Source: Shimia thalassica (GTDB lineage: Bacteria > Pseudomonadota > Alphaproteobacteria > Rhodobacterales > Rhodobacteraceae). From it: a DNA stretch of 64,000 nt. The notes below the pieces were generated by a model. It had not been told where the DNA came from. It saw only the letters and a list, made by a program, of their open reading frames with translations, and did no database searches. Each line of letters begins with the position of its first letter. Position 1 is the first letter of the stretch. The DNA is taken from assembly GCF_001458215.1 (NCBI RefSeq), contig NZ_CYTW01000001.1, positions 372,001 through 436,000 of the forward strand, in the 5' to 3' direction. A program made the position numbers and the translations under genes. Below are positions 1 through 64,000 of this stretch, in pieces.

Positions 1-788
1 ACAATAAAGGTCAACAGGTTGTCGCGCAGTTCAGCTGTATTCATCTTGCGCTTGGTTTCCGGATCCTGACCGGAAAGAAGCATATCGAGAAGGTCAGGCA
101 CCGCCGACGCCCCGCGTTTGCGGCGTTCGACAATCGCCTGATCCGCAACCTGTTTCATCTGAGCGACGACAGGTCCGGAGGTAAAGCGGGACGGGCGCGG
201 CACCCAATCGGGCACCCCGAGCATGTCGAGAATCGATACTTTGCCCGCCGCCGCGATATAGGCATCGATCGAACGATGAACCGCGTCGCTGTCAAAGCTG
301 CCCTCTCCCGAAAAGGTCACGTCCGAAATCACGTCAAATGTTGTGCGCACCATTTCTTCCATAAGGTCAACCGCACGGCCATTGGACGCTGCGATGCGGT
401 CTGCGCTGCGCTGGGCCGCGGCAATCATGATTGGGCCAAGGCTTTGAACGTTGCGGTGGGAGAACACAGGCGCGGCCGTGCGTCGTTGCCAGCGCCAATG
501 CGCGTCTTCGGCGATAAACAGGCTGTCTCCGATTGCGGGGCGCAGAATGTTTTTGGTGGCTTTCGATTTAGGATAATTATTCACGTTCTCGAGAAGAATC
601 CTGCGGATCGCCCCCGGTTCCATAACCATATGCCACCGGATGCCTGTGCGGCCCGAGACCATCGGCTGGCGGACAGCCAGTTCGGGCAGGATGCTAAGCA
701 GGTTCGTGCGTGCAGCCCGCAATGACCCCATCAACCCCAAGGGTTCAGTGGCAAAGGGAACATAGGCGGGAAAAGCTGGATCGTGCAT
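1..788 (-). CDS. Cytochrome P450, N-terminal part (runs off the window)
   Basis: This minus-strand reading frame opens with an ATG at 788 preceded by AGGAGAG and continues through the left edge, so only the first 262 residues are visible. P450s are haem monooxygenases that insert one oxygen atom from O2 using electrons from a ferredoxin or flavodoxin. The C-helix signature W-x-x-x-R is at about W98-R102, followed by the usual APVFS stretch. The visible part ends just as the I helix would begin, with residues LRDNLLTFI; the haem-binding cysteine loop lies outside. The substrate cannot be told from this portion. Soluble bacterial type, with no signal peptide or membrane anchor visible. Confidence 0.88.
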   Translation of the reverse strand, partial: MHDPAFPAYVPFATEPLGLMGSLRAARTNLLSILPELAVRQPMVSGRTGIRWHMVMEPGAIRRILLENVNNYPKSKATKNILRPAIGDSLFIAEDAHWRWQRRTAAPVFSHRNVQSLGPIMIAAAQRSADRIAASNGRAVDLMEEMVRTTFDVISDVTFSGEGSFDSDAVHRSIDAYIAAAGKVSILDMLGVPDWVPRPSRFTSGPVVAQMKQVADQAIVERRKRGASAVPDLLDMLLSGQDPETKRKMNTAELRDNLLTFI

Positions 789-914
789 AAATCTCTCCTG
801 ATGCAAAATAACATAGGTCGGTCAGGCGCCCGCAGCAAATCTCAGAGCGTTGATTGCGTGGTGAGAAGGCATGAGGTATGCCGCTTGGGATATCTTTTCG
901 TAGGACCCAGTCGA

Positions 915-1526
915 ATGATCCGTATCTTTGCCGTTTTTGCCGTTCTGTTCGCTTTGGTAGGTTGTTCCGTGCCAACAACGCCGGTGGATGAACCTCTTGT
1001 TGATCTCGGGGACTTTGTTCTGGGGCACAATATTGCGGTCACCAAGAACCTGACCAAAGGCCCGTTGTCGCGTGAAGGATCGCCTGAACGCTGGGAAGCT
1101 TCGGTCGAGAGTGCGGTTGATGCCCGCCTTGGCCGGTATGACGGCGAACGGCTGGTACACCTTGGAATCAACGTTGCCGGCTATGTGCTGGCCCAACCGG
1201 GTGTGCCGGTTTTGATGGCGCCAAAATCCGCGCTGATCCTGACTGTAACCGCATGGGATGATCAGGCTGGCAAAAAGTTTAACGCCGAGCCAAAGGAAAT
1301 AATTGTCCTTGAAACCTTCACAGGGTCTTCCTTGCTGGGGTCGGGCTATACGATGCGGCCGGAAGAGCAAATGGCCAATCTGTCCTATAATGCGGCCAAG
1401 GCAATTGAAGAGTGGCTGCACGAGAATCGCGCCTGTCTGAAACCGAATCCAAGCTCTGCAGAATTGGCGGCATGCTGGAAAGACAACAAAGACAGCAGAT
1501 CGCGCGAAGCACTCGAAAACCAATAG
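915..1526 (+). CDS. Putative lipoprotein of unknown function
   Basis: A 203-residue protein. The start at 915 was chosen because it places a hydrophobic signal sequence (residues 1-17) at the N terminus, ending in the lipobox LVGC, and it follows an AGGA at a reasonable distance; the frame is open further upstream. After lipid modification of the cysteine the mature protein would sit in the cell envelope. The body has no motif I recognise; the C terminus carries a few cysteines that could form disulfides. It is divergent from the P450 gene and lies just upstream of the first tuf promoter. Function unknown. Confidence 0.7.
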   Translation: MIRIFAVFAVLFALVGCSVPTTPVDEPLVDLGDFVLGHNIAVTKNLTKGPLSREGSPERWEASVESAVDARLGRYDGERLVHLGINVAGYVLAQPGVPVLMAPKSALILTVTAWDDQAGKKFNAEPKEIIVLETFTGSSLLGSGYTMRPEEQMANLSYNAAKAIEEWLHENRACLKPNPSSAELAACWKDNKDSRSREALENQ

Positions 1527-1539
1527 CGCGAAGTCGCGC

Positions 1540-1568
1540 TTGATTTTTGCTGCGCAAAGCAATATGTC
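1540..1568 (+). promoter_or_regulatory. Candidate sigma70-type promoter of the first tuf gene
   Basis: TTGATT at 1540-1545, a 17-bp spacer and TATGTC at 1563-1568, located 62 bp before the tuf start and after the end of the lipoprotein gene. Read by eye only. Confidence 0.5.
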
Positions 1569-1630
1569 GCGCGCGGTAGACACATTTGGGCCACTCGGGC
1601 CCACCCATCCAACTAGAAGGCGCCTCGATC

Positions 1631-2806
1631 ATGGCTAAGGAAAAGTTTGAACGCAGTAAGCCGCACTGCAACATCGGCACCATCGGTCACGTTGACCACG
1701 GTAAAACGACGCTGACCGCAGCGATCACCAAGCAATTTGGTGACTTCAAAGCGTATGACGAGATCGACGGCGCGCCCGAAGAAAAAGCTCGCGGCATCAC
1801 CATCTCGACTGCACACGTTGAGTATGAAACCGAAAACCGTCACTACGCACACGTCGACTGCCCCGGCCACGCTGACTATGTTAAGAACATGATCACTGGT
1901 GCGGCTCAGATGGACGGCGCTATTCTGGTTGTGAACGCTGCTGACGGCCCAATGCCTCAGACTCGTGAGCACATCCTGTTGGGTCGCCAGGTTGGCATCC
2001 CTTCGATGGTTGTTTTCATGAACAAAGTTGACCAGGTTGACGACGAAGAGCTTCTCGAGCTCGTTGAAATGGAAATCCGTGAACTGCTGACCGAATACGA
2101 CTATCCAGGTGACGACATTCCTGTGATCGCTGGTTCGGCTCTGGCTGCTCTGGAAGACCGTGACGACAACATCGGCAAAGACAAAATTGCCGAGCTGATG
2201 GCGGCTGTTGACGAATACATCCCACAGCCACCACGTGCTGTTGACGAGCCTTTCCTGATGCCGATCGAAGACGTGTTCTCGATCTCGGGTCGTGGTACAG
2301 TTGTAACCGGCCGTGTTGAGCGTGGCGTGATCAATGTTGGCGACAACATCGAAATCGTTGGTATCAAAGACACCACCACAACCACCTGTACCGGTGTTGA
2401 AATGTTCCGCAAGCTGCTGGATCGCGGTGAAGCAGGCGACAACATCGGCGCTCTGCTGCGTGGTATCGACCGTGAGTCGGTTGAGCGTGGTCAGGTTCTG
2501 TGTAAGCCAGGTTCGGTTACACCACACACCAAGTTCGAAGCAGAAGCCTACATCCTGACCAAGGATGAAGGTGGCCGTCACACGCCATTCTTCGCGAACT
2601 ACCGTCCACAGTTCTACTTCCGTACAACTGACGTGACCGGCACAGTTGAACTGCCAGCAGGTACCGAAATGGTCATGCCAGGCGACAACCTGAAGTTCAA
2701 CGTCGAGCTGATCGCACCAATCGCGATGGAGCAAGGCCTGCGCTTTGCGATCCGTGAAGGCGGCCGTACCGTTGGTTCGGGTGTTGTATCGAAAATCGTC
2801 GAGTAA
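1631..2806 (+). CDS. tuf: Elongation factor Tu, first copy
   Basis: A 391-residue translation elongation GTPase that delivers aminoacyl-tRNA to the ribosomal A site. The start [10 protein letters not shown] is the conserved EF-Tu N terminus. The P-loop GHVDHGKT is at residues 19-26, with DCPGH and NKVD further on, followed by domains 2 and 3 of normal length. The gene is followed directly by a strong terminator and stands alone, upstream of tRNA-Trp, which is the usual alphaproteobacterial place for a tuf gene next to secE-nusG. Its nucleotide sequence is identical to the second copy at 39897-41072. Confidence 0.99.
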
Positions 2807-2828
2807 TCTCTCTTCGATCTGAATACCG

Positions 2829-2856
2829 GAAAGGCCGCCCAAGGGCGGCCTTTTTG
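2829..2856 (+). terminator. Rho-independent terminator after tuf
   Basis: Stem GGCCGCCC / GGGCGGCC with a two-base loop, flanked by AAA and TTTTT. The same structure follows the second tuf copy. Confidence 0.9.
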
Positions 2857-2996
2857 CTTTGCAGCTGTATCCCGCGCTTGTCCCAATCAAAATTGACAGC
2901 GGTTCCCACATTTCGAACGCCATTCTCTTTTCCAGTGCCGTTATGCAAAAGTGTCGATATGCTGCGGTAAGCACTTTTGATTTCAGGATATTGTGA

Positions 2997-3908
2997 ATGG
3001 CAGATCAGTCCGGATTTCCCTCAACCATCCAAGACCACGTGAGCATGTTTGCCAGCAAAGACTGGCAAGGCATTGACGCCAAAGGCTTGCGGCAAGCGGC
3101 CTTGGTGCCGACAATGCTGAATATCGAGGAGCAGGCCTTTTATCTTTGGCTGACCCGCGAGTGGTTTCAGGGATGCGGCGCGGTGGCTGATCTTGGGTCT
3201 TTTGCAGGCGGATCAGCGGCGTGCCTTGCGGAAGGTTTCAAGCAGGCAGAGAAATCCGAGATCGTTCATGCCTATGACAAATTTGAGGTTGGCAAATACC
3301 GGGCCCTGACAAAGCGGCATGCGCGCTATCTTGCGCGGCCTCCTGCATCGGAATGCGGTTTGTCCCCGCGTCCTTTGCCCGAGTTTTCAGGGACGGACCT
3401 GTTGCCCTTGGCGCAGTTTTTTCTAGAGCCTTGGGGCGATCAAATCAAACTGCATAAGGGCCGCATAGAAGAGCTGGGCTGGCATGGCGGTGATATTGAG
3501 CTTTTGGTCATGGATGCCTCTAAAACGGCTGAAACGATGGACCTGATGAGTCGCCAGTTTTTCCCGCACCTGATTCCGGGCAAGTCGGTGGTGGTGCAGC
3601 AGGATTTCCTCTGGTGGCAGCAGCCGTGGATCGCGGCGCAGATGGCATTGTTACAGCCCTATTTTGAGCCGGTTGCCTATATCCCCAAACACTCGGTTTC
3701 ATTCTTGTGCACCAAGGCGGTCCCTGTGGATGTTCTGAAGGATATAAGCGTCGCAGAGTTCGGGGATCGCGAGATGATTCAGGCGCTCAGGAATATGAAA
3801 CAACGCCTAAAGGGATTTCCGCTGGACCGGTATATGCGTCGGCTGATCGAGGCCGTGAAAGCCAATCCAGAAAAACGAAAAGCCTTTCAATTCGAGACGA
3901 AACCCTAA
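2997..3908 (+). CDS. SAM-dependent methyltransferase-like protein
   Basis: A 303-residue protein with a glycine-rich stretch VADLGSFAGGSAACL near residue 65 that resembles motif I of class I SAM-binding folds. A later segment (IELLVMDASK, then SVVVQQDFLWWQ) fits the strand 4/5 pattern of TylF/macrocin O-methyltransferase-like proteins. Substrate is unknown and catalytic activity is inferred from fold resemblance alone. AGGA precedes the ATG. The gene ends five bases from the converging acyltransferase gene. Confidence 0.55.
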   Translation: MADQSGFPSTIQDHVSMFASKDWQGIDAKGLRQAALVPTMLNIEEQAFYLWLTREWFQGCGAVADLGSFAGGSAACLAEGFKQAEKSEIVHAYDKFEVGKYRALTKRHARYLARPPASECGLSPRPLPEFSGTDLLPLAQFFLEPWGDQIKLHKGRIEELGWHGGDIELLVMDASKTAETMDLMSRQFFPHLIPGKSVVVQQDFLWWQQPWIAAQMALLQPYFEPVAYIPKHSVSFLCTKAVPVDVLKDISVAEFGDREMIQALRNMKQRLKGFPLDRYMRRLIEAVKANPEKRKAFQFETKP

Positions 3909-3913
3909 GCCGC

Positions 3914-4603
3914 CTATCCGCGGCCACTTTGCTTGTCCGAGGCGGCCGTGATCTCTTCAAGGGCCTGTTCGAGATCAAGACGCAGTGTTTCGTAGGTCTC
4001 GTCGTCGGCTTTGCGGGGGACGTCCTGTTCCCATTCCTTGCAAAGGAAGACACCTTTGGAAAACGGAGTGGGCAACCACATATCGTCCCAGGTTGGCAGG
4101 GCGATAACGCGCTTTTGCGAGAAGGACACGGTGAACACGCGTTTTCCAGAGGAGCGGGCCCAGACGATCGGGACGGTCGAACATACGCGCGCCGGACCGC
4201 GGGGGCCATCCGAGGCGATCCCGATAGAGACGCCGTTGCGGATTCGTTTGAGAATCTCTCTGGAAGCCACGACATGGCGGGTGCGGCTGTTCATGGAAAT
4301 ACTGTCAAATCCAAACCGGCGCTGCAGATCACCTGCCAGCCGTCCGGCACGGGCATCAGACGTCAGCGAACAGATCGGCGCGAGGGACGTGTCAAAAATG
4401 TAAGGAGACATCATCAGGCGCTGGTGCCAGATCGCGACAATGACGGCCTCTCCGGTTTGAACGGCCTCTTCCATGGGTTCAAAGCCGACCCGTTCCCATC
4501 GTGATGTGACATGACAGAATCGGACATACAGCTCGAACAAGGTTGTTGCAAAGCTCTGGACCAGCTGGCTGTCTGCGATCTTTTTTCTCAAACTCACGGG
4601 CAT
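3914..4603 (-). CDS. DUF374-type lysophospholipid acyltransferase
   Basis: A 229-residue protein of the DUF374 family, related to LPLAT acyltransferases. WHQRLMMSP around H60 and SDGPRGP around D132 are the family signatures; the latter takes the place of the FPEGTR box in PlsC. Family members transfer acyl chains to lysophospholipid or lipid A-type acceptors at the inner membrane, but the substrate of this one is not known. It converges with the methyltransferase-like gene and its upstream region faces tRNA-Trp. The SD (AGGAGAG) sits very close to the ATG. Confidence 0.8.
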   Translation of the reverse strand: MPVSLRKKIADSQLVQSFATTLFELYVRFCHVTSRWERVGFEPMEEAVQTGEAVIVAIWHQRLMMSPYIFDTSLAPICSLTSDARAGRLAGDLQRRFGFDSISMNSRTRHVVASREILKRIRNGVSIGIASDGPRGPARVCSTVPIVWARSSGKRVFTVSFSQKRVIALPTWDDMWLPTPFSKGVFLCKEWEQDVPRKADDETYETLRLDLEQALEEITAASDKQSGRG

Positions 4604-4684
4604 CTCTCCTGTGTCCGGTTACTACCTGCTCGGGGCGTGCGGCACAACCAACGGGAAAACCACGCATTAGGTTGTTTTTTCCTC

Positions 4685-4713
4685 TTGAGTCCTCTCGCGT
4701 AGTGGCATAGGAA
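4685..4713 (+). promoter_or_regulatory. Candidate promoter of tRNA-Trp
   Basis: TTGAGT at 4685-4690, a 17-bp spacer and TAGGAA at 4708-4713, ending 12 bp before the mature tRNA. Confidence 0.5.
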
Positions 4714-4725
4714 ACCCGTGGCCTT

Positions 4726-4801
4726 AGGGGTATAGCTCAGTTGGTAGAGCGACGGTCTCCAAAACCGTAGGCCCACAGTTCGAGTCTGTGTGCCCCTGCC
4801 A
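4726..4801 (+). tRNA. tRNA-Trp (anticodon CCA)
   Basis: A 76-nt gene with encoded CCA. The acceptor stem AGGGGTA pairs with TGCCCCT. The anticodon loop is CTCCAAA, giving CCA for UGG codons, and the T arm carries GTTCGAGTC. It serves as the integration target of the element to its right: its 3' half from the anticodon stem onward is repeated at 19155-19205, so the gene stayed intact after integration. Confidence 0.97.
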
Positions 4802-4804
4802 TTT
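4754..4804 (+). repeat. attL, 51-bp direct repeat inside tRNA-Trp
   Basis: Identical, base for base, to 19155-19205. It begins in the anticodon stem and runs three bases past the CCA end. Confidence 0.95.
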
Positions 4805-4874
4805 ACAACTATTTGAGAATAAACAGCTTTTAGGCAATAGGCCTTGGCGATAGGTAAGGCCTAAACGGCTTTAT

Positions 4875-4940
4875 GTAACGCCCAATTGTAACATTTGCCC
4901 GATTTGCCCGATTTCGTAACGCAGGCGACCCAGAGTAACC
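4875..4940 (+). promoter_or_regulatory. Cluster of GTAAC repeats, possible integrase arm sites (left)
   Basis: GTAAC occurs at 4875, 4888, 4916 and 4935, and inverted (CGTTAC) at 4957-4962. The same motif recurs near the right end. A 9-bp tandem TGCCCGATT also lies here (about 4897-4914). Tyrosine integrases bind short arm-type repeats beside the core site; that role is inferred. Confidence 0.45.
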
Positions 4941-4958
4941 AGAGCAACACAATAGGCG

Positions 4959-6320
4959 TTACTCAGCCGCTTGAGCCGCCCCTGCGCCCCGCAGGACAGC
5001 CAAAACCACCTCTAACGGTTGCCCCGACGCTTGGGCGTATTCCATGGCTTTCAGCATAACCTCTGGGGGCAGATCATCCCCCGTCGCGTCGGTTTTGGGT
5101 TTCGGCGTTGACGACAGACCACCCGCGATTGCGACCAATTGCTTTTGGGCAAGCGCCTCAGTGACCCAGCCGTACGTTGAGGCAGTCATGGTAGGATCGG
5201 CATGCCCCGCAAATTGCGAAACGGTTTCCAACGGAACGCCTTGTTCGATCAGGTGCGTAATTCCGCCGTGCCGACGCGAATGCAGCCCAGCCGTTACGCC
5301 CAGATTGTTTGCAGCCGTTTGCACCATTGAGGACACCGCCGACGGACGCCAGACGCGCCCTGTGCGAGGATCAGGGAACACCAGCCGATCGACATTCCAG
5401 ACGACGCCCTTGTCGGCTTCCTTGCGCCGCCGTAGCAGGGCCAAAGCATCGGGCACGAGATAGACCTTGCGGCCAAGTTCGCCTGTTTTGGCGCTTGTTT
5501 TGGTGCCCCGCCGAATTCGGAAGATACCGCCCGCCTCTTCTGTCACATCTTCGATAATGACAAACGGCGTTTCCGCGTTCAAATGCACATGGGCCCAAGG
5601 CAGGCCAAGGGTTTCTTGCTTGCGGCAAGCCGTTAGAAAACCGAACTCGACCACATCGGCCAAATCGGCGTCGTTTCGGTTCAGCTTTTCATGGCCGTTA
5701 CGCAGGGCATCAACCAAGATTTGCGTTTCATCCGCCGTTGCCATTTTGACGTTCGGGCCCCGCTTGGGCACAGGGGGAGCCTTCACACCTTCGACGCGGA
5801 CGTTCCAAGTAATCAGACCTTCATCATAGGCATGAGCCATAGCCTTTTTGAGAAAGCCCCAGATGTGGTGCACGTTCCGCGCCCCGTTTCGGCTTTGCCC
5901 CGCTTTGGGATGATCGACTGGCCAGACTTCTTTCCGCGCCGCATCGACAAGCGCCACAAACGCGGGTTTCCGCACGTCTGTTAGCTTCATCGCCCCGTTC
6001 ATGAGCCGTAACACCCCGTTAGCCAATTGGGCATCCCTGTGGGCCGTTTTCAGCGCCTTGTTGGCTCTTTGGTATGGGAGAAAAATTTGCAGCAGGAACC
6101 ATTCAAGCGACCCATCGGTGACGGGCGCGGCGGGGTTGTCCCGTAGTTGCTTTTCGAGCGCGTTGGCATCCCGTAGCGCCGCCGCTTTGGATTTCGCCTT
6201 GATGGTTTTGTTTTTGCGGATCAGGACGGGCGACCCGTCGGCCCGGACGGACCCAGCAGGGCAGGGAATACGAAGGGCCGCAAGCCACTTGCCCCCATCA
6301 CGTTGATAGACTGACGCCAT
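4959..6320 (-). CDS. int: Tyrosine recombinase / integrase of the element
   Basis: A 453-residue phage-type integrase. The start at 6320 (MASVYQRDGGKW) was chosen because it gives the normal short N-terminal arm-binding segment and overlaps the previous stop as TAATG; the open frame extends further upstream. Catalytic residues are visible: R233 in TACRKQE, H347 and R350 in HSRRH, GHA near 375 and the nucleophile Y383 in TASTYGW. The C-terminal 55 residues beyond the tyrosine are an extra tail. It catalyses integration at the tRNA-Trp 3' end. Orientation towards attL next to the tRNA is typical for tRNA-targeted islands. Confidence 0.95.
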   Translation of the reverse strand: MASVYQRDGGKWLAALRIPCPAGSVRADGSPVLIRKNKTIKAKSKAAALRDANALEKQLRDNPAAPVTDGSLEWFLLQIFLPYQRANKALKTAHRDAQLANGVLRLMNGAMKLTDVRKPAFVALVDAARKEVWPVDHPKAGQSRNGARNVHHIWGFLKKAMAHAYDEGLITWNVRVEGVKAPPVPKRGPNVKMATADETQILVDALRNGHEKLNRNDADLADVVEFGFLTACRKQETLGLPWAHVHLNAETPFVIIEDVTEEAGGIFRIRRGTKTSAKTGELGRKVYLVPDALALLRRRKEADKGVVWNVDRLVFPDPRTGRVWRPSAVSSMVQTAANNLGVTAGLHSRRHGGITHLIEQGVPLETVSQFAGHADPTMTASTYGWVTEALAQKQLVAIAGGLSSTPKPKTDATGDDLPPEVMLKAMEYAQASGQPLEVVLAVLRGAGAAQAAE

Positions 6321-6832
6321 TATTTCGCCCCCCTGTTCGCGCGCCAAAAGGCGGTTTGACAGCGACCCGAACAGAACTTCGCATCGGATCGGCGGACAGG
6401 GAACAGGCCCCCGCAATGATGGCAGGCACGAAAGTCGGGCCGCTCTTTCCAATCTTTTGCCGCATCGAAGCCCATCTTGGCACGTAAAGTCCCGTAATTG
6501 ACGAAGGGTACCATGTCCTCGCTTAAATCGACGTTGACTTCGCCAGAGTGGATCAGTTGCGAGCAAATCAGGTTCAGCTTGGACGCTGTCACCCGTTCGC
6601 GGGCAGGGTCGTCGAGAAAGGTAGAATCGCCGCCGTCGTCGAGCGGGGCCCAGAACCCGTAGATTTCGCGCAGGAAGGCAAAGATATCTTCTTTGTGGGT
6701 ATATTGGAAAAGCGGGGCTTCATAGCGCCAATCCGCTTCGCGGTTCGCGTCGATTTCTTCGATCGACAATTGCGACATTCGTGCCGCCCAGCCGTCGATT
6801 TTCTGGTTATTCCAGAGTTCAGCTTTTCGCAT
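6320..6832 (-). CDS. CGNR-like zinc-finger protein upstream of integrase
   Basis: A 170-residue protein translated from ATG 6832 behind AGGAG; a TTG ten codons earlier is less likely. The last 40 residues carry a C-x2-C ... C-x3-C arrangement (CHHCGGLF, then FCSGRC) followed by basic residues, which resembles the CGNR zinc finger of putative DNA-binding proteins. The rest is acidic and unassigned. Its stop overlaps the integrase start by one base, so the two are translationally coupled and probably work together, for example as integration accessory or regulator. Function is inferred from position only. Confidence 0.65.
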   Translation of the reverse strand: MRKAELWNNQKIDGWAARMSQLSIEEIDANREADWRYEAPLFQYTHKEDIFAFLREIYGFWAPLDDGGDSTFLDDPARERVTASKLNLICSQLIHSGEVNVDLSEDMVPFVNYGTLRAKMGFDAAKDWKERPDFRACHHCGGLFPVRRSDAKFCSGRCQTAFWRANRGAK

Positions 6833-7047
6833 ATTCGCTCCTATGCACTTTTGGGCCTTCAAAAGGGACGGTGGGGTAACGGCTGTACGTCATAGATGCC
6901 GTAAGAATGCATTGCAAGACCGAATAGGTGTTTATAACCGTAGCGTTTTGCATATAAGTAAGGCGTAACCCTTTTAATCCACACGAAGGCTGTTTACCAA
7001 AGTTAAGAGAGCCCACGAGGGGCGCATAAGACAGTAGGAGAAAACCA
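6833..7047. promoter_or_regulatory. Divergent control region between integrase and excisionase genes
   Basis: A 215-bp AT-richer region with GTAAC motifs at 6876 and 6965 and a TATAAG box at 6953-6958 oriented towards the excisionase gene. It probably holds both promoters and binding sites of the HTH protein; no exact sites can be fixed by eye. Confidence 0.4.
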
Positions 7048-7242
7048 ATGGCCGAAGAAAAGGTATTTATGAGCCCAACCGCGTTTGCAGAAGCCATGGG
7101 CGTGTCGAGCGTTACGGTTCACCGTTGGATCAAGGCGCGGACGTTGAAAGCGGTTCAGCGAGGCAAAGTCGTTTTGATACCGCGATCGGAAGTGGGCAGG
7201 TTCGCCAAGGAGGCCGATGATAGTATCGGGGCAACCGAATGA
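7048..7242 (+). CDS. Excisionase / AlpA-like helix-turn-helix protein
   Basis: A 64-residue protein that is almost entirely a MerR-type winged helix: SPTAFAEAMGVSSVTVHRWIKARTL is the recognition-helix region, followed by the short wing (KAVQRGKVVLIPRSEVGRF). This is the HTH_17/excisionase class. Such proteins bind att arms to bias the integrase towards excision, or activate int as AlpA does. AGGAG lies upstream of ATG 7048. It is divergent from the integrase pair, the normal placement. Confidence 0.8.
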   Translation: MAEEKVFMSPTAFAEAMGVSSVTVHRWIKARTLKAVQRGKVVLIPRSEVGRFAKEADDSIGATE

Positions 7243-7464
7243 GCAAGAAGCACATCACCCAGACACCCATAGGGCTCGAATTTCGGACCTGTCGGACAGT
7301 TGCGTGCATCCAGATAAATACAAACGCCGATATTCCTCGATTGTGGCGATGATGGACGGCCTAACGGATACCCCAGCCACCGAACCCGACGCGATGGAAG
7401 CCAACCTATCGGGGCGTCGGCCAAGGATCGCCTGACAGCCGCCATTGCAGCGCACAGGAAACGG

Positions 7465-7788
7465 TTGGAGCGGGAATTCGAGGCCGCAACCTACGCCAAG
7501 GCCGTCGAACTCGCACATTACGCCCACGACGAGCGTTTCGAAACCTTGATCGCCAACGTTGAAAAAATGAACGAGCGTTTGACGCAGCTTTTGAAGTCAA
7601 AGCACGTTCTGGACCTCAAGGATTACAAGGCGCTGAAAAAGGTTATGGCTCCACAGGGCAACCCGTCGCCCGAGGCGCTACGCCACGCTTGGGAAGTCTT
7701 CGAAAGCTTGGGCATTGAACCAATGAGCGACAAAGAAATTGCCTTGGTCGAAACGTTTAAGGCCAGCGCTGCAGCGATGAAGAAATAG
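7465..7788 (+). CDS. Small hypothetical protein, possibly 5'-frameshifted
   Basis: At least 107 residues from TTG 7465, helical and charged (KAVELAHYAHDERFETLIANVEKM region), no recognised domain. The same frame stays open upstream to 7318 without an ATG, and residues just before the TTG (AKDRLTAAIAAHRKR) look like real protein. An ATG at about 7348-7351 in another frame reads MMDGLTDTPATEPDAMEANLSG up to 7415, so a one-base shift near 7415 would join the two. Either the gene uses a rare start or it carries a frameshift. It is followed by a terminator. Confidence 0.5.
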   Translation: MEREFEAATYAKAVELAHYAHDERFETLIANVEKMNERLTQLLKSKHVLDLKDYKALKKVMAPQGNPSPEALRHAWEVFESLGIEPMSDKEIALVETFKASAAAMKK

Positions 7789-7810
7789 CAGCGGTTGCCG
7801 CAACCGATAA

Positions 7811-7840
7811 AAAGCCCCCGCCAGAGGTGGCAGGGGCTTT
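7811..7840. terminator. Bidirectional terminator between converging genes
   Basis: AAAGCCCC-CGCCA / TGGCA-GGGGCTTT with a GAGG loop, placed between the 7465-7788 gene and the oppositely oriented antitoxin gene. Confidence 0.8.
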
Positions 7841-7878
7841 GCATGTTCAACAAGCTTGTTTCCTAGACGAAACGACAG

Positions 7879-8328
7879 TCAGGCGACCGCCCAATGTTCG
7901 CCTTCCAGCTTGAATTTGTGATGTTCTAATTCAACGATCTGTCGATCAAGCGCAGCAAGGCCTTTAACGAGTTCGTGGATTTTTTCGTCAGATCGCGATG
8001 CGGCATAGAGCAAGCCGACCGCCACACTTGCAGGGCCAGTCACTTTCGCGTCCCGTTCTTTTTCCCAGCGTTGGATATTCTTCACCGACGTTTTGATAAG
8101 GTCAGCCAGCGCCCTTTGCGACATATCCAATTCAATTCTGATAAAGCGAAACTCAGCCCCCGTCATGACATGCGGGCTCGCTATGATATCCATCGCAATT
8201 TCATGATGCAGCCCGTCCAGATTGGCAATCGAAGTCGCAGAGCCATATGGCGTCTCGGTAACTTCAACGCCGCCCTCCAACCAGATAGATGGCAGGCCAC
8301 AGTCCACGTAATGGAACAGTTCAGACAT
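7879..8328 (-). CDS. MqsA-type HTH antitoxin / regulator
   Basis: A 149-residue protein. The N-terminal segment (LFHYVDCGLPSIWLEGGVEV) matches a common proteobacterial antitoxin family whose members start with an FHYxxxGLxxVWL-like motif. A Xre/MqsA-like HTH follows (TGAEFRFIRIELDMSQRALA, then SVKNIQRWEK, residues about 55-90). The C-terminal 50 residues are likely a coiled coil. Encoded 18 bases after the DUF4258 toxin gene in the same operon, so it probably neutralises the toxin and represses the promoter. The toxin-first order is as in mqsRA. Confidence 0.75.
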   Translation of the reverse strand: MSELFHYVDCGLPSIWLEGGVEVTETPYGSATSIANLDGLHHEIAMDIIASPHVMTGAEFRFIRIELDMSQRALADLIKTSVKNIQRWEKERDAKVTGPASVAVGLLYAASRSDEKIHELVKGLAALDRQIVELEHHKFKLEGEHWAVA

Positions 8329-8346
8329 AGTTCTCTCCTTTCGCTT

Positions 8347-8670
8347 TCAGCGACCGCCCCTATGCGCGGTTATGACGGTGACAATCATCGCGCCATTGTG
8401 AATGGCGCAGACAACGGACACCCGCATACCAGCGGCGACCCCTGAAACCTTCCCTTCCCAACTTCCCTTGTCAGGGTTCCATGACGGACCCGAGGCCAAT
8501 GTCCCACGTTCGAGCACACGCAAGATCATGCGGCGGGTTAAATCCCGCTCTAGCATTCTTGATTTTGCATGGTCCGTAATGACCACCATGTGGTGTACAT
8601 TGGCGTAGTTACGGACGTTCTTTATGAATAGGTCAGGCCCCATAAAGGGGATTGGTTCGGCTTCGTTCAT
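8347..8670 (-). CDS. DUF4258 toxin-like protein
   Basis: A 107-residue protein with the DUF4258 pattern: ITDHAKSRMLERDLTRRMI in the middle and a C-terminal beta strand set (VSVVCAIHNGAMIVTVITAH). DUF4258 proteins are paired with HTH antitoxins and are thought to be RelE/MqsR-like RNases; activity here is inferred. First gene of a two-gene operon. An inverted repeat sits directly before its ATG. Probably an addiction module stabilising the element. Confidence 0.7.
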   Translation of the reverse strand: MNEAEPIPFMGPDLFIKNVRNYANVHHMVVITDHAKSRMLERDLTRRMILRVLERGTLASGPSWNPDKGSWEGKVSGVAAGMRVSVVCAIHNGAMIVTVITAHRGGR

Positions 8671-8976
8671 GCCCTCAATATGAGGGTGTTATTCACGAAT
8701 ATCAACACCAAAGTTGTTAAGGTCGGGTGAATGCGGCGTTATTGGCCAAGGGCGTTTTCAACAAGCATTAGCGGTCACCATAACCGCTAAACAGCCTCAA
8801 GCCCAAGCCCTGACAACCTGTAAGGTCCTGCAAATAAACAGAATTTTTGGTCGCCAAATCGGGTTCAGGGGATTAAGATTGAGAGGCCCCGCGAGCGCCG
8901 CAAACGCTCAAACGAGGCCTGTTGTTCGTCGCGGACAGCAGCAAACAAAAACGACCTTGTAACAGAAGGACGCCTC
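8671..8976. promoter_or_regulatory. Gene-free region with candidate toxin-antitoxin operators
   Basis: A 306-bp gene-free divergent region between the toxin gene and the primase-polymerase gene. CCCTCA-ATA-TGAGGG at 8672-8686 abuts the toxin start, and TATTC-AC-GAATA lies at 8690-8701; both are perfect inverted repeats and good operator candidates. The rest shows no gene; it should also contain the rightward promoter for the replication genes. AGAAGGA precedes the next ATG. Confidence 0.5.
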
Positions 8977-10101
8977 ATGGCTAAAAATACATCACCCCCC
9001 ATTGCAACGCAACCGAAACGCCGTTGGCGCGTCTCGAATGATGAATGGAACGATATTCTGAACGTTCGGCATGGCCTATGGCGTTGCGGATACATCGTCA
9101 TTCCAAGCGACGAAACGGGCAAAAAGCCTTTGTTCAGCAAATGGCCGCAATTCCAATACGACCCGCAGGACCCAGAACCCGCAATCCCGCGACAAATGAC
9201 CAACGCGGGGACCTTATCGAAGCTTCCTCACTTAGGAACAGGCGCGTCGACTACGGGGCTTGTTACCTTTGATCTGGACCTAGACGACGCCGACGCCGTT
9301 GCCGACGCGCGCGCTTCGATCGAAGATATTGCAGGCCCCGCACCGCTCGTGCGTTTTCGCGATAATAGCCCCCGTCTCATGCTGATTTACGGCGCAGGCA
9401 AAACCACCCCGAAACTCGCCAATGACGGCTTTGTTAAAACCCCGTTCGGGGCGATTGGCTGCGACGCAGCCCACGCGGGGCAGTTTGTGCATCTACACGG
9501 CCTGCACCCATCAGGCGCGCGCCTGCAATACGAAGACGCGACCCCATGGCAGACCCCCACGCACAGCCTAACGAAAGTTGAAGGCGAGGCCCTACCCCAG
9601 ATCGCCAAGGCCCTTGCGCACAGCTTGGGCGGCGACGTTGGCGGCATGGCCGTAGCTGGCAAAGGGTTTGCGGGGGATATGCGGACCAAACGCGGCGAGG
9701 TAGGCCTTCGCGACGCCGTTGCCGACCTTGTGACAGGGGCCAGCATCACAAACAGCATGGAAACGATCGCCGAAATCCTAATCAACGATCTGGACGTTGC
9801 CGACCACGCAGCCGAAGAACTTATCGAAGGGCTGATAATGGCAGGCGAACGTATGACACCAACAGAGGCCAAACGATACGACAACGCCCGATCGCAGCTT
9901 GGCACCGACGGACGGCAAGGTATCGGGATTTGTCGCGCGATTGGAATGTATAAAGATAAACGCATCGAAGATGATTTGCGCCCCGTTAAAATCGAAGAAC
10001 AGGGCCAAATGGAAATCTTGGCAACAGCCTTTAAACGCGCAGACCCAGAGGTTCGAAAGGTGTTTTACGAAAAGCTGAAACAGATCGCCCCGAAGGCTTG
10101 A
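8977..10101 (+). CDS. Primase-polymerase (AEP, prim-pol domain) protein
   Basis: A 374-residue protein of the archaeo-eukaryotic primase superfamily. The N-terminal half carries the bifunctional DNA primase/polymerase pattern: the acidic metal-binding motif FDLDLDD around D99-D103 and the conserved histidine motif HLHGLHPSG around H172. The C-terminal half (from about 215) is a helical region typical of these plasmid and satellite replication proteins. It would synthesise primers for replication of the excised element and pairs with the helicase-like ATPase downstream. No helicase domain is fused. Confidence 0.85.
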   Translation: MAKNTSPPIATQPKRRWRVSNDEWNDILNVRHGLWRCGYIVIPSDETGKKPLFSKWPQFQYDPQDPEPAIPRQMTNAGTLSKLPHLGTGASTTGLVTFDLDLDDADAVADARASIEDIAGPAPLVRFRDNSPRLMLIYGAGKTTPKLANDGFVKTPFGAIGCDAAHAGQFVHLHGLHPSGARLQYEDATPWQTPTHSLTKVEGEALPQIAKALAHSLGGDVGGMAVAGKGFAGDMRTKRGEVGLRDAVADLVTGASITNSMETIAEILINDLDVADHAAEELIEGLIMAGERMTPTEAKRYDNARSQLGTDGRQGIGICRAIGMYKDKRIEDDLRPVKIEEQGQMEILATAFKRADPEVRKVFYEKLKQIAPKA

Positions 10102-10174
10102 ATTTGCCCCGCCCCCGCTGGACCTGATAGGTCAGTATGGGCAGAATAGAACGACAAATAGAAAGGTCCCGCCA

Positions 10175-10276
10175 ATGAACCATAAAACGAAAAAGACGCC
10201 CCAAAGGAGCGCCTTGTCCGAATGCGAAGTAATACCACGAACTTCCCAAAAACCAACAGGTTTCAGTTTAGCGTGA
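10175..10276 (+). CDS. Possible very small protein (33 aa)
   Basis: ATG at 10175 follows GAAAGG at good spacing and reads a basic 33-residue peptide (MNHKTKKTPQRSALSECE at the start). It fills the gap between the primase and ATPase genes in the same orientation. No family recognised; it may simply be leader sequence. Confidence 0.25.
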   Translation: MNHKTKKTPQRSALSECEVIPRTSQKPTGFSLA

Positions 10277-10322
10277 TGCATTCTGCAAGGCAAGAGGGGC
10301 CCAATACCAACAGGCCAAATCT

Positions 10323-11591
10323 ATGCCACAAGACAACAACGCCGCGCCCCTGAGCGGGCTTGATGAAAGCCAGCTAGACGCCGCCCAACTTTCGTTCGAC
10401 GCGCCGCCAGAAATCCCAAGAGCCGACGGCAAGATATGGGATGAAAAAGGTGGGAACTGGATAGCCCCAGCAGGAAAGAAAACCGACGCAGAACGGCTTG
10501 AACAGTTCGCGGTTCGCTTTGGGTCCGACACGGCCATTCCCAACCTAGAGGATAACTGGCTTATCCGCGATATCATGCCTATGAACGGCGCGGTGGCGAT
10601 GTATGGGGCTCCCGGCTCGGGGAAGTCCTTCCAATCCTTAAGCATGGCCCTATTTATCGCAGCAGGGCGCGCATGGTGCGGGAAGGAGGTCGAGCAAGGC
10701 CTTGTCGTCTATGTGGCCCTTGAGGGGGGCGGCGTGTTTTCCAATCGGGTTTTCGCCGCCACAAAGCACCACCACTTAACCGACGACGAACTTGCCAACT
10801 TCGCCACGATCAACGCAACCGTGAATTTGCGGGAAAAAGACAGCGGCGCGGAATTGCGGCATTGCCTGACAGCAATCGAAAACCACACAGACAAGAAAAT
10901 CGTATTGTTGATTGTGGACACCCTGAACCGCGCGTTTGGGGGCGGCAACGAAAACAGCCCCGAAGATATGGGCCAGCTAATCGGCGAACTCGACACGATC
11001 CGCGAACAGTTCGACACAACCGTTCAGCTTGTCCACCACAGCGGCAAAGATGTGGCCCAAGGGATGCGCGGCCATTCCAGTTTGATTGGCGCAGTCGACA
11101 CCGAAATCAAGATCGAACGAAACGACGAAGGGCGGCTTATGACCATCTCGAAACAACGGGACGGCGAAGATGGCGAACAGTTCGGGTTCAGGATCGAAGG
11201 TTTTGACGTTGGAACATCGCCCAAGGGACACCCCGTAAAATCCGCCGTTGCCGTGCCAGCCGACAAAGACGCAATCAAAGCGGCTAACAAGAAAACCGCG
11301 CAAGGGACAAATCAGACGATCGTTGTAAACGCCCTGAAACAACTTACCGCCGAACCAGAGGCGAAGAAAAAACCGAGCGGGACAGGCTGGCCCGAAGCGG
11401 GGCTGTATCACATCGTCTCTGTTGATGATCTTTTGAACCACGCAAAAGGGAAAATAACGCCGCCCGAAGAAGGGAAGAAAGACAGGCGGCGGGAACACCT
11501 ACTTCGAAGCTTGAACGATATGATCGAAAAAGACGGGCTTTGCATGAATGACGGTTTTGTTTGGGACCCGAAGATGAAGATCACGAAATGA
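10323..11591 (+). CDS. RepA-like AAA ATPase / replicative helicase
   Basis: A 422-residue protein with a RecA-fold ATPase core: Walker A GAPGSGKS at residues 95-102, Walker B LLIVDTLNR with D199, and the downstream VHHSGKD motif typical of RepA/AAA_25 hexameric helicases of plasmids and satellites. The N-terminal 70 residues and the C-terminal segment after about 330 are accessory; the latter may be a DNA-binding winged helix. With the preceding primase-polymerase it makes a minimal replication module. Confidence 0.82.
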   Translation: MPQDNNAAPLSGLDESQLDAAQLSFDAPPEIPRADGKIWDEKGGNWIAPAGKKTDAERLEQFAVRFGSDTAIPNLEDNWLIRDIMPMNGAVAMYGAPGSGKSFQSLSMALFIAAGRAWCGKEVEQGLVVYVALEGGGVFSNRVFAATKHHHLTDDELANFATINATVNLREKDSGAELRHCLTAIENHTDKKIVLLIVDTLNRAFGGGNENSPEDMGQLIGELDTIREQFDTTVQLVHHSGKDVAQGMRGHSSLIGAVDTEIKIERNDEGRLMTISKQRDGEDGEQFGFRIEGFDVGTSPKGHPVKSAVAVPADKDAIKAANKKTAQGTNQTIVVNALKQLTAEPEAKKKPSGTGWPEAGLYHIVSVDDLLNHAKGKITPPEEGKKDRRREHLLRSLNDMIEKDGLCMNDGFVWDPKMKITK

Positions 11592-11745
11592 TACCCAAAG
11601 ACAAAAACCCCCTTCCCTCAAGAGGTACCCAAACCCCAACCCTAAAGGGTTTTGGGGGTTTTGAGTACCTTTCACTTAAGGTTTAGGCACTCAAAAGACC
11701 TCAAATGGGGGTTTTGGGTACTTTGAGTACCAAAGACAAAAAAAC
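11592..11745. repeat. Repeat-dense intergenic region, candidate origin or attenuator
   Basis: GGGGGTTTTGAGTAC (11654-11668) and GGGGGTTTTGGGTAC (11707-11721) are near-identical direct repeats. AGGTAC at 11623 and GTACCT ending at 11670 close a long imperfect hairpin. Another TTTGAGTACC is at 11722-11731, and a TACC(C)AAAGACAAAAA tract occurs at both ends of the region. It lies directly after the helicase gene, where satellite and plasmid origins with iterons are often found; origin function is inferred. Confidence 0.5.
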
Positions 11746-11764
11746 ACCGAAAGGACCCCACCCC

Positions 11765-11926
11765 ATGAATTGCCGCCATTGCCACGCCTTCACACGCGCC
11801 GACACGATCTGTCCGTCTTGCGCCGACGTCGACAGCGCCTTGTCCACCGCCGTCCAGACTGCCAACCTCGTCTTGCAGGCCCACCACAATCAGGCCCTGA
11901 GACGGGCCGCACAGGCCGAGAGATGA
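11765..11926 (+). CDS. Small zinc-ribbon protein (53 aa)
   Basis: A 53-residue protein with two CxxC knuckles, CRHC at residues 3-6 and CPSC near 17-20, followed by an alanine-rich helix. The spacing fits a zinc ribbon. AAAGGA lies ahead of the ATG at 11765. Its stop overlaps the next ATG (ATGA). Probably a small nucleic-acid-binding or regulatory protein of the element; no closer family recognised. Confidence 0.55.
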   Translation: MNCRHCHAFTRADTICPSCADVDSALSTAVQTANLVLQAHHNQALRRAAQAER

Positions 11927-12132
11927 ACCGACGACCGACCATAGGGGGAAGAATGCGCCAGAACCCCCCCCCGAAATTAGCCGATCTCATGGCCTCTGGC
12001 GGCGACCCAGCACCCAGCACAGCCGAAAAGGTGTTATATTGGCTTAAATCGGCGATTTTTGCGCCCCGTACGGTTTCCCGAGATCGCGCGCGACGGGTTT
12101 CCATAATCAGGAGAAAACAGCATGGGACATAG
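11923..12132 (+). CDS. Small basic hypothetical protein (69 aa)
   Basis: Starts in an ATGA overlap with the zinc-ribbon gene and ends 11 bases into the following HTH gene, so it sits tightly in an operon. The product is arginine-rich at both ends, with one hydrophobic stretch (VLYWLKSAIFAP). No recognised domain. The overlaps on both sides are the main support. Confidence 0.4.
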   Translation: MNRRPTIGGRMRQNPPPKLADLMASGGDPAPSTAEKVLYWLKSAIFAPRTVSRDRARRVSIIRRKQHGT

Positions 12133-12814
12133 GGGAAAAGACAACCGTTTCATCCCGACAAAAGACGATCGCGAGATGGTAATCACACTCCGCGCAAACG
12201 GGGATAACCAAACCACGATCGCACGAAAAATCGGGATCGACGTTAAGACGTTGACCAAGTATTTCCGAGGCGAATTAGACGCAGGCAATGGCGAGATCGA
12301 AGCGACGCTCTCTCGCGTTCTCATGCGGAATGCCAGTCAGCAGGCCAGCATCCAAGGAAGCAACCAAGCCGCGAAGCTTATTTTCGACTATACCTTGGGC
12401 ATGTCACCCGAACAAAAGCACCGCCTTGTTCACCAGAACGGCGGCACCGCGATGGATGACGACGACAAGCAACACGCTGTCTCCATCCTCGACGCCAAGA
12501 TTGCCCCGTACCTCAAGGATTTTGAGGAAGGCCAAGAAATACTGGCGCGGATGGAAAAATATGGCGTGGTCGGCGACGATATAGAGGATGCGGAAGTCTA
12601 CGACGACGAACCGATCGACGGTGAACCGTTGCGGATTGAGGCCCAGCCCGAGCCCAAGAAAAAGAAGAAAAAGAAACGGAAGGCGAAGAAAAAGCCGAAG
12701 GCCGAACCATCCATCGAACTCGCACCGACCCCAGAGCCCGAGCCCGAGCCAGAACCCGAAAAGTCAAAATTGCCGCGTCGATCAGGACGACGCCCCCCGA
12801 TATGGAAGCCCTGA
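12122..12814 (+). CDS. HTH protein with lysine-rich and EP-repeat tail
   Basis: A 230-residue protein. Residues 15-50 form a resolvase/terminase-small-type HTH (MVITLRANGDNQTTIARKIG then VKTLTKYFRGEL). A helical segment follows to about 145. The C-terminal third is low complexity: an acidic part, a lysine run (KKKKKKKRKAKKK) and EPEPEPEPE repeats. The N-terminal HTH is like those in small terminase subunits or phage regulators; which one applies cannot be decided. AGGAG precedes the ATG. Confidence 0.6.
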   Translation: MGHRGKDNRFIPTKDDREMVITLRANGDNQTTIARKIGIDVKTLTKYFRGELDAGNGEIEATLSRVLMRNASQQASIQGSNQAAKLIFDYTLGMSPEQKHRLVHQNGGTAMDDDDKQHAVSILDAKIAPYLKDFEEGQEILARMEKYGVVGDDIEDAEVYDDEPIDGEPLRIEAQPEPKKKKKKKRKAKKKPKAEPSIELAPTPEPEPEPEPEKSKLPRRSGRRPPIWKP

Positions 12815-12816
12815 CC

Positions 12817-13038
12817 ATGACCAGATATACCGCCGTCGTTCACAAGGACACCGACACCGATTACGGCATCCACATTGCAGGCCTGCCCTTATTCAGCAGC
12901 GCCGCGTCGATTGATGATGTCCCCATGCGGGCGCAAGCTGCGTTGCGTTTATTTGCTGAAACGGAACCTCTGCCCGACCTCGCGTCTCTTGACATCGAAT
13001 TGGACAGCGCGGCATTTGTCGTCGAAGTCGATATCTAG
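12817..13038 (+). CDS. HicB-like protein without visible HicA
   Basis: A 73-residue protein with the HicB fold pattern: YTAVVHKDTDTDYGIHIAG followed by LPLF and a helix (MRAQAALRLFAE). HicB proteins are usually antitoxins with a partly degenerate RNase H fold. No HicA double-stranded-RNA-binding toxin is encoded beside it, so it is an orphan antitoxin or a regulator. The start at 12817 overlaps the previous stop region; 12802 is possible. Confidence 0.6.
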   Translation: MTRYTAVVHKDTDTDYGIHIAGLPLFSSAASIDDVPMRAQAALRLFAETEPLPDLASLDIELDSAAFVVEVDI

Positions 13039-13179
13039 TCGAATAGGTCTATACAACCGCTGTCGAGCTGTCGAATAATCAATCCTTAACAATACCTTAA
13101 CACCACTTTGCGTTTCAGGTAAGCTTGTCTCACACCGCAATGCGTAGCCCAGAGGGCATGGCAAGAGGGAAAAGAGACT

Positions 13180-13614
13180 ATGACACCACGACTAAGCGAC
13201 GTTCCAGATGCCGTATTCGAGACGATCGACGACACACCAATCGCCCCATTCATTGAACAGTTGAAGCGTTGCCGCGCGTTACACCACGATTACAAATTCT
13301 TGGGCCCTTGCGGAAAAATATTCGAGCCGTTCCCCCATGAACTGAAGGCGTACACCGCCGATTTCTTCGCCGCGCGTCGTTTTATTGAGGCTATGCCGTC
13401 AGAAGCGTTCAGGAAGACCGCCCACGGCGGCGCATTCCTTGCCGAATTCGCGCATTTGATCTCGCCAGACATTGAACACGTTTCAGCAGCCGCCGCGTTG
13501 TTGGAGTTGGGACACAAGTTGACCGAACGGACGGCGTTTGTCGAAGTCAGCATTTCGAAGAAATGGATGTTCGAACTAAAAACCGCGCGCCTTCGCGCAA
13601 AACTGGAAGGATAG
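13180..13614 (+). CDS. Hypothetical protein (144 aa)
   Basis: Clear open frame with GGAAAAGAG ahead of ATG 13180. The product is mostly helical, with no membrane segment or motif I recognise. It is the last gene of the element backbone before the base composition drops at the restriction cassette. Confidence 0.6.
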   Translation: MTPRLSDVPDAVFETIDDTPIAPFIEQLKRCRALHHDYKFLGPCGKIFEPFPHELKAYTADFFAARRFIEAMPSEAFRKTAHGGAFLAEFAHLISPDIEHVSAAAALLELGHKLTERTAFVEVSISKKWMFELKTARLRAKLEG

Positions 13615-13619
13615 GGCCC

Positions 13620-13661
13620 ATGACCGACACCAGCGCCGAACTCTTTCAGGTATTGCAGTAA
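13620..13661 (+). pseudogene. Possible 5' stub of an interrupted gene (13 codons)
   Basis: ATG 13620 follows an excellent SD context (AAGGATAGGG) and reads 13 codons before TAA. A strong start with almost no gene suggests that the rest was lost when the downstream cassette arrived. It could also be a chance ATG. Confidence 0.3.
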
Positions 13662-13871
13662 AGCCGCCGTTTGAACCGACGCCTGAGATAACTGCTGACC
13701 TATCGGTTCCGTTGAGGGTCTAATAAGGGCGCTAGAAAATTTGTTGTTGGAGCTTCCGGATTTCGGCGTGGGACACCAGTGCTCTGGGAAAGGCTTCCAG
13801 GACTAGGATGCAGTTTACAGGGCCCTCGTTTAGAGTTAGTTCTGTCAGTCCAATCACGACAGGAGAACGGC

Positions 13872-14897
13872 ATGACGACCGCCAGACTGAGCTCGGCACG
13901 CCAAGCCAAACAGGACGAGTTCTACACATCACTCCACGATATCGAACTCGAGCTCGAACATTATAAAAAGCATTTCAAAAACAAGATCGTATATTGCAAT
14001 TGTGACGATCCTAGAGCGAGCAACTTTTATAACTATTTTGCCGAAAATTTCGAACGACTTGGCCTAAAAAAGCTCCTTACAACCTGTTATCGTAGTCAAG
14101 ATTGCAGACAATTTAGCCGCGGTGCCTCGGATCAAGCCGTCTTTTTGGAGCTTTCGGGCGAAAGGGCGGAAGATAATGGAAGCAATCGAGACGCAGCAAT
14201 TGCCCGTCCCTTGCAGGGGGATGGAGATTTTCGGAGTGCCGAATGCATCCGATTTCTTAAGCAAGCTGACATCGTGGTGACCAATCCGCCGTTCTCCTTG
14301 TTTCGTGAGTACGTGGGCCAGTTAATTGAACACAAAAAGAAATTTCTGATTATCGGAAACATGAATGCCTTGACCTATAAGGAGGTTTTCCCTCTCTTCC
14401 AGCATAATCAAATGTGGTATGGTCCAAGCATACGTAGCGGGGACCGAGAGTTCCAAGTTCCAGCCGACTATCCGCTTAATGCTGCGAGCACGAGGGTTGA
14501 CCGAGAGGGCAATAGATTTGTCAGGGTGAAGGGGGTTCGGTGGTTTACAAACCTTGACTACCATTTAAGGCACAAGGATCTGGAACTCCAAATGACTTAC
14601 AAGCCAGAAAACTACCCCAAATATGCAAACTATGATGCAATAGATGTTAGTAAAACTATGAACATACCAAAGGACTATTCCGGCCTAATGGGCGTGCCGA
14701 TCTCCTTTTTAGACAAGCACAATCCAGATCAATTTGAAATATGTGGCTCCAGTAAAACCCTCAGTCTCCCGATGTCGCAGATTGCAGAAAAAGGAACATA
14801 CCAGCAAGGAGGACCACGCTTCTACTTGCCAAACGGCGACGGCACTTTTCGGCGCATGTATGACCGGATCGTTATCCGAAACAGGCGGCTAAAATGA
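13872..14897 (+). CDS. EcoRI-family adenine-specific DNA methyltransferase
   Basis: A 341-residue protein, close in length to M.EcoRI. DDPRASNFYNYF at D45 onward and the motif IV NPPF at N138-F141 are visible; the whole order matches the EcoRI-methylase family, which makes N6-methyladenine. The start at 13872 follows AGGAG; the frame is open upstream. First gene of a five-gene operon ending in mcrC, so it presumably protects host sites from the nuclease. AT-richer than the element backbone. Recognition sequence cannot be predicted. Confidence 0.85.
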   Translation: MTTARLSSARQAKQDEFYTSLHDIELELEHYKKHFKNKIVYCNCDDPRASNFYNYFAENFERLGLKKLLTTCYRSQDCRQFSRGASDQAVFLELSGERAEDNGSNRDAAIARPLQGDGDFRSAECIRFLKQADIVVTNPPFSLFREYVGQLIEHKKKFLIIGNMNALTYKEVFPLFQHNQMWYGPSIRSGDREFQVPADYPLNAASTRVDREGNRFVRVKGVRWFTNLDYHLRHKDLELQMTYKPENYPKYANYDAIDVSKTMNIPKDYSGLMGVPISFLDKHNPDQFEICGSSKTLSLPMSQIAEKGTYQQGGPRFYLPNGDGTFRRMYDRIVIRNRRLK

Positions 14898-14919
14898 AAA
14901 ACTTCAAAAAGGGTAAGCC

Positions 14920-15942
14920 ATGTCGTACCGCTATTTGGGAAACAAGACCCGCCTAGTTGATTGGATCGTAGGCGTTATTTCACGCGAAATTCCAATAGGA
15001 TCGTCCATCGCCGACCCGATGTGCGGCACAGCGTCAGTAGCATTTGCGCTAGCACAGGCAGGATACTCGGTCATGGCGGCGGACGCGTTGAGCTTTCCAG
15101 TGGTTCACGCACATGCGCGGCTGATTGCAAAGAAGGCGCCAGATTATGAAGCGCTGGGCGGCTATGAGGGAGCTTTAGATTGGATGCGCTCAGTTCAACC
15201 AATTGAAGGTTACTTTTTTCGAGAGTTCGGTGATGAAGGCCAACCGGCAAACGGTCGGTCTTCAAGGCGCTATTTCTCAGCGAAAAATGCAGCACACATC
15301 GACGGAGTTCGTGCAGGGATTGAAAAAATGAGAAAGGCTGGAGAAATAAGCGAGACGGAACAGTATGTAATGCTCCAACATCTTATCCTTGCGACCAATA
15401 AGGTGGCCAACATTAGTGGTACCTATGGGTACTTTAGGCGAACTCTATCAACGTCTGCTCTTAGGCCTCTCAGTTTCGAGGCGCTCAAATTTGACCGCAC
15501 GATTGGAAATCATGCGGTCGTGCAGGGTAATGTTGAGGACCTCGCACCCAAACTGAACACGGACGCCGTGTACCTCGATCCACCTTACACCAAAAGGCAA
15601 TACGCTGGGAACTACCATGTATTGGAAACTCTCGCCCGAGGGGATGAGCCAATTGCTGTTGGTGACGGAGGGCTTCGTCCTTGGCAAGAGCAAGCCTCTA
15701 AGTTTTGCTACAAACGAACGGCGGCCGACGCTTTTAGAGAAACACTCGAGCGTCTCCGGGTTCCACATATCTTTATATCGTATAGTGAGGACGGTCAGGT
15801 TGGCGAAAAGGAACTGTTGTCAATCTTGAGAGAATTCGGCAAAGTCGCGATGCATGAACATCCTTATTCCCGGTACCGCAGCAATGCTAAAGGGAAAGAT
15901 GGTACCGTTCTCGAAAGACTTTATCACGTGAAGGCAATTTGA
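14920..15942 (+). CDS. D12-class N6-adenine DNA methyltransferase
   Basis: A 340-residue Dam-like enzyme. YLGNKTRL at the N terminus is motif X, DPMCGTASVAF at D32 is motif I (SAM binding) and DPPY at D220-Y223 is the catalytic motif IV. The order is that of D12/alpha-class enzymes (Dam, FokI-type). AAAGGG precedes the ATG, 22 bases after the first methyltransferase gene. Two adenine methyltransferases in one operon suggest an asymmetric target with one enzyme per strand; that is inference. Confidence 0.88.
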   Translation: MSYRYLGNKTRLVDWIVGVISREIPIGSSIADPMCGTASVAFALAQAGYSVMAADALSFPVVHAHARLIAKKAPDYEALGGYEGALDWMRSVQPIEGYFFREFGDEGQPANGRSSRRYFSAKNAAHIDGVRAGIEKMRKAGEISETEQYVMLQHLILATNKVANISGTYGYFRRTLSTSALRPLSFEALKFDRTIGNHAVVQGNVEDLAPKLNTDAVYLDPPYTKRQYAGNYHVLETLARGDEPIAVGDGGLRPWQEQASKFCYKRTAADAFRETLERLRVPHIFISYSEDGQVGEKELLSILREFGKVAMHEHPYSRYRSNAKGKDGTVLERLYHVKAI

Positions 15943-15944
15943 TT

Positions 15945-16502
15945 ATGCAAGGCAAGCTGGAAATTCAAAGCATCTGGTGGCGCAATGTTCAACCCGGCGA
16001 GTTTTACAACATCGAGCGGCATCACCAAATCGACGGCGGGGGTGGATCGCTTTATATTGAAATTCCTGCTTCTCTTGTCGCTGAAACGCTCGACTTTTTG
16101 GGCGTGACTGCGGCTGACGCTGAAGCTGGTCCGATTGTTGTTGATGCGAGTGCTGTCGATGATGCCAACGTTTCCGGCCCTATCGAATTCAAGTCTAAGG
16201 CTGGAGGCCGACTTCGCATTGCAAATCAAAACCGCCAGGCTCCCAATTCGCTGCGGCATCCGGCATGGACAGCTGCGAGAAACTTCCCATCGGCCCCCGA
16301 CACTGTCGGCAGCAAAGAGGACGCGCTGCCCTTTTTTCCAAAAGGCGGGCTCAGGATCTATATTGCGAAATCAAATGCGGGAGAGTACTTCGCGGGTTTC
16401 ACAAGCGGTTACCGCCCTGCGAATATGTCGAGAAACAGTCCAATGTGGGATCTGTACCCCGATGGAAATCGGCCAGTCGGTGGCGTCATAAAGGCAGGTT
16501 GA
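15945..16502 (+). CDS. Unrecognised 185-aa protein, candidate DNA-recognition subunit
   Basis: Starts two bases after the second methyltransferase stop and ends seven bases before mcrB, so it is part of the same operon. The product is beta-rich (LEIQSIWWRNVQPGEFYNI; GGGGSLYIEIP; GLRIYIAKSNAGEYFAGF) with no nuclease or methyltransferase motif. The following McrB has no N-terminal specificity domain, so this protein may supply target recognition as a separate chain. I do not recognise its family. An alternative TTG start lies two codons upstream. Confidence 0.65.
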   Translation: MQGKLEIQSIWWRNVQPGEFYNIERHHQIDGGGGSLYIEIPASLVAETLDFLGVTAADAEAGPIVVDASAVDDANVSGPIEFKSKAGGRLRIANQNRQAPNSLRHPAWTAARNFPSAPDTVGSKEDALPFFPKGGLRIYIAKSNAGEYFAGFTSGYRPANMSRNSPMWDLYPDGNRPVGGVIKAG

Positions 16503-16509
16503 ACAAGAT

Positions 16510-17682
16510 ATGCCTGACGCAATCAAAAATATCCTACTTTCATGGGGTCGAGGGCGGAATGCTTTGTTGTATGGCCCGCCGGCAACAGGCAAAACTCGCT
16601 TAATCAGCGAGCTTTTTGAAATCCTCAACAGTCCACCCGAAGCCGAACAGGGGATTTGGCTAGACCCCGCCGAAACCGAAACACCGTTTGTTCGACCGGA
16701 GTTGGAAATCCCGATCCCCCGACCGGTCAAAGTTGTTTGGACAACTTTTCACCAATCGTATGGATATGAGGATTTCGTTCTCGGTCTCAGACCTGAAATG
16801 ACTTCTGAGGGGACGCAGCTCCGGCCTTGGTCTGGAGTTTTCCTCGATGCGGCCCTCGAAATTTCCGACCCCGAAACCGACGTAAACTCAGTTGTAATTT
16901 TCATTGACGAAATCAATCGGGGTAATGCAGCGAGAATTTTCGGCGAGTTTATGACCTTTTTGGATTTCGACTATAGAGAAGAGGGAAGTGTCCCTCTCCC
17001 GTTGCCGTTAAGACAGCTGTCATTTGAAAGTGGTGTAAGTGAGGAAATCCGACGACCCGGCGGCAAGACGGCCACAATTCCTGAAGGGTTCACCTTTCCC
17101 AAACACGTGTATGTTGTTTCCACAATGAACAGCGTTGATAGAGCTGCAGTACCGATCGACAGTGCTCTGGCACGCCGATTTGACCGTATTGAGATGCGGC
17201 CAAACCTAGACGTTCTTGGAAAACTTTGGGGGCTGACAAGAGAAACAATCAATGCACCAACGGACGAAAATTGGGAGACATTGTCCCCGTTTGAAACCAC
17301 CTACTTGCTACTCGATCGTCTGAACGCCTTAATTGCGGGCGACCTTGGGCCGGAGTTCGAGCTTGGGCACGGGCTTTTGGTTTCCATCCAAGCCGCCGCA
17401 AGCGATACAGGGGTTCCAATTTCTGAGGATCAAGTTTGGCGCGACATAGCGCGTGTCTGGGACGACGTGTTGTTCCCTCAGCTTGAAGACAGGTATTCTG
17501 GCCGCCCCGAACAGCTTATAGAATTGCTACGGGTCGATAGCCCTCCTGCCACCGGTGAAATCGCATGGGCGCTGCGCACTACTATAGGCAACAGCTCGCC
17601 AACTCGTACGCTTGCGCCCGTTCGAGTTAGCGACCTTGATCTAGAAATTGTCAAAAGGTCCTTCAGGTGGCTTACGAGGTAA
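16510..17682 (+). CDS. mcrB: McrB-type AAA+ GTPase, core domain only
   Basis: A 390-residue AAA+ motor. Walker A GPPATGKT is at residues 22-29, Walker B FIDEINRG at D133-E134, and the McrB-specific GTP-binding signature MNSVDR at M206-R211, with the ARRF sensor-2 region after it. McrB normally carries an N-terminal DNA-binding domain of 150 residues or more; here the AAA+ fold starts within 20 residues of the N terminus. It should hydrolyse GTP, translocate DNA and drive McrC cleavage. It overlaps mcrC by 16 bases. Confidence 0.9.
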   Translation: MPDAIKNILLSWGRGRNALLYGPPATGKTRLISELFEILNSPPEAEQGIWLDPAETETPFVRPELEIPIPRPVKVVWTTFHQSYGYEDFVLGLRPEMTSEGTQLRPWSGVFLDAALEISDPETDVNSVVIFIDEINRGNAARIFGEFMTFLDFDYREEGSVPLPLPLRQLSFESGVSEEIRRPGGKTATIPEGFTFPKHVYVVSTMNSVDRAAVPIDSALARRFDRIEMRPNLDVLGKLWGLTRETINAPTDENWETLSPFETTYLLLDRLNALIAGDLGPEFELGHGLLVSIQAAASDTGVPISEDQVWRDIARVWDDVLFPQLEDRYSGRPEQLIELLRVDSPPATGEIAWALRTTIGNSSPTRTLAPVRVSDLDLEIVKRSFRWLTR

Positions 17683-18950
17683 TCGCGCAACCTCGAATTG
17701 AGCTCCAAGAGTACGGCGAGCCGGTTTTATACAGGGCGGACAAAATGGATCTCGATCTTTTAGCTAGCGCAAATAAGCGTTGGCGAAGAGAATTGGGAAT
17801 TCCGTTTGATCCAATTCGCGTAGAAATCCACGATGAAAATATGGTGAAACTACGTGCCGAAGCGGTAACTGGAGTACTTCGCATAGGCAAAGTCGACATA
17901 GAAATTGCTCCAAAATTTCTCAGCGCCGAGACCAAAAATTGGCAAACAGTACTTTGGCGAATTCTTTCGGTCGTAGAGGGAGGGCACGTTGATGAAAATT
18001 TGACGACGGCCCAATCAATCGCTTCGCAGTCTTTACCTGATCTGCTTGCGGAGATGTTTCTTAAGTCCTACGCAAGAGGCGCAGCCCGCGGACTTCCTCG
18101 CGGCTATCGGAACGAGCAGAGAAGCGGATCTATGCTGCGCGGAAGCATCGATACGTCGCGCCTCGGAGATTGGGTCGCACGTCCGTGGGAGCTTCACTAT
18201 GTAACGGATTTCTTGACCGACGACACGGCCCTTGCTCGGCTTCTTCGTTGGTCGGCCAACTGCCTTGCTGCAACAGTAAAAACGCCTGCGCGATCTAGGG
18301 CCCTCCTTGAGATCGCAGCCGGCTTAGCTCATGTCGGAAGACATCCCCCCCACATTGCTGATGCAAGGCAAATAGGTCTCGGTATCCAATATAGAGAACT
18401 TGAGCCTGCTCGAATTGTTGGGTTGCTATTACTTGAAGGGTTTGGAGTTCACCATGCAAAAGGCAACTTTTCACTTTCTGGATTTCTCTGGAACTCGGAC
18501 CTGATCTACGAAAACTATGTCTTTTGGCTTTGCCAAAGAGCGGCTGCGCATCAGGGAAGCCGTGTAGACAAGCGCAGGATTGTATTTGGTGAAGTTGTCT
18601 CCGGAGGCGGCACAAAATTGGTAACAGAGCCAGATGTTGTGTTTCGCGACACCAAGGGCACGCCGATTGCCGTATCGGACGCTAAGTACAAACGCTTGGG
18701 GACCCGCCCTAAATCATCGGACACCTATCAGCTAGTTACTGCGGCGCATGTCCTTGGGTGTCAACGTGTTTCTCTCACGTACCCAGTGGCTCAAGATAGA
18801 TCACCAACATACTGGCGGATTTCGTCTAGTTTAGGCGGGCTTGACATCGTGTTAACGGCTCTTCCTCTTAACCTAATGCTACTCTTGCAACCAAAGGGGC
18901 CGCAACAATTAGTTGACGCTATCCATGGCTGGCTCAGTAACAAGTTTTAA
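17667..18950 (+). CDS. mcrC: McrC-type endonuclease subunit
   Basis: A 427-residue McrC. The N-terminal half binds and stimulates McrB; the C-terminal PD-(D/E)xK nuclease core shows TEPDVVF with D323 and DAKYK with D338 and K340. GTG 17667 lies inside the mcrB end, so translation is coupled. McrC cuts both strands when translocating McrBC complexes stall or collide. The last gene of the cassette and the last complete gene of the element. Confidence 0.9.
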   Translation: MAYEVIAQPRIELQEYGEPVLYRADKMDLDLLASANKRWRRELGIPFDPIRVEIHDENMVKLRAEAVTGVLRIGKVDIEIAPKFLSAETKNWQTVLWRILSVVEGGHVDENLTTAQSIASQSLPDLLAEMFLKSYARGAARGLPRGYRNEQRSGSMLRGSIDTSRLGDWVARPWELHYVTDFLTDDTALARLLRWSANCLAATVKTPARSRALLEIAAGLAHVGRHPPHIADARQIGLGIQYRELEPARIVGLLLLEGFGVHHAKGNFSLSGFLWNSDLIYENYVFWLCQRAAAHQGSRVDKRRIVFGEVVSGGGTKLVTEPDVVFRDTKGTPIAVSDAKYKRLGTRPKSSDTYQLVTAAHVLGCQRVSLTYPVAQDRSPTYWRISSSLGGLDIVLTALPLNLMLLLQPKGPQQLVDAIHGWLSNKF

Positions 18951-19042
18951 CTTTGAAGCGCTGCTCACTTCAGCGAGAAGGAGCTCAGGCTGGCCTTCGA
19001 TCGCTATCGCATCCTTTGTGCAGAGCGTGCACTGCTCAAAAT

Positions 19043-19104
19043 GTAACATCCAAATGTAACACGACAGGCGTTGTCAGGGGTTGCAGGGGCATACTTGAGT
19101 AACA
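19043..19104 (+). promoter_or_regulatory. GTAACA repeats near the right end, possible integrase arm sites
   Basis: GTAACA at 19043, 19056 and 19099, matching the left-end cluster (4875-4940). Located 50-110 bp inside attR. Confidence 0.45.
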
Positions 19105-19154
19105 TCTGGGCTTCCGAAACCCCAATAAATAAGGGGTTTCAGATTTCTTGGGTA

Positions 19155-19205
19155 GGTCTCCAAAACCGTAGGCCCACAGTTCGAGTCTGTGTGCCCCTGC
19201 CATTT
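19155..19205 (+). repeat. attR, 51-bp direct repeat of tRNA-Trp 3' half
   Basis: Perfect copy of 4754-4804 without the 5' half of the tRNA, so it is not a functional tRNA gene. Marks the right end of the integrated element. Confidence 0.95.
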
Positions 19206-19325
19206 TCCACAAAACTGAAAAGAAATTGATATGTTACCACCGAGGATATCTTGCGCAAATTCGGCAAAGCCCGAAGTCTCTTCTTCCATGACTTTTTCCT
19301 ATTTTTTTTGCTGCTTTGCCGCTGA

Positions 19326-20141
19326 TTAATCTTCGGCCTCTACCGCGTCTAAAGAAGCCAGAAGTCTTGCGGGACAATGAAATGAGTTATCTTTTAGAAT
19401 CTTCCTACAGTAGCCGGAGATCAAAAGAAGAAGGTGAGACTCACTCACAAGTGGTAAAGGTAACTTGTCTGGAAATTCAATTATTCTAACGACCGGATAA
19501 ACGCCAAACGATGAAATGGAAACTGACTTTACACAACCCTTTGGATCGTGATTGGGGTCAGCAACAATGACAAACCCGCTAACTTCATTTTTCTGAGAGG
19601 CTTGCCACGCTCCATAGCATCCAGCGCCAAGTCGCGAGATGCCGTTGTCGACTATGTCTCGCACTGAAGGATGTGCGGCAGAGACATCCAAGCCACGCGC
19701 CTGAAGGTCTGCTTTGTCAATCGCCTCCTTGTTTTCGATATCTGGTAGGAAAACAACTATGTAGTTGGCCTTGGGACTGAAGAGACTTTTTTCGGTAAAC
19801 CAAGTTGAACTCTCACCAACTAAAGAGGCGTATGTGAGGCTCAATTCAGCTACAGAACTGATTGTAGAAGCGGCGAAAAACATGTCATCAGCAGATGCCG
19901 CACCCAAAATCTCTAATCTGACCGGTTCCGTCCATTGGATCAGGCTATCGTGGCTAGGATTTTCGCGGGTGTATCTATCCTTGCGCTCAAGGAAGCTCTC
20001 CTCCTCAGCATATGCGGTCGAGAAAAGAAGCATTGAGTTGGTCAAACAAAAAAGTACAGCCAACATTATTACCCATTTAGTTCGATCCAACCGGCCACAA
20101 CAAAAAGATGAATCGGTAGCTTTTGAGTGTCTCAATTTCAT
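19326..20141 (-). CDS. Exported hypothetical protein, possibly DUF2927-like
   Basis: A 271-residue protein with an N-terminal hydrophobic segment (about residues 24-45, ending STAYAEEE) that looks like a signal peptide. The mature part has a pattern (IQWTEPVRLEI; KANYIVVFLP; cysteines in GAGCYGAW and KGCVKSV) that loosely recalls DUF2927 proteins of Rhodobacteraceae; this is weak. AT-richer than the neighbouring core genes. Located just outside attR on the minus strand. Confidence 0.55.
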   Translation of the reverse strand: MKLRHSKATDSSFCCGRLDRTKWVIMLAVLFCLTNSMLLFSTAYAEEESFLERKDRYTRENPSHDSLIQWTEPVRLEILGAASADDMFFAASTISSVAELSLTYASLVGESSTWFTEKSLFSPKANYIVVFLPDIENKEAIDKADLQARGLDVSAAHPSVRDIVDNGISRLGAGCYGAWQASQKNEVSGFVIVADPNHDPKGCVKSVSISSFGVYPVVRIIEFPDKLPLPLVSESHLLLLISGYCRKILKDNSFHCPARLLASLDAVEAED

Positions 20142-20485
20142 TTATCCCCGATCTCATAGATTCGCAGAAAAGCATCAAAGAACTCTTGCCTCTCAGAAAG
20201 GCAAAGTCCTTTTTGTAAGTTACGCAACATCACAGCCATAAGCCGATTCATAACTTCACACGTTCCTCAAAGCGCCCCTCAAAACACAAAGCCGCTGTCG
20301 CCAAGCTGATGACAAGCGTTTCTGCGGATGCGCGAGATCGCTTTGCCACTTTTGGGCCATTGGTCACGTCGAAGGGTGTATTTTGTCAGCGCTGAGGGAC
20401 CGATTGCGATCCAGCATAACCGAGGCAGGGATAAGCACGGGCAGGCCGCATCGAGATGCGCGGCCTGTGTATCGTTTTTCGTCGC
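20142..20485. other. Gene-free stretch
   Basis: Between the start of the exported protein gene and the end of the sulfotransferase gene. A GC-rich hairpin at about 20442-20467 (CAGGCC...GGCCTG) may end the sulfotransferase transcript, but it lacks a clear T-run in that direction. Nothing else seen. Confidence 0.4.
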
Positions 20486-21307
20486 TTAAGGTCTCGGGAA
20501 GATAGTTCCTTCAGAGTCGCTGCATGCTGTCTGAGTGCTGTCATTGGGAAACAGCTTGGCAGCTACTTTTTGCGCGTGTGGCAAAAGCTCTTTTTTAGGG
20601 AAGTACTCGTCATCCTTGATCGCCTGACGCGTCAGTTTGAAGTTTTCCCAACCTTCGACAGGCGCATCAACAACAACGGGTTCTTTTTTGGCGTAGTGAA
20701 TCTTTTTGATCCGCGCAAAGGTGCCTTGTGTTTCAAAGTCGGTCACAGACATGTCGAGTTCTTTTTCAACGAGATTGAGCACATCGTTTACTTCGCAATC
20801 GTCGACGTTGATCGTGATGACCCGACCAAAGGGCAATGTCCAAACCGGTTGGAATTGCGCACAGACATGCGGGTCGGATGTTGAGGGGCGCTCGCGTGGG
20901 ATCTTTTTCAAGACTTTCACGAAGTCATTAAATGACAAGCCGTCTTTTGACATGCTGATGCCGGCACGATTTTGAATCTGGGTATCGATCACGTTGTACC
21001 GCACGCAATGGCGGAACTGCGAGATAAGCCGTTTGGCGGGATCACGGGTGACCTTGAGAAGGGTCCAGTTGTCTGGGTCGGCTTTCGCGAATGCCTGTTT
21101 GCGCTGCTTGTAGACCTGAGAGTTGTAATAGACCTTGTTGCGGAAATCGTGCGGCCAATGCGAGAAATAGTTGGCGGCGGGCAAAAGGTTTTCTTTCAGA
21201 AGGAACCAGATGATCGCATGAGAACAGGCAGATTTGGGCGAGAAGGACAGCACCACCCGTTTCTGGCTGAAAATCAGCGGCATCGGTGTCACGTTGAGCT
21301 GTTGCAT
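20486..21307 (-). CDS. Sulfotransferase family protein
   Basis: A 273-residue protein with the PAPS-binding pattern of sulfotransferases: the 5'-phosphosulfate loop SPKSACSH at residues 23-30, preceded by a hydrophobic strand, and the 3'-phosphate motif VTRDPAKRLISQF at residues 86-98. Family members transfer sulfate from PAPS to carbohydrates or other acceptors, and in roseobacters they often modify surface polysaccharide. The acceptor here is unknown. It stands alone between two unrelated genes. Confidence 0.75.
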   Translation of the reverse strand: MQQLNVTPMPLIFSQKRVVLSFSPKSACSHAIIWFLLKENLLPAANYFSHWPHDFRNKVYYNSQVYKQRKQAFAKADPDNWTLLKVTRDPAKRLISQFRHCVRYNVIDTQIQNRAGISMSKDGLSFNDFVKVLKKIPRERPSTSDPHVCAQFQPVWTLPFGRVITINVDDCEVNDVLNLVEKELDMSVTDFETQGTFARIKKIHYAKKEPVVVDAPVEGWENFKLTRQAIKDDEYFPKKELLPHAQKVAAKLFPNDSTQTACSDSEGTIFPRP

Positions 21308-21822
21308 TTCAAAAGATCTCTTACAGAAAAGGCCAAAGGCATCGCGGTTATGTCATGCGGAACAGGGTCGCATTCTTGGTGGGTCGGTCGCATTGAAAAT
21401 CAAAGCAGAACACGGGAAAACCTCCCGACCGCAGCGTTATAGGCCGAAATTTTTGTGCGTGTAAGAGGGCACATGGTTGCGGCCGAAAACTGTTCCGAAT
21501 TTGCCAGATCAAGTGCCATGTTCCGTTTGGTGTGATCCGGGATCGGGCCATAATGAAATGGGGGAACACCTTGCGGTGATCCATATTGACCCGGTCGGGC
21601 TGGTCTGTTCTTTCATGGTGCAGAGAAGTTTTGATTCTGCGACAAGTGTCACGGAATCGCCCTACTTTTGACCTTTAATCACCCTAATTGGCCTTCAAAA
21701 TGTCACGATACATCCATGGATGTGCCGGGATTGGGTGCTGCTGCCAACGAAACCCGTCCCGTAGGGGGAAACAGGCACATGTGATTGATTCGCCTGTGCC
21801 AGAAACATGGGAAGTGGTTGCC
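21308..21822. other. Gene-free stretch of about 515 bp
   Basis: Between the sulfotransferase start and the next plus-strand gene. I see no protein, RNA or repeat that I can support; it should contain both divergent promoters. Confidence 0.4.
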
Positions 21823-22290
21823 ATGACCAGTAAGCACGGACTTTTCCGGTCCGATGGTCGGCCTGCGCGTCAGTATGGCGAAGAGATCATCGAACCAGGA
21901 CAGGAATTCAATGAAGAGACGCTGGATGTCATCCGGTCTCTTGTTGATGAGAAGCATGATGCAACAGAAGCCTTATCAGGCTTGGAGACCGATCATGCAC
22001 CAGACGCGGAATGGGAGGCGCCGAAAGTCTCGGATGATGACCCTGAGCCGCCTGAAGGCCTCTTGGGCATAGAATTGCGGGACGACGAACCGCAGCCCGC
22101 GTTAAAGCCGTTATTGCATTTTTCCGAACCACAAGAAGAGGCGCCCCTGTCGCCGCCAACAGATTGGGTGTCCAAGGCGCATCAGGATGCGCAGGGTGGC
22201 GCGCGCCGCCGATTGCTGTGGCGTGTGGATACCTATGCGCGCGGGGTTGCTGTGGTGTTTTTGGCAGTTGTTGCTGTCTGGGCTTTCTGA
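21823..22290 (+). CDS. Hypothetical protein with C-terminal membrane anchor
   Basis: A 155-residue acidic, proline-rich protein ending in one hydrophobic helix (GVAVVFLAVVAVWAF) preceded by RRRLLWRVD, so it would be tail-anchored with its bulk in the cytoplasm. The start at 21823 (MTSKHGLFRSDGRP) was preferred over upstream in-frame codons because the residues before it look non-coding. No family recognised. It sits directly before secE in the same orientation. Confidence 0.6.
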   Translation: MTSKHGLFRSDGRPARQYGEEIIEPGQEFNEETLDVIRSLVDEKHDATEALSGLETDHAPDAEWEAPKVSDDDPEPPEGLLGIELRDDEPQPALKPLLHFSEPQEEAPLSPPTDWVSKAHQDAQGGARRRLLWRVDTYARGVAVVFLAVVAVWAF

Positions 22291-22435
22291 GCAAAGCTGA
22301 CACCCTTGGCGGCTTTATCGGAAAGACGCATCGGGGTCGCAACCTCGATGCGTTTTCTCTTGGGGCAATCGACCCCTTGAAATTGTCTGGCGCGCCGCGT
22401 ATGTGAGCCTCTGATCCAGTCAAAGAAGAAGCATC

Positions 22436-22633
22436 ATGGCCAAAACCAATCCACTTACCTTTATTCAGCAGGTCCGTGCAGAGGTCTCGAAAGTCGTCTG
22501 GCCAACCCGCCGCGAAGTTCTTTTGACAACCGTTATGGTTTTCATCATGGCCGCACTGACAGCGGTGTTCTTCTTCCTGGTTGATCTCATCGTCAGAAGC
22601 GGACTGCAGGGCATCCTGTCAATGTTCGGCTAA
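22436..22633 (+). CDS. secE: Preprotein translocase subunit SecE
   Basis: A 65-residue single-span SecE of the short alphaproteobacterial type. The amphipathic conserved part FIQQVRAEVSKVVWPTRREV is followed by the membrane helix (TTVMVFIMAALTAVFFFLVD). It clamps SecY in the SecYEG export channel. It lies upstream of nusG as in most bacteria, but with an unusually long spacer. Confidence 0.95.
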   Translation: MAKTNPLTFIQQVRAEVSKVVWPTRREVLLTTVMVFIMAALTAVFFFLVDLIVRSGLQGILSMFG

Positions 22634-23000
22634 GCCATTCCGGCTTTGACGCGAGAATTCGAGCCGCGATTCGGGGCTTGATTACAAATCAGTTAAACAA
22701 CAGCCGAGTTTCTTTGCGCAGGGCGGTCAGCGGCGCAAAGCGTTTCCGGCGAAAGCGGTGTCCTTCATTGGGGCTTTGCCGCAACGGATGTTGTCGGTCC
22801 TTATCGCAACGAATTTCGTCAGATATTTCGTTTGTGCTTGAACCGAGAGCGTTTGGGATGTAATTCCCGCAGGAAATCCGGAAATGGCGTGCGGCGATTC
22901 GTGTTGCGCGCCGCTTTTTTGTTCCGGCCAAGGCGGCAACGCCTTTAGCAATGAGATTATTTCCGGCCTTGGGTCGGATGAAGACGGGAAGAGCGATCAA
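22634..23000. promoter_or_regulatory. Long secE-nusG spacer with terminator-like hairpin
   Basis: A 367-bp gene-free stretch. GCGGCG (22891-22896) and CGCCGC (22909-22914) form a stem followed by TTTTTT at 22915-22920, resembling an intrinsic terminator or attenuator about 80 bp before nusG. No ORF with a convincing start is present. nusG may therefore have its own promoter or be regulated by attenuation. Confidence 0.5.
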
Positions 23001-23534
23001 ATGGCGAAACGGTGGTACTCGGTTAGTGTTCTGTCGAACTTCGAAAAGAAGATCGCTGAGCAAATCCGCACGTCGGTTGCCGAAAAGGGTCTCGAAGACG
23101 AGATCGACGAAGTGCTGGTTCCGACCGAAGAAGTGATCGAAGTGCGCCGTGGTAAGAAAGTTACCACAGAGCGCCGTTTCATGCCGGGCTATGTTCTGGT
23201 CCACATGGAAATGAGCGATCAGGGTTATCACCTGATCAACTCGATCAACCGCGTCACTGGTTTTTTGGGCCCGCAAGGTCGCCCGATGCCAATGCGTGAC
23301 GCAGAAGTGAACGGCATCCTGAACCGCGTTCAGGAAGGCGAAGACGCGCCGAAGTTGTTGATCTCGTTCGAAGTGGGCGAAAAGGTCAAAGTCAACGACG
23401 GCCCATTCGAAGACTTCGACGGCATGGTCGAAGAAGTTGATGACGACAACCAGCGCCTCAAGGTGACGGTGTCGATCTTTGGCCGCGAAACGCCGGTCGA
23501 ACTGGAATTCACTCAGGTCACAAAACAGATCTGA
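23001..23534 (+). CDS. nusG: Transcription termination/antitermination protein NusG
   Basis: A 177-residue protein with the NGN domain ([20 protein letters not shown] at the N terminus; [14 protein letters not shown] around 58-70) and a C-terminal KOW domain ([20 protein letters not shown], about 125-145). NusG binds the RNA polymerase clamp and links it with Rho or the ribosome. The start at 23001 gives the standard length; the frame is open upstream. Confidence 0.97.
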
Positions 23535-23555
23535 GTTTAACCGAGTGGGAGGCGA

Positions 23556-23571
23556 GCGCATCGCGATGCGC
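23556..23571. repeat. Perfect 16-bp palindrome in the nusG-rplK gap
   Basis: GCGCATCGCGATGCGC lies 22 bases after nusG in the 104-base leader of rplK. It could be a stem of the L11 leader or a processing site; purpose unknown. Confidence 0.4.
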
Positions 23572-23638
23572 GGACTGAACCACACAACTAGAGCCCGAGG
23601 AACGCGTTCCGAGGGTGTTGGAAAGAAGGAGAGGCCAC

Positions 23639-24064
23639 ATGGCCAAGAAACTCGCCGGCACGATGAAGTTGCAAGTGCCCGCCGGTCAAGCAAACCCGTC
23701 GCCGCCCGTAGGTCCGGCTTTGGGTCAGCGCGGCATCAACATCATGGAATTCTGTAAGGCATTCAACGCCAAGACACAGGACATGGAAGCTGGTGCACCT
23801 TGCCCGACTGTCATCACATACTATCAGGACAAGTCCTTCACCATGGACATCAAGACGCCTCCTGCGTCTTACTACCTGATCAAGGCCGCTGGTCTTAAAT
23901 CCGGTGCAAACCTGCCCGGTCGCGAGACCGTTGGTTCGGTGACCCCTGCTCAGGTGAAAGAAATCGCCGAAGCAAAAATGAAAGACCTGAACGCAAACGA
24001 CATCGATGCTGCTATGCAGATTATCCTTGGTTCGGCACGTTCGATGGGCATCGAGGTAAAGTAA
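23639..24064 (+). CDS. rplK: 50S ribosomal protein L11
   Basis: A 141-residue L11. The N-terminal [16 protein letters not shown], the proline-rich [14 protein letters not shown] segment and the C-terminal rRNA-binding part ([17 protein letters not shown]) are all standard. Start chosen at 23639 after AAGGAGAGG. L11 forms the GTPase-associated centre with the L10/L12 stalk. The stop overlaps the rplA start (TAATG). Confidence 0.98.
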
Positions 24065-24762
24065 TGGCTAAACTTGGTAAGCGCACAACTGCTGCTCGTG
24101 CAGCGTTCGCAGGCAAAAGCAACCTCACCGTTGAAGAAGCTGTCGCTCTGGTCAAGAACTCGGCAACATCGAAGTTCGACGAGACTGTAGAAATCGCAGT
24201 TTGTCTGGGTGTTGACCCACGTCACGCGGACCAGATGGTTCGTGGTGTTGTTGGTCTGCCTAACGGCACAGGTAAAACTGTACGCGTTGCTGTTTTCGCA
24301 CGTGGTCCAAAAGCTGAAGAAGCTCAGGCCGCTGGCGCTGACATCGTTGGTGCAGAAGATCTGATGGAAACCGTTCAAGGCGGCACCATCGACTTTGATC
24401 GCTGCATTGCAACACCTGACATGATGCCTGTTGTTGGTCGTCTGGGTAAAGTGCTTGGTCCACGTAACCTGATGCCAAACCCGAAAGTTGGAACTGTGAC
24501 TATGGACGTGGCTGATGCCGTGGCCAAAGCCAAAGGTGGCGAAGTCCAGTTCAAAGCTGAAAAAGCTGGTGTTGTTCACGCCGGTGTTGGCAAAGCTTCC
24601 TTCGACGAAGCCAAGCTGGTTGAAAACGTTCGCGCCTTTATGGACGCCGTTTTGAAAGCCCGCCCAACAGGTGCCAAAGGCGCATACGTCAAGAAAATCG
24701 CTCTGAGCTCGACAATGGGCCCCGGCGTAACAATTGACGTTGACAACGCTGCCGCGCAATAA
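24064..24762 (+). CDS. rplA: 50S ribosomal protein L1
   Basis: A 232-residue L1 with the usual features: [20 protein letters not shown] near 40, [15 protein letters not shown] near 130 and a C terminus ending [10 protein letters not shown]. It makes the mobile L1 stalk that helps release deacylated tRNA, and in many bacteria it represses its own operon by binding the mRNA. Coupled to rplK by a one-base overlap. Confidence 0.98.
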
Positions 24763-25008
24763 GCGCTAAAGAATTCTTCGGGGCAACCCGATGAATGGCG
24801 GGGCCGCGACATAGGCCCCGTCCTGTCCGAGACGGAGGGTGAAGGAAACTTCATAATTCCTTCCTGAGATGGGAAACGAGACGAGAATTTTCCGTAAGGT
24901 TTCGACCTTCGGGCGATCTGGCCTCGGGACCCGTAGACAAGGACCCGAACGGTGGGGCAACCCGCCAAAACTGAGCCGGGGAGAGATCCCCAAATTTGGA
25001 GTAAAACT
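24763..25008 (+). promoter_or_regulatory. L10 leader (autoregulatory mRNA region before rplJ)
   Basis: A 246-base gap between rplA and rplJ that folds well by eye: CGGGGCC / GGCCCCG around 24797-24817 and GGGG-AGAGAT-CCCC just before the rplJ SD. This is where the known L10(L12) leader sits in bacteria; binding of L10-L12 represses rplJL translation. A covariance match was not possible, so the exact structure is inferred. It should also hold the rplJ promoter. Confidence 0.6.
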
Positions 25009-25527
25009 GTGGATAGAGCCCAGAAAGAGAAATTGGTCGACGAGCTCGGCCAGATCTTCGAAAGCTCTGGCGTCGTAGTGGTTGCACACTACGCGGGCCT
25101 CACGGTTGCTGACATGCAGGACCTTCGCGCACGTGCTCGTGAAGCGGGTGGTGCTGTTCGTGTTGCCAAAAATAAGCTCGCCAAGATCGCCCTCGAGGGT
25201 AAGCCCTGCGCAAGCATCGCTGACTATCTCGATGGCATGACCGTTTTGACCTATTCCGAGGACCCTGTGGCAGCTGCCAAAGTGGCCGAGGACTTCGCCA
25301 AGGAGAACAAAAAGTTCGCTATCCTTGGTGGTGCAATGGGTGAAAACGCGTTGGACCGTGCCGGTGTAGAAGCCGTGTCGAAAATGCCTTCGCGCGAGGA
25401 GCTTATTGCTTCGATCGTTGGCTGTATCGGCGCACCTGCTTCGAACATCGCTGGTGCAATTGGCGCGCCTGCAAGCAACATCGCTGGCATTCTGTCGACC
25501 ATCGAGGATCGTGCAGAAGCTGCGTAA
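25009..25527 (+). CDS. rplJ: 50S ribosomal protein L10
   Basis: A 172-residue L10 read from a GTG start at 25009 ([13 protein letters not shown]), chosen because it fits the family N terminus and follows GGAG. The conserved [15 protein letters not shown] is near residues 24-38. The C-terminal helix carries a repeated alanine-rich motif ([10 protein letters not shown] twice) that anchors L12 dimers. The GTG start and the structured leader both fit tight autoregulation. Confidence 0.97.
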
Positions 25528-25599
25528 GCAACTTGAGAACCGCGTGTGGGTAAATACCCGGCGTTGGAACACATAATATATATACGGAAAGAGTCTAAA

Positions 25600-25977
25600 A
25601 TGGCTGATCTGAAAGCACTCGCAGAAAGCATCGTGGGTCTGACCCTGCTGGAAGCACAAGAACTGAAAACCATCCTCAAAGACGAGTATGGCATCGAGCC
25701 CGCTGCTGGCGGCGCTGTAATGATGGCTGGTCCTGCTGACGCCGGTGGCGCATCTGCAGAAGAGCAAACTGAATTCGACGTCATCCTGAAATCGGCTGGC
25801 GCTTCGAAAATCAACGTCATCAAAGAAGTCCGCGCCCTGACTGGCCTGGGCCTCAAAGAAGCTAAAGAGCTTGTTGAAGCTGGCGGCAAAGCTGTCAAAG
25901 AACAAGTTTCGGCTGACGAAGCTGCAGACGTCAAAGCGAAGCTGGAAGCAGCTGGCGCTGAGGTCGAAGTTAAGTAA
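25600..25977 (+). CDS. rplL: 50S ribosomal protein L7/L12
   Basis: A 125-residue L7/L12. N-terminal dimerisation domain ([19 protein letters not shown]), alanine/glycine hinge ([17 protein letters not shown], about 40-55) and the C-terminal factor-binding domain ([20 protein letters not shown]). The stalk protein recruits EF-Tu, EF-G and IF2. The start at 25600 was chosen over an upstream in-frame ATG by family length. Confidence 0.98.
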
Positions 25978-25983
25978 TCATTG

Positions 25984-26039
25984 CCGGGGTTTCCCCGGAT
26001 GTGATTTCAGGCTGGGTACGGGTTTTCCCGTGCCCAGCC
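25984..26039 (+). promoter_or_regulatory. Two hairpins in the rplL-rpoB gap
   Basis: CCGGGG-TTT-CCCCGG at 25984-25998 and a 13-bp stem GGCTGGGTACGGG / CCCGTGCCCAGCC with a TTTT loop at 26010-26039. No T-run follows. In enterobacteria this gap has an attenuator and RNase III site; a similar partial terminator or processing role is likely here. Confidence 0.6.
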
Positions 26040-26219
26040 GAACCTGTCTCAGAGAAGGCTTTTGCGAAAGCCTTGCCTAAGACCAGGTTCAAAGATCGGG
26101 AGGCTTCCTTTGGGACGGAGGCCGGGAATTGATCGAACTGTTTGGTCGTCTCGGATGGGGGCGATGCCGGGGCCCGACGGCAGGCGCACTCGCATGAGAA
26201 ACGAAAGGTGACACCGACC

Positions 26220-30356
<4,137 letters not shown>

Positions 30357-30410
30357 GGGCCTCGCGCTCTTACCCCTCTCTCCCTTCCGCACAAATTTGA
30401 GGACATCAAA

Positions 30411-34658
<4,248 letters not shown>

Positions 34659-34680
34659 TCGCGTCCTCATATGATTTTGC

Positions 34681-34712
34681 AAAGGCCTCCGACATCGTGT
34701 CGGGGGCCTTTG
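34681..34712 (+). terminator. Terminator after rpoC
   Basis: AAAGGCC-T-CCGAC / GTCGG-G-GGCCTTT hairpin followed by a short T-rich stretch, 22 bases after the rpoC stop. Confidence 0.75.
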
Positions 34713-34804
34713 TCGTTCCGGGGCCATGCTCCTGTGATTTTGGGCTTGGAGAAAGCATCAATGCGCCTTACCGTCGGCTGGTTTGCAGCTGATCGGGGGG
34801 CGGG

Positions 34805-35683
34805 ATGCATAACCTTTCGGATAACATGAAAGGCGCGGTGCTGATGATGTGCAGCATGGCCGCCTTTACGTTTAACGACACCTGCGTCAAGCTGATCGGC
34901 ACGGACATGCCGCTGTTCCAGCTGTTGTTCCTGCGCGCCTGTATCACGTCGGTTTTGATCTACGCGATGGCCCGTTCTATGGGCGCAATCCGGTTGCGGT
35001 TTCCTCGGCGTGACTGGGCCCTGATCGGGTTGAGAACCGCAAGCGAGATCAGTGCCGCCTATTTCTTTATTACGGCCCTCATGCACATGCCGATTGGCAA
35101 TGTGACCGCTGTTTTGCAGGTGTTGCCCCTGACCGTCACGCTGGGAGGCGCCCTGTTTTTTGGTGAGCGCGTAGGATGGCGCAGGATATCGGCCATCTTG
35201 ATTGGCTTCTTTGGAATGCTGCTGATCGTGCGGCCGGGTCCGGATGGGTTTGACACCTATGCGTTCTATGCGCTGGCGGCCGTCGTGTGTGTGACCGCGC
35301 GCGATCTGTCTACGCGAAAAATGTCTTCAGAAGTGCCCTCAATGACAGTGACGCTGTCGGCGTCTTTGGGGGTTCTTTTGTTCTCCGGCGTGGCAACGCT
35401 TGGGGAAACATGGGTGGCTGTTTCACAGCGGGACATGATGCTTTTGGGGGGCGCATCGTTCTTCATAATCGGGGGGTATCTGTTTTCGGTGTTGGTGATG
35501 CGCGTTGGCGAAGTCGCCGTGGTCGCCCCTTTTCGCTACACAGGGCTGCTTTGGGCGTTGTTGCTGGGGCTGGTGGTGTTTGGCGAATGGCCCGATGCGA
35601 TCACCCTGATCGGGGCGGCAATCGTTGTGGCAACAGGGGTGTTTACCCTCATCCGCGAAGGCCATGTTCGCCGCGCGCGTTAG
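34805..35683 (+). CDS. EamA/DMT-family transporter
   Basis: A 292-residue membrane protein with about ten hydrophobic helices in two repeats of five, each ending in an EamA-type pattern (LPLTVTLGGALFFGERVGW; GLLWALLLGLVVFGEWPD). Drug/metabolite family exporters move amino acids, nucleotides or drugs across the inner membrane; the substrate is unknown. It overlaps the end of the converging glycosyltransferase gene by four bases. Confidence 0.88.
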   Translation: MHNLSDNMKGAVLMMCSMAAFTFNDTCVKLIGTDMPLFQLLFLRACITSVLIYAMARSMGAIRLRFPRRDWALIGLRTASEISAAYFFITALMHMPIGNVTAVLQVLPLTVTLGGALFFGERVGWRRISAILIGFFGMLLIVRPGPDGFDTYAFYALAAVVCVTARDLSTRKMSSEVPSMTVTLSASLGVLLFSGVATLGETWVAVSQRDMMLLGGASFFIIGGYLFSVLVMRVGEVAVVAPFRYTGLLWALLLGLVVFGEWPDAITLIGAAIVVATGVFTLIREGHVRRAR

Positions 35684-36504
35684 GTCGCGCTGTAAAGTTC
35701 CCGCACACGATTTGCATCAATGTTAAAGACCTTGCGAAGATGGGCTTCGCCTTTGGCATCCAGAGGATCAAGGCGGACAGGGCGCACGTTTGCCTTCTGA
35801 CGCGAGTCATTGTGCGCATTGTGCCCGCGCATAAACATGTCTTCGCCGGTAAAACTGACAACGGGCATGAAGCGGGCCAGCCGGCTGTGGCCAAAGTTCA
35901 TCACGGTGTTCTTGACGCTCTTCTTGGCGGAAACCGCAAGTCCGGCTGTCCAGAGAGGCTCGACCGTTGGTTTCGCATCAAGACCGTTCGCCGTCGGGCG
36001 TACAATCCAGCCTTGATTGAAATCTATGGCAACGTGGCGGTTCTTGCGTAACAGCGGGCGCAGGTCCTGCGCGGCGTCTCGAAGGCGTTCGACATAGTGA
36101 ATACCCACCGCGTCATCGTCATCCATGCGAAATTGCAGGCAGGGTTCTGTGCGCCCGTCACGCAGGCTGTTGATCGCTTCTTGCATGACCGGACGGTGCG
36201 GGCCGGGGGGGCGTTCCTGAATGACCGCTTGCGGCAGATCGTCCAGCAACCCGACAAGCCGCTCACGATAATGGGTCGGAAGGTCGTCACCGATTACGAC
36301 GAGAAACTGAAAGTTCTGATCTGTTTGGGCCTTCAGTGGCGGCAAGGTCAAAGCCTCGAAAGTGCGAAAGCGGTCTTCCATCCGTTCGGGCGAATAGAGA
36401 TAGGCGGATCGTTCTTCGGTGCTGTCATGTTCGACCTGAAAACCTCCGATGGCAGGCCATGAAAAACGGCAAAGCCCGATCACTTGCATATCCTGGCTGT
36501 CCAT
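35680..36504 (-). CDS. Putative rhamnosyltransferase-like protein
   Basis: A 274-residue protein resembling the Pfam putative rhamnosyl transferase family common in Rhodobacterales. It begins with GLCRFSWPAIGGFQ, contains LPPLKAQTDQNFQFLVVIGD as in family 2-type folds, and has the acidic metal/nucleotide motif MDDDDAVG near residue 130. The start at 36504 was taken for its AGGAG; the open frame upstream is probably untranslated. Likely adds sugars to envelope glycans; donor and acceptor unknown. Confidence 0.7.
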   Translation of the reverse strand: MDSQDMQVIGLCRFSWPAIGGFQVEHDSTEERSAYLYSPERMEDRFRTFEALTLPPLKAQTDQNFQFLVVIGDDLPTHYRERLVGLLDDLPQAVIQERPPGPHRPVMQEAINSLRDGRTEPCLQFRMDDDDAVGIHYVERLRDAAQDLRPLLRKNRHVAIDFNQGWIVRPTANGLDAKPTVEPLWTAGLAVSAKKSVKNTVMNFGHSRLARFMPVVSFTGEDMFMRGHNAHNDSRQKANVRPVRLDPLDAKGEAHLRKVFNIDANRVRELYSAT

Positions 36505-36833
36505 GTCAGTTCTCCTGCTCTGCGATCTCGGGGCACCATTGCATTGCCTTCCTGGCAAGGCAACCTGACCAAGCTGTTGACAAGCGGTGCGACTCCTCAT
36601 ATATGCCCCCTCATCCGGCATAAGAGGTCCACCTTTTTACGCCGAAATCAAATCTGTAGTGGTCAAGGTCCGAGCTGCTTTGAAGCTTCGACCCTCTGTT
36701 ACAACACCGCGTCGTTTGCCTCGGAATGGAAACGATTGCGGTTTTTGCGCTTGCCTATGGGTGAGTTGCAGCAACCTTAGCCGCATGGAGTTCGCTTCGT
36801 GCAAAACTTGTAGCAAACGGGGAAAGATACCGA
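36505..36833 (+). promoter_or_regulatory. str operon upstream region with promoter
   Basis: A 329-bp gene-free region. TTGACA at 36577-36582, a 17-bp spacer and TATATG at 36600-36605 make the best sigma70-type promoter in the window. The remaining 229-base leader before rpsL shows no other element that I can name. Confidence 0.7.
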
Positions 36834-37205
36834 ATGCCAACGATCCAACAGCTGATCCGCAAACCGCGCCAGCCGAAAATTAAGCGCTCGAAGTCGCAAC
36901 ACCTGGAGCAGTGCCCACAGAAACGTGGCGTGTGCACACGTGTTTACACAACGACTCCGAAGAAACCGAACTCTGCTATGCGTAAAGTTGCGAAGGTTCG
37001 CCTGACCAACGGTTACGAAGTGATTTCGTACATCCCAGGTGAAAGCCACAACCTTCAGGAACACTCTGTTGTTCTGATCCGCGGCGGTCGTGTAAAAGAC
37101 CTTCCGGGTGTCCGCTACCACATTCTGCGTGGTGTATTGGATACCCAAGGCGTCAAAGACCGTAAGCAACGTCGTTCGAAATACGGCGCGAAGCGTCCTA
37201 AGTAA
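36834..37205 (+). CDS. rpsL: 30S ribosomal protein S12
   Basis: A 123-residue S12, decoding-centre protein. [17 protein letters not shown] and [12 protein letters not shown] carry lysines at the positions where streptomycin-resistance changes occur, so this allele looks sensitive. First gene of the str operon, GGGGAAAG ahead of the ATG. Confidence 0.99.
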
Positions 37206-37691
<486 letters not shown>

Positions 37692-37712
37692 CTCCCAGAG
37701 GACATTAGACCA

Positions 37713-39830
37713 ATGGCACGCGACTATACACTGAACCATTACCGTAACTTCGGTATCATGGCGCACATCGATGCAGGTAAAACAACCTGTTCGGAACGCA
37801 TCCTGTACTACACTGGCAAATCCCACAACATTGGTGAGGTGCACGATGGTGCAGCCACCATGGACTGGATGGAGCAAGAGCAGGAACGCGGAATTACCAT
37901 TACTTCGGCTGCGACAACCACATTCTGGGAACGCACTGAAGATGGTCAAACTGCGGATACACCCAAGCACCGTCTGAACATCATCGACACTCCCGGCCAC
38001 GTTGACTTCACCATTGAAGTTGAGCGTTCGCTGGCGGTTCTCGATGGTGCTGTCTGTGTTCTGGATGCGAACGCTGGTGTCGAGCCCCAAACCGAAACCG
38101 TGTGGCGTCAGGCTGACCGCTACAAGGTTCCGCGTATGGTTTTCGTCAACAAGATGGACAAGATCGGCGCAGACTTCTTTAACTGCGTTCACATGATCGA
38201 AGATCGCACAGGTGCGGTTGCTATTCCGGTTGGTGTTCCAATCGGCGCAGAAACCGAACTTGAGGGTCTGGTTGATCTGGTCACCATGGAAGAATGGCTG
38301 TGGCAGGGTGAAGACCTTGGCGCGTCGTGGATCAAAGCACCGATCCGCGAAAGCCTGCAGGACATGGCGAACACATGGCGTGCCAAGATGGTCGAAGCGG
38401 CTGTCGAAATGGACGACGACGCGATGATGGAATACCTGGAAGGCAACGAGCCTGACGTTCCAACCCTGCGCGCACTGCTGCGCAAAGGGACACTGGAAAT
38501 GGCATTCGTTCCTGTTCTTGGTGGTTCTGCCTTCAAAAACAAAGGTGTTCAGCCTCTGCTCAACGCCGTAATCGACTATCTGCCCAGCCCGCTGGACGTT
38601 GTTGATTACATGGGCTTTGCGCCGGGTGACGAAACCGAAGAACGTAACATTGCACGTCGCGCAGACGATGACATGGCGTTCTCGGGACTGGCGTTCAAAA
38701 TCATGAACGACCCCTTCGTTGGATCGCTGACCTTTACACGTATCTATTCGGGTACGCTGAACAAAGGTGACACTCTCTTGAACTCGACCAAAGGTCGTAA
38801 AGAGCGTGTTGGCCGGATGATGATGATGCACTCGAACGACCGTGAAGAAATCACGGAAGCGTTCGCAGGCGACATTATCGCACTGGCGGGTCTGAAAGAC
38901 ACCACCACTGGTGACACTCTGTGTGCCGTAAACGAGCCTGTTGTTCTTGAAACAATGACGTTCCCCGATCCTGTGATCGAGATCGCTGTTGAGCCCAAGA
39001 CAAAAGCTGACCAAGAGAAAATGTCTCAAGGTCTGGCACGTCTGGCTGCAGAAGATCCATCGTTCCGTGTGGAAACTGACCTGGAATCAGGCCAGACCAT
39101 CATGAAGGGTATGGGCGAACTTCACCTGGACATCCTCGTGGACCGTCTGAAGCGCGAATTCAAAGTGGAAGCAAACATCGGTGCGCCGCAGGTTGCTTAT
39201 CGCGAGACCATTGGTCACGAAGTCGAGCACAGCTACACCCACAAGAAACAGTCGGGTGGTTCGGGTCAGTTCGGTGAGGTTAAACTCATCATCACCCCGA
39301 CAGAAGCTGGTGAAGGCTACTCGTTCGAGTCGCGTATCGTTGGTGGTTCGGTTCCCAAGGAATACATCCCTGGCGTTGAAAAAGGCATCAAATCGGTTAT
39401 GGACAGCGGCCCTCTGGCTGGCTTCCCCGTGATCGACTTCAAAGTCGCCCTGATCGACGGTAAGTTCCACGATGTTGACTCGAGTGTTCTGGCCTTCGAA
39501 ATCGCTGCACGTATGTGCATGCGTGAAGGCATGCGTTTGGCTGGCGCCAAACTTCTCGAGCCAGTGATGAAAGTCGAAGTGATCACTCCGGAAGAATATA
39601 CCGGTGGTATCATTGGCGATCTGACATCGCGTCGTGGTCAGGTAACTGGTCAGGAACCTCGCGGTAACGCTGTTGCAATCGATTGTTTTGTGCCTCTGGC
39701 CAACATGTTCGGTTACATCAACACACTGCGTTCGATGTCTTCGGGCCGCGCCCAGTTCTCGATGCAATTCGATCACTATGATCCGGTTCCATCGAACATC
39801 TCGGAAGAAATTCAGGCGAAATACGCATAA
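37713..39830 (+). CDS. fusA: Elongation factor G
   Basis: A 705-residue translocation GTPase. P-loop AHIDAGKTT at residues 17-25, DTPGHVDFT near 90, NKMDK near 145, and domains II-V through the C-terminal [15 protein letters not shown]. Sequence [20 protein letters not shown] at the start. Third gene of the str operon. Confidence 0.99.
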
Positions 39831-39896
39831 GCGTACGCCCAAGCGAAATTGGGGAAGCGGTTTGCGCTTCCTCTCTTCAGATCAAAGGAGGCCATC

Positions 39897-41072
39897 ATGG
39901 CTAAGGAAAAGTTTGAACGCAGTAAGCCGCACTGCAACATCGGCACCATCGGTCACGTTGACCACGGTAAAACGACGCTGACCGCAGCGATCACCAAGCA
40001 ATTTGGTGACTTCAAAGCGTATGACGAGATCGACGGCGCGCCCGAAGAAAAAGCTCGCGGCATCACCATCTCGACTGCACACGTTGAGTATGAAACCGAA
40101 AACCGTCACTACGCACACGTCGACTGCCCCGGCCACGCTGACTATGTTAAGAACATGATCACTGGTGCGGCTCAGATGGACGGCGCTATTCTGGTTGTGA
40201 ACGCTGCTGACGGCCCAATGCCTCAGACTCGTGAGCACATCCTGTTGGGTCGCCAGGTTGGCATCCCTTCGATGGTTGTTTTCATGAACAAAGTTGACCA
40301 GGTTGACGACGAAGAGCTTCTCGAGCTCGTTGAAATGGAAATCCGTGAACTGCTGACCGAATACGACTATCCAGGTGACGACATTCCTGTGATCGCTGGT
40401 TCGGCTCTGGCTGCTCTGGAAGACCGTGACGACAACATCGGCAAAGACAAAATTGCCGAGCTGATGGCGGCTGTTGACGAATACATCCCACAGCCACCAC
40501 GTGCTGTTGACGAGCCTTTCCTGATGCCGATCGAAGACGTGTTCTCGATCTCGGGTCGTGGTACAGTTGTAACCGGCCGTGTTGAGCGTGGCGTGATCAA
40601 TGTTGGCGACAACATCGAAATCGTTGGTATCAAAGACACCACCACAACCACCTGTACCGGTGTTGAAATGTTCCGCAAGCTGCTGGATCGCGGTGAAGCA
40701 GGCGACAACATCGGCGCTCTGCTGCGTGGTATCGACCGTGAGTCGGTTGAGCGTGGTCAGGTTCTGTGTAAGCCAGGTTCGGTTACACCACACACCAAGT
40801 TCGAAGCAGAAGCCTACATCCTGACCAAGGATGAAGGTGGCCGTCACACGCCATTCTTCGCGAACTACCGTCCACAGTTCTACTTCCGTACAACTGACGT
40901 GACCGGCACAGTTGAACTGCCAGCAGGTACCGAAATGGTCATGCCAGGCGACAACCTGAAGTTCAACGTCGAGCTGATCGCACCAATCGCGATGGAGCAA
41001 GGCCTGCGCTTTGCGATCCGTGAAGGCGGCCGTACCGTTGGTTCGGGTGTTGTATCGAAAATCGTCGAGTAA
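39897..41072 (+). CDS. tuf: Elongation factor Tu, second copy
   Basis: A 391-residue EF-Tu identical to the first copy at the nucleotide level, here as last gene of the str operon, 66 bases after fusA with AAAGGAGG as SD. The upstream context differs from copy 1, so the two are expressed from different promoters: one solo, one with rpsL-rpsG-fusA. Confidence 0.99.
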
Positions 41073-41094
41073 TCTCTCTTCGATCTGAATACCG

Positions 41095-41122
41095 GAAAGG
41101 CCGCCCAAGGGCGGCCTTTTTG
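41095..41122 (+). terminator. Terminator after second tuf
   Basis: Same GGCCGCCC / GGGCGGCC stem and TTTTT as after copy 1. It separates the str operon from the S10 operon. Confidence 0.9.
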
Positions 41123-41256
41123 CTTTGGGGTGAAGCGTTTTGCAGGGCGCGTCTGTGCTGTCAGTTAGGTCAGGCAATTGCTAATCGTGCTGCTGGCAGG
41201 TCAGGCGGCAAAGCTAACCAAGACCCATGAAGGTGACCGGCAAAGGCGCGGGGTAA

Positions 41257-42042
41257 TTACCCCTTGTCAAAAACGGCCATCATCGTGTTACGCAGGCGCG
41301 TGACGTCTTCATCAACCGTCGCCTCTGGATCGCATTTGAAGGGCGGCAAGGCTTCTACACGGATTGTGCCGCTTTTGGGTACGAAACGTCCGCGCGGCAA
41401 AAGCTGATCAGAGTCATGGATGACGATGGGGCGAATCATGCGGCCGGTTTCGCGTGCGACCAGAACTGCACCGGCTTTGAACTCGCCCAAAGACTCGGAT
41501 TTGGTGCGTGTCCCTTCCGGAAACAGGACCACAGACCGGCGTTCAGGCATCGAGTGCACTGCCGCGCTGAGGGTGGCTTTGGCGACTTTGCCGCTCTTGC
41601 GGTCAATTTCCACCAGACCCGCGCCCTTGAACCCTGTCTTGAGCAGGGCGGCATCGCACAGTTCTTTCTTGGCGGCAAAGGTGAACCATTTGCTGTCCGG
41701 GACAACATCCATCAACACAAAGCCGTCGAGATGGCTGCGGTGGTTGATAACGATGACGCTGTTTGAATCCTGTGCAAGGTCCTGCTTGTTGGCTTCTGAC
41801 ATCTCGGCGCGGATGCTCAGCAACCACAAAAGGCGAGAGCAAGCCCGTTTAACCAACCGCCAATACCATCCACGAAATCCGGTACGTTTCGCGCAGATCA
41901 GCGGGACAAAGGCGATAAACAAAAAGTAGAGCGGCCCAAAAAGGATCAGCATGATGCGCTTGAGGACGCGGGTCGGGAAACCGTCGATCGGCGTGGTCGC
42001 GTTGCCATGCGGCTGAGGGGCGTTTGCCATAATACCTGTCAC
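41257..42042 (-). CDS. 1-acylglycerol-3-phosphate acyltransferase (PlsC-like)
   Basis: A 261-residue membrane-associated acyltransferase with the catalytic box NHRSHLD (H101, D106) and the substrate-binding box FPEGTR (174-179). A hydrophobic segment at about 30-50 anchors it in the inner membrane. The reaction is acyl transfer to lysophosphatidic acid giving phosphatidic acid; specificity not provable here. It lies antisense between the str and S10 operons. A start at the second Met (residue 5) is possible. Confidence 0.88.
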   Translation of the reverse strand: MTGIMANAPQPHGNATTPIDGFPTRVLKRIMLILFGPLYFLFIAFVPLICAKRTGFRGWYWRLVKRACSRLLWLLSIRAEMSEANKQDLAQDSNSVIVINHRSHLDGFVLMDVVPDSKWFTFAAKKELCDAALLKTGFKGAGLVEIDRKSGKVAKATLSAAVHSMPERRSVVLFPEGTRTKSESLGEFKAGAVLVARETGRMIRPIVIHDSDQLLPRGRFVPKSGTIRVEALPPFKCDPEATVDEDVTRLRNTMMAVFDKG

Positions 42043-42366
42043 TTATTCTGGCCCTAAAAGGGCATGGGGCCATGAAAGGTCTTATCTGTTTGAACCGTAC
42101 AGCGTCACGACACGCGCTGACAAAATGGGCGAACCCGTCTCTTTCGTTTGTCTATCAGGCAATAAGTGAACCTGTGCAACGAAAAAGCTGACCTACGGGA
42201 AGTTTGACGCGATCGGGCTGGGTAGCTGAACGGGGAGCCAAATTGGTTCGTTGGGCGCATGATGATCGTGTATGAAGCGGAAATCCACTTTGAAGCTTGT
42301 ACGGTTTCTCATATACCCGCCAAACGGGATGGTAGCCCGTGAATCAATTTAGTGAGTGAACGAGAC
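42043..42366. promoter_or_regulatory. Divergent intergenic region
   Basis: A 324-bp gene-free region. TTGAAG at 42290-42295 and TATACC at 42312-42317 (16-bp spacing) make a possible promoter for the small lipoprotein gene. Nothing else identified. Confidence 0.4.
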
Positions 42367-42621
42367 ATGAAAAAAGTAATTATTCCTCTGATGGCGGTAG
42401 GCTTCGTGGCCGCTTGTGGTGGTGCGCCATCGAATAACCAGATGACGGTTGATCGCGATGGTGCGAATTTTTCAGGCACGGCTGGCTCGGACTGGACAGA
42501 TCAGGATTTGCGTACGAATGCCTTTGCCGCATTGTGCCCAACAGACCAAAAGGTGGCGAACCTGATAGTTTCGCGCGATGAAAAGGGCGTCGCAAAGTTT
42601 AGCGGCACATGCGTTAAGTAA
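42367..42621 (+). CDS. Small lipoprotein (84 aa)
   Basis: Starts MKKVIIPLMAVGFVAACGG: a short lipoprotein signal with lipobox VAAC. The mature part of about 67 residues has two further cysteines and no recognised domain. The start at 42367 was chosen for the signal peptide; a GTG 15 bases upstream is in frame. Own terminator downstream. Unknown function in the envelope. Confidence 0.65.
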   Translation: MKKVIIPLMAVGFVAACGGAPSNNQMTVDRDGANFSGTAGSDWTDQDLRTNAFAALCPTDQKVANLIVSRDEKGVAKFSGTCVK

Positions 42622-42677
42622 GACTTGCCAACACCGATACAGCGCTCTATATCGCGCTAGTTCTCAATGAGAACACG

Positions 42678-42702
42678 AAGGCGGGGTGATTCCCGCCTTT
42701 TG
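42678..42702 (+). terminator. Terminator after the small lipoprotein
   Basis: AAGGCGGG / CCCGCCTT stem followed by TTT, 69 bases before rpsJ. The S10 operon promoter must be close to or overlap this region. Confidence 0.8.
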
Positions 42703-42770
42703 GGTTCGACGAGGGTTCGCGGTGGTCGCAGATCCTCCTCTCAACTCCAACGCCAATAAAGGCTAATGTA

Positions 42771-43079
42771 ATGCAAAGCCAAAACATTCGCATTCGGCTG
42801 AAGGCTTTTGATTACCGTGTACTGGATGCCAGCACTCAGGAAATCGTGAACACTGCAAAGCGCACCGGCGCTCAGGTTCGTGGCCCGATCCCACTTCCCA
42901 ACAAGATTGAGAAGTTCACAGTTCTTCGTGGTCCCCACGTTGACAAGAAGTCCCGCGATCAGTTCGAGATCCGTACGCACAAGCGTCTGCTCGACATCGT
43001 TGATCCGACCCCCCAGACCGTGGACGCGCTTATGAAGCTCGACCTGGCGGCTGGCGTTGACGTCCAGATTTCGGTTTAA
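42771..43079 (+). CDS. rpsJ: 30S ribosomal protein S10
   Basis: A 102-residue S10 ([19 protein letters not shown] start, [20 protein letters not shown] in the middle). Also the NusE partner of NusB in antitermination. First gene of the S10 operon. Confidence 0.99.
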
Positions 43080-43094
43080 GGAGGGTATAGGAAT

Positions 43095-43820
43095 ATGCGC
43101 TCTGGTATTATCGCGAAAAAAGTGGGCATGACCCGCTTGTTCATGGAAGACGGCAAGCAGATCCCTGTAACCGTTCTTCAACTGGAAAACCTGCAGGTTG
43201 TTGCACAGCGTACTGTCGAAACCGACGGTTACACCGCTGTTCAGCTGGGCGCTGGTTCGGCCAAAGCAAAACGCACATCGCAAGCGATGCGCGGTCACTT
43301 TGCAAAGGCGAACGTTGCTCCCAAGCGTAAGGTTGCGGAATTCCGCGTCTCCGAAGATGCCCTGATTGAAGTGGGGGCTGAAATTTCAGCAGAACACTAT
43401 CTTGAAGGTCAAAAAGTTGACGTCGCTGGCACATCGATCGGTAAAGGTTTTGCCGGTGCTATGAAGCGTCACAACTTCGGCGGTCTGCGTGCTTCGCACG
43501 GTGTTTCGATCTCGCACCGTTCGCACGGTTCGACCGGCCAATGTCAGGACCCCGGCAAGGTGTTCAAAGGCAAGAAAATGGCGGGTCACATGGGTGCCGT
43601 TCGTGTAACGACCCAAAACCTTGAAGTTGTTAAAACCGACGCCGATCGTGGTTTGGTTTTCATCAAAGGCGCCGTACCTGGTCCAAAATCAGGTTGGGTG
43701 ACTGTCAAGGACGCCGTGAAGAAGAAAGCCCCTGAAGGTCTGCCTTTCCCGGCCGGTCTGAAAGTTGCTGCAACTGAAGCGCCTGCGGAAGAAGTTGCCG
43801 CGGAAGGTGGTGAAGCATGA
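43095..43820 (+). CDS. rplC: 50S ribosomal protein L3
   Basis: A 241-residue L3 that nucleates 50S assembly. [20 protein letters not shown] and [19 protein letters not shown] are the standard peptidyl-transferase-side loops. The C terminus has an extra alanine/glutamate tail (about 25 residues), common in alphaproteobacteria. AAGGAGGG is the SD; the stop overlaps rplD. Confidence 0.98.
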
Positions 43821-44434
43821 AACTTGACGTGATCAATCTCGACGGCGGCAAAGCCGGTTCGATCGATCTGGACGAAGCACTGTTTGGCCTTGAGCCACGT
43901 GCAGACATCCTGCACCGTGTGGTTCGTTGGCAGCGTAACAACGCTCAAGCCGGCACTCACAAAGTGAAGACTCGTTCGGAAGTCAAATACTCGACCAAGA
44001 AGATCTATCGCCAAAAAGGCACCGGTGGCGCACGCCACGGCGCTCGCTCGGCTCCGATCTTCCGTGGTGGTGGGGTCTATAAGGGACCGGTTGTTCGTAG
44101 CCACGGCCACGAGCTGACCAAAAAGTTCCGTAAATTGGGTCTGCGTCACGCGCTGTCCGCCAAAGCGAAAGCTGGCGAACTGGTTGTGATCGAGAATGCC
44201 GACACCGAAGGTAAAACTGCCGCGCTGGCCAAGCAGGTGAAAAACCTGGGTTGGAAACGTGCACTGGTTATTGATGGCGCAGCCGTCAATGAAGGTTTCC
44301 TGAAAGCAGCTAGCAACATCGAAGGTCTGGATATCCTGCCGTCGATGGGCGCAAACGTCTATGATATCCTCAAGCGTGACACTCTCGTGATCACCAAAGC
44401 GGGTATCGAAGCTCTGGAGGCTCGTTTGAAATGA
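43817..44434 (+). CDS. rplD: 50S ribosomal protein L4
   Basis: A 205-residue L4. [20 protein letters not shown] is the conserved exit-tunnel loop, and LEARLK the C terminus. Coupled by ATGA overlaps to rplC before it and rplW after it. Confidence 0.98.
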
Positions 44435-44727
44435 CCGCTAAGGCAGAACATTACGACGTGATCCGCAAGCCGATCATCACTGAAAAATCCACAATGGCAT
44501 CCGAAAACGGTGCAGTTGTTTTTGAAGTGGCTATCGACTCGAACAAACCTCAGATCAAAGAAGCTGTTGAAGCTCTTTTTGGTGTGAAGGTCAAAGCGGT
44601 GAACACCACTATCACCAAGGGTAAAGTCAAGCGGTTCAAAGGACAGCTCGGCAAGCGTAAAGACGTGAAAAAAGCGTACGTGACCCTGGAAGAAGGCAAC
44701 ACAATCGACGTGAGCACTGGTCTCTAA
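44431..44727 (+). CDS. rplW: 50S ribosomal protein L23
   Basis: A 98-residue L23, docking site of trigger factor and SRP at the exit tunnel. [17 protein letters not shown] and the basic [20 protein letters not shown] loop are typical. Unusually, it is followed by a terminator rather than rplB. Confidence 0.98.
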
Positions 44728-44751
44728 GATTTGTCTTTTTGAAAATTGACG

Positions 44752-44780
44752 AAGCCCCTCGCAAACGCGGGGGGCTTTTT
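44752..44780 (+). terminator. Terminator after rplW
   Basis: AGCCCCTCGC-AAAC-GCGGGGGGCT stem followed by TTTT, 25 bases after rplW. It ends the first piece of the S10 operon. Confidence 0.85.
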
Positions 44781-45306
44781 CATTTGGGGGAGGGGCCTCG
44801 CGCCGAGATCGTGATCACCCAATCCGGTTTCCCCCTCACGCCCTAGCACCGCGCGTCCTTGATGGATCGAATCGGCATCTTTCGCACGTTCAGCGAAGAC
44901 AGCTAGATGGGGTGGTCTGACAATCGTCGGGCCGCGAATTCTTCGTCGGCGAAGGAACGCTCAAAAAGCAGGTTCTTTTGTTGCACAGAACAGGGGTGGC
45001 GCAAACGCGCACTAACCTGCCAGTTTTCGGGGCGCGAAGAGGCGGAGCTGTTTCGCAAAATTCCCGTCTAAAATACTCGGGATGCCTTATTCTTAGGGCG
45101 ATGACGTTAGCGCCTCTCTTCCTTGGCAAGGGGCACCGTTGAGTCTTCGCGCAGGGTTTGTGGCTGGTATGTCCCCATATCAGGGGCACTCAAACCTGTG
45201 GCAGATCGCCTTCTCCGCAAGATTTGATGAATCAATCCAAAAAGCGGCATTTGCGCTACGTCAATCTTCGTATAAGAGGGCTTCAAACTGAGGAAAAAGC
45301 AGTCTT
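44781..45306. other. Gene-free stretch before the desaturase
   Basis: About 525 bp with no convincing gene on either strand. It should contain the desaturase promoter; no box is clear enough to mark. Confidence 0.4.
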
Positions 45307-46341
45307 ATGTTCGATCAATCAAATTCCTCTGGGCAACGCCCCGAGGCACGGGCCGCCAGAGAGTGGGTCAAAGTTCTCGCCAAGTATCGTGAACCGAGCA
45401 CACTGCGCAGCGTTTTCGAATTTGCAGTGACCATTGGTCCTTTCCTGCTGTTGTGGGTTCTGGCGTGGTGGTCTCTGTCCGTCAGCTATTGGCTCACCTT
45501 TGGTATTTCGGTGATCAACGCGGCGTTTGTTGTTCGTTTGTTTGCGATCCAGCATGATTGCGGACACGGCGCGTTTCTGAACAACAGAACAGTTAGCGAC
45601 TGGCTTGGTCGGTTCTTGGGTGTTCTGACACTCACGCCATATGATGTCTGGCGCCGTTCGCATTCGATTCACCATAGTTCTGCGGGCAACCTCGGGCGTC
45701 GCGGATATGGTGACATTCATACGATGACCGTGGCCGAATATATGGAACTGTCCCCACGCAGCCGCCTTATGTATCGGTTGTACCGGAACCCGCTTATCTT
45801 GTTTGGTTTTGGCCCTGCTTACCTGTTCTTGTTCCAGAACCGGCTGCCGCTGGGGTTCACTGACCGCGCCAAATACTGGGTCAGTGCAATGGGCACCAAC
45901 ATTGCCATTCTGGTTGGATTGGGTGTGATTTACTATTTCGGTGGCCTGATGCCGATCCTGCTGATTTTCCTACCGTCTACGCTTCTGGCCGCAACGGCTG
46001 GGATGTGGCTGTTCTATGTGCAGCACCAGTTCGAGGGCACACATTGGAATTCCGAAGAAGACTGGCAGCTTCACGAAGCCGCGCTGGAAGGCAGCTCGCA
46101 CTATGTGATGCCACCCGTGTTGCAGTGGTTGAGCGCCAATATCGGCATCCACCACGTGCACCATCTGTATAGCCGGATCCCCTTCTATCGCTTGCCCGAA
46201 GTTCTGAGAGACTATCAAGAACTTGCCGAGAGCAACCGCATGACGATCCGCGAAAGCCTTGGCAGCGTAAATTTGAACCTGTGGGACGAAGAAAGCAGAC
46301 AGCTTTTGTCCTTTTCCCAAGTGCGCGCGCGCTACAGCTAA
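45307..46341 (+). CDS. Membrane fatty acid desaturase
   Basis: A 344-residue di-iron membrane desaturase with three histidine boxes: HDCGH (83-87), HSIHH (119-123) and HHVHH (282-286). Four or more hydrophobic helices lie between them. This box pattern is that of DesA-type acyl-lipid desaturases, which add double bonds to membrane acyl chains. It lies inside the broken S10 operon and has its own terminator, so it is probably independently regulated. Confidence 0.88.
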   Translation: MFDQSNSSGQRPEARAAREWVKVLAKYREPSTLRSVFEFAVTIGPFLLLWVLAWWSLSVSYWLTFGISVINAAFVVRLFAIQHDCGHGAFLNNRTVSDWLGRFLGVLTLTPYDVWRRSHSIHHSSAGNLGRRGYGDIHTMTVAEYMELSPRSRLMYRLYRNPLILFGFGPAYLFLFQNRLPLGFTDRAKYWVSAMGTNIAILVGLGVIYYFGGLMPILLIFLPSTLLAATAGMWLFYVQHQFEGTHWNSEEDWQLHEAALEGSSHYVMPPVLQWLSANIGIHHVHHLYSRIPFYRLPEVLRDYQELAESNRMTIRESLGSVNLNLWDEESRQLLSFSQVRARYS

Positions 46342-46406
46342 TCCGGTCTTTTTTATGTCGAAAGCTGCGGCCGACATTTTCTGACTGGCGCAAAATAGAA
46401 TTGAAT

Positions 46407-46438
46407 GGCCCTTCGTTGCAAGACGGAGGGCCTTTTTT
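46407..46438 (+). terminator. Terminator after the desaturase
   Basis: GGCCCTTCGT / ACGGAGGGCC stem with one mismatch and a TTTTTT run. Confidence 0.85.
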
Positions 46439-46605
46439 ATGCACAAATTACTAGGCCCGACGTTTCCTGAACTGCGTTCGATTTTCCCGATCCAAAGGGC
46501 GTAACGCCTCCCGGCAGATTGGGGTCATACATTTTTCAGATTTGATCCACTTTTTCTCCATACCCATCTGCGACTGTTTGCTGTGGAATACCTCGGAGAC
46601 TGCGC

Positions 46606-47565
46606 ATGCCCCCCATTAACCTGATCGTCAACGGCACCTTTGATGCCCAGGCCGCGGGCTGGAGTGGGACCGACATCGAGGCCAATCACAGGGAAAGAGC
46701 GTATCTTGGAAACGGGTCCTCGAACCGGGTTGCTGAAATGGATGGGCGATCCGGATTTGTTACCGTTATGGAGCAAAGCTTCGATGTCACCAGTTCAACG
46801 GCGACGGAGCTGACATTTGATTCCGCGTTGCGAACTGCGTCGAATGGCAATGCGGGTCTCGAAGGGTTCACCGTCGAAATTCTGGATAGCAGCAATACCG
46901 TGATTGCGTCTTTGACGGTGCTGCCCACGGCGAATTCGCTGACGGGATATTCATTGCCCGTGACCTTTCCGGCTGCTGGAACCTACACGCTGCGTCTTAC
47001 AGAGCTGGGACCGAACGATAGCCTTGGAGCTATTGTCGATAACATCGAACTGATGGTGTGTTTTCGTGGACAGACGCACCTTCGAACACCATTGGGCGAA
47101 AAACCTGCGAAGGACATCGCCGTGGGCGATCTTGTCGAAACTGAAAATGGACCCAAAGCCGTGCGCTGGGTTGGCCGCAGAAAGCTTGCAATGTCCGAAA
47201 TTGCGAGTGATCCAAAACTATACCCCGTCAAGATCTCCGCTGGGGCGTTTGGTCGGGAATTTCCGGCCTCTGATCTTTGGGTGTCGCGACAACATCGTAT
47301 GTTGGTAAGTTCTCCGGTTTGTTTGCGTATGTTTGGCCAAAGCAATGTTTTGGTCTCTGCCATTTGGCTTACCGCCTTGCCAGATATCTATGTGGATACG
47401 TCTGTGACCGAAGTTGACTATGTGCACATTCTTTTTGATGAACATGAGATTGTGTTTGCAGAAGGGTGCCCCAGTGAAAGCCTGCTTCTGGGGCCAGAGG
47501 CGAAGAAGTCATGTCGTCAGAGGCGCTGGATGAGATCTACACGTTGTTTCCGGCTCTTAAGATGA
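46606..47565 (+). pseudogene. Hint-domain protein with a C-terminal frameshift
   Basis: A 319-residue reading. Residues 1-145 form a carbohydrate-binding-like beta sandwich (NLIVNGTFDAQAAGWSG); from VCFRGQTHLRTPLGE (about 148) follows a Rhodobacterales Hint_2 domain through DEHEIVFAEGCPSESLLLGPEA. The frame then turns into an unrelated 18-residue tail. In a different frame from 47508, VMSSEALDEIYTLFPALK, the normal Hint C terminus, continues to 47702. One missing base near 47508 explains this: a real lesion or a sequencing error. GGAG precedes the ATG. Confidence 0.7.
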
Positions 47566-47702
47566 TGTCGCCTACCGCAATGACCACCCATTGTATTCCC
47601 AAAAGGGCACAGCAGAAAAAACTGTTGCACAGGCTTTCCAAGAACGGACGTGTTGCATTGGAAAACTATGATGATGTATCCTCAATCCGTCCGGCAGCCT
47701 GA
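47508..47702 (+). pseudogene. Displaced C-terminal part of the Hint-domain protein
   Basis: The fragment continuing the family C terminus (ALDEIYTLFPALKMM, then KRAQQKKLLHRLSKNGR) in another frame than 46606-47565. With one extra base at about 47508 the full protein would have about 365 residues. Confidence 0.65.
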
Positions 47703-47926
47703 CAGATATTGGTCCTTTTGACCAATGATCCCGGATGCACTGGACACCTCTTCTATCCGCTGCTATTAGCAGCCATCGCACTAGCCTCAGATTCGTTCTG
47801 GGGCCGGTTCGTTTTGAATTGGGCACCTGCGGGGGCCTACACCATCGGCCACCTTCGGGGGGCTAAACATAGCGGAGATATCGGGCGAACCCGTTGCTCC
47901 GCATTGCTAAACGGAAGACAGAAAGC

Positions 47927-48769
47927 ATGGCACTCAAGTCGTATAAACCGACGACGCCGGGCCAGCGTGGGCTGGTTCTGATCGACCGTTCGGAGCTTTG
48001 GAAAGGGCGTCCGGTCAAATCTCTTACTGAGGGTTTGACCAAATCGGGCGGTCGGAACAACACCGGACGGATCACCTCGCGTCGTCGCGGCGGTGGCGCA
48101 AAACGCCTTTACCGTATTGTTGACTTCAAACGTAATAAATTCGATGTTTCGGCAACCGTCGAACGTATCGAATATGACCCTAACCGTACCGCCTTCATCG
48201 CATTGGTGAAGTACGAAGACGGCGAGCAAGCATACATCTTGGCTCCGCAGCGTCTCGCAGTTGGCGATCAGGTCATTGCTTCGGCAAAAGCCGACATCAA
48301 GCCGGGCAACGCAATGCCGTTTTCGGGCATGCCAATCGGTACCATCATTCACAACATCGAACTGAAGCCAGGCAAAGGCGGTCAAATCGCTCGTGCCGCT
48401 GGTACTTACGCTCAGTTTGTTGGTCGTGACGGTGGATACGCTCAGATTCGCCTCTCGTCGGGTGAATTGCGCATGGTCCGTCAGGAATGCATGGCCACCG
48501 TTGGTGCCGTGTCGAACCCCGACAACTCGAACCAGAACTACGGTAAAGCCGGTCGTATGCGCCACAAAGGCAAACGTCCTTCGGTCCGTGGTGTGGTTAT
48601 GAACCCGATCGATCACCCTCACGGTGGTGGTGAAGGTCGTACGTCTGGTGGTCGTCACCCGGTTTCGCCTTGGGGCAAACCAACCAAAGGTGCTCGTACC
48701 CGCAACAAGAACAAAGCGTCGCAAAAGCTTATTATCCGCTCGCGTCACGCCAAGAAGAAGGGACGTTAA
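47927..48769 (+). CDS. rplB: 50S ribosomal protein L2
   Basis: A 280-residue L2 that binds domain IV of 23S rRNA and is needed for peptidyl transfer. [20 protein letters not shown] and the C-terminal [20 protein letters not shown] are the signature regions. The start at 47927 was selected by family N terminus MALKSYKP. It opens the second half of the S10 operon, so a promoter must lie in 47703-47926; no clear box is visible. Confidence 0.98.
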
Positions 48770-48772
48770 TAT

Positions 48773-49054
48773 ATGTCTCGCTCTGTATGGAAAGGCCCCT
48801 TTGTGGATGCTTACGTGCTTAAGAAAGCCGAAGCTGTCCGTGAGTCGGGTCGCAACAATGAAGTGATCAAGATCTGGTCGCGTCGTTCCACCATTCTGCC
48901 CCAGTTCGTGGGTCTGACATTTGGTGTGTACAACGGTCAGAAGCACATCCCAGTTAACGTCACCGAAGACATGATCGGTCAAAAGTTCGGTGAATATTCA
49001 CCAACTCGCACCTATTATGGTCATGCGGCCGACAAAAAAGCGAAACGGAAGTAA
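48773..49054 (+). CDS. rpsS: 30S ribosomal protein S19
   Basis: A 93-residue S19 in the 30S head ([58 protein letters not shown]). Three bases after rplB. Confidence 0.98.
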
Positions 49055-49057
49055 GTC

Positions 49058-49438
49058 ATGGGCAAGGCAAAGAATCCACGCCGCGTGGCTGAAAACGAAG
49101 CAATGGCAAAAGTCCGTATGCTTCGCACCAGCCCGCAAAAACTGAACCTGGTAGCTGGCATGATCCGCGGCAAGAAAGTTGAGAAGGCGCTCGTCGACCT
49201 GACTTTCTCGAACAAGCGTATCGCAGCAGACGTGAAGAAGTGTCTTCAGTCCGCAATCGCCAATGCTGAAAACAACCACAACCTGGATGTTGACGAGCTG
49301 ATCGTTGCCGAGGCGTATGTTGGTAAAAACCTGACTATGAAGCGCGGTCGTCCGCGGGCTCGTGGTCGTTTCGGTAAAATCATCAAGCCGTTCTCGGAAC
49401 TCACCATCAAGGTGCGTCAAGTTGAGGAGCAAGCCTAA
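49058..49438 (+). CDS. rplV: 50S ribosomal protein L22
   Basis: A 126-residue L22 lining the exit tunnel. [20 protein letters not shown] and [14 protein letters not shown] (tunnel hairpin) are standard. The stop overlaps rpsC as TAATG. Confidence 0.98.
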
Positions 49439-50145
49439 TGGGTAATAAAGTTAATCCGGTCGGCATGCGTCTTCAGGTCAACCGCACCTGGGACAGCCGT
49501 TGGTACGCAAATACCAAAGACTACGGTGATCTTCTTCTCGAAGACCTGAAAATCCGTGAGTTCATTGGTAAAGAGTGCAAGCAAGCTGGTATTGCTCGTG
49601 TGATCATCGAACGTCCGCACAAAAAGTGCCGCGTCACGATCTACACTGCACGTCCAGGTGTCATCATCGGCAAAAAAGGTGCAGACATCGAAGTTCTGCG
49701 CAAGAAAATTGCCTCGATGACTGACTCGGAACTGCACCTCAACATCGTTGAAGTTCGCAAGCCCGAGCTCGATGCTGCTCTGGTTGGTGACTCGATCGCA
49801 CAACAGCTGGAACGTCGTGTTTCGTTCCGTCGCGCAATGAAGCGTTCGGTTCAGAACGCAATGCGTATGGGCGCTCTGGGTATCCGGGTGAACGTTGCTG
49901 GTCGTTTGGGTGGTGCTGAAATCGCGCGTACCGAATGGTACCGTGAAGGCCGCGTGCCTCTTCACACTCTGCGTGCTGACATCGATTATGCGCACTCCGA
50001 AGCGATGACTCCTTACGGGATCATCGGGATCAAAGTCTGGATCTTCAAAGGCGAGATCATGGAGCACGATCCTTCGGCACATGATCGCCGGGCACAAGAA
50101 GTCCAGGATGGCCCTGCACCTCGCGGTGCTGGCGGTCGTCGCTAA
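49438..50145 (+). CDS. rpsC: 30S ribosomal protein S3
   Basis: A 235-residue S3 with KH domain ([20 protein letters not shown] near 75) and the C-terminal domain [20 protein letters not shown]. It lies at the mRNA entry of the 30S subunit. One-base overlap with rplV. Confidence 0.98.
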
Positions 50146-50158
50146 GGGAGACTGACAA

Positions 50159-50572
50159 ATGCTTCAACCAAAGCGTACTAAATTCCGCAAGATGCACAAA
50201 GGCCGTATCAAAGGCCTCGCAAAAGGCGGTTCTGACCTGAACTTCGGTTCGTATGGTCTGAAAGCCACTCAGCCTGAGCGTGTGACTGCGCGTCAAATCG
50301 AGGCGGCTCGCCGCGCGATGACACGTCACATGAAACGTCAGGGCCGTGTTTGGATCCGTATCTTCCCCGACGTACCGGTCACTGCAAAGCCGATCGAAGT
50401 TCGTATGGGTAAAGGTAAGGGTTCTGTGGACCGTTGGGTCTGCAAAGTTAAGCCCGGCCGCGTGATGTTCGAGATCGACGGCGTCAATGACGACGTTGCT
50501 CGCGAAGCTCTGCGTCTTGCTGCGATGAAACTGCCGGTGAAAACCCGCGTTGTTGTTCGCGAAGACTGGTAA
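50159..50572 (+). CDS. rplP: 50S ribosomal protein L16
   Basis: A 137-residue L16 near the A site ([39 protein letters not shown]). Last gene of this operon piece; the usual next genes rpmC and rpsQ are not here. Confidence 0.98.
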
Positions 50573-50609
50573 GTTAGTTCGCCCCACGCGGGGCTTCTGA
50601 CAAAGAATT

Positions 50610-50646
50610 GACCCCCTGACCGCAAGGTTGGGGGGTCTTTTTTTGT
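50610..50646 (+). terminator. Terminator after rplP
   Basis: ACCCCC-TG-ACC-GCAA-GGTT-GGGGGGT hairpin followed by a long T run, 38 bases after the rplP stop. Confidence 0.85.
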
Positions 50647-50710
50647 GCATAATGCATAGGTTGGGTTTGAGGGCCTTTTTTGGCCGACGTTCAGAAGGGG
50701 ATCAGGTGTC

Positions 50711-51328
50711 ATGGAGAATTATGCGGAGCTGATGTTTCACGAGGCTGTGGCTGATCTGCAAAAGGCGGATGGCTCTTTCGAAAAGTATCAGGTGGGCTAC
50801 AGGCATCGTACGCAAGAGAGCCTGTCGTCTGATGATATCGGTTTCATCCAATCTCTCAACAGCTTCTATATGGCGACGGTGACCCCGGACGGCTGGCCCT
50901 ACGTGCAACATCGTGGTGGGGCACGGGGGTTCTTGAAGGTGGTGGATACCCAGCGGTTGGTCTGTGGTGACTACAGGGGCAATCGGCAGTTCATCTCAAT
51001 GGGCAACCTGCAGGCAAGTTCGCGGGTGTCGTTATTCTGCATGGACTATATGAAAAAGGCGCGGTTGAAGATCCAAGGCGAAGCGAAGTTGCAAAAAGCA
51101 AGTGAGGTGGCGCCAGATGTGCTGTCGTTGCTTGGCAAAGACGGGCCAGCAGTTGAGCGGGTGCTGACCGTGGAAGTCGTGGCGATTGACTGGAATTGTC
51201 CCAAGTATATTCCCGATCTGTTTCCGGCAGATGTCGTGAAGCAGGTTGTGGCGCGGGAAATGCAAGCGTTGCGCCAGGAAAACGCGGCGTTGAAAGCGGC
51301 GCTGGGGGAAAGGGACCAGGCGGGATAG
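50711..51328 (+). CDS. Pyridoxamine 5'-phosphate oxidase family flavoprotein
   Basis: A 205-residue FMN-binding split-barrel protein. IGFIQSLNSFYMATVTPDGWPYVQHRGG (from about 43) is the typical strand pair; GDYRGNRQFISMGNL contacts FMN, and the C terminus is a coiled-coil-like helix (VAREMQALRQENAALKAAL). Family members oxidise or reduce varied substrates; this is not PdxH itself. Preceded by GGGGATCAGG. Confidence 0.78.
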   Translation: MENYAELMFHEAVADLQKADGSFEKYQVGYRHRTQESLSSDDIGFIQSLNSFYMATVTPDGWPYVQHRGGARGFLKVVDTQRLVCGDYRGNRQFISMGNLQASSRVSLFCMDYMKKARLKIQGEAKLQKASEVAPDVLSLLGKDGPAVERVLTVEVVAIDWNCPKYIPDLFPADVVKQVVAREMQALRQENAALKAALGERDQAG

Positions 51329-51496
51329 TTTCAGGTTCTGAGTATCGTCTTCAAGGGAAAGTTTTAAGTGCGTCATACTTGCAGATGCGGGGGCACCTTG
51401 TTGGTTTCGGAGGTGCGAGGGTGTTCTGGATCCCCACGTATGAAGGTTGTCAAATGTCCAAGTCCGTAGGTCGCACAAGATTGTCCAACCTAACTG

Positions 51497-51964
51497 TTAG
51501 CGATACTTCGCAGCTGTGATGAACTCGCCAAAAGCCTCGCACCAGATCACCACAGTGGTGTAGGCGTTGATGTCCACACCTGCGGGAACATCGAGGATAA
51601 CACCGTTGAAGGTTTTCACGTCGCCGATGCGGACGGACTGGTCTTTGACCGCTTCGAAAGAGGCTTCGTCGTCGACGAACTCAGGCACGAGGTAGAGTTT
51701 GTAGTCGGGACCCGGAGCAAGATCACCCATGTGAACGATGCGTTCGGGCGAGACACTGATGGTGCCTTCGCCCCAGTGGAACAGGTCACTGCCCTTGAGA
51801 TCGCGGGTGAACTCGGCGGAATAAGTGGCCCCTGCGGCTTGGGCCTCGAGAACTGCCTGATCGGGGCCTGCAGGGGCGGTTAAAATGGGCAGGAAATAGA
51901 TGCCCAGAGCAAAGCCGATAGCCAGTGCCAGCCCGTGAGTTCCCAACAAAATGAGTTTCCGCAT
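51497..51964 (-). CDS. DM13-domain protein, membrane-anchored
   Basis: A 155-residue protein with an N-terminal hydrophobic helix (residues 4-24) and a DM13 domain: FHWGEGTISV, VHMGDLAPGPDYKLYLVPEF, and near the end the conserved-cysteine segment VVIWCEAFGEFITAAKY. DM13 domains are proposed electron-transfer modules exposed to the periplasm. The start at 51964 follows GAGG; a longer open frame upstream is antisense to the oxygenase gene and was rejected. Confidence 0.8.
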   Translation of the reverse strand: MRKLILLGTHGLALAIGFALGIYFLPILTAPAGPDQAVLEAQAAGATYSAEFTRDLKGSDLFHWGEGTISVSPERIVHMGDLAPGPDYKLYLVPEFVDDEASFEAVKDQSVRIGDVKTFNGVILDVPAGVDINAYTTVVIWCEAFGEFITAAKYR

Positions 51965-52090
51965 ATCCTCTACTCCGTTTTGATTACATAGCATATAGTT
52001 TGGTTTGACTGTAATTGAGTTGAATTGGTGGTGAGGATTATGACAACGCAGCCTCTCGCGCTGAAGAAGAGGTTGGGGTAAACCGCTGGG

Positions 52091-52711
52091 ATGGCCCAGA
52101 TCGAATCTCTCTTTGTGACCCGCTTTTACCGTGCGATGCTCTCCGAGTATGGCACTGCTATCAACAACGACGAACTTGTCGTGTCTTGCTATTCCATCGC
52201 CGAAGACGATGAAGCCGGACAGGAATGGTGCGAGAACGAAGGGTATCCGGGCTATACTTCTTATGCGTCGCTGACCGATCTGCCTTGGCGGTTTCCGATC
52301 TTTGCCGACATGGTTGCCGCGCTTGATAAGCACGTTGCCGCCTTTGCAGAGGATCTCGAGTTCAATCTTGAGGACAAAAAGCTGGTTCTTGAGGATATCT
52401 GGATCAACATCCTGCCGGAAGGCGGGCTGCACACGTCTCACCTGCATCCGCATTCGGTGATCAGCGGCACCACATATGTCTCGCTGCCGGATGGGGCAGG
52501 GGCGTTGAAACTGGAAGATCCGCGCTCTGGTCGGATGATGGCCGCACCTGCGCGCAAACAGGGCGCGCGTCGTGACATGCAGGCGTTCATCTATATGAAG
52601 CCCGAAATCGGCGAGGTTTTCTTGTGGGAAAGCTGGCTTCGCCACGAAGTGCCGATGAACATGGCCGAAGACGAGCGTATTTCGGTAAGTTTCAACTACA
52701 AATGGGAATGA
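52091..52711 (+). CDS. TIGR02466-type 2OG-Fe(II) oxygenase-like protein
   Basis: A 206-residue cupin-fold protein. HTSHLHPHSVISGTTYV (114-130) has the iron-binding histidines, LKLEDPR gives D143, FLWESWLRHEVPMN gives H185, and ERISVSFN carries R196 to hold 2-oxoglutarate. This is the TIGR02466 family, with unknown hydroxylation target. Divergent from the DM13 gene. Confidence 0.78.
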   Translation: MAQIESLFVTRFYRAMLSEYGTAINNDELVVSCYSIAEDDEAGQEWCENEGYPGYTSYASLTDLPWRFPIFADMVAALDKHVAAFAEDLEFNLEDKKLVLEDIWINILPEGGLHTSHLHPHSVISGTTYVSLPDGAGALKLEDPRSGRMMAAPARKQGARRDMQAFIYMKPEIGEVFLWESWLRHEVPMNMAEDERISVSFNYKWE

Positions 52712-52759
52712 CCCGAGCCCAAGCCGAAAATTGATCCGCTTGGGCCCAAGGGCAGAGAC

Positions 52760-53839
52760 CTATTCAGCCAGTTCAGCCAGGATTTCTGCCGTGTGTTCTC
52801 CACGCGTGCAGGCGGTGTTGATCTTGCCGACATGCCCACCAAAACGCGGGGCAGGGGCGGGTTGCATATTGCCGTCGTGGGTTTGCCAGACATGTCTGGC
52901 CTGCATATGCGGCGCATGCATGGCCTCATAAGGGGACAGGACGGGCGCCACACAGGCGTCTGACCCATCAAACAGGTCTGCCCAATGCAGGCGCGGTTCG
53001 GCCAGAAAGATGTCTTCCAGACGGGCGGTCAGTTTGGTCCAGAGTTTCGCATCATGTTGTCTTTGAAACTCGGGGTCGTGGGACAGGCCAAGTTTTTCAA
53101 GGAAGATGGCATAGAACTGTGGTTCGAGGCATTGCACACTGACATAGCCCCCATCGGCACAGGTATAGGTACGGCTCCAGTGTGGGCCATCCAGCAGGCT
53201 TTGACCGCGATCCATTGACAACATGCCGGTCTGGCGAATGGCCATCAGCAGCGTCATCATATGCGCCGACCCGTCGACAATCGCGGCGTCCACCACGGTG
53301 CCTTTGCCTGTCGTTTTGGCGTTGAGGATGCCCGACAACACCCCAACAACGAGATAGAGCGCACCGCCGCCAATATCCCCCACCAACGTTGCGGGTGTAA
53401 TTGGGGGCGACCCGGGTTCGGATGCATAGTGAAGCGCGCCGGACGTGGCGATATAGTTGAGGTCATGCCCCGCCGTTTCGGCGCGTGGGCCCGTTTGTCC
53501 CCATCCTGTCATGCGTCCAAATACCAAAGCAGGGTTTTCCGCATGACAATCCGCAGGGCCGAGGCCCAAACGCTCCATCACGCCGGGACGAAACCCTTCG
53601 ATTAAGGCGTCGGCGGTCGAGATGAGCTTTTTAGCCGTTGCAATGTCCTCTGGATCTTTCAGATCAAGCACAATGGACCGTTTGCCACGATCAAGGATGG
53701 ACCCGTCTGTCGTAACCTGTCCGGATTTGCCTTTGCGATGGATGGTGATGACATCCGCGCCCAGATCAGCCAGCATCATGGCCGCAAAGGGGCCAGGGCC
53801 CAAGCCTTCGATTTCGATAACGCGAATGCCGTTCAACAT
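52760..53839 (-). CDS. CaiB/BaiF-type CoA transferase (alpha-methylacyl-CoA racemase-like)
   Basis: A 359-residue class III CoA transferase. The N terminus GIRVIEIEGLGPGPFAAMML and LADLGADVITIHR, and the loop HDLNYIATSGAL, are those of alpha-methylacyl-CoA racemase. It could epimerise a 2-methylacyl-CoA or transfer CoA to the substrate. Last gene of a six-gene minus-strand operon starting with a thiolase. Confidence 0.85.
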   Translation of the reverse strand: MLNGIRVIEIEGLGPGPFAAMMLADLGADVITIHRKGKSGQVTTDGSILDRGKRSIVLDLKDPEDIATAKKLISTADALIEGFRPGVMERLGLGPADCHAENPALVFGRMTGWGQTGPRAETAGHDLNYIATSGALHYASEPGSPPITPATLVGDIGGGALYLVVGVLSGILNAKTTGKGTVVDAAIVDGSAHMMTLLMAIRQTGMLSMDRGQSLLDGPHWSRTYTCADGGYVSVQCLEPQFYAIFLEKLGLSHDPEFQRQHDAKLWTKLTARLEDIFLAEPRLHWADLFDGSDACVAPVLSPYEAMHAPHMQARHVWQTHDGNMQPAPAPRFGGHVGKINTACTRGEHTAEILAELAE

Positions 53840-53851
53840 GGTTTTGTTCCT

Positions 53852-54676
53852 TTACGCGGTCAGGCCGCCGCCAACGATCAGTGTTTGACCTGACACATAG
53901 TTCGATTCAGGACAGCAGAAGAGATATACCCCGTCGGCGGCTTCTTCCGGTGTGCCCGGACGTCCGAGAGGCACCATCGAGGCAAACCCGCCAGCAACCT
54001 TTTTCGGGATGCCGATGCCAACTTCATTACCATCCACCGTGATGGTTTTCTTTTCATCCGTGGCTTCGGTCAAACGCGTTTCGATATACCCGAATGCGAT
54101 GCAGTTCACGTTGACCTTGAGACGCCCCCATTCTTTGGCGAGGGTCTTGGTCATGCCCAACATGGCAGATTTCGCGCTGGAGTAGTTGACCTGACCGACG
54201 TTCCCACCGGTGCCTGCGATGGACGAGATATTGACCACTTTGCGGAACACCTCGCGCCCTTCTTCGGCTTCTTGTTTTGCGGCGCCTTTGATGAACCCGC
54301 TGGCAGCGCGCAAGATGCGGAAAGGGGCTTTTACGTGCACATCCATCATCGCGTCGAACTGTTGGTCGGTCATATAGCCGATCATGCTGTCCCACGTGTA
54401 GCCGGCATTGTTGACGATGATGTCGACCCCGCCAAAGGTTTCGATGCCGGTGCCGATAAAGCGTTCTGCAAAGCCGTCTTCCGTCACACTTCCGGGGACC
54501 GCAGCGGCGTTCCCGCCTGCCGCCTTGATTTCATTCACCACGTCAATCGCGGGATCCGCATCGAGATCATTTACAACAATATTCGCGCCTTCCGACGCCA
54601 GCTTGAGCGCGACCGCACGGCCAATCCCGTTGCCTGCGCCCGTGATATAGGCGGTTTTTCCGTCAAGTTTACCCAT
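53852..54676 (-). CDS. SDR-family dehydrogenase (3-hydroxyacyl-CoA dehydrogenase-like)
   Basis: A 274-residue classical short-chain dehydrogenase: TGAGNGIG (12-19) for NAD(P), NNAG (89-92), catalytic S152, Y165 and K169 in the YSSAK segment. The Asp after strand 2 (NDLDADP) favours NAD+. In this operon it would oxidise the 3-hydroxyacyl-CoA made by the hydratase. Thirteen bases from the next gene. Confidence 0.9.
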   Translation of the reverse strand: MGKLDGKTAYITGAGNGIGRAVALKLASEGANIVVNDLDADPAIDVVNEIKAAGGNAAAVPGSVTEDGFAERFIGTGIETFGGVDIIVNNAGYTWDSMIGYMTDQQFDAMMDVHVKAPFRILRAASGFIKGAAKQEAEEGREVFRKVVNISSIAGTGGNVGQVNYSSAKSAMLGMTKTLAKEWGRLKVNVNCIAFGYIETRLTEATDEKKTITVDGNEVGIGIPKKVAGGFASMVPLGRPGTPEEAADGVYLFCCPESNYVSGQTLIVGGGLTA

Positions 54677-54689
54677 TGGTAGATCCTTT

Positions 54690-55838
54690 TCAGTCGACGT
54701 CCAGAGAACGCGCGATGAGTTCTTTCATGATTTCATTTGTCCCGCCGTAAATCTTTTGAACGCGGGCATCCGTATAGAGTTCCGAGATCAGGTATTCGTT
54801 CATATACCCGTACCCGCCGTGCAACTGCAGACAGTTGTCCACGATCTCGCATTGCACGTCTGTTGACCACCATTTGGCCATAGCGGCCTTTTCGGCGGTC
54901 AGTTTTCCCTGATCCAGTTCCGCAAGGCATTGATCGACAAAAGCGGCCAGAATTTCGATTTTTGTGGCGGCTTCGGCCAGCTTGAAGCGGGTGTTCTGAA
55001 AATCCATGATCCGCTGACCAAAGGCCTTGCGTTCGCGCACATAGTCGAGCGTGGTGTTCAGGGCACATTGTGCGGCCCCCAAGGCGGAATAGGCGAGGAT
55101 CAGACGTTCCCAAGGAAGTTGGCGCATGAGCTGGTAAAAGCCTTGGCCTTCTTCCAGACCCAGCAGGTTGGTTTGCGGAACGCGCACGTCCTGAAACGAA
55201 AGCTCTGCGGTGTCGTTGCGTTTCATGCCCATCTTGTCGAGACGACGCCCGACAGCGAACCCTTCAAGGCCCTCGGTCTCGATCATGATCAGCGAAACGC
55301 CTTTTGAGCGCGACGACGGATCAGTTTTGGCAACCAGAACAATCAGATCGGCGCTGCCGCCGTTGGTGATGAAGGTTTTCGAGCCGTTGATCAGGTAATT
55401 GTTCCCGTCCTTCACAGCGCTGGTTTTCACCGCCTGCAGGTCTGATCCGGTACCGGGTTCGGTCATCGCGATTGCGGCCACTTTTTTACCGCTGGCAAGG
55501 TCGGGAAGCCACTTGGCCTTTTGCTGCTCTGTGCCAAAAGCCGTGATGTAATGTGTCGCGATATTATGGACCGAAAAGCCCCAGCCGGAATCACCAATTT
55601 TGGCCTGTTCCAGAAAACTAACAGCGTCGAAATGACGGCTGAGGCCAAGGCCGCCGTGTTCTTCGGGAATGGTGGCGCCCAGAATGCCGATCTCGCCCGC
55701 CTTTTTCCAAAAATCCTTTGGGACAAGGCCGTCTTTTTTCCATTGGTCGCGGTTGGGTTGGAATTCATCTTCGAGAAAGCGCCGCACCGAATCGCCAAAG
55801 GCGTGATGCTCTTCTTCCATCCAGAGGTGATGGGTCAT
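54690..55838 (-). CDS. Acyl-CoA dehydrogenase
   Basis: A 382-residue FAD flavoenzyme. AIAMTEPGTGSDLQAVKTSA and FITNGG are the substrate and FAD regions. The C-terminal IYGGTNEI has Gly where medium-chain enzymes keep the catalytic Glu; instead LPWERL near 225-230 offers the Glu used by long-chain and isovaleryl types. It introduces the alpha-beta double bond, first step of beta-oxidation. Confidence 0.92.
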   Translation of the reverse strand: MTHHLWMEEEHHAFGDSVRRFLEDEFQPNRDQWKKDGLVPKDFWKKAGEIGILGATIPEEHGGLGLSRHFDAVSFLEQAKIGDSGWGFSVHNIATHYITAFGTEQQKAKWLPDLASGKKVAAIAMTEPGTGSDLQAVKTSAVKDGNNYLINGSKTFITNGGSADLIVLVAKTDPSSRSKGVSLIMIETEGLEGFAVGRRLDKMGMKRNDTAELSFQDVRVPQTNLLGLEEGQGFYQLMRQLPWERLILAYSALGAAQCALNTTLDYVRERKAFGQRIMDFQNTRFKLAEAATKIEILAAFVDQCLAELDQGKLTAEKAAMAKWWSTDVQCEIVDNCLQLHGGYGYMNEYLISELYTDARVQKIYGGTNEIMKELIARSLDVD

Positions 55839-55856
55839 GGGAATATCCTTGTTTTC

Positions 55857-56273
55857 TCAGGCGGCGCTGACCAGCGCTTCGCCACGCAGAGTCTGGGTGC
55901 CGTCGTCGACTTTGGCCGTGAGCGCGACACGCAGCATCGGTGTGCCGTCCTGCTCGAAACGCTCGGTCACGCGCCCTTCACAGGTCACGGTGGCATTTAC
56001 GGGCGTGATCGCCGTAAAGCGGGTCGACAGACCCCGCAGCCGATCAGAGCCAGCCCAATCGGTTGCGACACGGCCCAGCTGCGCCATCGACAGCATGCCA
56101 TGCGCAAAAACATCGTCCAGACCGGCGCGCTTTACAAAGTCGAGGTCGATATGGATCGGATTGTGATCACCCGAGGCCCCTGCATAGAGTGCAAGCTTGG
56201 TGCGCGACACAGGACCAAACGTGATGGTGGGCAATGTGTCACCAACGGCGGCGGTTTCCGGGGAAATCGTCAT
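55857..56273 (-). CDS. MaoC-type enoyl-CoA hydratase subunit
   Basis: A 138-residue hot-dog protein with the hydratase-2 motif YAGASGDHNPIH, giving catalytic D36 and H41. Paired with the preceding gene, whose product lacks a full motif, it most likely forms a heterodimeric enoyl-CoA hydratase such as ChsH1/ChsH2 of steroid catabolism. Overlaps the previous gene by four bases. Confidence 0.85.
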   Translation of the reverse strand: MTISPETAAVGDTLPTITFGPVSRTKLALYAGASGDHNPIHIDLDFVKRAGLDDVFAHGMLSMAQLGRVATDWAGSDRLRGLSTRFTAITPVNATVTCEGRVTERFEQDGTPMLRVALTAKVDDGTQTLRGEALVSAA

Positions 56274-56752
56274 CCCTGTTTCTCCTTTGGCAGTCGATGG
56301 ATCAGTGTGCGCTCTGCCACGGCGAGAACACCACGCTCGGGGTGTCTGATTTCCAGTTCAAGGTTGGCGATTTCCAATGCGCCGCCTTTGGCATCCGCAA
56401 AGCTTTTCACGCGCGAGATGACTTCGACAGTGTCACCTGCATAAATCGGGCCATGGTAGGTATAGCTTTCCGATCCATGCAGAACATAGCGGTTGTCGAC
56501 CTTGATCACGTCCTGCGTATCAGGCACGCCATTACGTTTGCCGATTTTGGCGGCGGCCATCTCGATGACAACGGGATAGGTCGCTGGCGTGACAACATCT
56601 GGATGGCCAGCGGCGCGTGCGGCATCAGCGTCAAAGTGGATCGGGTTGGTTTCCCCAATTGTTTCGGCGAAGAAGGCCACCGCCCCGCGTTCCACGGTGA
56701 CGTTGATGGGCGCAGTTTCGTGCTCCGCCGTGTTTCTGTCGAAAATACCCAT
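56270..56752 (-). CDS. MaoC-like N-terminal (FAS1 dehydratase region) subunit
   Basis: A 160-residue hot-dog protein. GETNPIHFDADAARAAGHPDVVTPATYPV is the FAS1_DH/MaoC N-terminal pattern; it binds substrate but is usually the non-catalytic partner. Located two bases after the thiolase gene and overlapping the catalytic subunit gene. Confidence 0.82.
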   Translation of the reverse strand: MGIFDRNTAEHETAPINVTVERGAVAFFAETIGETNPIHFDADAARAAGHPDVVTPATYPVVIEMAAAKIGKRNGVPDTQDVIKVDNRYVLHGSESYTYHGPIYAGDTVEVISRVKSFADAKGGALEIANLELEIRHPERGVLAVAERTLIHRLPKEKQG

Positions 56753-56754
56753 CG

Positions 56755-57942
56755 TTATGCCGCCTGATACAGGGTCACAACGCAGGCGCCGCCCAGTCCC
56801 AGATTGTGTTGCAACGCTGTTTTGGCGCCGTCCACCTGACGACGGTCTGCCGTTCCTCGCAGTTGATGGGTCAGCTCATAACACTGCGCCAAACCGGTTG
56901 CCCCCAGAGGATGCCCCTTGGACAGAAGGCCACCAGACGGGTTGGTGACGAATTTACCGCCATAAGTGTTGTCGCCATCCGCAATGAATTTTTGCGCGCC
57001 TCCTTCGGGGCACAAACCCAGCCCTTCATAGGTGATCAATTCGTTGTGGGCGAAACAGTCGTGCAGTTCGACGACATCAACGTCGTCAATGCTGATACCC
57101 GATTGATCCTGTACCTGACGGGCGGCGGCGGCGGTCATGTCATAGCCGACAACCTGCATCATATCATGCGCCTCGAAGGTTGACGGAAAATCGGTGGTCA
57201 TGGATTGCGCCTTGATCGAGACCGTAGTCGGGATGTTGTGCTTTTTGGCAAAGGCTTCCGAGCACAGGATCGCCGCAGCGCCGCCACAGGTGGGCGGACA
57301 GGCCATCAGGCGGGTCATGACGCCCTCCCACATCATGGGGGCCTCCATCACCTGTTCTTCGCTTATTTCGGTGTTGAACAGGGCAAGGGGATTGTTGGCC
57401 GCGTGACGCGAGGCTTTTGCGCGGATTTTGGCAAAGTCATTCAGCTGCGTTCCGTGTTTCTCCATGTGCGATTTTCCGGCACCACCGAAATAGCGCAAGG
57501 CCAAGGGCACCTGGCTGTTGCCGACAAGATCGTCCGTTTCTGAATCAAAGTCGTCAAACGGGGTCGGGCGATCGGTCCAGTGGCTGCCAAGAGCGCCCGG
57601 CTGCATCTGTTCGAATCCGACGGCGAGGACACAGTCGGCGATGCCGTGTTCGATAGCTTGGCGGGCAAGGAACAGGGCGGTCGATCCTGTTGAGCAGTTA
57701 TTGTTCACGTTGACCACCGGAATTCCGGTCATTCCCACATGATACAGGGCTTTCTGGCCGCATGTTGAATCGCCGTAGACATACCCTGCATAGGCTTGTT
57801 GAACGTCGTCATAGGACAGGCCCGCATCAGCCAGCGCGTCGCGGATCGCGGCTGCGCCCATCTGGTCATAGCTGTCGGAAGCGCCCGGTTTGGCAAATTT
57901 GATCATGCCTACGCCGGCAACGATTGTGGAATTCTTGCTCAT
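56755..57942 (-). CDS. Thiolase, SCP2/lipid-transfer type
   Basis: A 395-residue thiolase of the SCP-x-like class: nucleophile C83 in NNNCSTGST, HDCFAHNE and GHPLGATG near the C terminus. These act on branched or steroid-type 3-ketoacyl-CoAs rather than simple acetoacetyl-CoA. The start at 57942 follows GAGGAGGAC. First gene of the catabolic operon, divergent from the LysR gene. Confidence 0.9.
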   Translation of the reverse strand: MSKNSTIVAGVGMIKFAKPGASDSYDQMGAAAIRDALADAGLSYDDVQQAYAGYVYGDSTCGQKALYHVGMTGIPVVNVNNNCSTGSTALFLARQAIEHGIADCVLAVGFEQMQPGALGSHWTDRPTPFDDFDSETDDLVGNSQVPLALRYFGGAGKSHMEKHGTQLNDFAKIRAKASRHAANNPLALFNTEISEEQVMEAPMMWEGVMTRLMACPPTCGGAAAILCSEAFAKKHNIPTTVSIKAQSMTTDFPSTFEAHDMMQVVGYDMTAAAARQVQDQSGISIDDVDVVELHDCFAHNELITYEGLGLCPEGGAQKFIADGDNTYGGKFVTNPSGGLLSKGHPLGATGLAQCYELTHQLRGTADRRQVDGAKTALQHNLGLGGACVVTLYQAA

Positions 57943-58015
57943 GGTGTCCTCCTCGAATCCATGTGTTGTGCAAATTATGTGGTTGACGGGAGGCATCTTG
58001 CAAATTCAAAAATGT

Positions 58016-58033
58016 CCCAAGGTATTCCTTGGG
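58016..58033. promoter_or_regulatory. Inverted repeat between thiolase operon and LysR gene
   Basis: CCCAAGG-TATT-CCTTGGG directly before the LysR start in the 98-bp divergent region. A near-repeat TGCAAATT also occurs at 57969 and 57999. Candidate operator for the LysR protein. Confidence 0.5.
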
Positions 58034-58040
58034 GGAATGG

Positions 58041-58976
58041 ATGAATCTTACAAAGCTCCGCTACATTGTCACCGTTGATCGTGAAGGGTCCATTTCGGGA
58101 GCCTCCAAAAATCTGCACATCACGCAATCTGCGGTGACCAAGGCGGTCGCCGATGTCGAGGCGGAGCTGGGCTTTGCCCTGTTTGACCGTCGTGCCCGCG
58201 GCGTCGCAGCCACGGCGGACGGGCGCGAGTTTATAGATCGGGCGTCACGGATTCTGTCGGATATGGACCAACTGGTCATGGACACCAAAAGCGGCCGCGA
58301 TTCACGTGACCGTGTCTTGCGGATCGGAATTGCGCCGCCCTCATTGGAAGGGCTTATGAACCGTGCGGTGCGGTCACTGGTTCTGGATCATCCAGAAGTG
58401 CGGGTGCATCTGCGTGGCACACCGTTTGAGGCGGGGTTGCAGTTGCTGCGACAGGGGGATCTGGACACGTTTGTTGCACCGCTGAACCCGTTGTTGAGTG
58501 AAGCCGGATTTGTGACGGCGCCTCTGCCGCCATTGCGGGCCCGTATGTTTGCCCGCAAAGGGCATCCCTTGTCCGGCCGCAAACTCAAAGCCAGAGAAAT
58601 TGCCGCCTTTCCCATGATTTCGCCAGACATCACGGGGCCGCACGTGTCGCCCATAATCGGCATTCTGGAACACCACGAGGGCGATCCGGCCCGTGGCCTG
58701 CATATCCTTGAGAACTTCCCGATGGCGGCAGGAATTATCGAGCGCTCCGATGCGGTCGGGGTTGTGGTCGATACTTATGTTCAAAGCCAAACGTTCCGCA
58801 GCCGGTTTGTTGTGCTTGATTATGACATGGGAGAGCCTTTGCCGATGGTGATGGCCTTTCGCGCTGGGCTTCAGCCGTCACGGGCCCTAGGTTGGCTTCA
58901 AGCTGCGTTGCAAAAGCATCCGCCTATGGCATCGATGCCCTCTGGCGCGGGTGCACCAGACAGTTTCACCACCTGA
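58041..58976 (+). CDS. LysR-family transcriptional regulator
   Basis: A 311-residue regulator. The winged HTH spans residues 1-60 (LTKLRYIVTVDREGSISGAS, then LHITQSAVTKAVADVEAELG), followed by a periplasmic-binding-like effector domain. Start chosen at 58041 so that the HTH begins at once; GGGGG precedes it. Transcribed away from the acyl-CoA operon, so it probably controls that operon in response to a pathway CoA ester. Confidence 0.92.
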   Translation: MNLTKLRYIVTVDREGSISGASKNLHITQSAVTKAVADVEAELGFALFDRRARGVAATADGREFIDRASRILSDMDQLVMDTKSGRDSRDRVLRIGIAPPSLEGLMNRAVRSLVLDHPEVRVHLRGTPFEAGLQLLRQGDLDTFVAPLNPLLSEAGFVTAPLPPLRARMFARKGHPLSGRKLKAREIAAFPMISPDITGPHVSPIIGILEHHEGDPARGLHILENFPMAAGIIERSDAVGVVVDTYVQSQTFRSRFVVLDYDMGEPLPMVMAFRAGLQPSRALGWLQAALQKHPPMASMPSGAGAPDSFTT

Positions 58977-59038
58977 TGACCTTGCGGTAAGTTGGGGCGC
59001 ATTGGTAAGGTGACACCTTCAGTTTGAAGAGAGTGAAA

Positions 59039-60040
59039 ATGACCAACGGACTAATTCCAAAAGGCGTGGCCCATGTTGAGTTGGAGACCACACCCGATCC
59101 AGAACATTTTGTCTTTTTGCTTTTGCCCAACATGTCGATGTTGGCCTTCAGTGCTGCGATCGAACCCTTGCGAATTGCCAACCAGCTGACGGGGAAGGTC
59201 CTGTATCGATGGACAACGATGTCTGAGGACGGCGCCAGCGTGCGGGCGTCCAACGGCATTGAGATCGGTGTGGACAGCCCAATGGGAGAGACCAAGCCCG
59301 GCAGCTATGTGTTTGTGTGCTCGGGGGTCGAGCCAGATAAGGCGACCACCAAGTCTGCTGCCGACTGGATACGGTATCAGTGGCGCACAGGGCGTGTCGT
59401 TGGCGGCCTGTGCACGGGTGCCTACGCCTTGGCGCGCGCAGGGATTTTGGGTGGCAAAGAGTTTACGCTGCACTGGGAAAACCAGTTGCCGTTTCGCGAA
59501 AGCCATCCCGATTTGAACGTGCAGGAACAGCTTTATGTTGTTGATGGCAGGATCATGACATGCGGCGGCGGTGCGGCCGCCACGGATTTGTTCCTCAAGC
59601 TGATCTATGAAAAACACGGCCCGATGTTGTCACAAGCCGTTTTGAACATGTGTTTGCATTTCGTGCACCGTTCGGATGGCGACAGCCAGACCTCTTCAAA
59701 ATCCGCATCACTTGGTATTCGGAACAAAAAGCTGCTTCAGATTATCAACCTGTTTGACGAAGAAATCGAACAGCAGGTTGATCTGGACGAAATTGCCTAT
59801 CGTGTTGGGGTTTCCAGACGGCAAATGGAGCGTTTGTTTTCGCACCACATCGGGCGCACACCGAAACGGTATCTGATGGATTTGCGGCTTCAGCGCGCGC
59901 GCGCCTTGATGGCCGAAACCGATTTGCCCGTTTCCGAGGTCGCCTTTGCCTGCGGCTTTGAATCGACTTCACATTTTTCAAAGCGATTCCGCGAGCGTTT
60001 CGGGGTCTCGCCCTATTCTTTTTCGGTCTCGACCAGCTAG
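59039..60040 (+). CDS. GlxA-type AraC-family regulator (DJ-1/PfpI domain)
   Basis: A 333-residue regulator: N-terminal DJ-1/PfpI-like sensor (FVFLLLPNMSMLAFSAAIEP; VVGGLCTGAYALARAG near 125-140) and C-terminal AraC HTH pair (LDEIAYRVGVSRRQMERLF; VSEVAFACGFESTSHFSKRF). Relatives such as GbdR and CdhR act in glycine betaine or carnitine catabolism. The target is not adjacent. Start at ATG 59039 with GAAGAGAG; a TTG upstream is less likely. Confidence 0.9.
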   Translation: MTNGLIPKGVAHVELETTPDPEHFVFLLLPNMSMLAFSAAIEPLRIANQLTGKVLYRWTTMSEDGASVRASNGIEIGVDSPMGETKPGSYVFVCSGVEPDKATTKSAADWIRYQWRTGRVVGGLCTGAYALARAGILGGKEFTLHWENQLPFRESHPDLNVQEQLYVVDGRIMTCGGGAAATDLFLKLIYEKHGPMLSQAVLNMCLHFVHRSDGDSQTSSKSASLGIRNKKLLQIINLFDEEIEQQVDLDEIAYRVGVSRRQMERLFSHHIGRTPKRYLMDLRLQRARALMAETDLPVSEVAFACGFESTSHFSKRFRERFGVSPYSFSVSTS

Positions 60041-60086
60041 AAATCGACTGGAACAGACAAAATCCGGAAAACTGCAACTTTCTCTC

Positions 60087-60115
60087 TTGACCCCGATGCG
60101 GGACTCTTCTAAATC
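60087..60115 (+). promoter_or_regulatory. Candidate promoter of tRNA-Met
   Basis: TTGACC at 60087-60092, 17-bp spacer, TAAATC at 60110-60115, twelve bases before the tRNA. Confidence 0.6.
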
Positions 60116-60127
60116 GCAGCGCACCGT

Positions 60128-60204
60128 GGCGGTATAGCTCAGTTGGTTAGAGCAGCGGAATCATAATCCGCGTGTCCGGGGTTCAAGTCCCTGTACCGCC
60201 ACCA
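60128..60204 (+). tRNA. tRNA-Met (anticodon CAT), elongator type
   Basis: A 77-nt gene with encoded CCA. Acceptor stem GGCGGTA pairs fully with TACCGCC, anticodon loop ATCATAA gives CAT. The paired first base excludes initiator tRNA. The sequence resembles alphaproteobacterial elongator tRNA-Met; a lysidine-modified tRNA-Ile cannot be excluded by eye. Confidence 0.85.
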
Positions 60205-60342
60205 TTTACCTCTCTGAATGGTTTCACGAAACGTCCCACCGGTAATGAACGGGTGTGGTGCATTCTGTCGCGCGCTGTCACATGGACAAGACGTTTCAAT
60301 CGGCGTTTACTAAAGCCACGCGCCTTAGAAGGAACTTCAGTC

Positions 60343-60969
60343 ATGCGTTTTGAAGTTAGCCGATTCTTGAAGCCAGCAAATGTGACGATCGGGATCATTT
60401 TGCTGATGGGTGCCGTATCATCGGGAGGTTTTGCAATGGGTTCTTCACACAACAACGGACAAATGGACATTCAGGTGCCCGCGTCTTTTGGCGATCTCGA
60501 AGGATATGTTGCTCCCGGAGATTCCGAAGCATTGCCGACTGGTTTTTTGCGGATTTATTCAACCAAAGACATCCAATCGGTTGCCGGTTTGCCGGAAGCA
60601 GTCCAAGCACAGGCTGCGCTGGTGAGGAAACTCGATCCGTTGTCACTTCAGTCAGGAATTCAGGATGCGACGGACGCGGCTGTTCAGTTGGGTGTGACAC
60701 CATCGGATTTTGATCGGGTTGCGTATTCGTCAGCGGGAAAACGTGCAAAGTCCAACCGAATCCTTGCCGTTGAGGGCAAAAATGGATCGCGCGCGTTTTT
60801 TGTTGCGCGCATTGCCGCGGACCAACCGGATGGTGCTGTTCCCGGAATTTTTCACTGTGTAGAACAGGCTCAATTACCAGTTGCATATAGCGCGACATAC
60901 CTTGGCAAAATAGCGCCAAGTACTTTGATAGAGATCAAAGAAGAAATATGCCAAAAGCCGAAGATGTGA
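60343..60969 (+). CDS. Hypothetical exported or membrane-anchored protein
   Basis: A 208-residue protein with one N-terminal hydrophobic segment (VTIGIILLMGAVSSGGFAMG, residues 13-32), so either anchored or secreted. The rest shows no domain I recognise; it ends in basic residues. Start at 60343 with AAGGA; the frame is open back into the tRNA, which cannot be coding. Confidence 0.6.
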   Translation: MRFEVSRFLKPANVTIGIILLMGAVSSGGFAMGSSHNNGQMDIQVPASFGDLEGYVAPGDSEALPTGFLRIYSTKDIQSVAGLPEAVQAQAALVRKLDPLSLQSGIQDATDAAVQLGVTPSDFDRVAYSSAGKRAKSNRILAVEGKNGSRAFFVARIAADQPDGAVPGIFHCVEQAQLPVAYSATYLGKIAPSTLIEIKEEICQKPKM

Positions 60970-61109
60970 TAAGAAATAGGGATTAACGCCCGTAATTCGG
61001 GCGACTCGCTTATTTCGAGCAATCAGAAGGCCTCCATACATCGGTGGCCCTATTGAGGCGAAAAATATCTTTGAAGGCCACGAAAGTGGCAGATTAGGGG
61101 GGAGTTCCT

Positions 61110-63965
61110 ATGGCTAATACTACAACCGAAAGTGCAATTTCCAATACGATCTCGGCCTCGGGCCGATCCCTTTTGGCGGATATCACGCATGACACCGTTT
61201 GGTTCGATGTCACTTTGCAATATTATTTGGGCAACGGTGATGTTCTCGCGTGGGACACAGAGTTTCGCGACGCTTACCTAGGTGATCCAGACGATTATTA
61301 TAGCGGATCGCCGGACGCGGCATACGCGTATACAACTCAGACCGAGCGTGCCTTTGAAATGATCGACTCCGTCATTTTTACGGATTTCGAACGCGTGACA
61401 AACGCGGCCACCGCACAGGCCACCGCCGATCTGGTTTATGTGACGTCCGTGAACAACGATGAAAGCCTCGAAGGCTTCCACCAGCTTCCTCCGGGATCCA
61501 CGCGAGCGGCGGACGACTTCTGGGGCTTTAGCACGTTTACCAGTGACCAAGCATCTATGAATGTCGCGCCCGAAGTTGGCGGCGGCGAGTACCTGAACTG
61601 GACCCTGATCCATGAAATCGGCCACGGTTTGGGCCTGTTGCATCCCTTTAGCGGCGACCCCTCCGTCACACTGGCCAGTGTTGGCGCGGCGTTGGATAAC
61701 GAACGCTATACCGTGATGTCCTATGATGGGGCGACCGATGCAAATGCCTATGGCCATGCGGTCACGCTGATGGCGCTGGATATTGCTGCGCTGCAAGAAC
61801 AGTATTTCAGCGAAACCTATGCCGAAGGCAACTCTACCTATTCACTGTTTGATGCTCAGGCAGAAGCCTTGCGTCTCAATGAAGGCGATATGCACATTGG
61901 CCGTGCCTATGCAACGATTTGGGATTCCGGCGGTACGGACACTCTCGAATATGGCAGCTCTGCCAATTCTGTATTGATCAACCTGAACGATGCAACTCTG
62001 GACCGTTCGGCAGTGGCTGCGGATGCGTCCCCTGCTGTTACCGCGCTACAGCACACCGATTTCTTCGGCTCGCTGGCGGCAAACCTGCGCACCGAAATCA
62101 CGGATTCGAATTATAATGCAGGCGGTTTTTTCTCGCGTGTTCTTACCGAGACTGACGGCACGTTCTCGGGCATTGATGGTGGTTTTGCAATCGCACATGG
62201 CGTGGACATCGAGAATGCCACCGGTGGACAGAACGAAGACCTTCTGATCGGGAACGAGGAAGCGAATACCCTGACAGGGAACGACGGCAACGATGTTCTG
62301 ATTGGCGGCGGTGGCAATGACACACTGGATGGTGGTGAAGGCTGCGATATCGCGTCTTTCTCGGGCGCGCGCGCAAACTATACGATCACAGACAACGAAG
62401 ACGGCACGATCACCGTGGCCCATAACGGTGCAGGCGTGGATGGCACGGATACACTGGTCGATGTGGAACAGGCGCAGTTCAGCGATGAATTGACAAGTCT
62501 GGGTGATGAAGGTGCACTGGAATTCACACCTGTGACCAGCAACAGCTTTGTCGATTTTGGCGACAACGTTTTGTATCGCAACGATGACGGGTCCCAGTCG
62601 AATGTCGACATTACTTCGATCTTCGAAGACGGGATCACCGTCGGTGATACAACGTATACAACGATTTCGGTCAACACGAATGGCAACGTCACCTTTGGTG
62701 GTAGCCTGAGCACCTATACACCGTCACGGATTGAAGGGTCAGGGCGTCAGATTGTGGCCCCGTACTGGGCGGATGTGGACACCCGCAATCCATCTGAGGG
62801 AACAAATCCCGGCAACGTCTATTGGGATTTTGATACGGACCGCGACTCGTTCATCGTGACGTGGGATAATGTTGGGTACTACAGCCGCCATGTCGATCTG
62901 CTGAGCAGTTTCCAGCTCGAGATGATGGATCGCGGCTGCGGCAATATCGAAATCATTTTCCGCTATGGTGATATCGCCTGGACCGCAGGCGATGCCTCGG
63001 GCGGTGAGAATGGTGTTGGTGGGACAACCTCGCGCGCAGGCTTCTCGCTCGGCGAAACCTATTTCGAGCTTCCTGCATCGGGTAACGAGCCTGCCATGCT
63101 GAGCCTTGAATCCCTGTCGGGTAACCTTGGCGTTGCCGGTGTTTGGCAATTCATCGTGTCGGGCGGCTTTGTCCAGGGTGTTGGCGGTGAAGAAGACGAT
63201 GATATCCCGGGCACAGACGGTGACGACAACGTGCTTGCAGGGCAAGGCAACGATACCGTGCGCGCAGGCGACGGTGACGACTCGGTCTTTGGTGGTCAGG
63301 GTAACGACAGCATTGATGGCGGCGACGGTGACGATGTCCTCGACGGTGGTAGCGGTGTTGACACCATTATCGGTGGTCGCGGCAATGATACCATCGCTGA
63401 CGGCGGCACCGACGATGACCTTTATGATGTGATCTACGGTGGTGAAGGCGACGATGATATCGATGGCGGCTTCGGCAATGACTCGATCCGTGGCGACGCC
63501 GGAAACGACGTGATTGCGGGTGGCTTTGGTGCGGACACTGTTATTGGTGGCACCGGCAATGACACCCTGACCGGCTCAGCCTACTCCGACCAACTGTTTG
63601 GTGGGGATGGTGATGACTTTATCAACGGTGGCTGGGGCCATGACCGTGTGAATGGGGGCGACGGCGCTGACCGGTTCTTCCACATCGGTATCTTTGATCA
63701 CGGGTCGGACTGGATTCAGGACTATGACGCCTCTGAAGGAGATGTTCTTGTGTTCGGTATCGGATCCGCAACACCAAGTCAGTTCCAGGTCAACACCACG
63801 CACACTGCCGATAGCAGCGGCAACCGGTCCGGTGACGACAGCATCGAAGAGGCTTTTGTGATCTATCGCCCAACTGGCCAGATCATGTGGGCATTGGTCG
63901 ATGGCGCCGGTCAAAGCGAAATCAACCTGCAGATCGCGGGACAGGTTTACGACTTGCTTGCCTGA
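61110..63965 (+). CDS. Serralysin-like RTX metalloprotease with nidogen-like domain
   Basis: A 951-residue secreted protein. Zinc site HEIGHGLGLLH at 168-178 and Met-turn VMSYDG at about 202-207 are those of M10 peptidases. A first RTX block (GNDGNDVLIGGGGNDTLDGG) lies near 390-412. Residues about 477-690 form a nidogen-like (NIDO) domain (IVAPYWADVDTR; FSLGETYFELP). A longer series of GGxGxDxxx calcium-binding repeats follows (about 698-860), then a C-terminal M10-type signal region. No N-terminal signal peptide, so export by a type I system is expected. GGGGGGAG precedes ATG. Confidence 0.88.
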   Translation: MANTTTESAISNTISASGRSLLADITHDTVWFDVTLQYYLGNGDVLAWDTEFRDAYLGDPDDYYSGSPDAAYAYTTQTERAFEMIDSVIFTDFERVTNAATAQATADLVYVTSVNNDESLEGFHQLPPGSTRAADDFWGFSTFTSDQASMNVAPEVGGGEYLNWTLIHEIGHGLGLLHPFSGDPSVTLASVGAALDNERYTVMSYDGATDANAYGHAVTLMALDIAALQEQYFSETYAEGNSTYSLFDAQAEALRLNEGDMHIGRAYATIWDSGGTDTLEYGSSANSVLINLNDATLDRSAVAADASPAVTALQHTDFFGSLAANLRTEITDSNYNAGGFFSRVLTETDGTFSGIDGGFAIAHGVDIENATGGQNEDLLIGNEEANTLTGNDGNDVLIGGGGNDTLDGGEGCDIASFSGARANYTITDNEDGTITVAHNGAGVDGTDTLVDVEQAQFSDELTSLGDEGALEFTPVTSNSFVDFGDNVLYRNDDGSQSNVDITSIFEDGITVGDTTYTTISVNTNGNVTFGGSLSTYTPSRIEGSGRQIVAPYWADVDTRNPSEGTNPGNVYWDFDTDRDSFIVTWDNVGYYSRHVDLLSSFQLEMMDRGCGNIEIIFRYGDIAWTAGDASGGENGVGGTTSRAGFSLGETYFELPASGNEPAMLSLESLSGNLGVAGVWQFIVSGGFVQGVGGEEDDDIPGTDGDDNVLAGQGNDTVRAGDGDDSVFGGQGNDSIDGGDGDDVLDGGSGVDTIIGGRGNDTIADGGTDDDLYDVIYGGEGDDDIDGGFGNDSIRGDAGNDVIAGGFGADTVIGGTGNDTLTGSAYSDQLFGGDGDDFINGGWGHDRVNGGDGADRFFHIGIFDHGSDWIQDYDASEGDVLVFGIGSATPSQFQVNTTHTADSSGNRSGDDSIEEAFVIYRPTGQIMWALVDGAGQSEINLQIAGQVYDLLA

Positions 63966-64000
63966 TACAAGATCTCTTCAATCCACAGAAAAGGCCCGGT

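What the first reader, a model, noticed from the sequence alone, without database searches (positions are those of the whole stretch)
13872..18950. McrBC-type nuclease operon carrying two adenine methyltransferases
Seen: one operon codes for an EcoRI-family adenine methyltransferase, a D12-class adenine methyltransferase, a small unknown protein, McrB and McrC, with gaps from 22 bases down to a 16-base overlap. Known: classical McrBC cuts methylated DNA and has no partner methyltransferase; LlaJI and BsuMI are exceptions in which McrBC-like restriction is paired with two cytosine methyltransferases. Inferred: this is an analogous system that uses N6-adenine methylation as the self mark, with one enzyme per strand of an asymmetric site, and that GTP-driven cutting is directed at unmodified DNA. 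I know of no named system with exactly this composition.
Basis: partly seen in the sequence, partly recalled or inferred. Interest (0 to 1): 0.85.

Follow-up and report, generated by a model that had tools for sequence, protein, structure and literature searches.

The report
Adenine-marking McrBC restriction-modification operon
A mobile element carries a five-gene bacterial immune system that appears to mark its own DNA with two adenine methyltransferases and to use a small sequence-reading protein to aim a motor-driven McrBC nuclease at unmarked DNA; it is a new variant of a known but little-studied kind.

Summary
Window 13872-18950 holds one operon: EcoRI-family adenine methyltransferase (M1), D12 adenine methyltransferase (M2), a 185-aa protein (S), McrB GTPase, McrC nuclease. 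The same five genes in the same order occur in 14 of the 29 loci found by scanning one genome per species with M2, in four phyla. The proteins co-diverge and no flanking gene is shared by more than three of the 15 loci. S, without a known family, is predicted to be a B3 DNA-recognition domain; its best solved matches include LlaJI.R1. S relatives are fused to the N-terminus of McrB in two loci and to an HNH nuclease in others. Most likely this is a restriction-modification system in which S aims McrBC at an unmethylated site. New are the composition (EcoRI-type plus D12 enzyme, free-standing B3 protein) and signs that one recognition-methylation core swaps its nuclease and second methyltransferase. 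Methylation, target site and cutting are untested.

The parts
13872..14897 (+). M1, EcoRI-family adenine DNA methyltransferase, 341 aa
   Evidence: PF13651 440.7 bits; 46.5% identical to the methyltransferase next to annotated EcoRI on an E. coli plasmid; NPPF motif 14 of 14
14920..15942 (+). M2, D12-class adenine DNA methyltransferase, 340 aa, related to FokI- and LlaI-type enzymes
   Evidence: PF02086 95 bits; DPPY 14 of 14; 32% to the N-terminal half of a FokI-type methyltransferase and 31.6% to 'LlaI methylase'
15945..16502 (+). S, 185 aa, predicted free-standing B3-like DNA-recognition subunit
16510..17682 (+). McrB-like AAA+ GTPase without a fused N-terminal domain, 390 aa (Walker A at residue 22)
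   Evidence: PDB McrB matches E 2.3e-20; NxxD signature NSVD, motifs 14 of 14
17667..18950 (+). McrC-like PD-(D/E)xK nuclease subunit, 427 aa, GTG start
   Evidence: PF10117 109.9 bits; PD...D-x-K present in the 14 aligned loci
4754..4809 (+). attachment repeat: 3' part of tRNA-Trp (left end of the carrying element)
   Evidence: 56-nt direct repeat, 96% identical to 19155-19210
19155..19210 (+). attachment repeat (right end of the carrying element, about 200 bases after mcrC)
4959..6566 (-). integrase of the carrying element
   Evidence: phrog_1 integrase E 4e-41

Best explanation
A self-contained GTP-driven restriction-modification cassette of the LlaI/LlaJI/BsuMI kind, carried as cargo by a 14.4-kb element integrated at tRNA-Trp. 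M1 and M2 methylate adenines of one recognition sequence, most likely one enzyme per strand of an asymmetric site, and so protect the host (families shown, activity and site inferred). S, a free B3-like protein, binds the same sequence when it is not methylated and takes the place of the N-terminal recognition domain of McrB (fold predicted; position shown by two natural S-McrB fusions). McrB rings with GTP assemble with McrC, move on the DNA and McrC cuts it (inferred from McrBC and intact motifs). Unmarked phage or plasmid DNA is destroyed.
For: Five-gene unit in 14 of 29 M2-related genome loci, from four phyla; no flanking gene shared by more than three of 15 loci. Pairwise distances of the five proteins correlate, r 0.78-0.97, 0 of 2000 permutations as high, 14 loci, L020 left out. 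M2 of the 15 five-gene loci forms one group, support 100/97. S model: the 23 entries shown are B3-type domains, including LlaJI.R1, UbaLAI, BfiI and EcoRII recognition domains. S is fused to McrB's N-terminus in L032, L033. Searched by S alone, the three plasmid hits all lie beside an M2 homologue, there as the N-terminal part of an HNH nuclease in the two examined (L002, L003). Seven genome loci have the same B3-HNH arrangement (L027-L031, L034, L036). Catalytic motifs conserved. Precedent: PMC2614495, PMC3874153, PMC1459862, PMC12707154.
Confidence: 0.85

Rival explanations
1. Type IV (modification-dependent) McrBC whose S protein reads methylated DNA, with two methyltransferases beside it that serve another purpose.
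For: McrB and McrC are recognisable McrBC proteins; the best-characterised McrBC, that of E. coli, cuts modified DNA (PMC12707154, passages).
Against: S has the predicted B3 fold of LlaJI.R1, and LlaJI targets unmethylated DNA (PMC1459862). A nuclease that attacks the marks of its own operon's enzymes would harm the host, yet the five genes stay together in 15 loci. The S homologue in HNH systems also sits with two methyltransferases.
Confidence: 0.06
2. Same restriction-modification machine, but M1 and M2 modify two different bases or two overlapping palindromic sites rather than opposite strands of one asymmetric site (as the two BsuMI enzymes act on one palindrome, recalled).
For: M1 is 46.5% identical to the EcoRI methyltransferase, which acts on both strands of a palindrome (EcoRI site recalled). 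Five of six examined M1 kin pair with a single nuclease gene and no M2.
Against: M2 is related to FokI-, AlwI- and LlaI-type enzymes of asymmetric sites (AlwI and FokI sites recalled). In the 27 of 29 loci that can be judged M2 has a second methyltransferase gene next to its system, of one of three unrelated families. Outside the 14 five-gene loci its family was tested in 4 of 13 (L025, L026, L030, L033), the rest judged by position, length and motif; two of the tested four are PF01555, a family that holds both N6-adenine and N4-cytosine enzymes.
Confidence: 0.3
3. Chance neighbours in a defence island: an RM pair beside an unrelated mcrBC.
For: The genes sit on a mobile element, where defence genes gather (the tendency is recalled).
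Against: Fixed order, recurring overlap and co-divergence in 14-15 loci with unrelated surroundings; S-McrB fusion.
Confidence: 0.01

Closest known systems
LlaI (Lactococcus pTR2030)
   Same: McrBC-related type II RM; three-gene restriction cassette with a short McrB (337 aa) (PMC1459862); a protein annotated LlaI methylase is homologous to M2 (31.6%).
   Different: LlaI has one FokI-like double-domain methyltransferase (recalled), here two separate enzymes of unrelated families, EcoRI-type and D12. I did not obtain the LlaI restriction genes, so homology of S to LlaIA is untested.
LlaJI (Lactococcus pNP40; H. pylori LlaJI)
   Same: Two methyltransferases, McrB-like GTPase, McrC-like PD-D/ExK nuclease, B3 recognition domain, asymmetric site GACGC (PMC1459862, PMC12707154; passages and sections).
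   Different: Cytosine-5 enzymes (recalled); recognition domain fused to R1; here S is separate and the marks are predicted m6A.
BsuMI (Bacillus subtilis)
   Same: Three-gene restriction cassette with short 343-aa McrB-like protein (PMC1459862).
   Different: Cytosine methyltransferases and a palindromic site (recalled).
E. coli McrBC (type IV)
   Same: GTPase plus PD-D/ExK nuclease.
   Different: No partner methyltransferase; N-terminal modified-cytosine reader fused to McrB; cuts modified DNA (PMC12707154).
B3-HNH RM systems (L002, L003, L030 and others; no name found)
   Same: M2 homologue 44% identical and S homologue as recognition domain.
   Different: HNH nuclease in place of McrBC; Eco57I/TaqI-like second methyltransferase (tested in L030).

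Membership tests
McrBC-like type II RM (LlaI/LlaJI/BsuMI kind) | McrB-like AAA+ GTPase with Walker motifs and NxxD signature | tested here: met
   (sequence only; GTP use not tested)
McrBC-like type II RM (LlaI/LlaJI/BsuMI kind) | McrC-like subunit with PD...(D/E)xK | tested here: met
McrBC-like type II RM (LlaI/LlaJI/BsuMI kind) | Cognate DNA methyltransferase(s) in the same conserved operon | tested here: met
   (genes and linkage only)
McrBC-like type II RM (LlaI/LlaJI/BsuMI kind) | Site-specific B3-type recognition module (known for LlaJI) | tested here: met
McrBC-like type II RM (LlaI/LlaJI/BsuMI kind) | Restricts unmethylated DNA, blocked by own methylation | not testable with these tools
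   needs plaque or cleavage assay
LlaJI in the strict sense | Two cytosine-5 methyltransferases (recalled) | tested here: not met
   Both enzymes are in adenine families PF13651 and PF02086
Type IV McrBC | No cognate methyltransferase | tested here: not met
Type IV McrBC | Modified-base reader fused to the N-terminus of McrB | tested here: not met
   Walker A at residue 22 of 390 leaves no room; no N-terminal family found
Type IV McrBC | Cuts methylated DNA | not testable with these tools
   no biochemistry
B3-like DNA-binding domains (S) | B3 fold | tested here: met
FokI/LlaI-related D12 methyltransferases (M2) | Homology to these enzymes over the whole domain | tested here: met
   28-32% over 330-348 aligned positions; in the tree they lie on long branches outside the M2 group

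The most novel reading that the evidence does not exclude
A single recognition-and-marking core (D12 methyltransferase plus B3 reader) acts as a socket into which evolution plugs interchangeable nucleases (GTP-driven McrBC or simple HNH) and interchangeable second methyltransferases (EcoRI-like, PF01555 type III Mod-like or TaqI/Eco57I-like). In the window's version an EcoRI-type and a FokI-related enzyme share one asymmetric site; from recalled family preferences (GAAT.. and GGAT..) a candidate is 5'-GGATTC-3'/5'-GAATCC-3', marked on both strands at the central AT.
Probability: 0.45. Interest if true: 0.65.

Novelty: new variant of a known kind. Interest (0 to 1): 0.52.

Why it matters
McrBC-like machines that obey a methylation code are few: LlaI, LlaJI and BsuMI are the ones I found described, and in the LlaJI paper of which I read parts the purified subunits showed no cleavage in vitro (PMC1459862). 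A conserved, mobile cassette with a free-standing recognition subunit would let one test directly how an McrB motor is handed a sequence-specific target, since reader, motor and nuclease can be purified and mixed separately. The natural swap between McrBC and HNH on the same reader is a ready-made experiment on how type II and type IV restriction are related. A 2024 census noted the McrB-methyltransferase association as prevalent and left it to a later paper (PMC11090510, section 6 read).

Tried and rejected
Chance neighbourhood: rejected by the 14 matching loci. S as an EVE/PUA, DUF3578 or YTH reader: no family above cut-off and none of these folds among the rows shown; this absence alone excludes nothing. 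S in solved structures by sequence: one match at E 0.9, chance. Small proteins of L006, L007, L009 as S relatives: hhalign probability 0.4, not supported. An extra conserved gene of the cassette: all-against-all comparison of flanking frames found three loci (L010, L011, L038) sharing a frame that looks resolvase-like to me (no family search) and one other pair (L012, L016). Empty integration site: the same-genus genome G210 has tRNA-Trp followed by other genes, so no clean empty site was shown. Viral contigs: one S relative only, on a contig of the same length (42690) as the Roseovarius contig of L025. S in sampled genomes: 1 of 248 (family) and 1 of 398 (phylum), both times the window's own genome, so the system looks rare. 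Neighbourhoods of plasmid hits were viewed for part only: 13 of 82 records with an M2 match and 6 of 71 with an M1 match. The target site could not be inferred. O'Sullivan 1995 (LlaI) and Hosford 2018 (LlaJI.R1) are not held, so LlaI details rest on other papers or recall. Papers: PMC2614495, PMC3874153, PMC12707154, PMC7680126, PMC10059834, PMC4081073, PMC3990576 passages; PMC1459862 sections 5 and 11 plus passages; PMC11090510 section 6 plus passages; others in listings only. Searches for related work in print; in what I saw of them none named this composition.
Full report
What is there. The window lies in an alphaproteobacterial genome, probably Rhodobacterales (Rhodo-rpoB and alphaproteobacterial L2 leaders). 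M1 is an EcoRI-family adenine methyltransferase (PF13651, 440.7 bits), M2 a D12-class adenine methyltransferase (PF02086, 95 bits), S a 185-aa protein without a Pfam, PADLOC or NCBIfam family above cut-off, the fourth gene an McrB-like AAA+ GTPase and the fifth an McrC-like nuclease (PF10117, 109.9 bits). McrB matches solved McrB structures at E 2e-20; McrC matches a solved McrC at E 0.001.

Where it sits. A 56-base direct repeat, 96% identical, links the 3' part of tRNA-Trp (4754-4809) with 19155-19210. Between the repeats lie an integrase, a helix-turn-helix regulator-like gene, a primase-like gene (weak, E 2e-5), a helicase gene of phage families and, at the far end, the operon. So the operon is cargo of a 14.4-kb integrated element, probably phage- or satellite-derived (inference). 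I did not find a clean empty site.

Is it a unit? A scan of one genome per species with an alignment of three M2 proteins gave 29 loci. Fourteen (L010-L022, L038) hold all five genes in the window's order and strand; in L020 mcrB is in two frames. Four more (L023-L026) hold M2-S-McrB-McrC followed by a convergent second methyltransferase (PF01555 in the two tested, L025 and L026). Two (L032, L033) have a methyltransferase before M2 (Eco57I/TaqI_C-like in L033, the one tested), then M2, then an McrB with S fused to its N-terminus, then McrC. Seven (L027-L031, L034, L036) have M2 convergent with an HNH nuclease whose N-terminal part is S: BLAST with S found it in three of the seven (L028, L030, L036), the others were found through the L030 nuclease (41-81% identical); HNH families were tested in L030 and L027 only, the L027 match being below Pfam's cut-off; L034's mechanical frame is shorter than the match and may be interrupted. 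Two loci are uninformative: L035 has only a 131-residue remnant of M2, and L037 ends inside M2. Because the scan started from M2, the presence of M2 is given; independently, the three plasmid hits found with S alone also lie beside an M2 homologue. Across 14 five-gene loci (window included, L020 left out) all ten pairwise distance correlations are 0.78-0.97 and none of 2000 permutations reached them. Among frames flanking the 15 cassettes none is shared by more than three loci. In the M2 tree the 15 five-gene loci form one group (100/97), L023-L026 join it (97/94), and the S-McrB fusion loci group with the HNH loci (100/98), with several long branches flagged by the program. The hosts of the 15 loci span four phyla, so the cassette probably moves between distant bacteria.

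How it most likely works. Shown: gene linkage, intact motifs, predicted fold of S, its fusions. Inferred: M1 and M2 mark adenines in one site; S binds this site when unmarked; S works with the McrB ring, which with GTP and McrC translocates and cuts, as in McrBC. Asymmetry of the site is suggested by M2's relation to FokI-, AlwI- and LlaI-type enzymes and by the second methyltransferase gene, from one of three unrelated families, in the 27 judgeable loci. It is weakened by M1's relatives that sit with a single DUF262 or EcoRI nuclease gene and no M2 (five of six examined). In the M1 tree two DUF262-linked sequences (Gordonia L004, Sulfitobacter L005) group with the McrBC-linked ones (99/99), L004 inside an unresolved set, so M1 has probably moved between nuclease types.

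What is known. PMC2614495 (passage) describes LlaI, BsuMI and LlaJI as unusual type II systems related to McrBC that cut unmethylated DNA and come with a pair of methyltransferases. PMC1459862 (sections 5 and 11) states that LlaI and BsuMI have three-gene restriction cassettes with short McrB proteins (337 and 343 aa), the layout seen here. PMC12707154 (passages) says LlaJI recognises an unmodified asymmetric site by a B3 domain. PMC11090510 (section 6) reports McrB-methyltransferase association as prevalent and defers it. So the kind is known. The particular composition (EcoRI-type plus D12 methyltransferase, free B3 protein) did not turn up in the eight literature searches, which cover open-licence papers only. 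I therefore call it a new variant of a known kind.

Against my reading. There is no biochemistry. More distant M2 relatives on plasmids sit with FokI- or AlwI-type nucleases or with no recognised nuclease, so M2 as a family is not tied to McrBC. The one-site idea and the GGATTC candidate rest on recalled specificities of distant relatives and are low-confidence.

Noticed in passing
window 4754-19210: 14.4-kb element at tRNA-Trp with integrase, helix-turn-helix gene, weak primase match and a helicase-like protein 37% identical to a 'DNA primase/helicase' of Roseobacter phage CRP-823; possibly a phage satellite or decayed prophage.
   Followed up: partly
L002, L003, L027-L031, L034, L036: B3-HNH restriction-modification systems (second methyltransferase, D12 methyltransferase, convergent nuclease) on Rhodobacterales plasmids, in alphaproteobacterial genomes and on a Woesearchaeota contig; I found no name for them.
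   Followed up: partly
L006, L007, L009: McrBC-methyltransferase plasmid operons whose roughly 190-aa subunit is unrelated in sequence to S; perhaps another family of recognition subunits.
   Followed up: partly
L004, L005, L053, L054, L056: EcoRI-family methyltransferases directly followed by a DUF262 nuclease gene (GmrSD_N plus HNH in L004, the one tested), apparently two-gene RM systems built from a type IV-like nuclease.
   Followed up: partly
L039 and L025: An IMG/VR viral contig and a Roseovarius genome contig of equal length (42690) both carry the S relative of the M2-S-McrB-McrC type.
   Followed up: no
window 20486-21304 (-): Sulfotransferase-family protein just outside the element (PF03567).
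   Followed up: no
L035:6624-7040: Remnant of M2 (131 residues) alone in Salinibacterium, without the other four genes: looks like a decayed copy.
   Followed up: no
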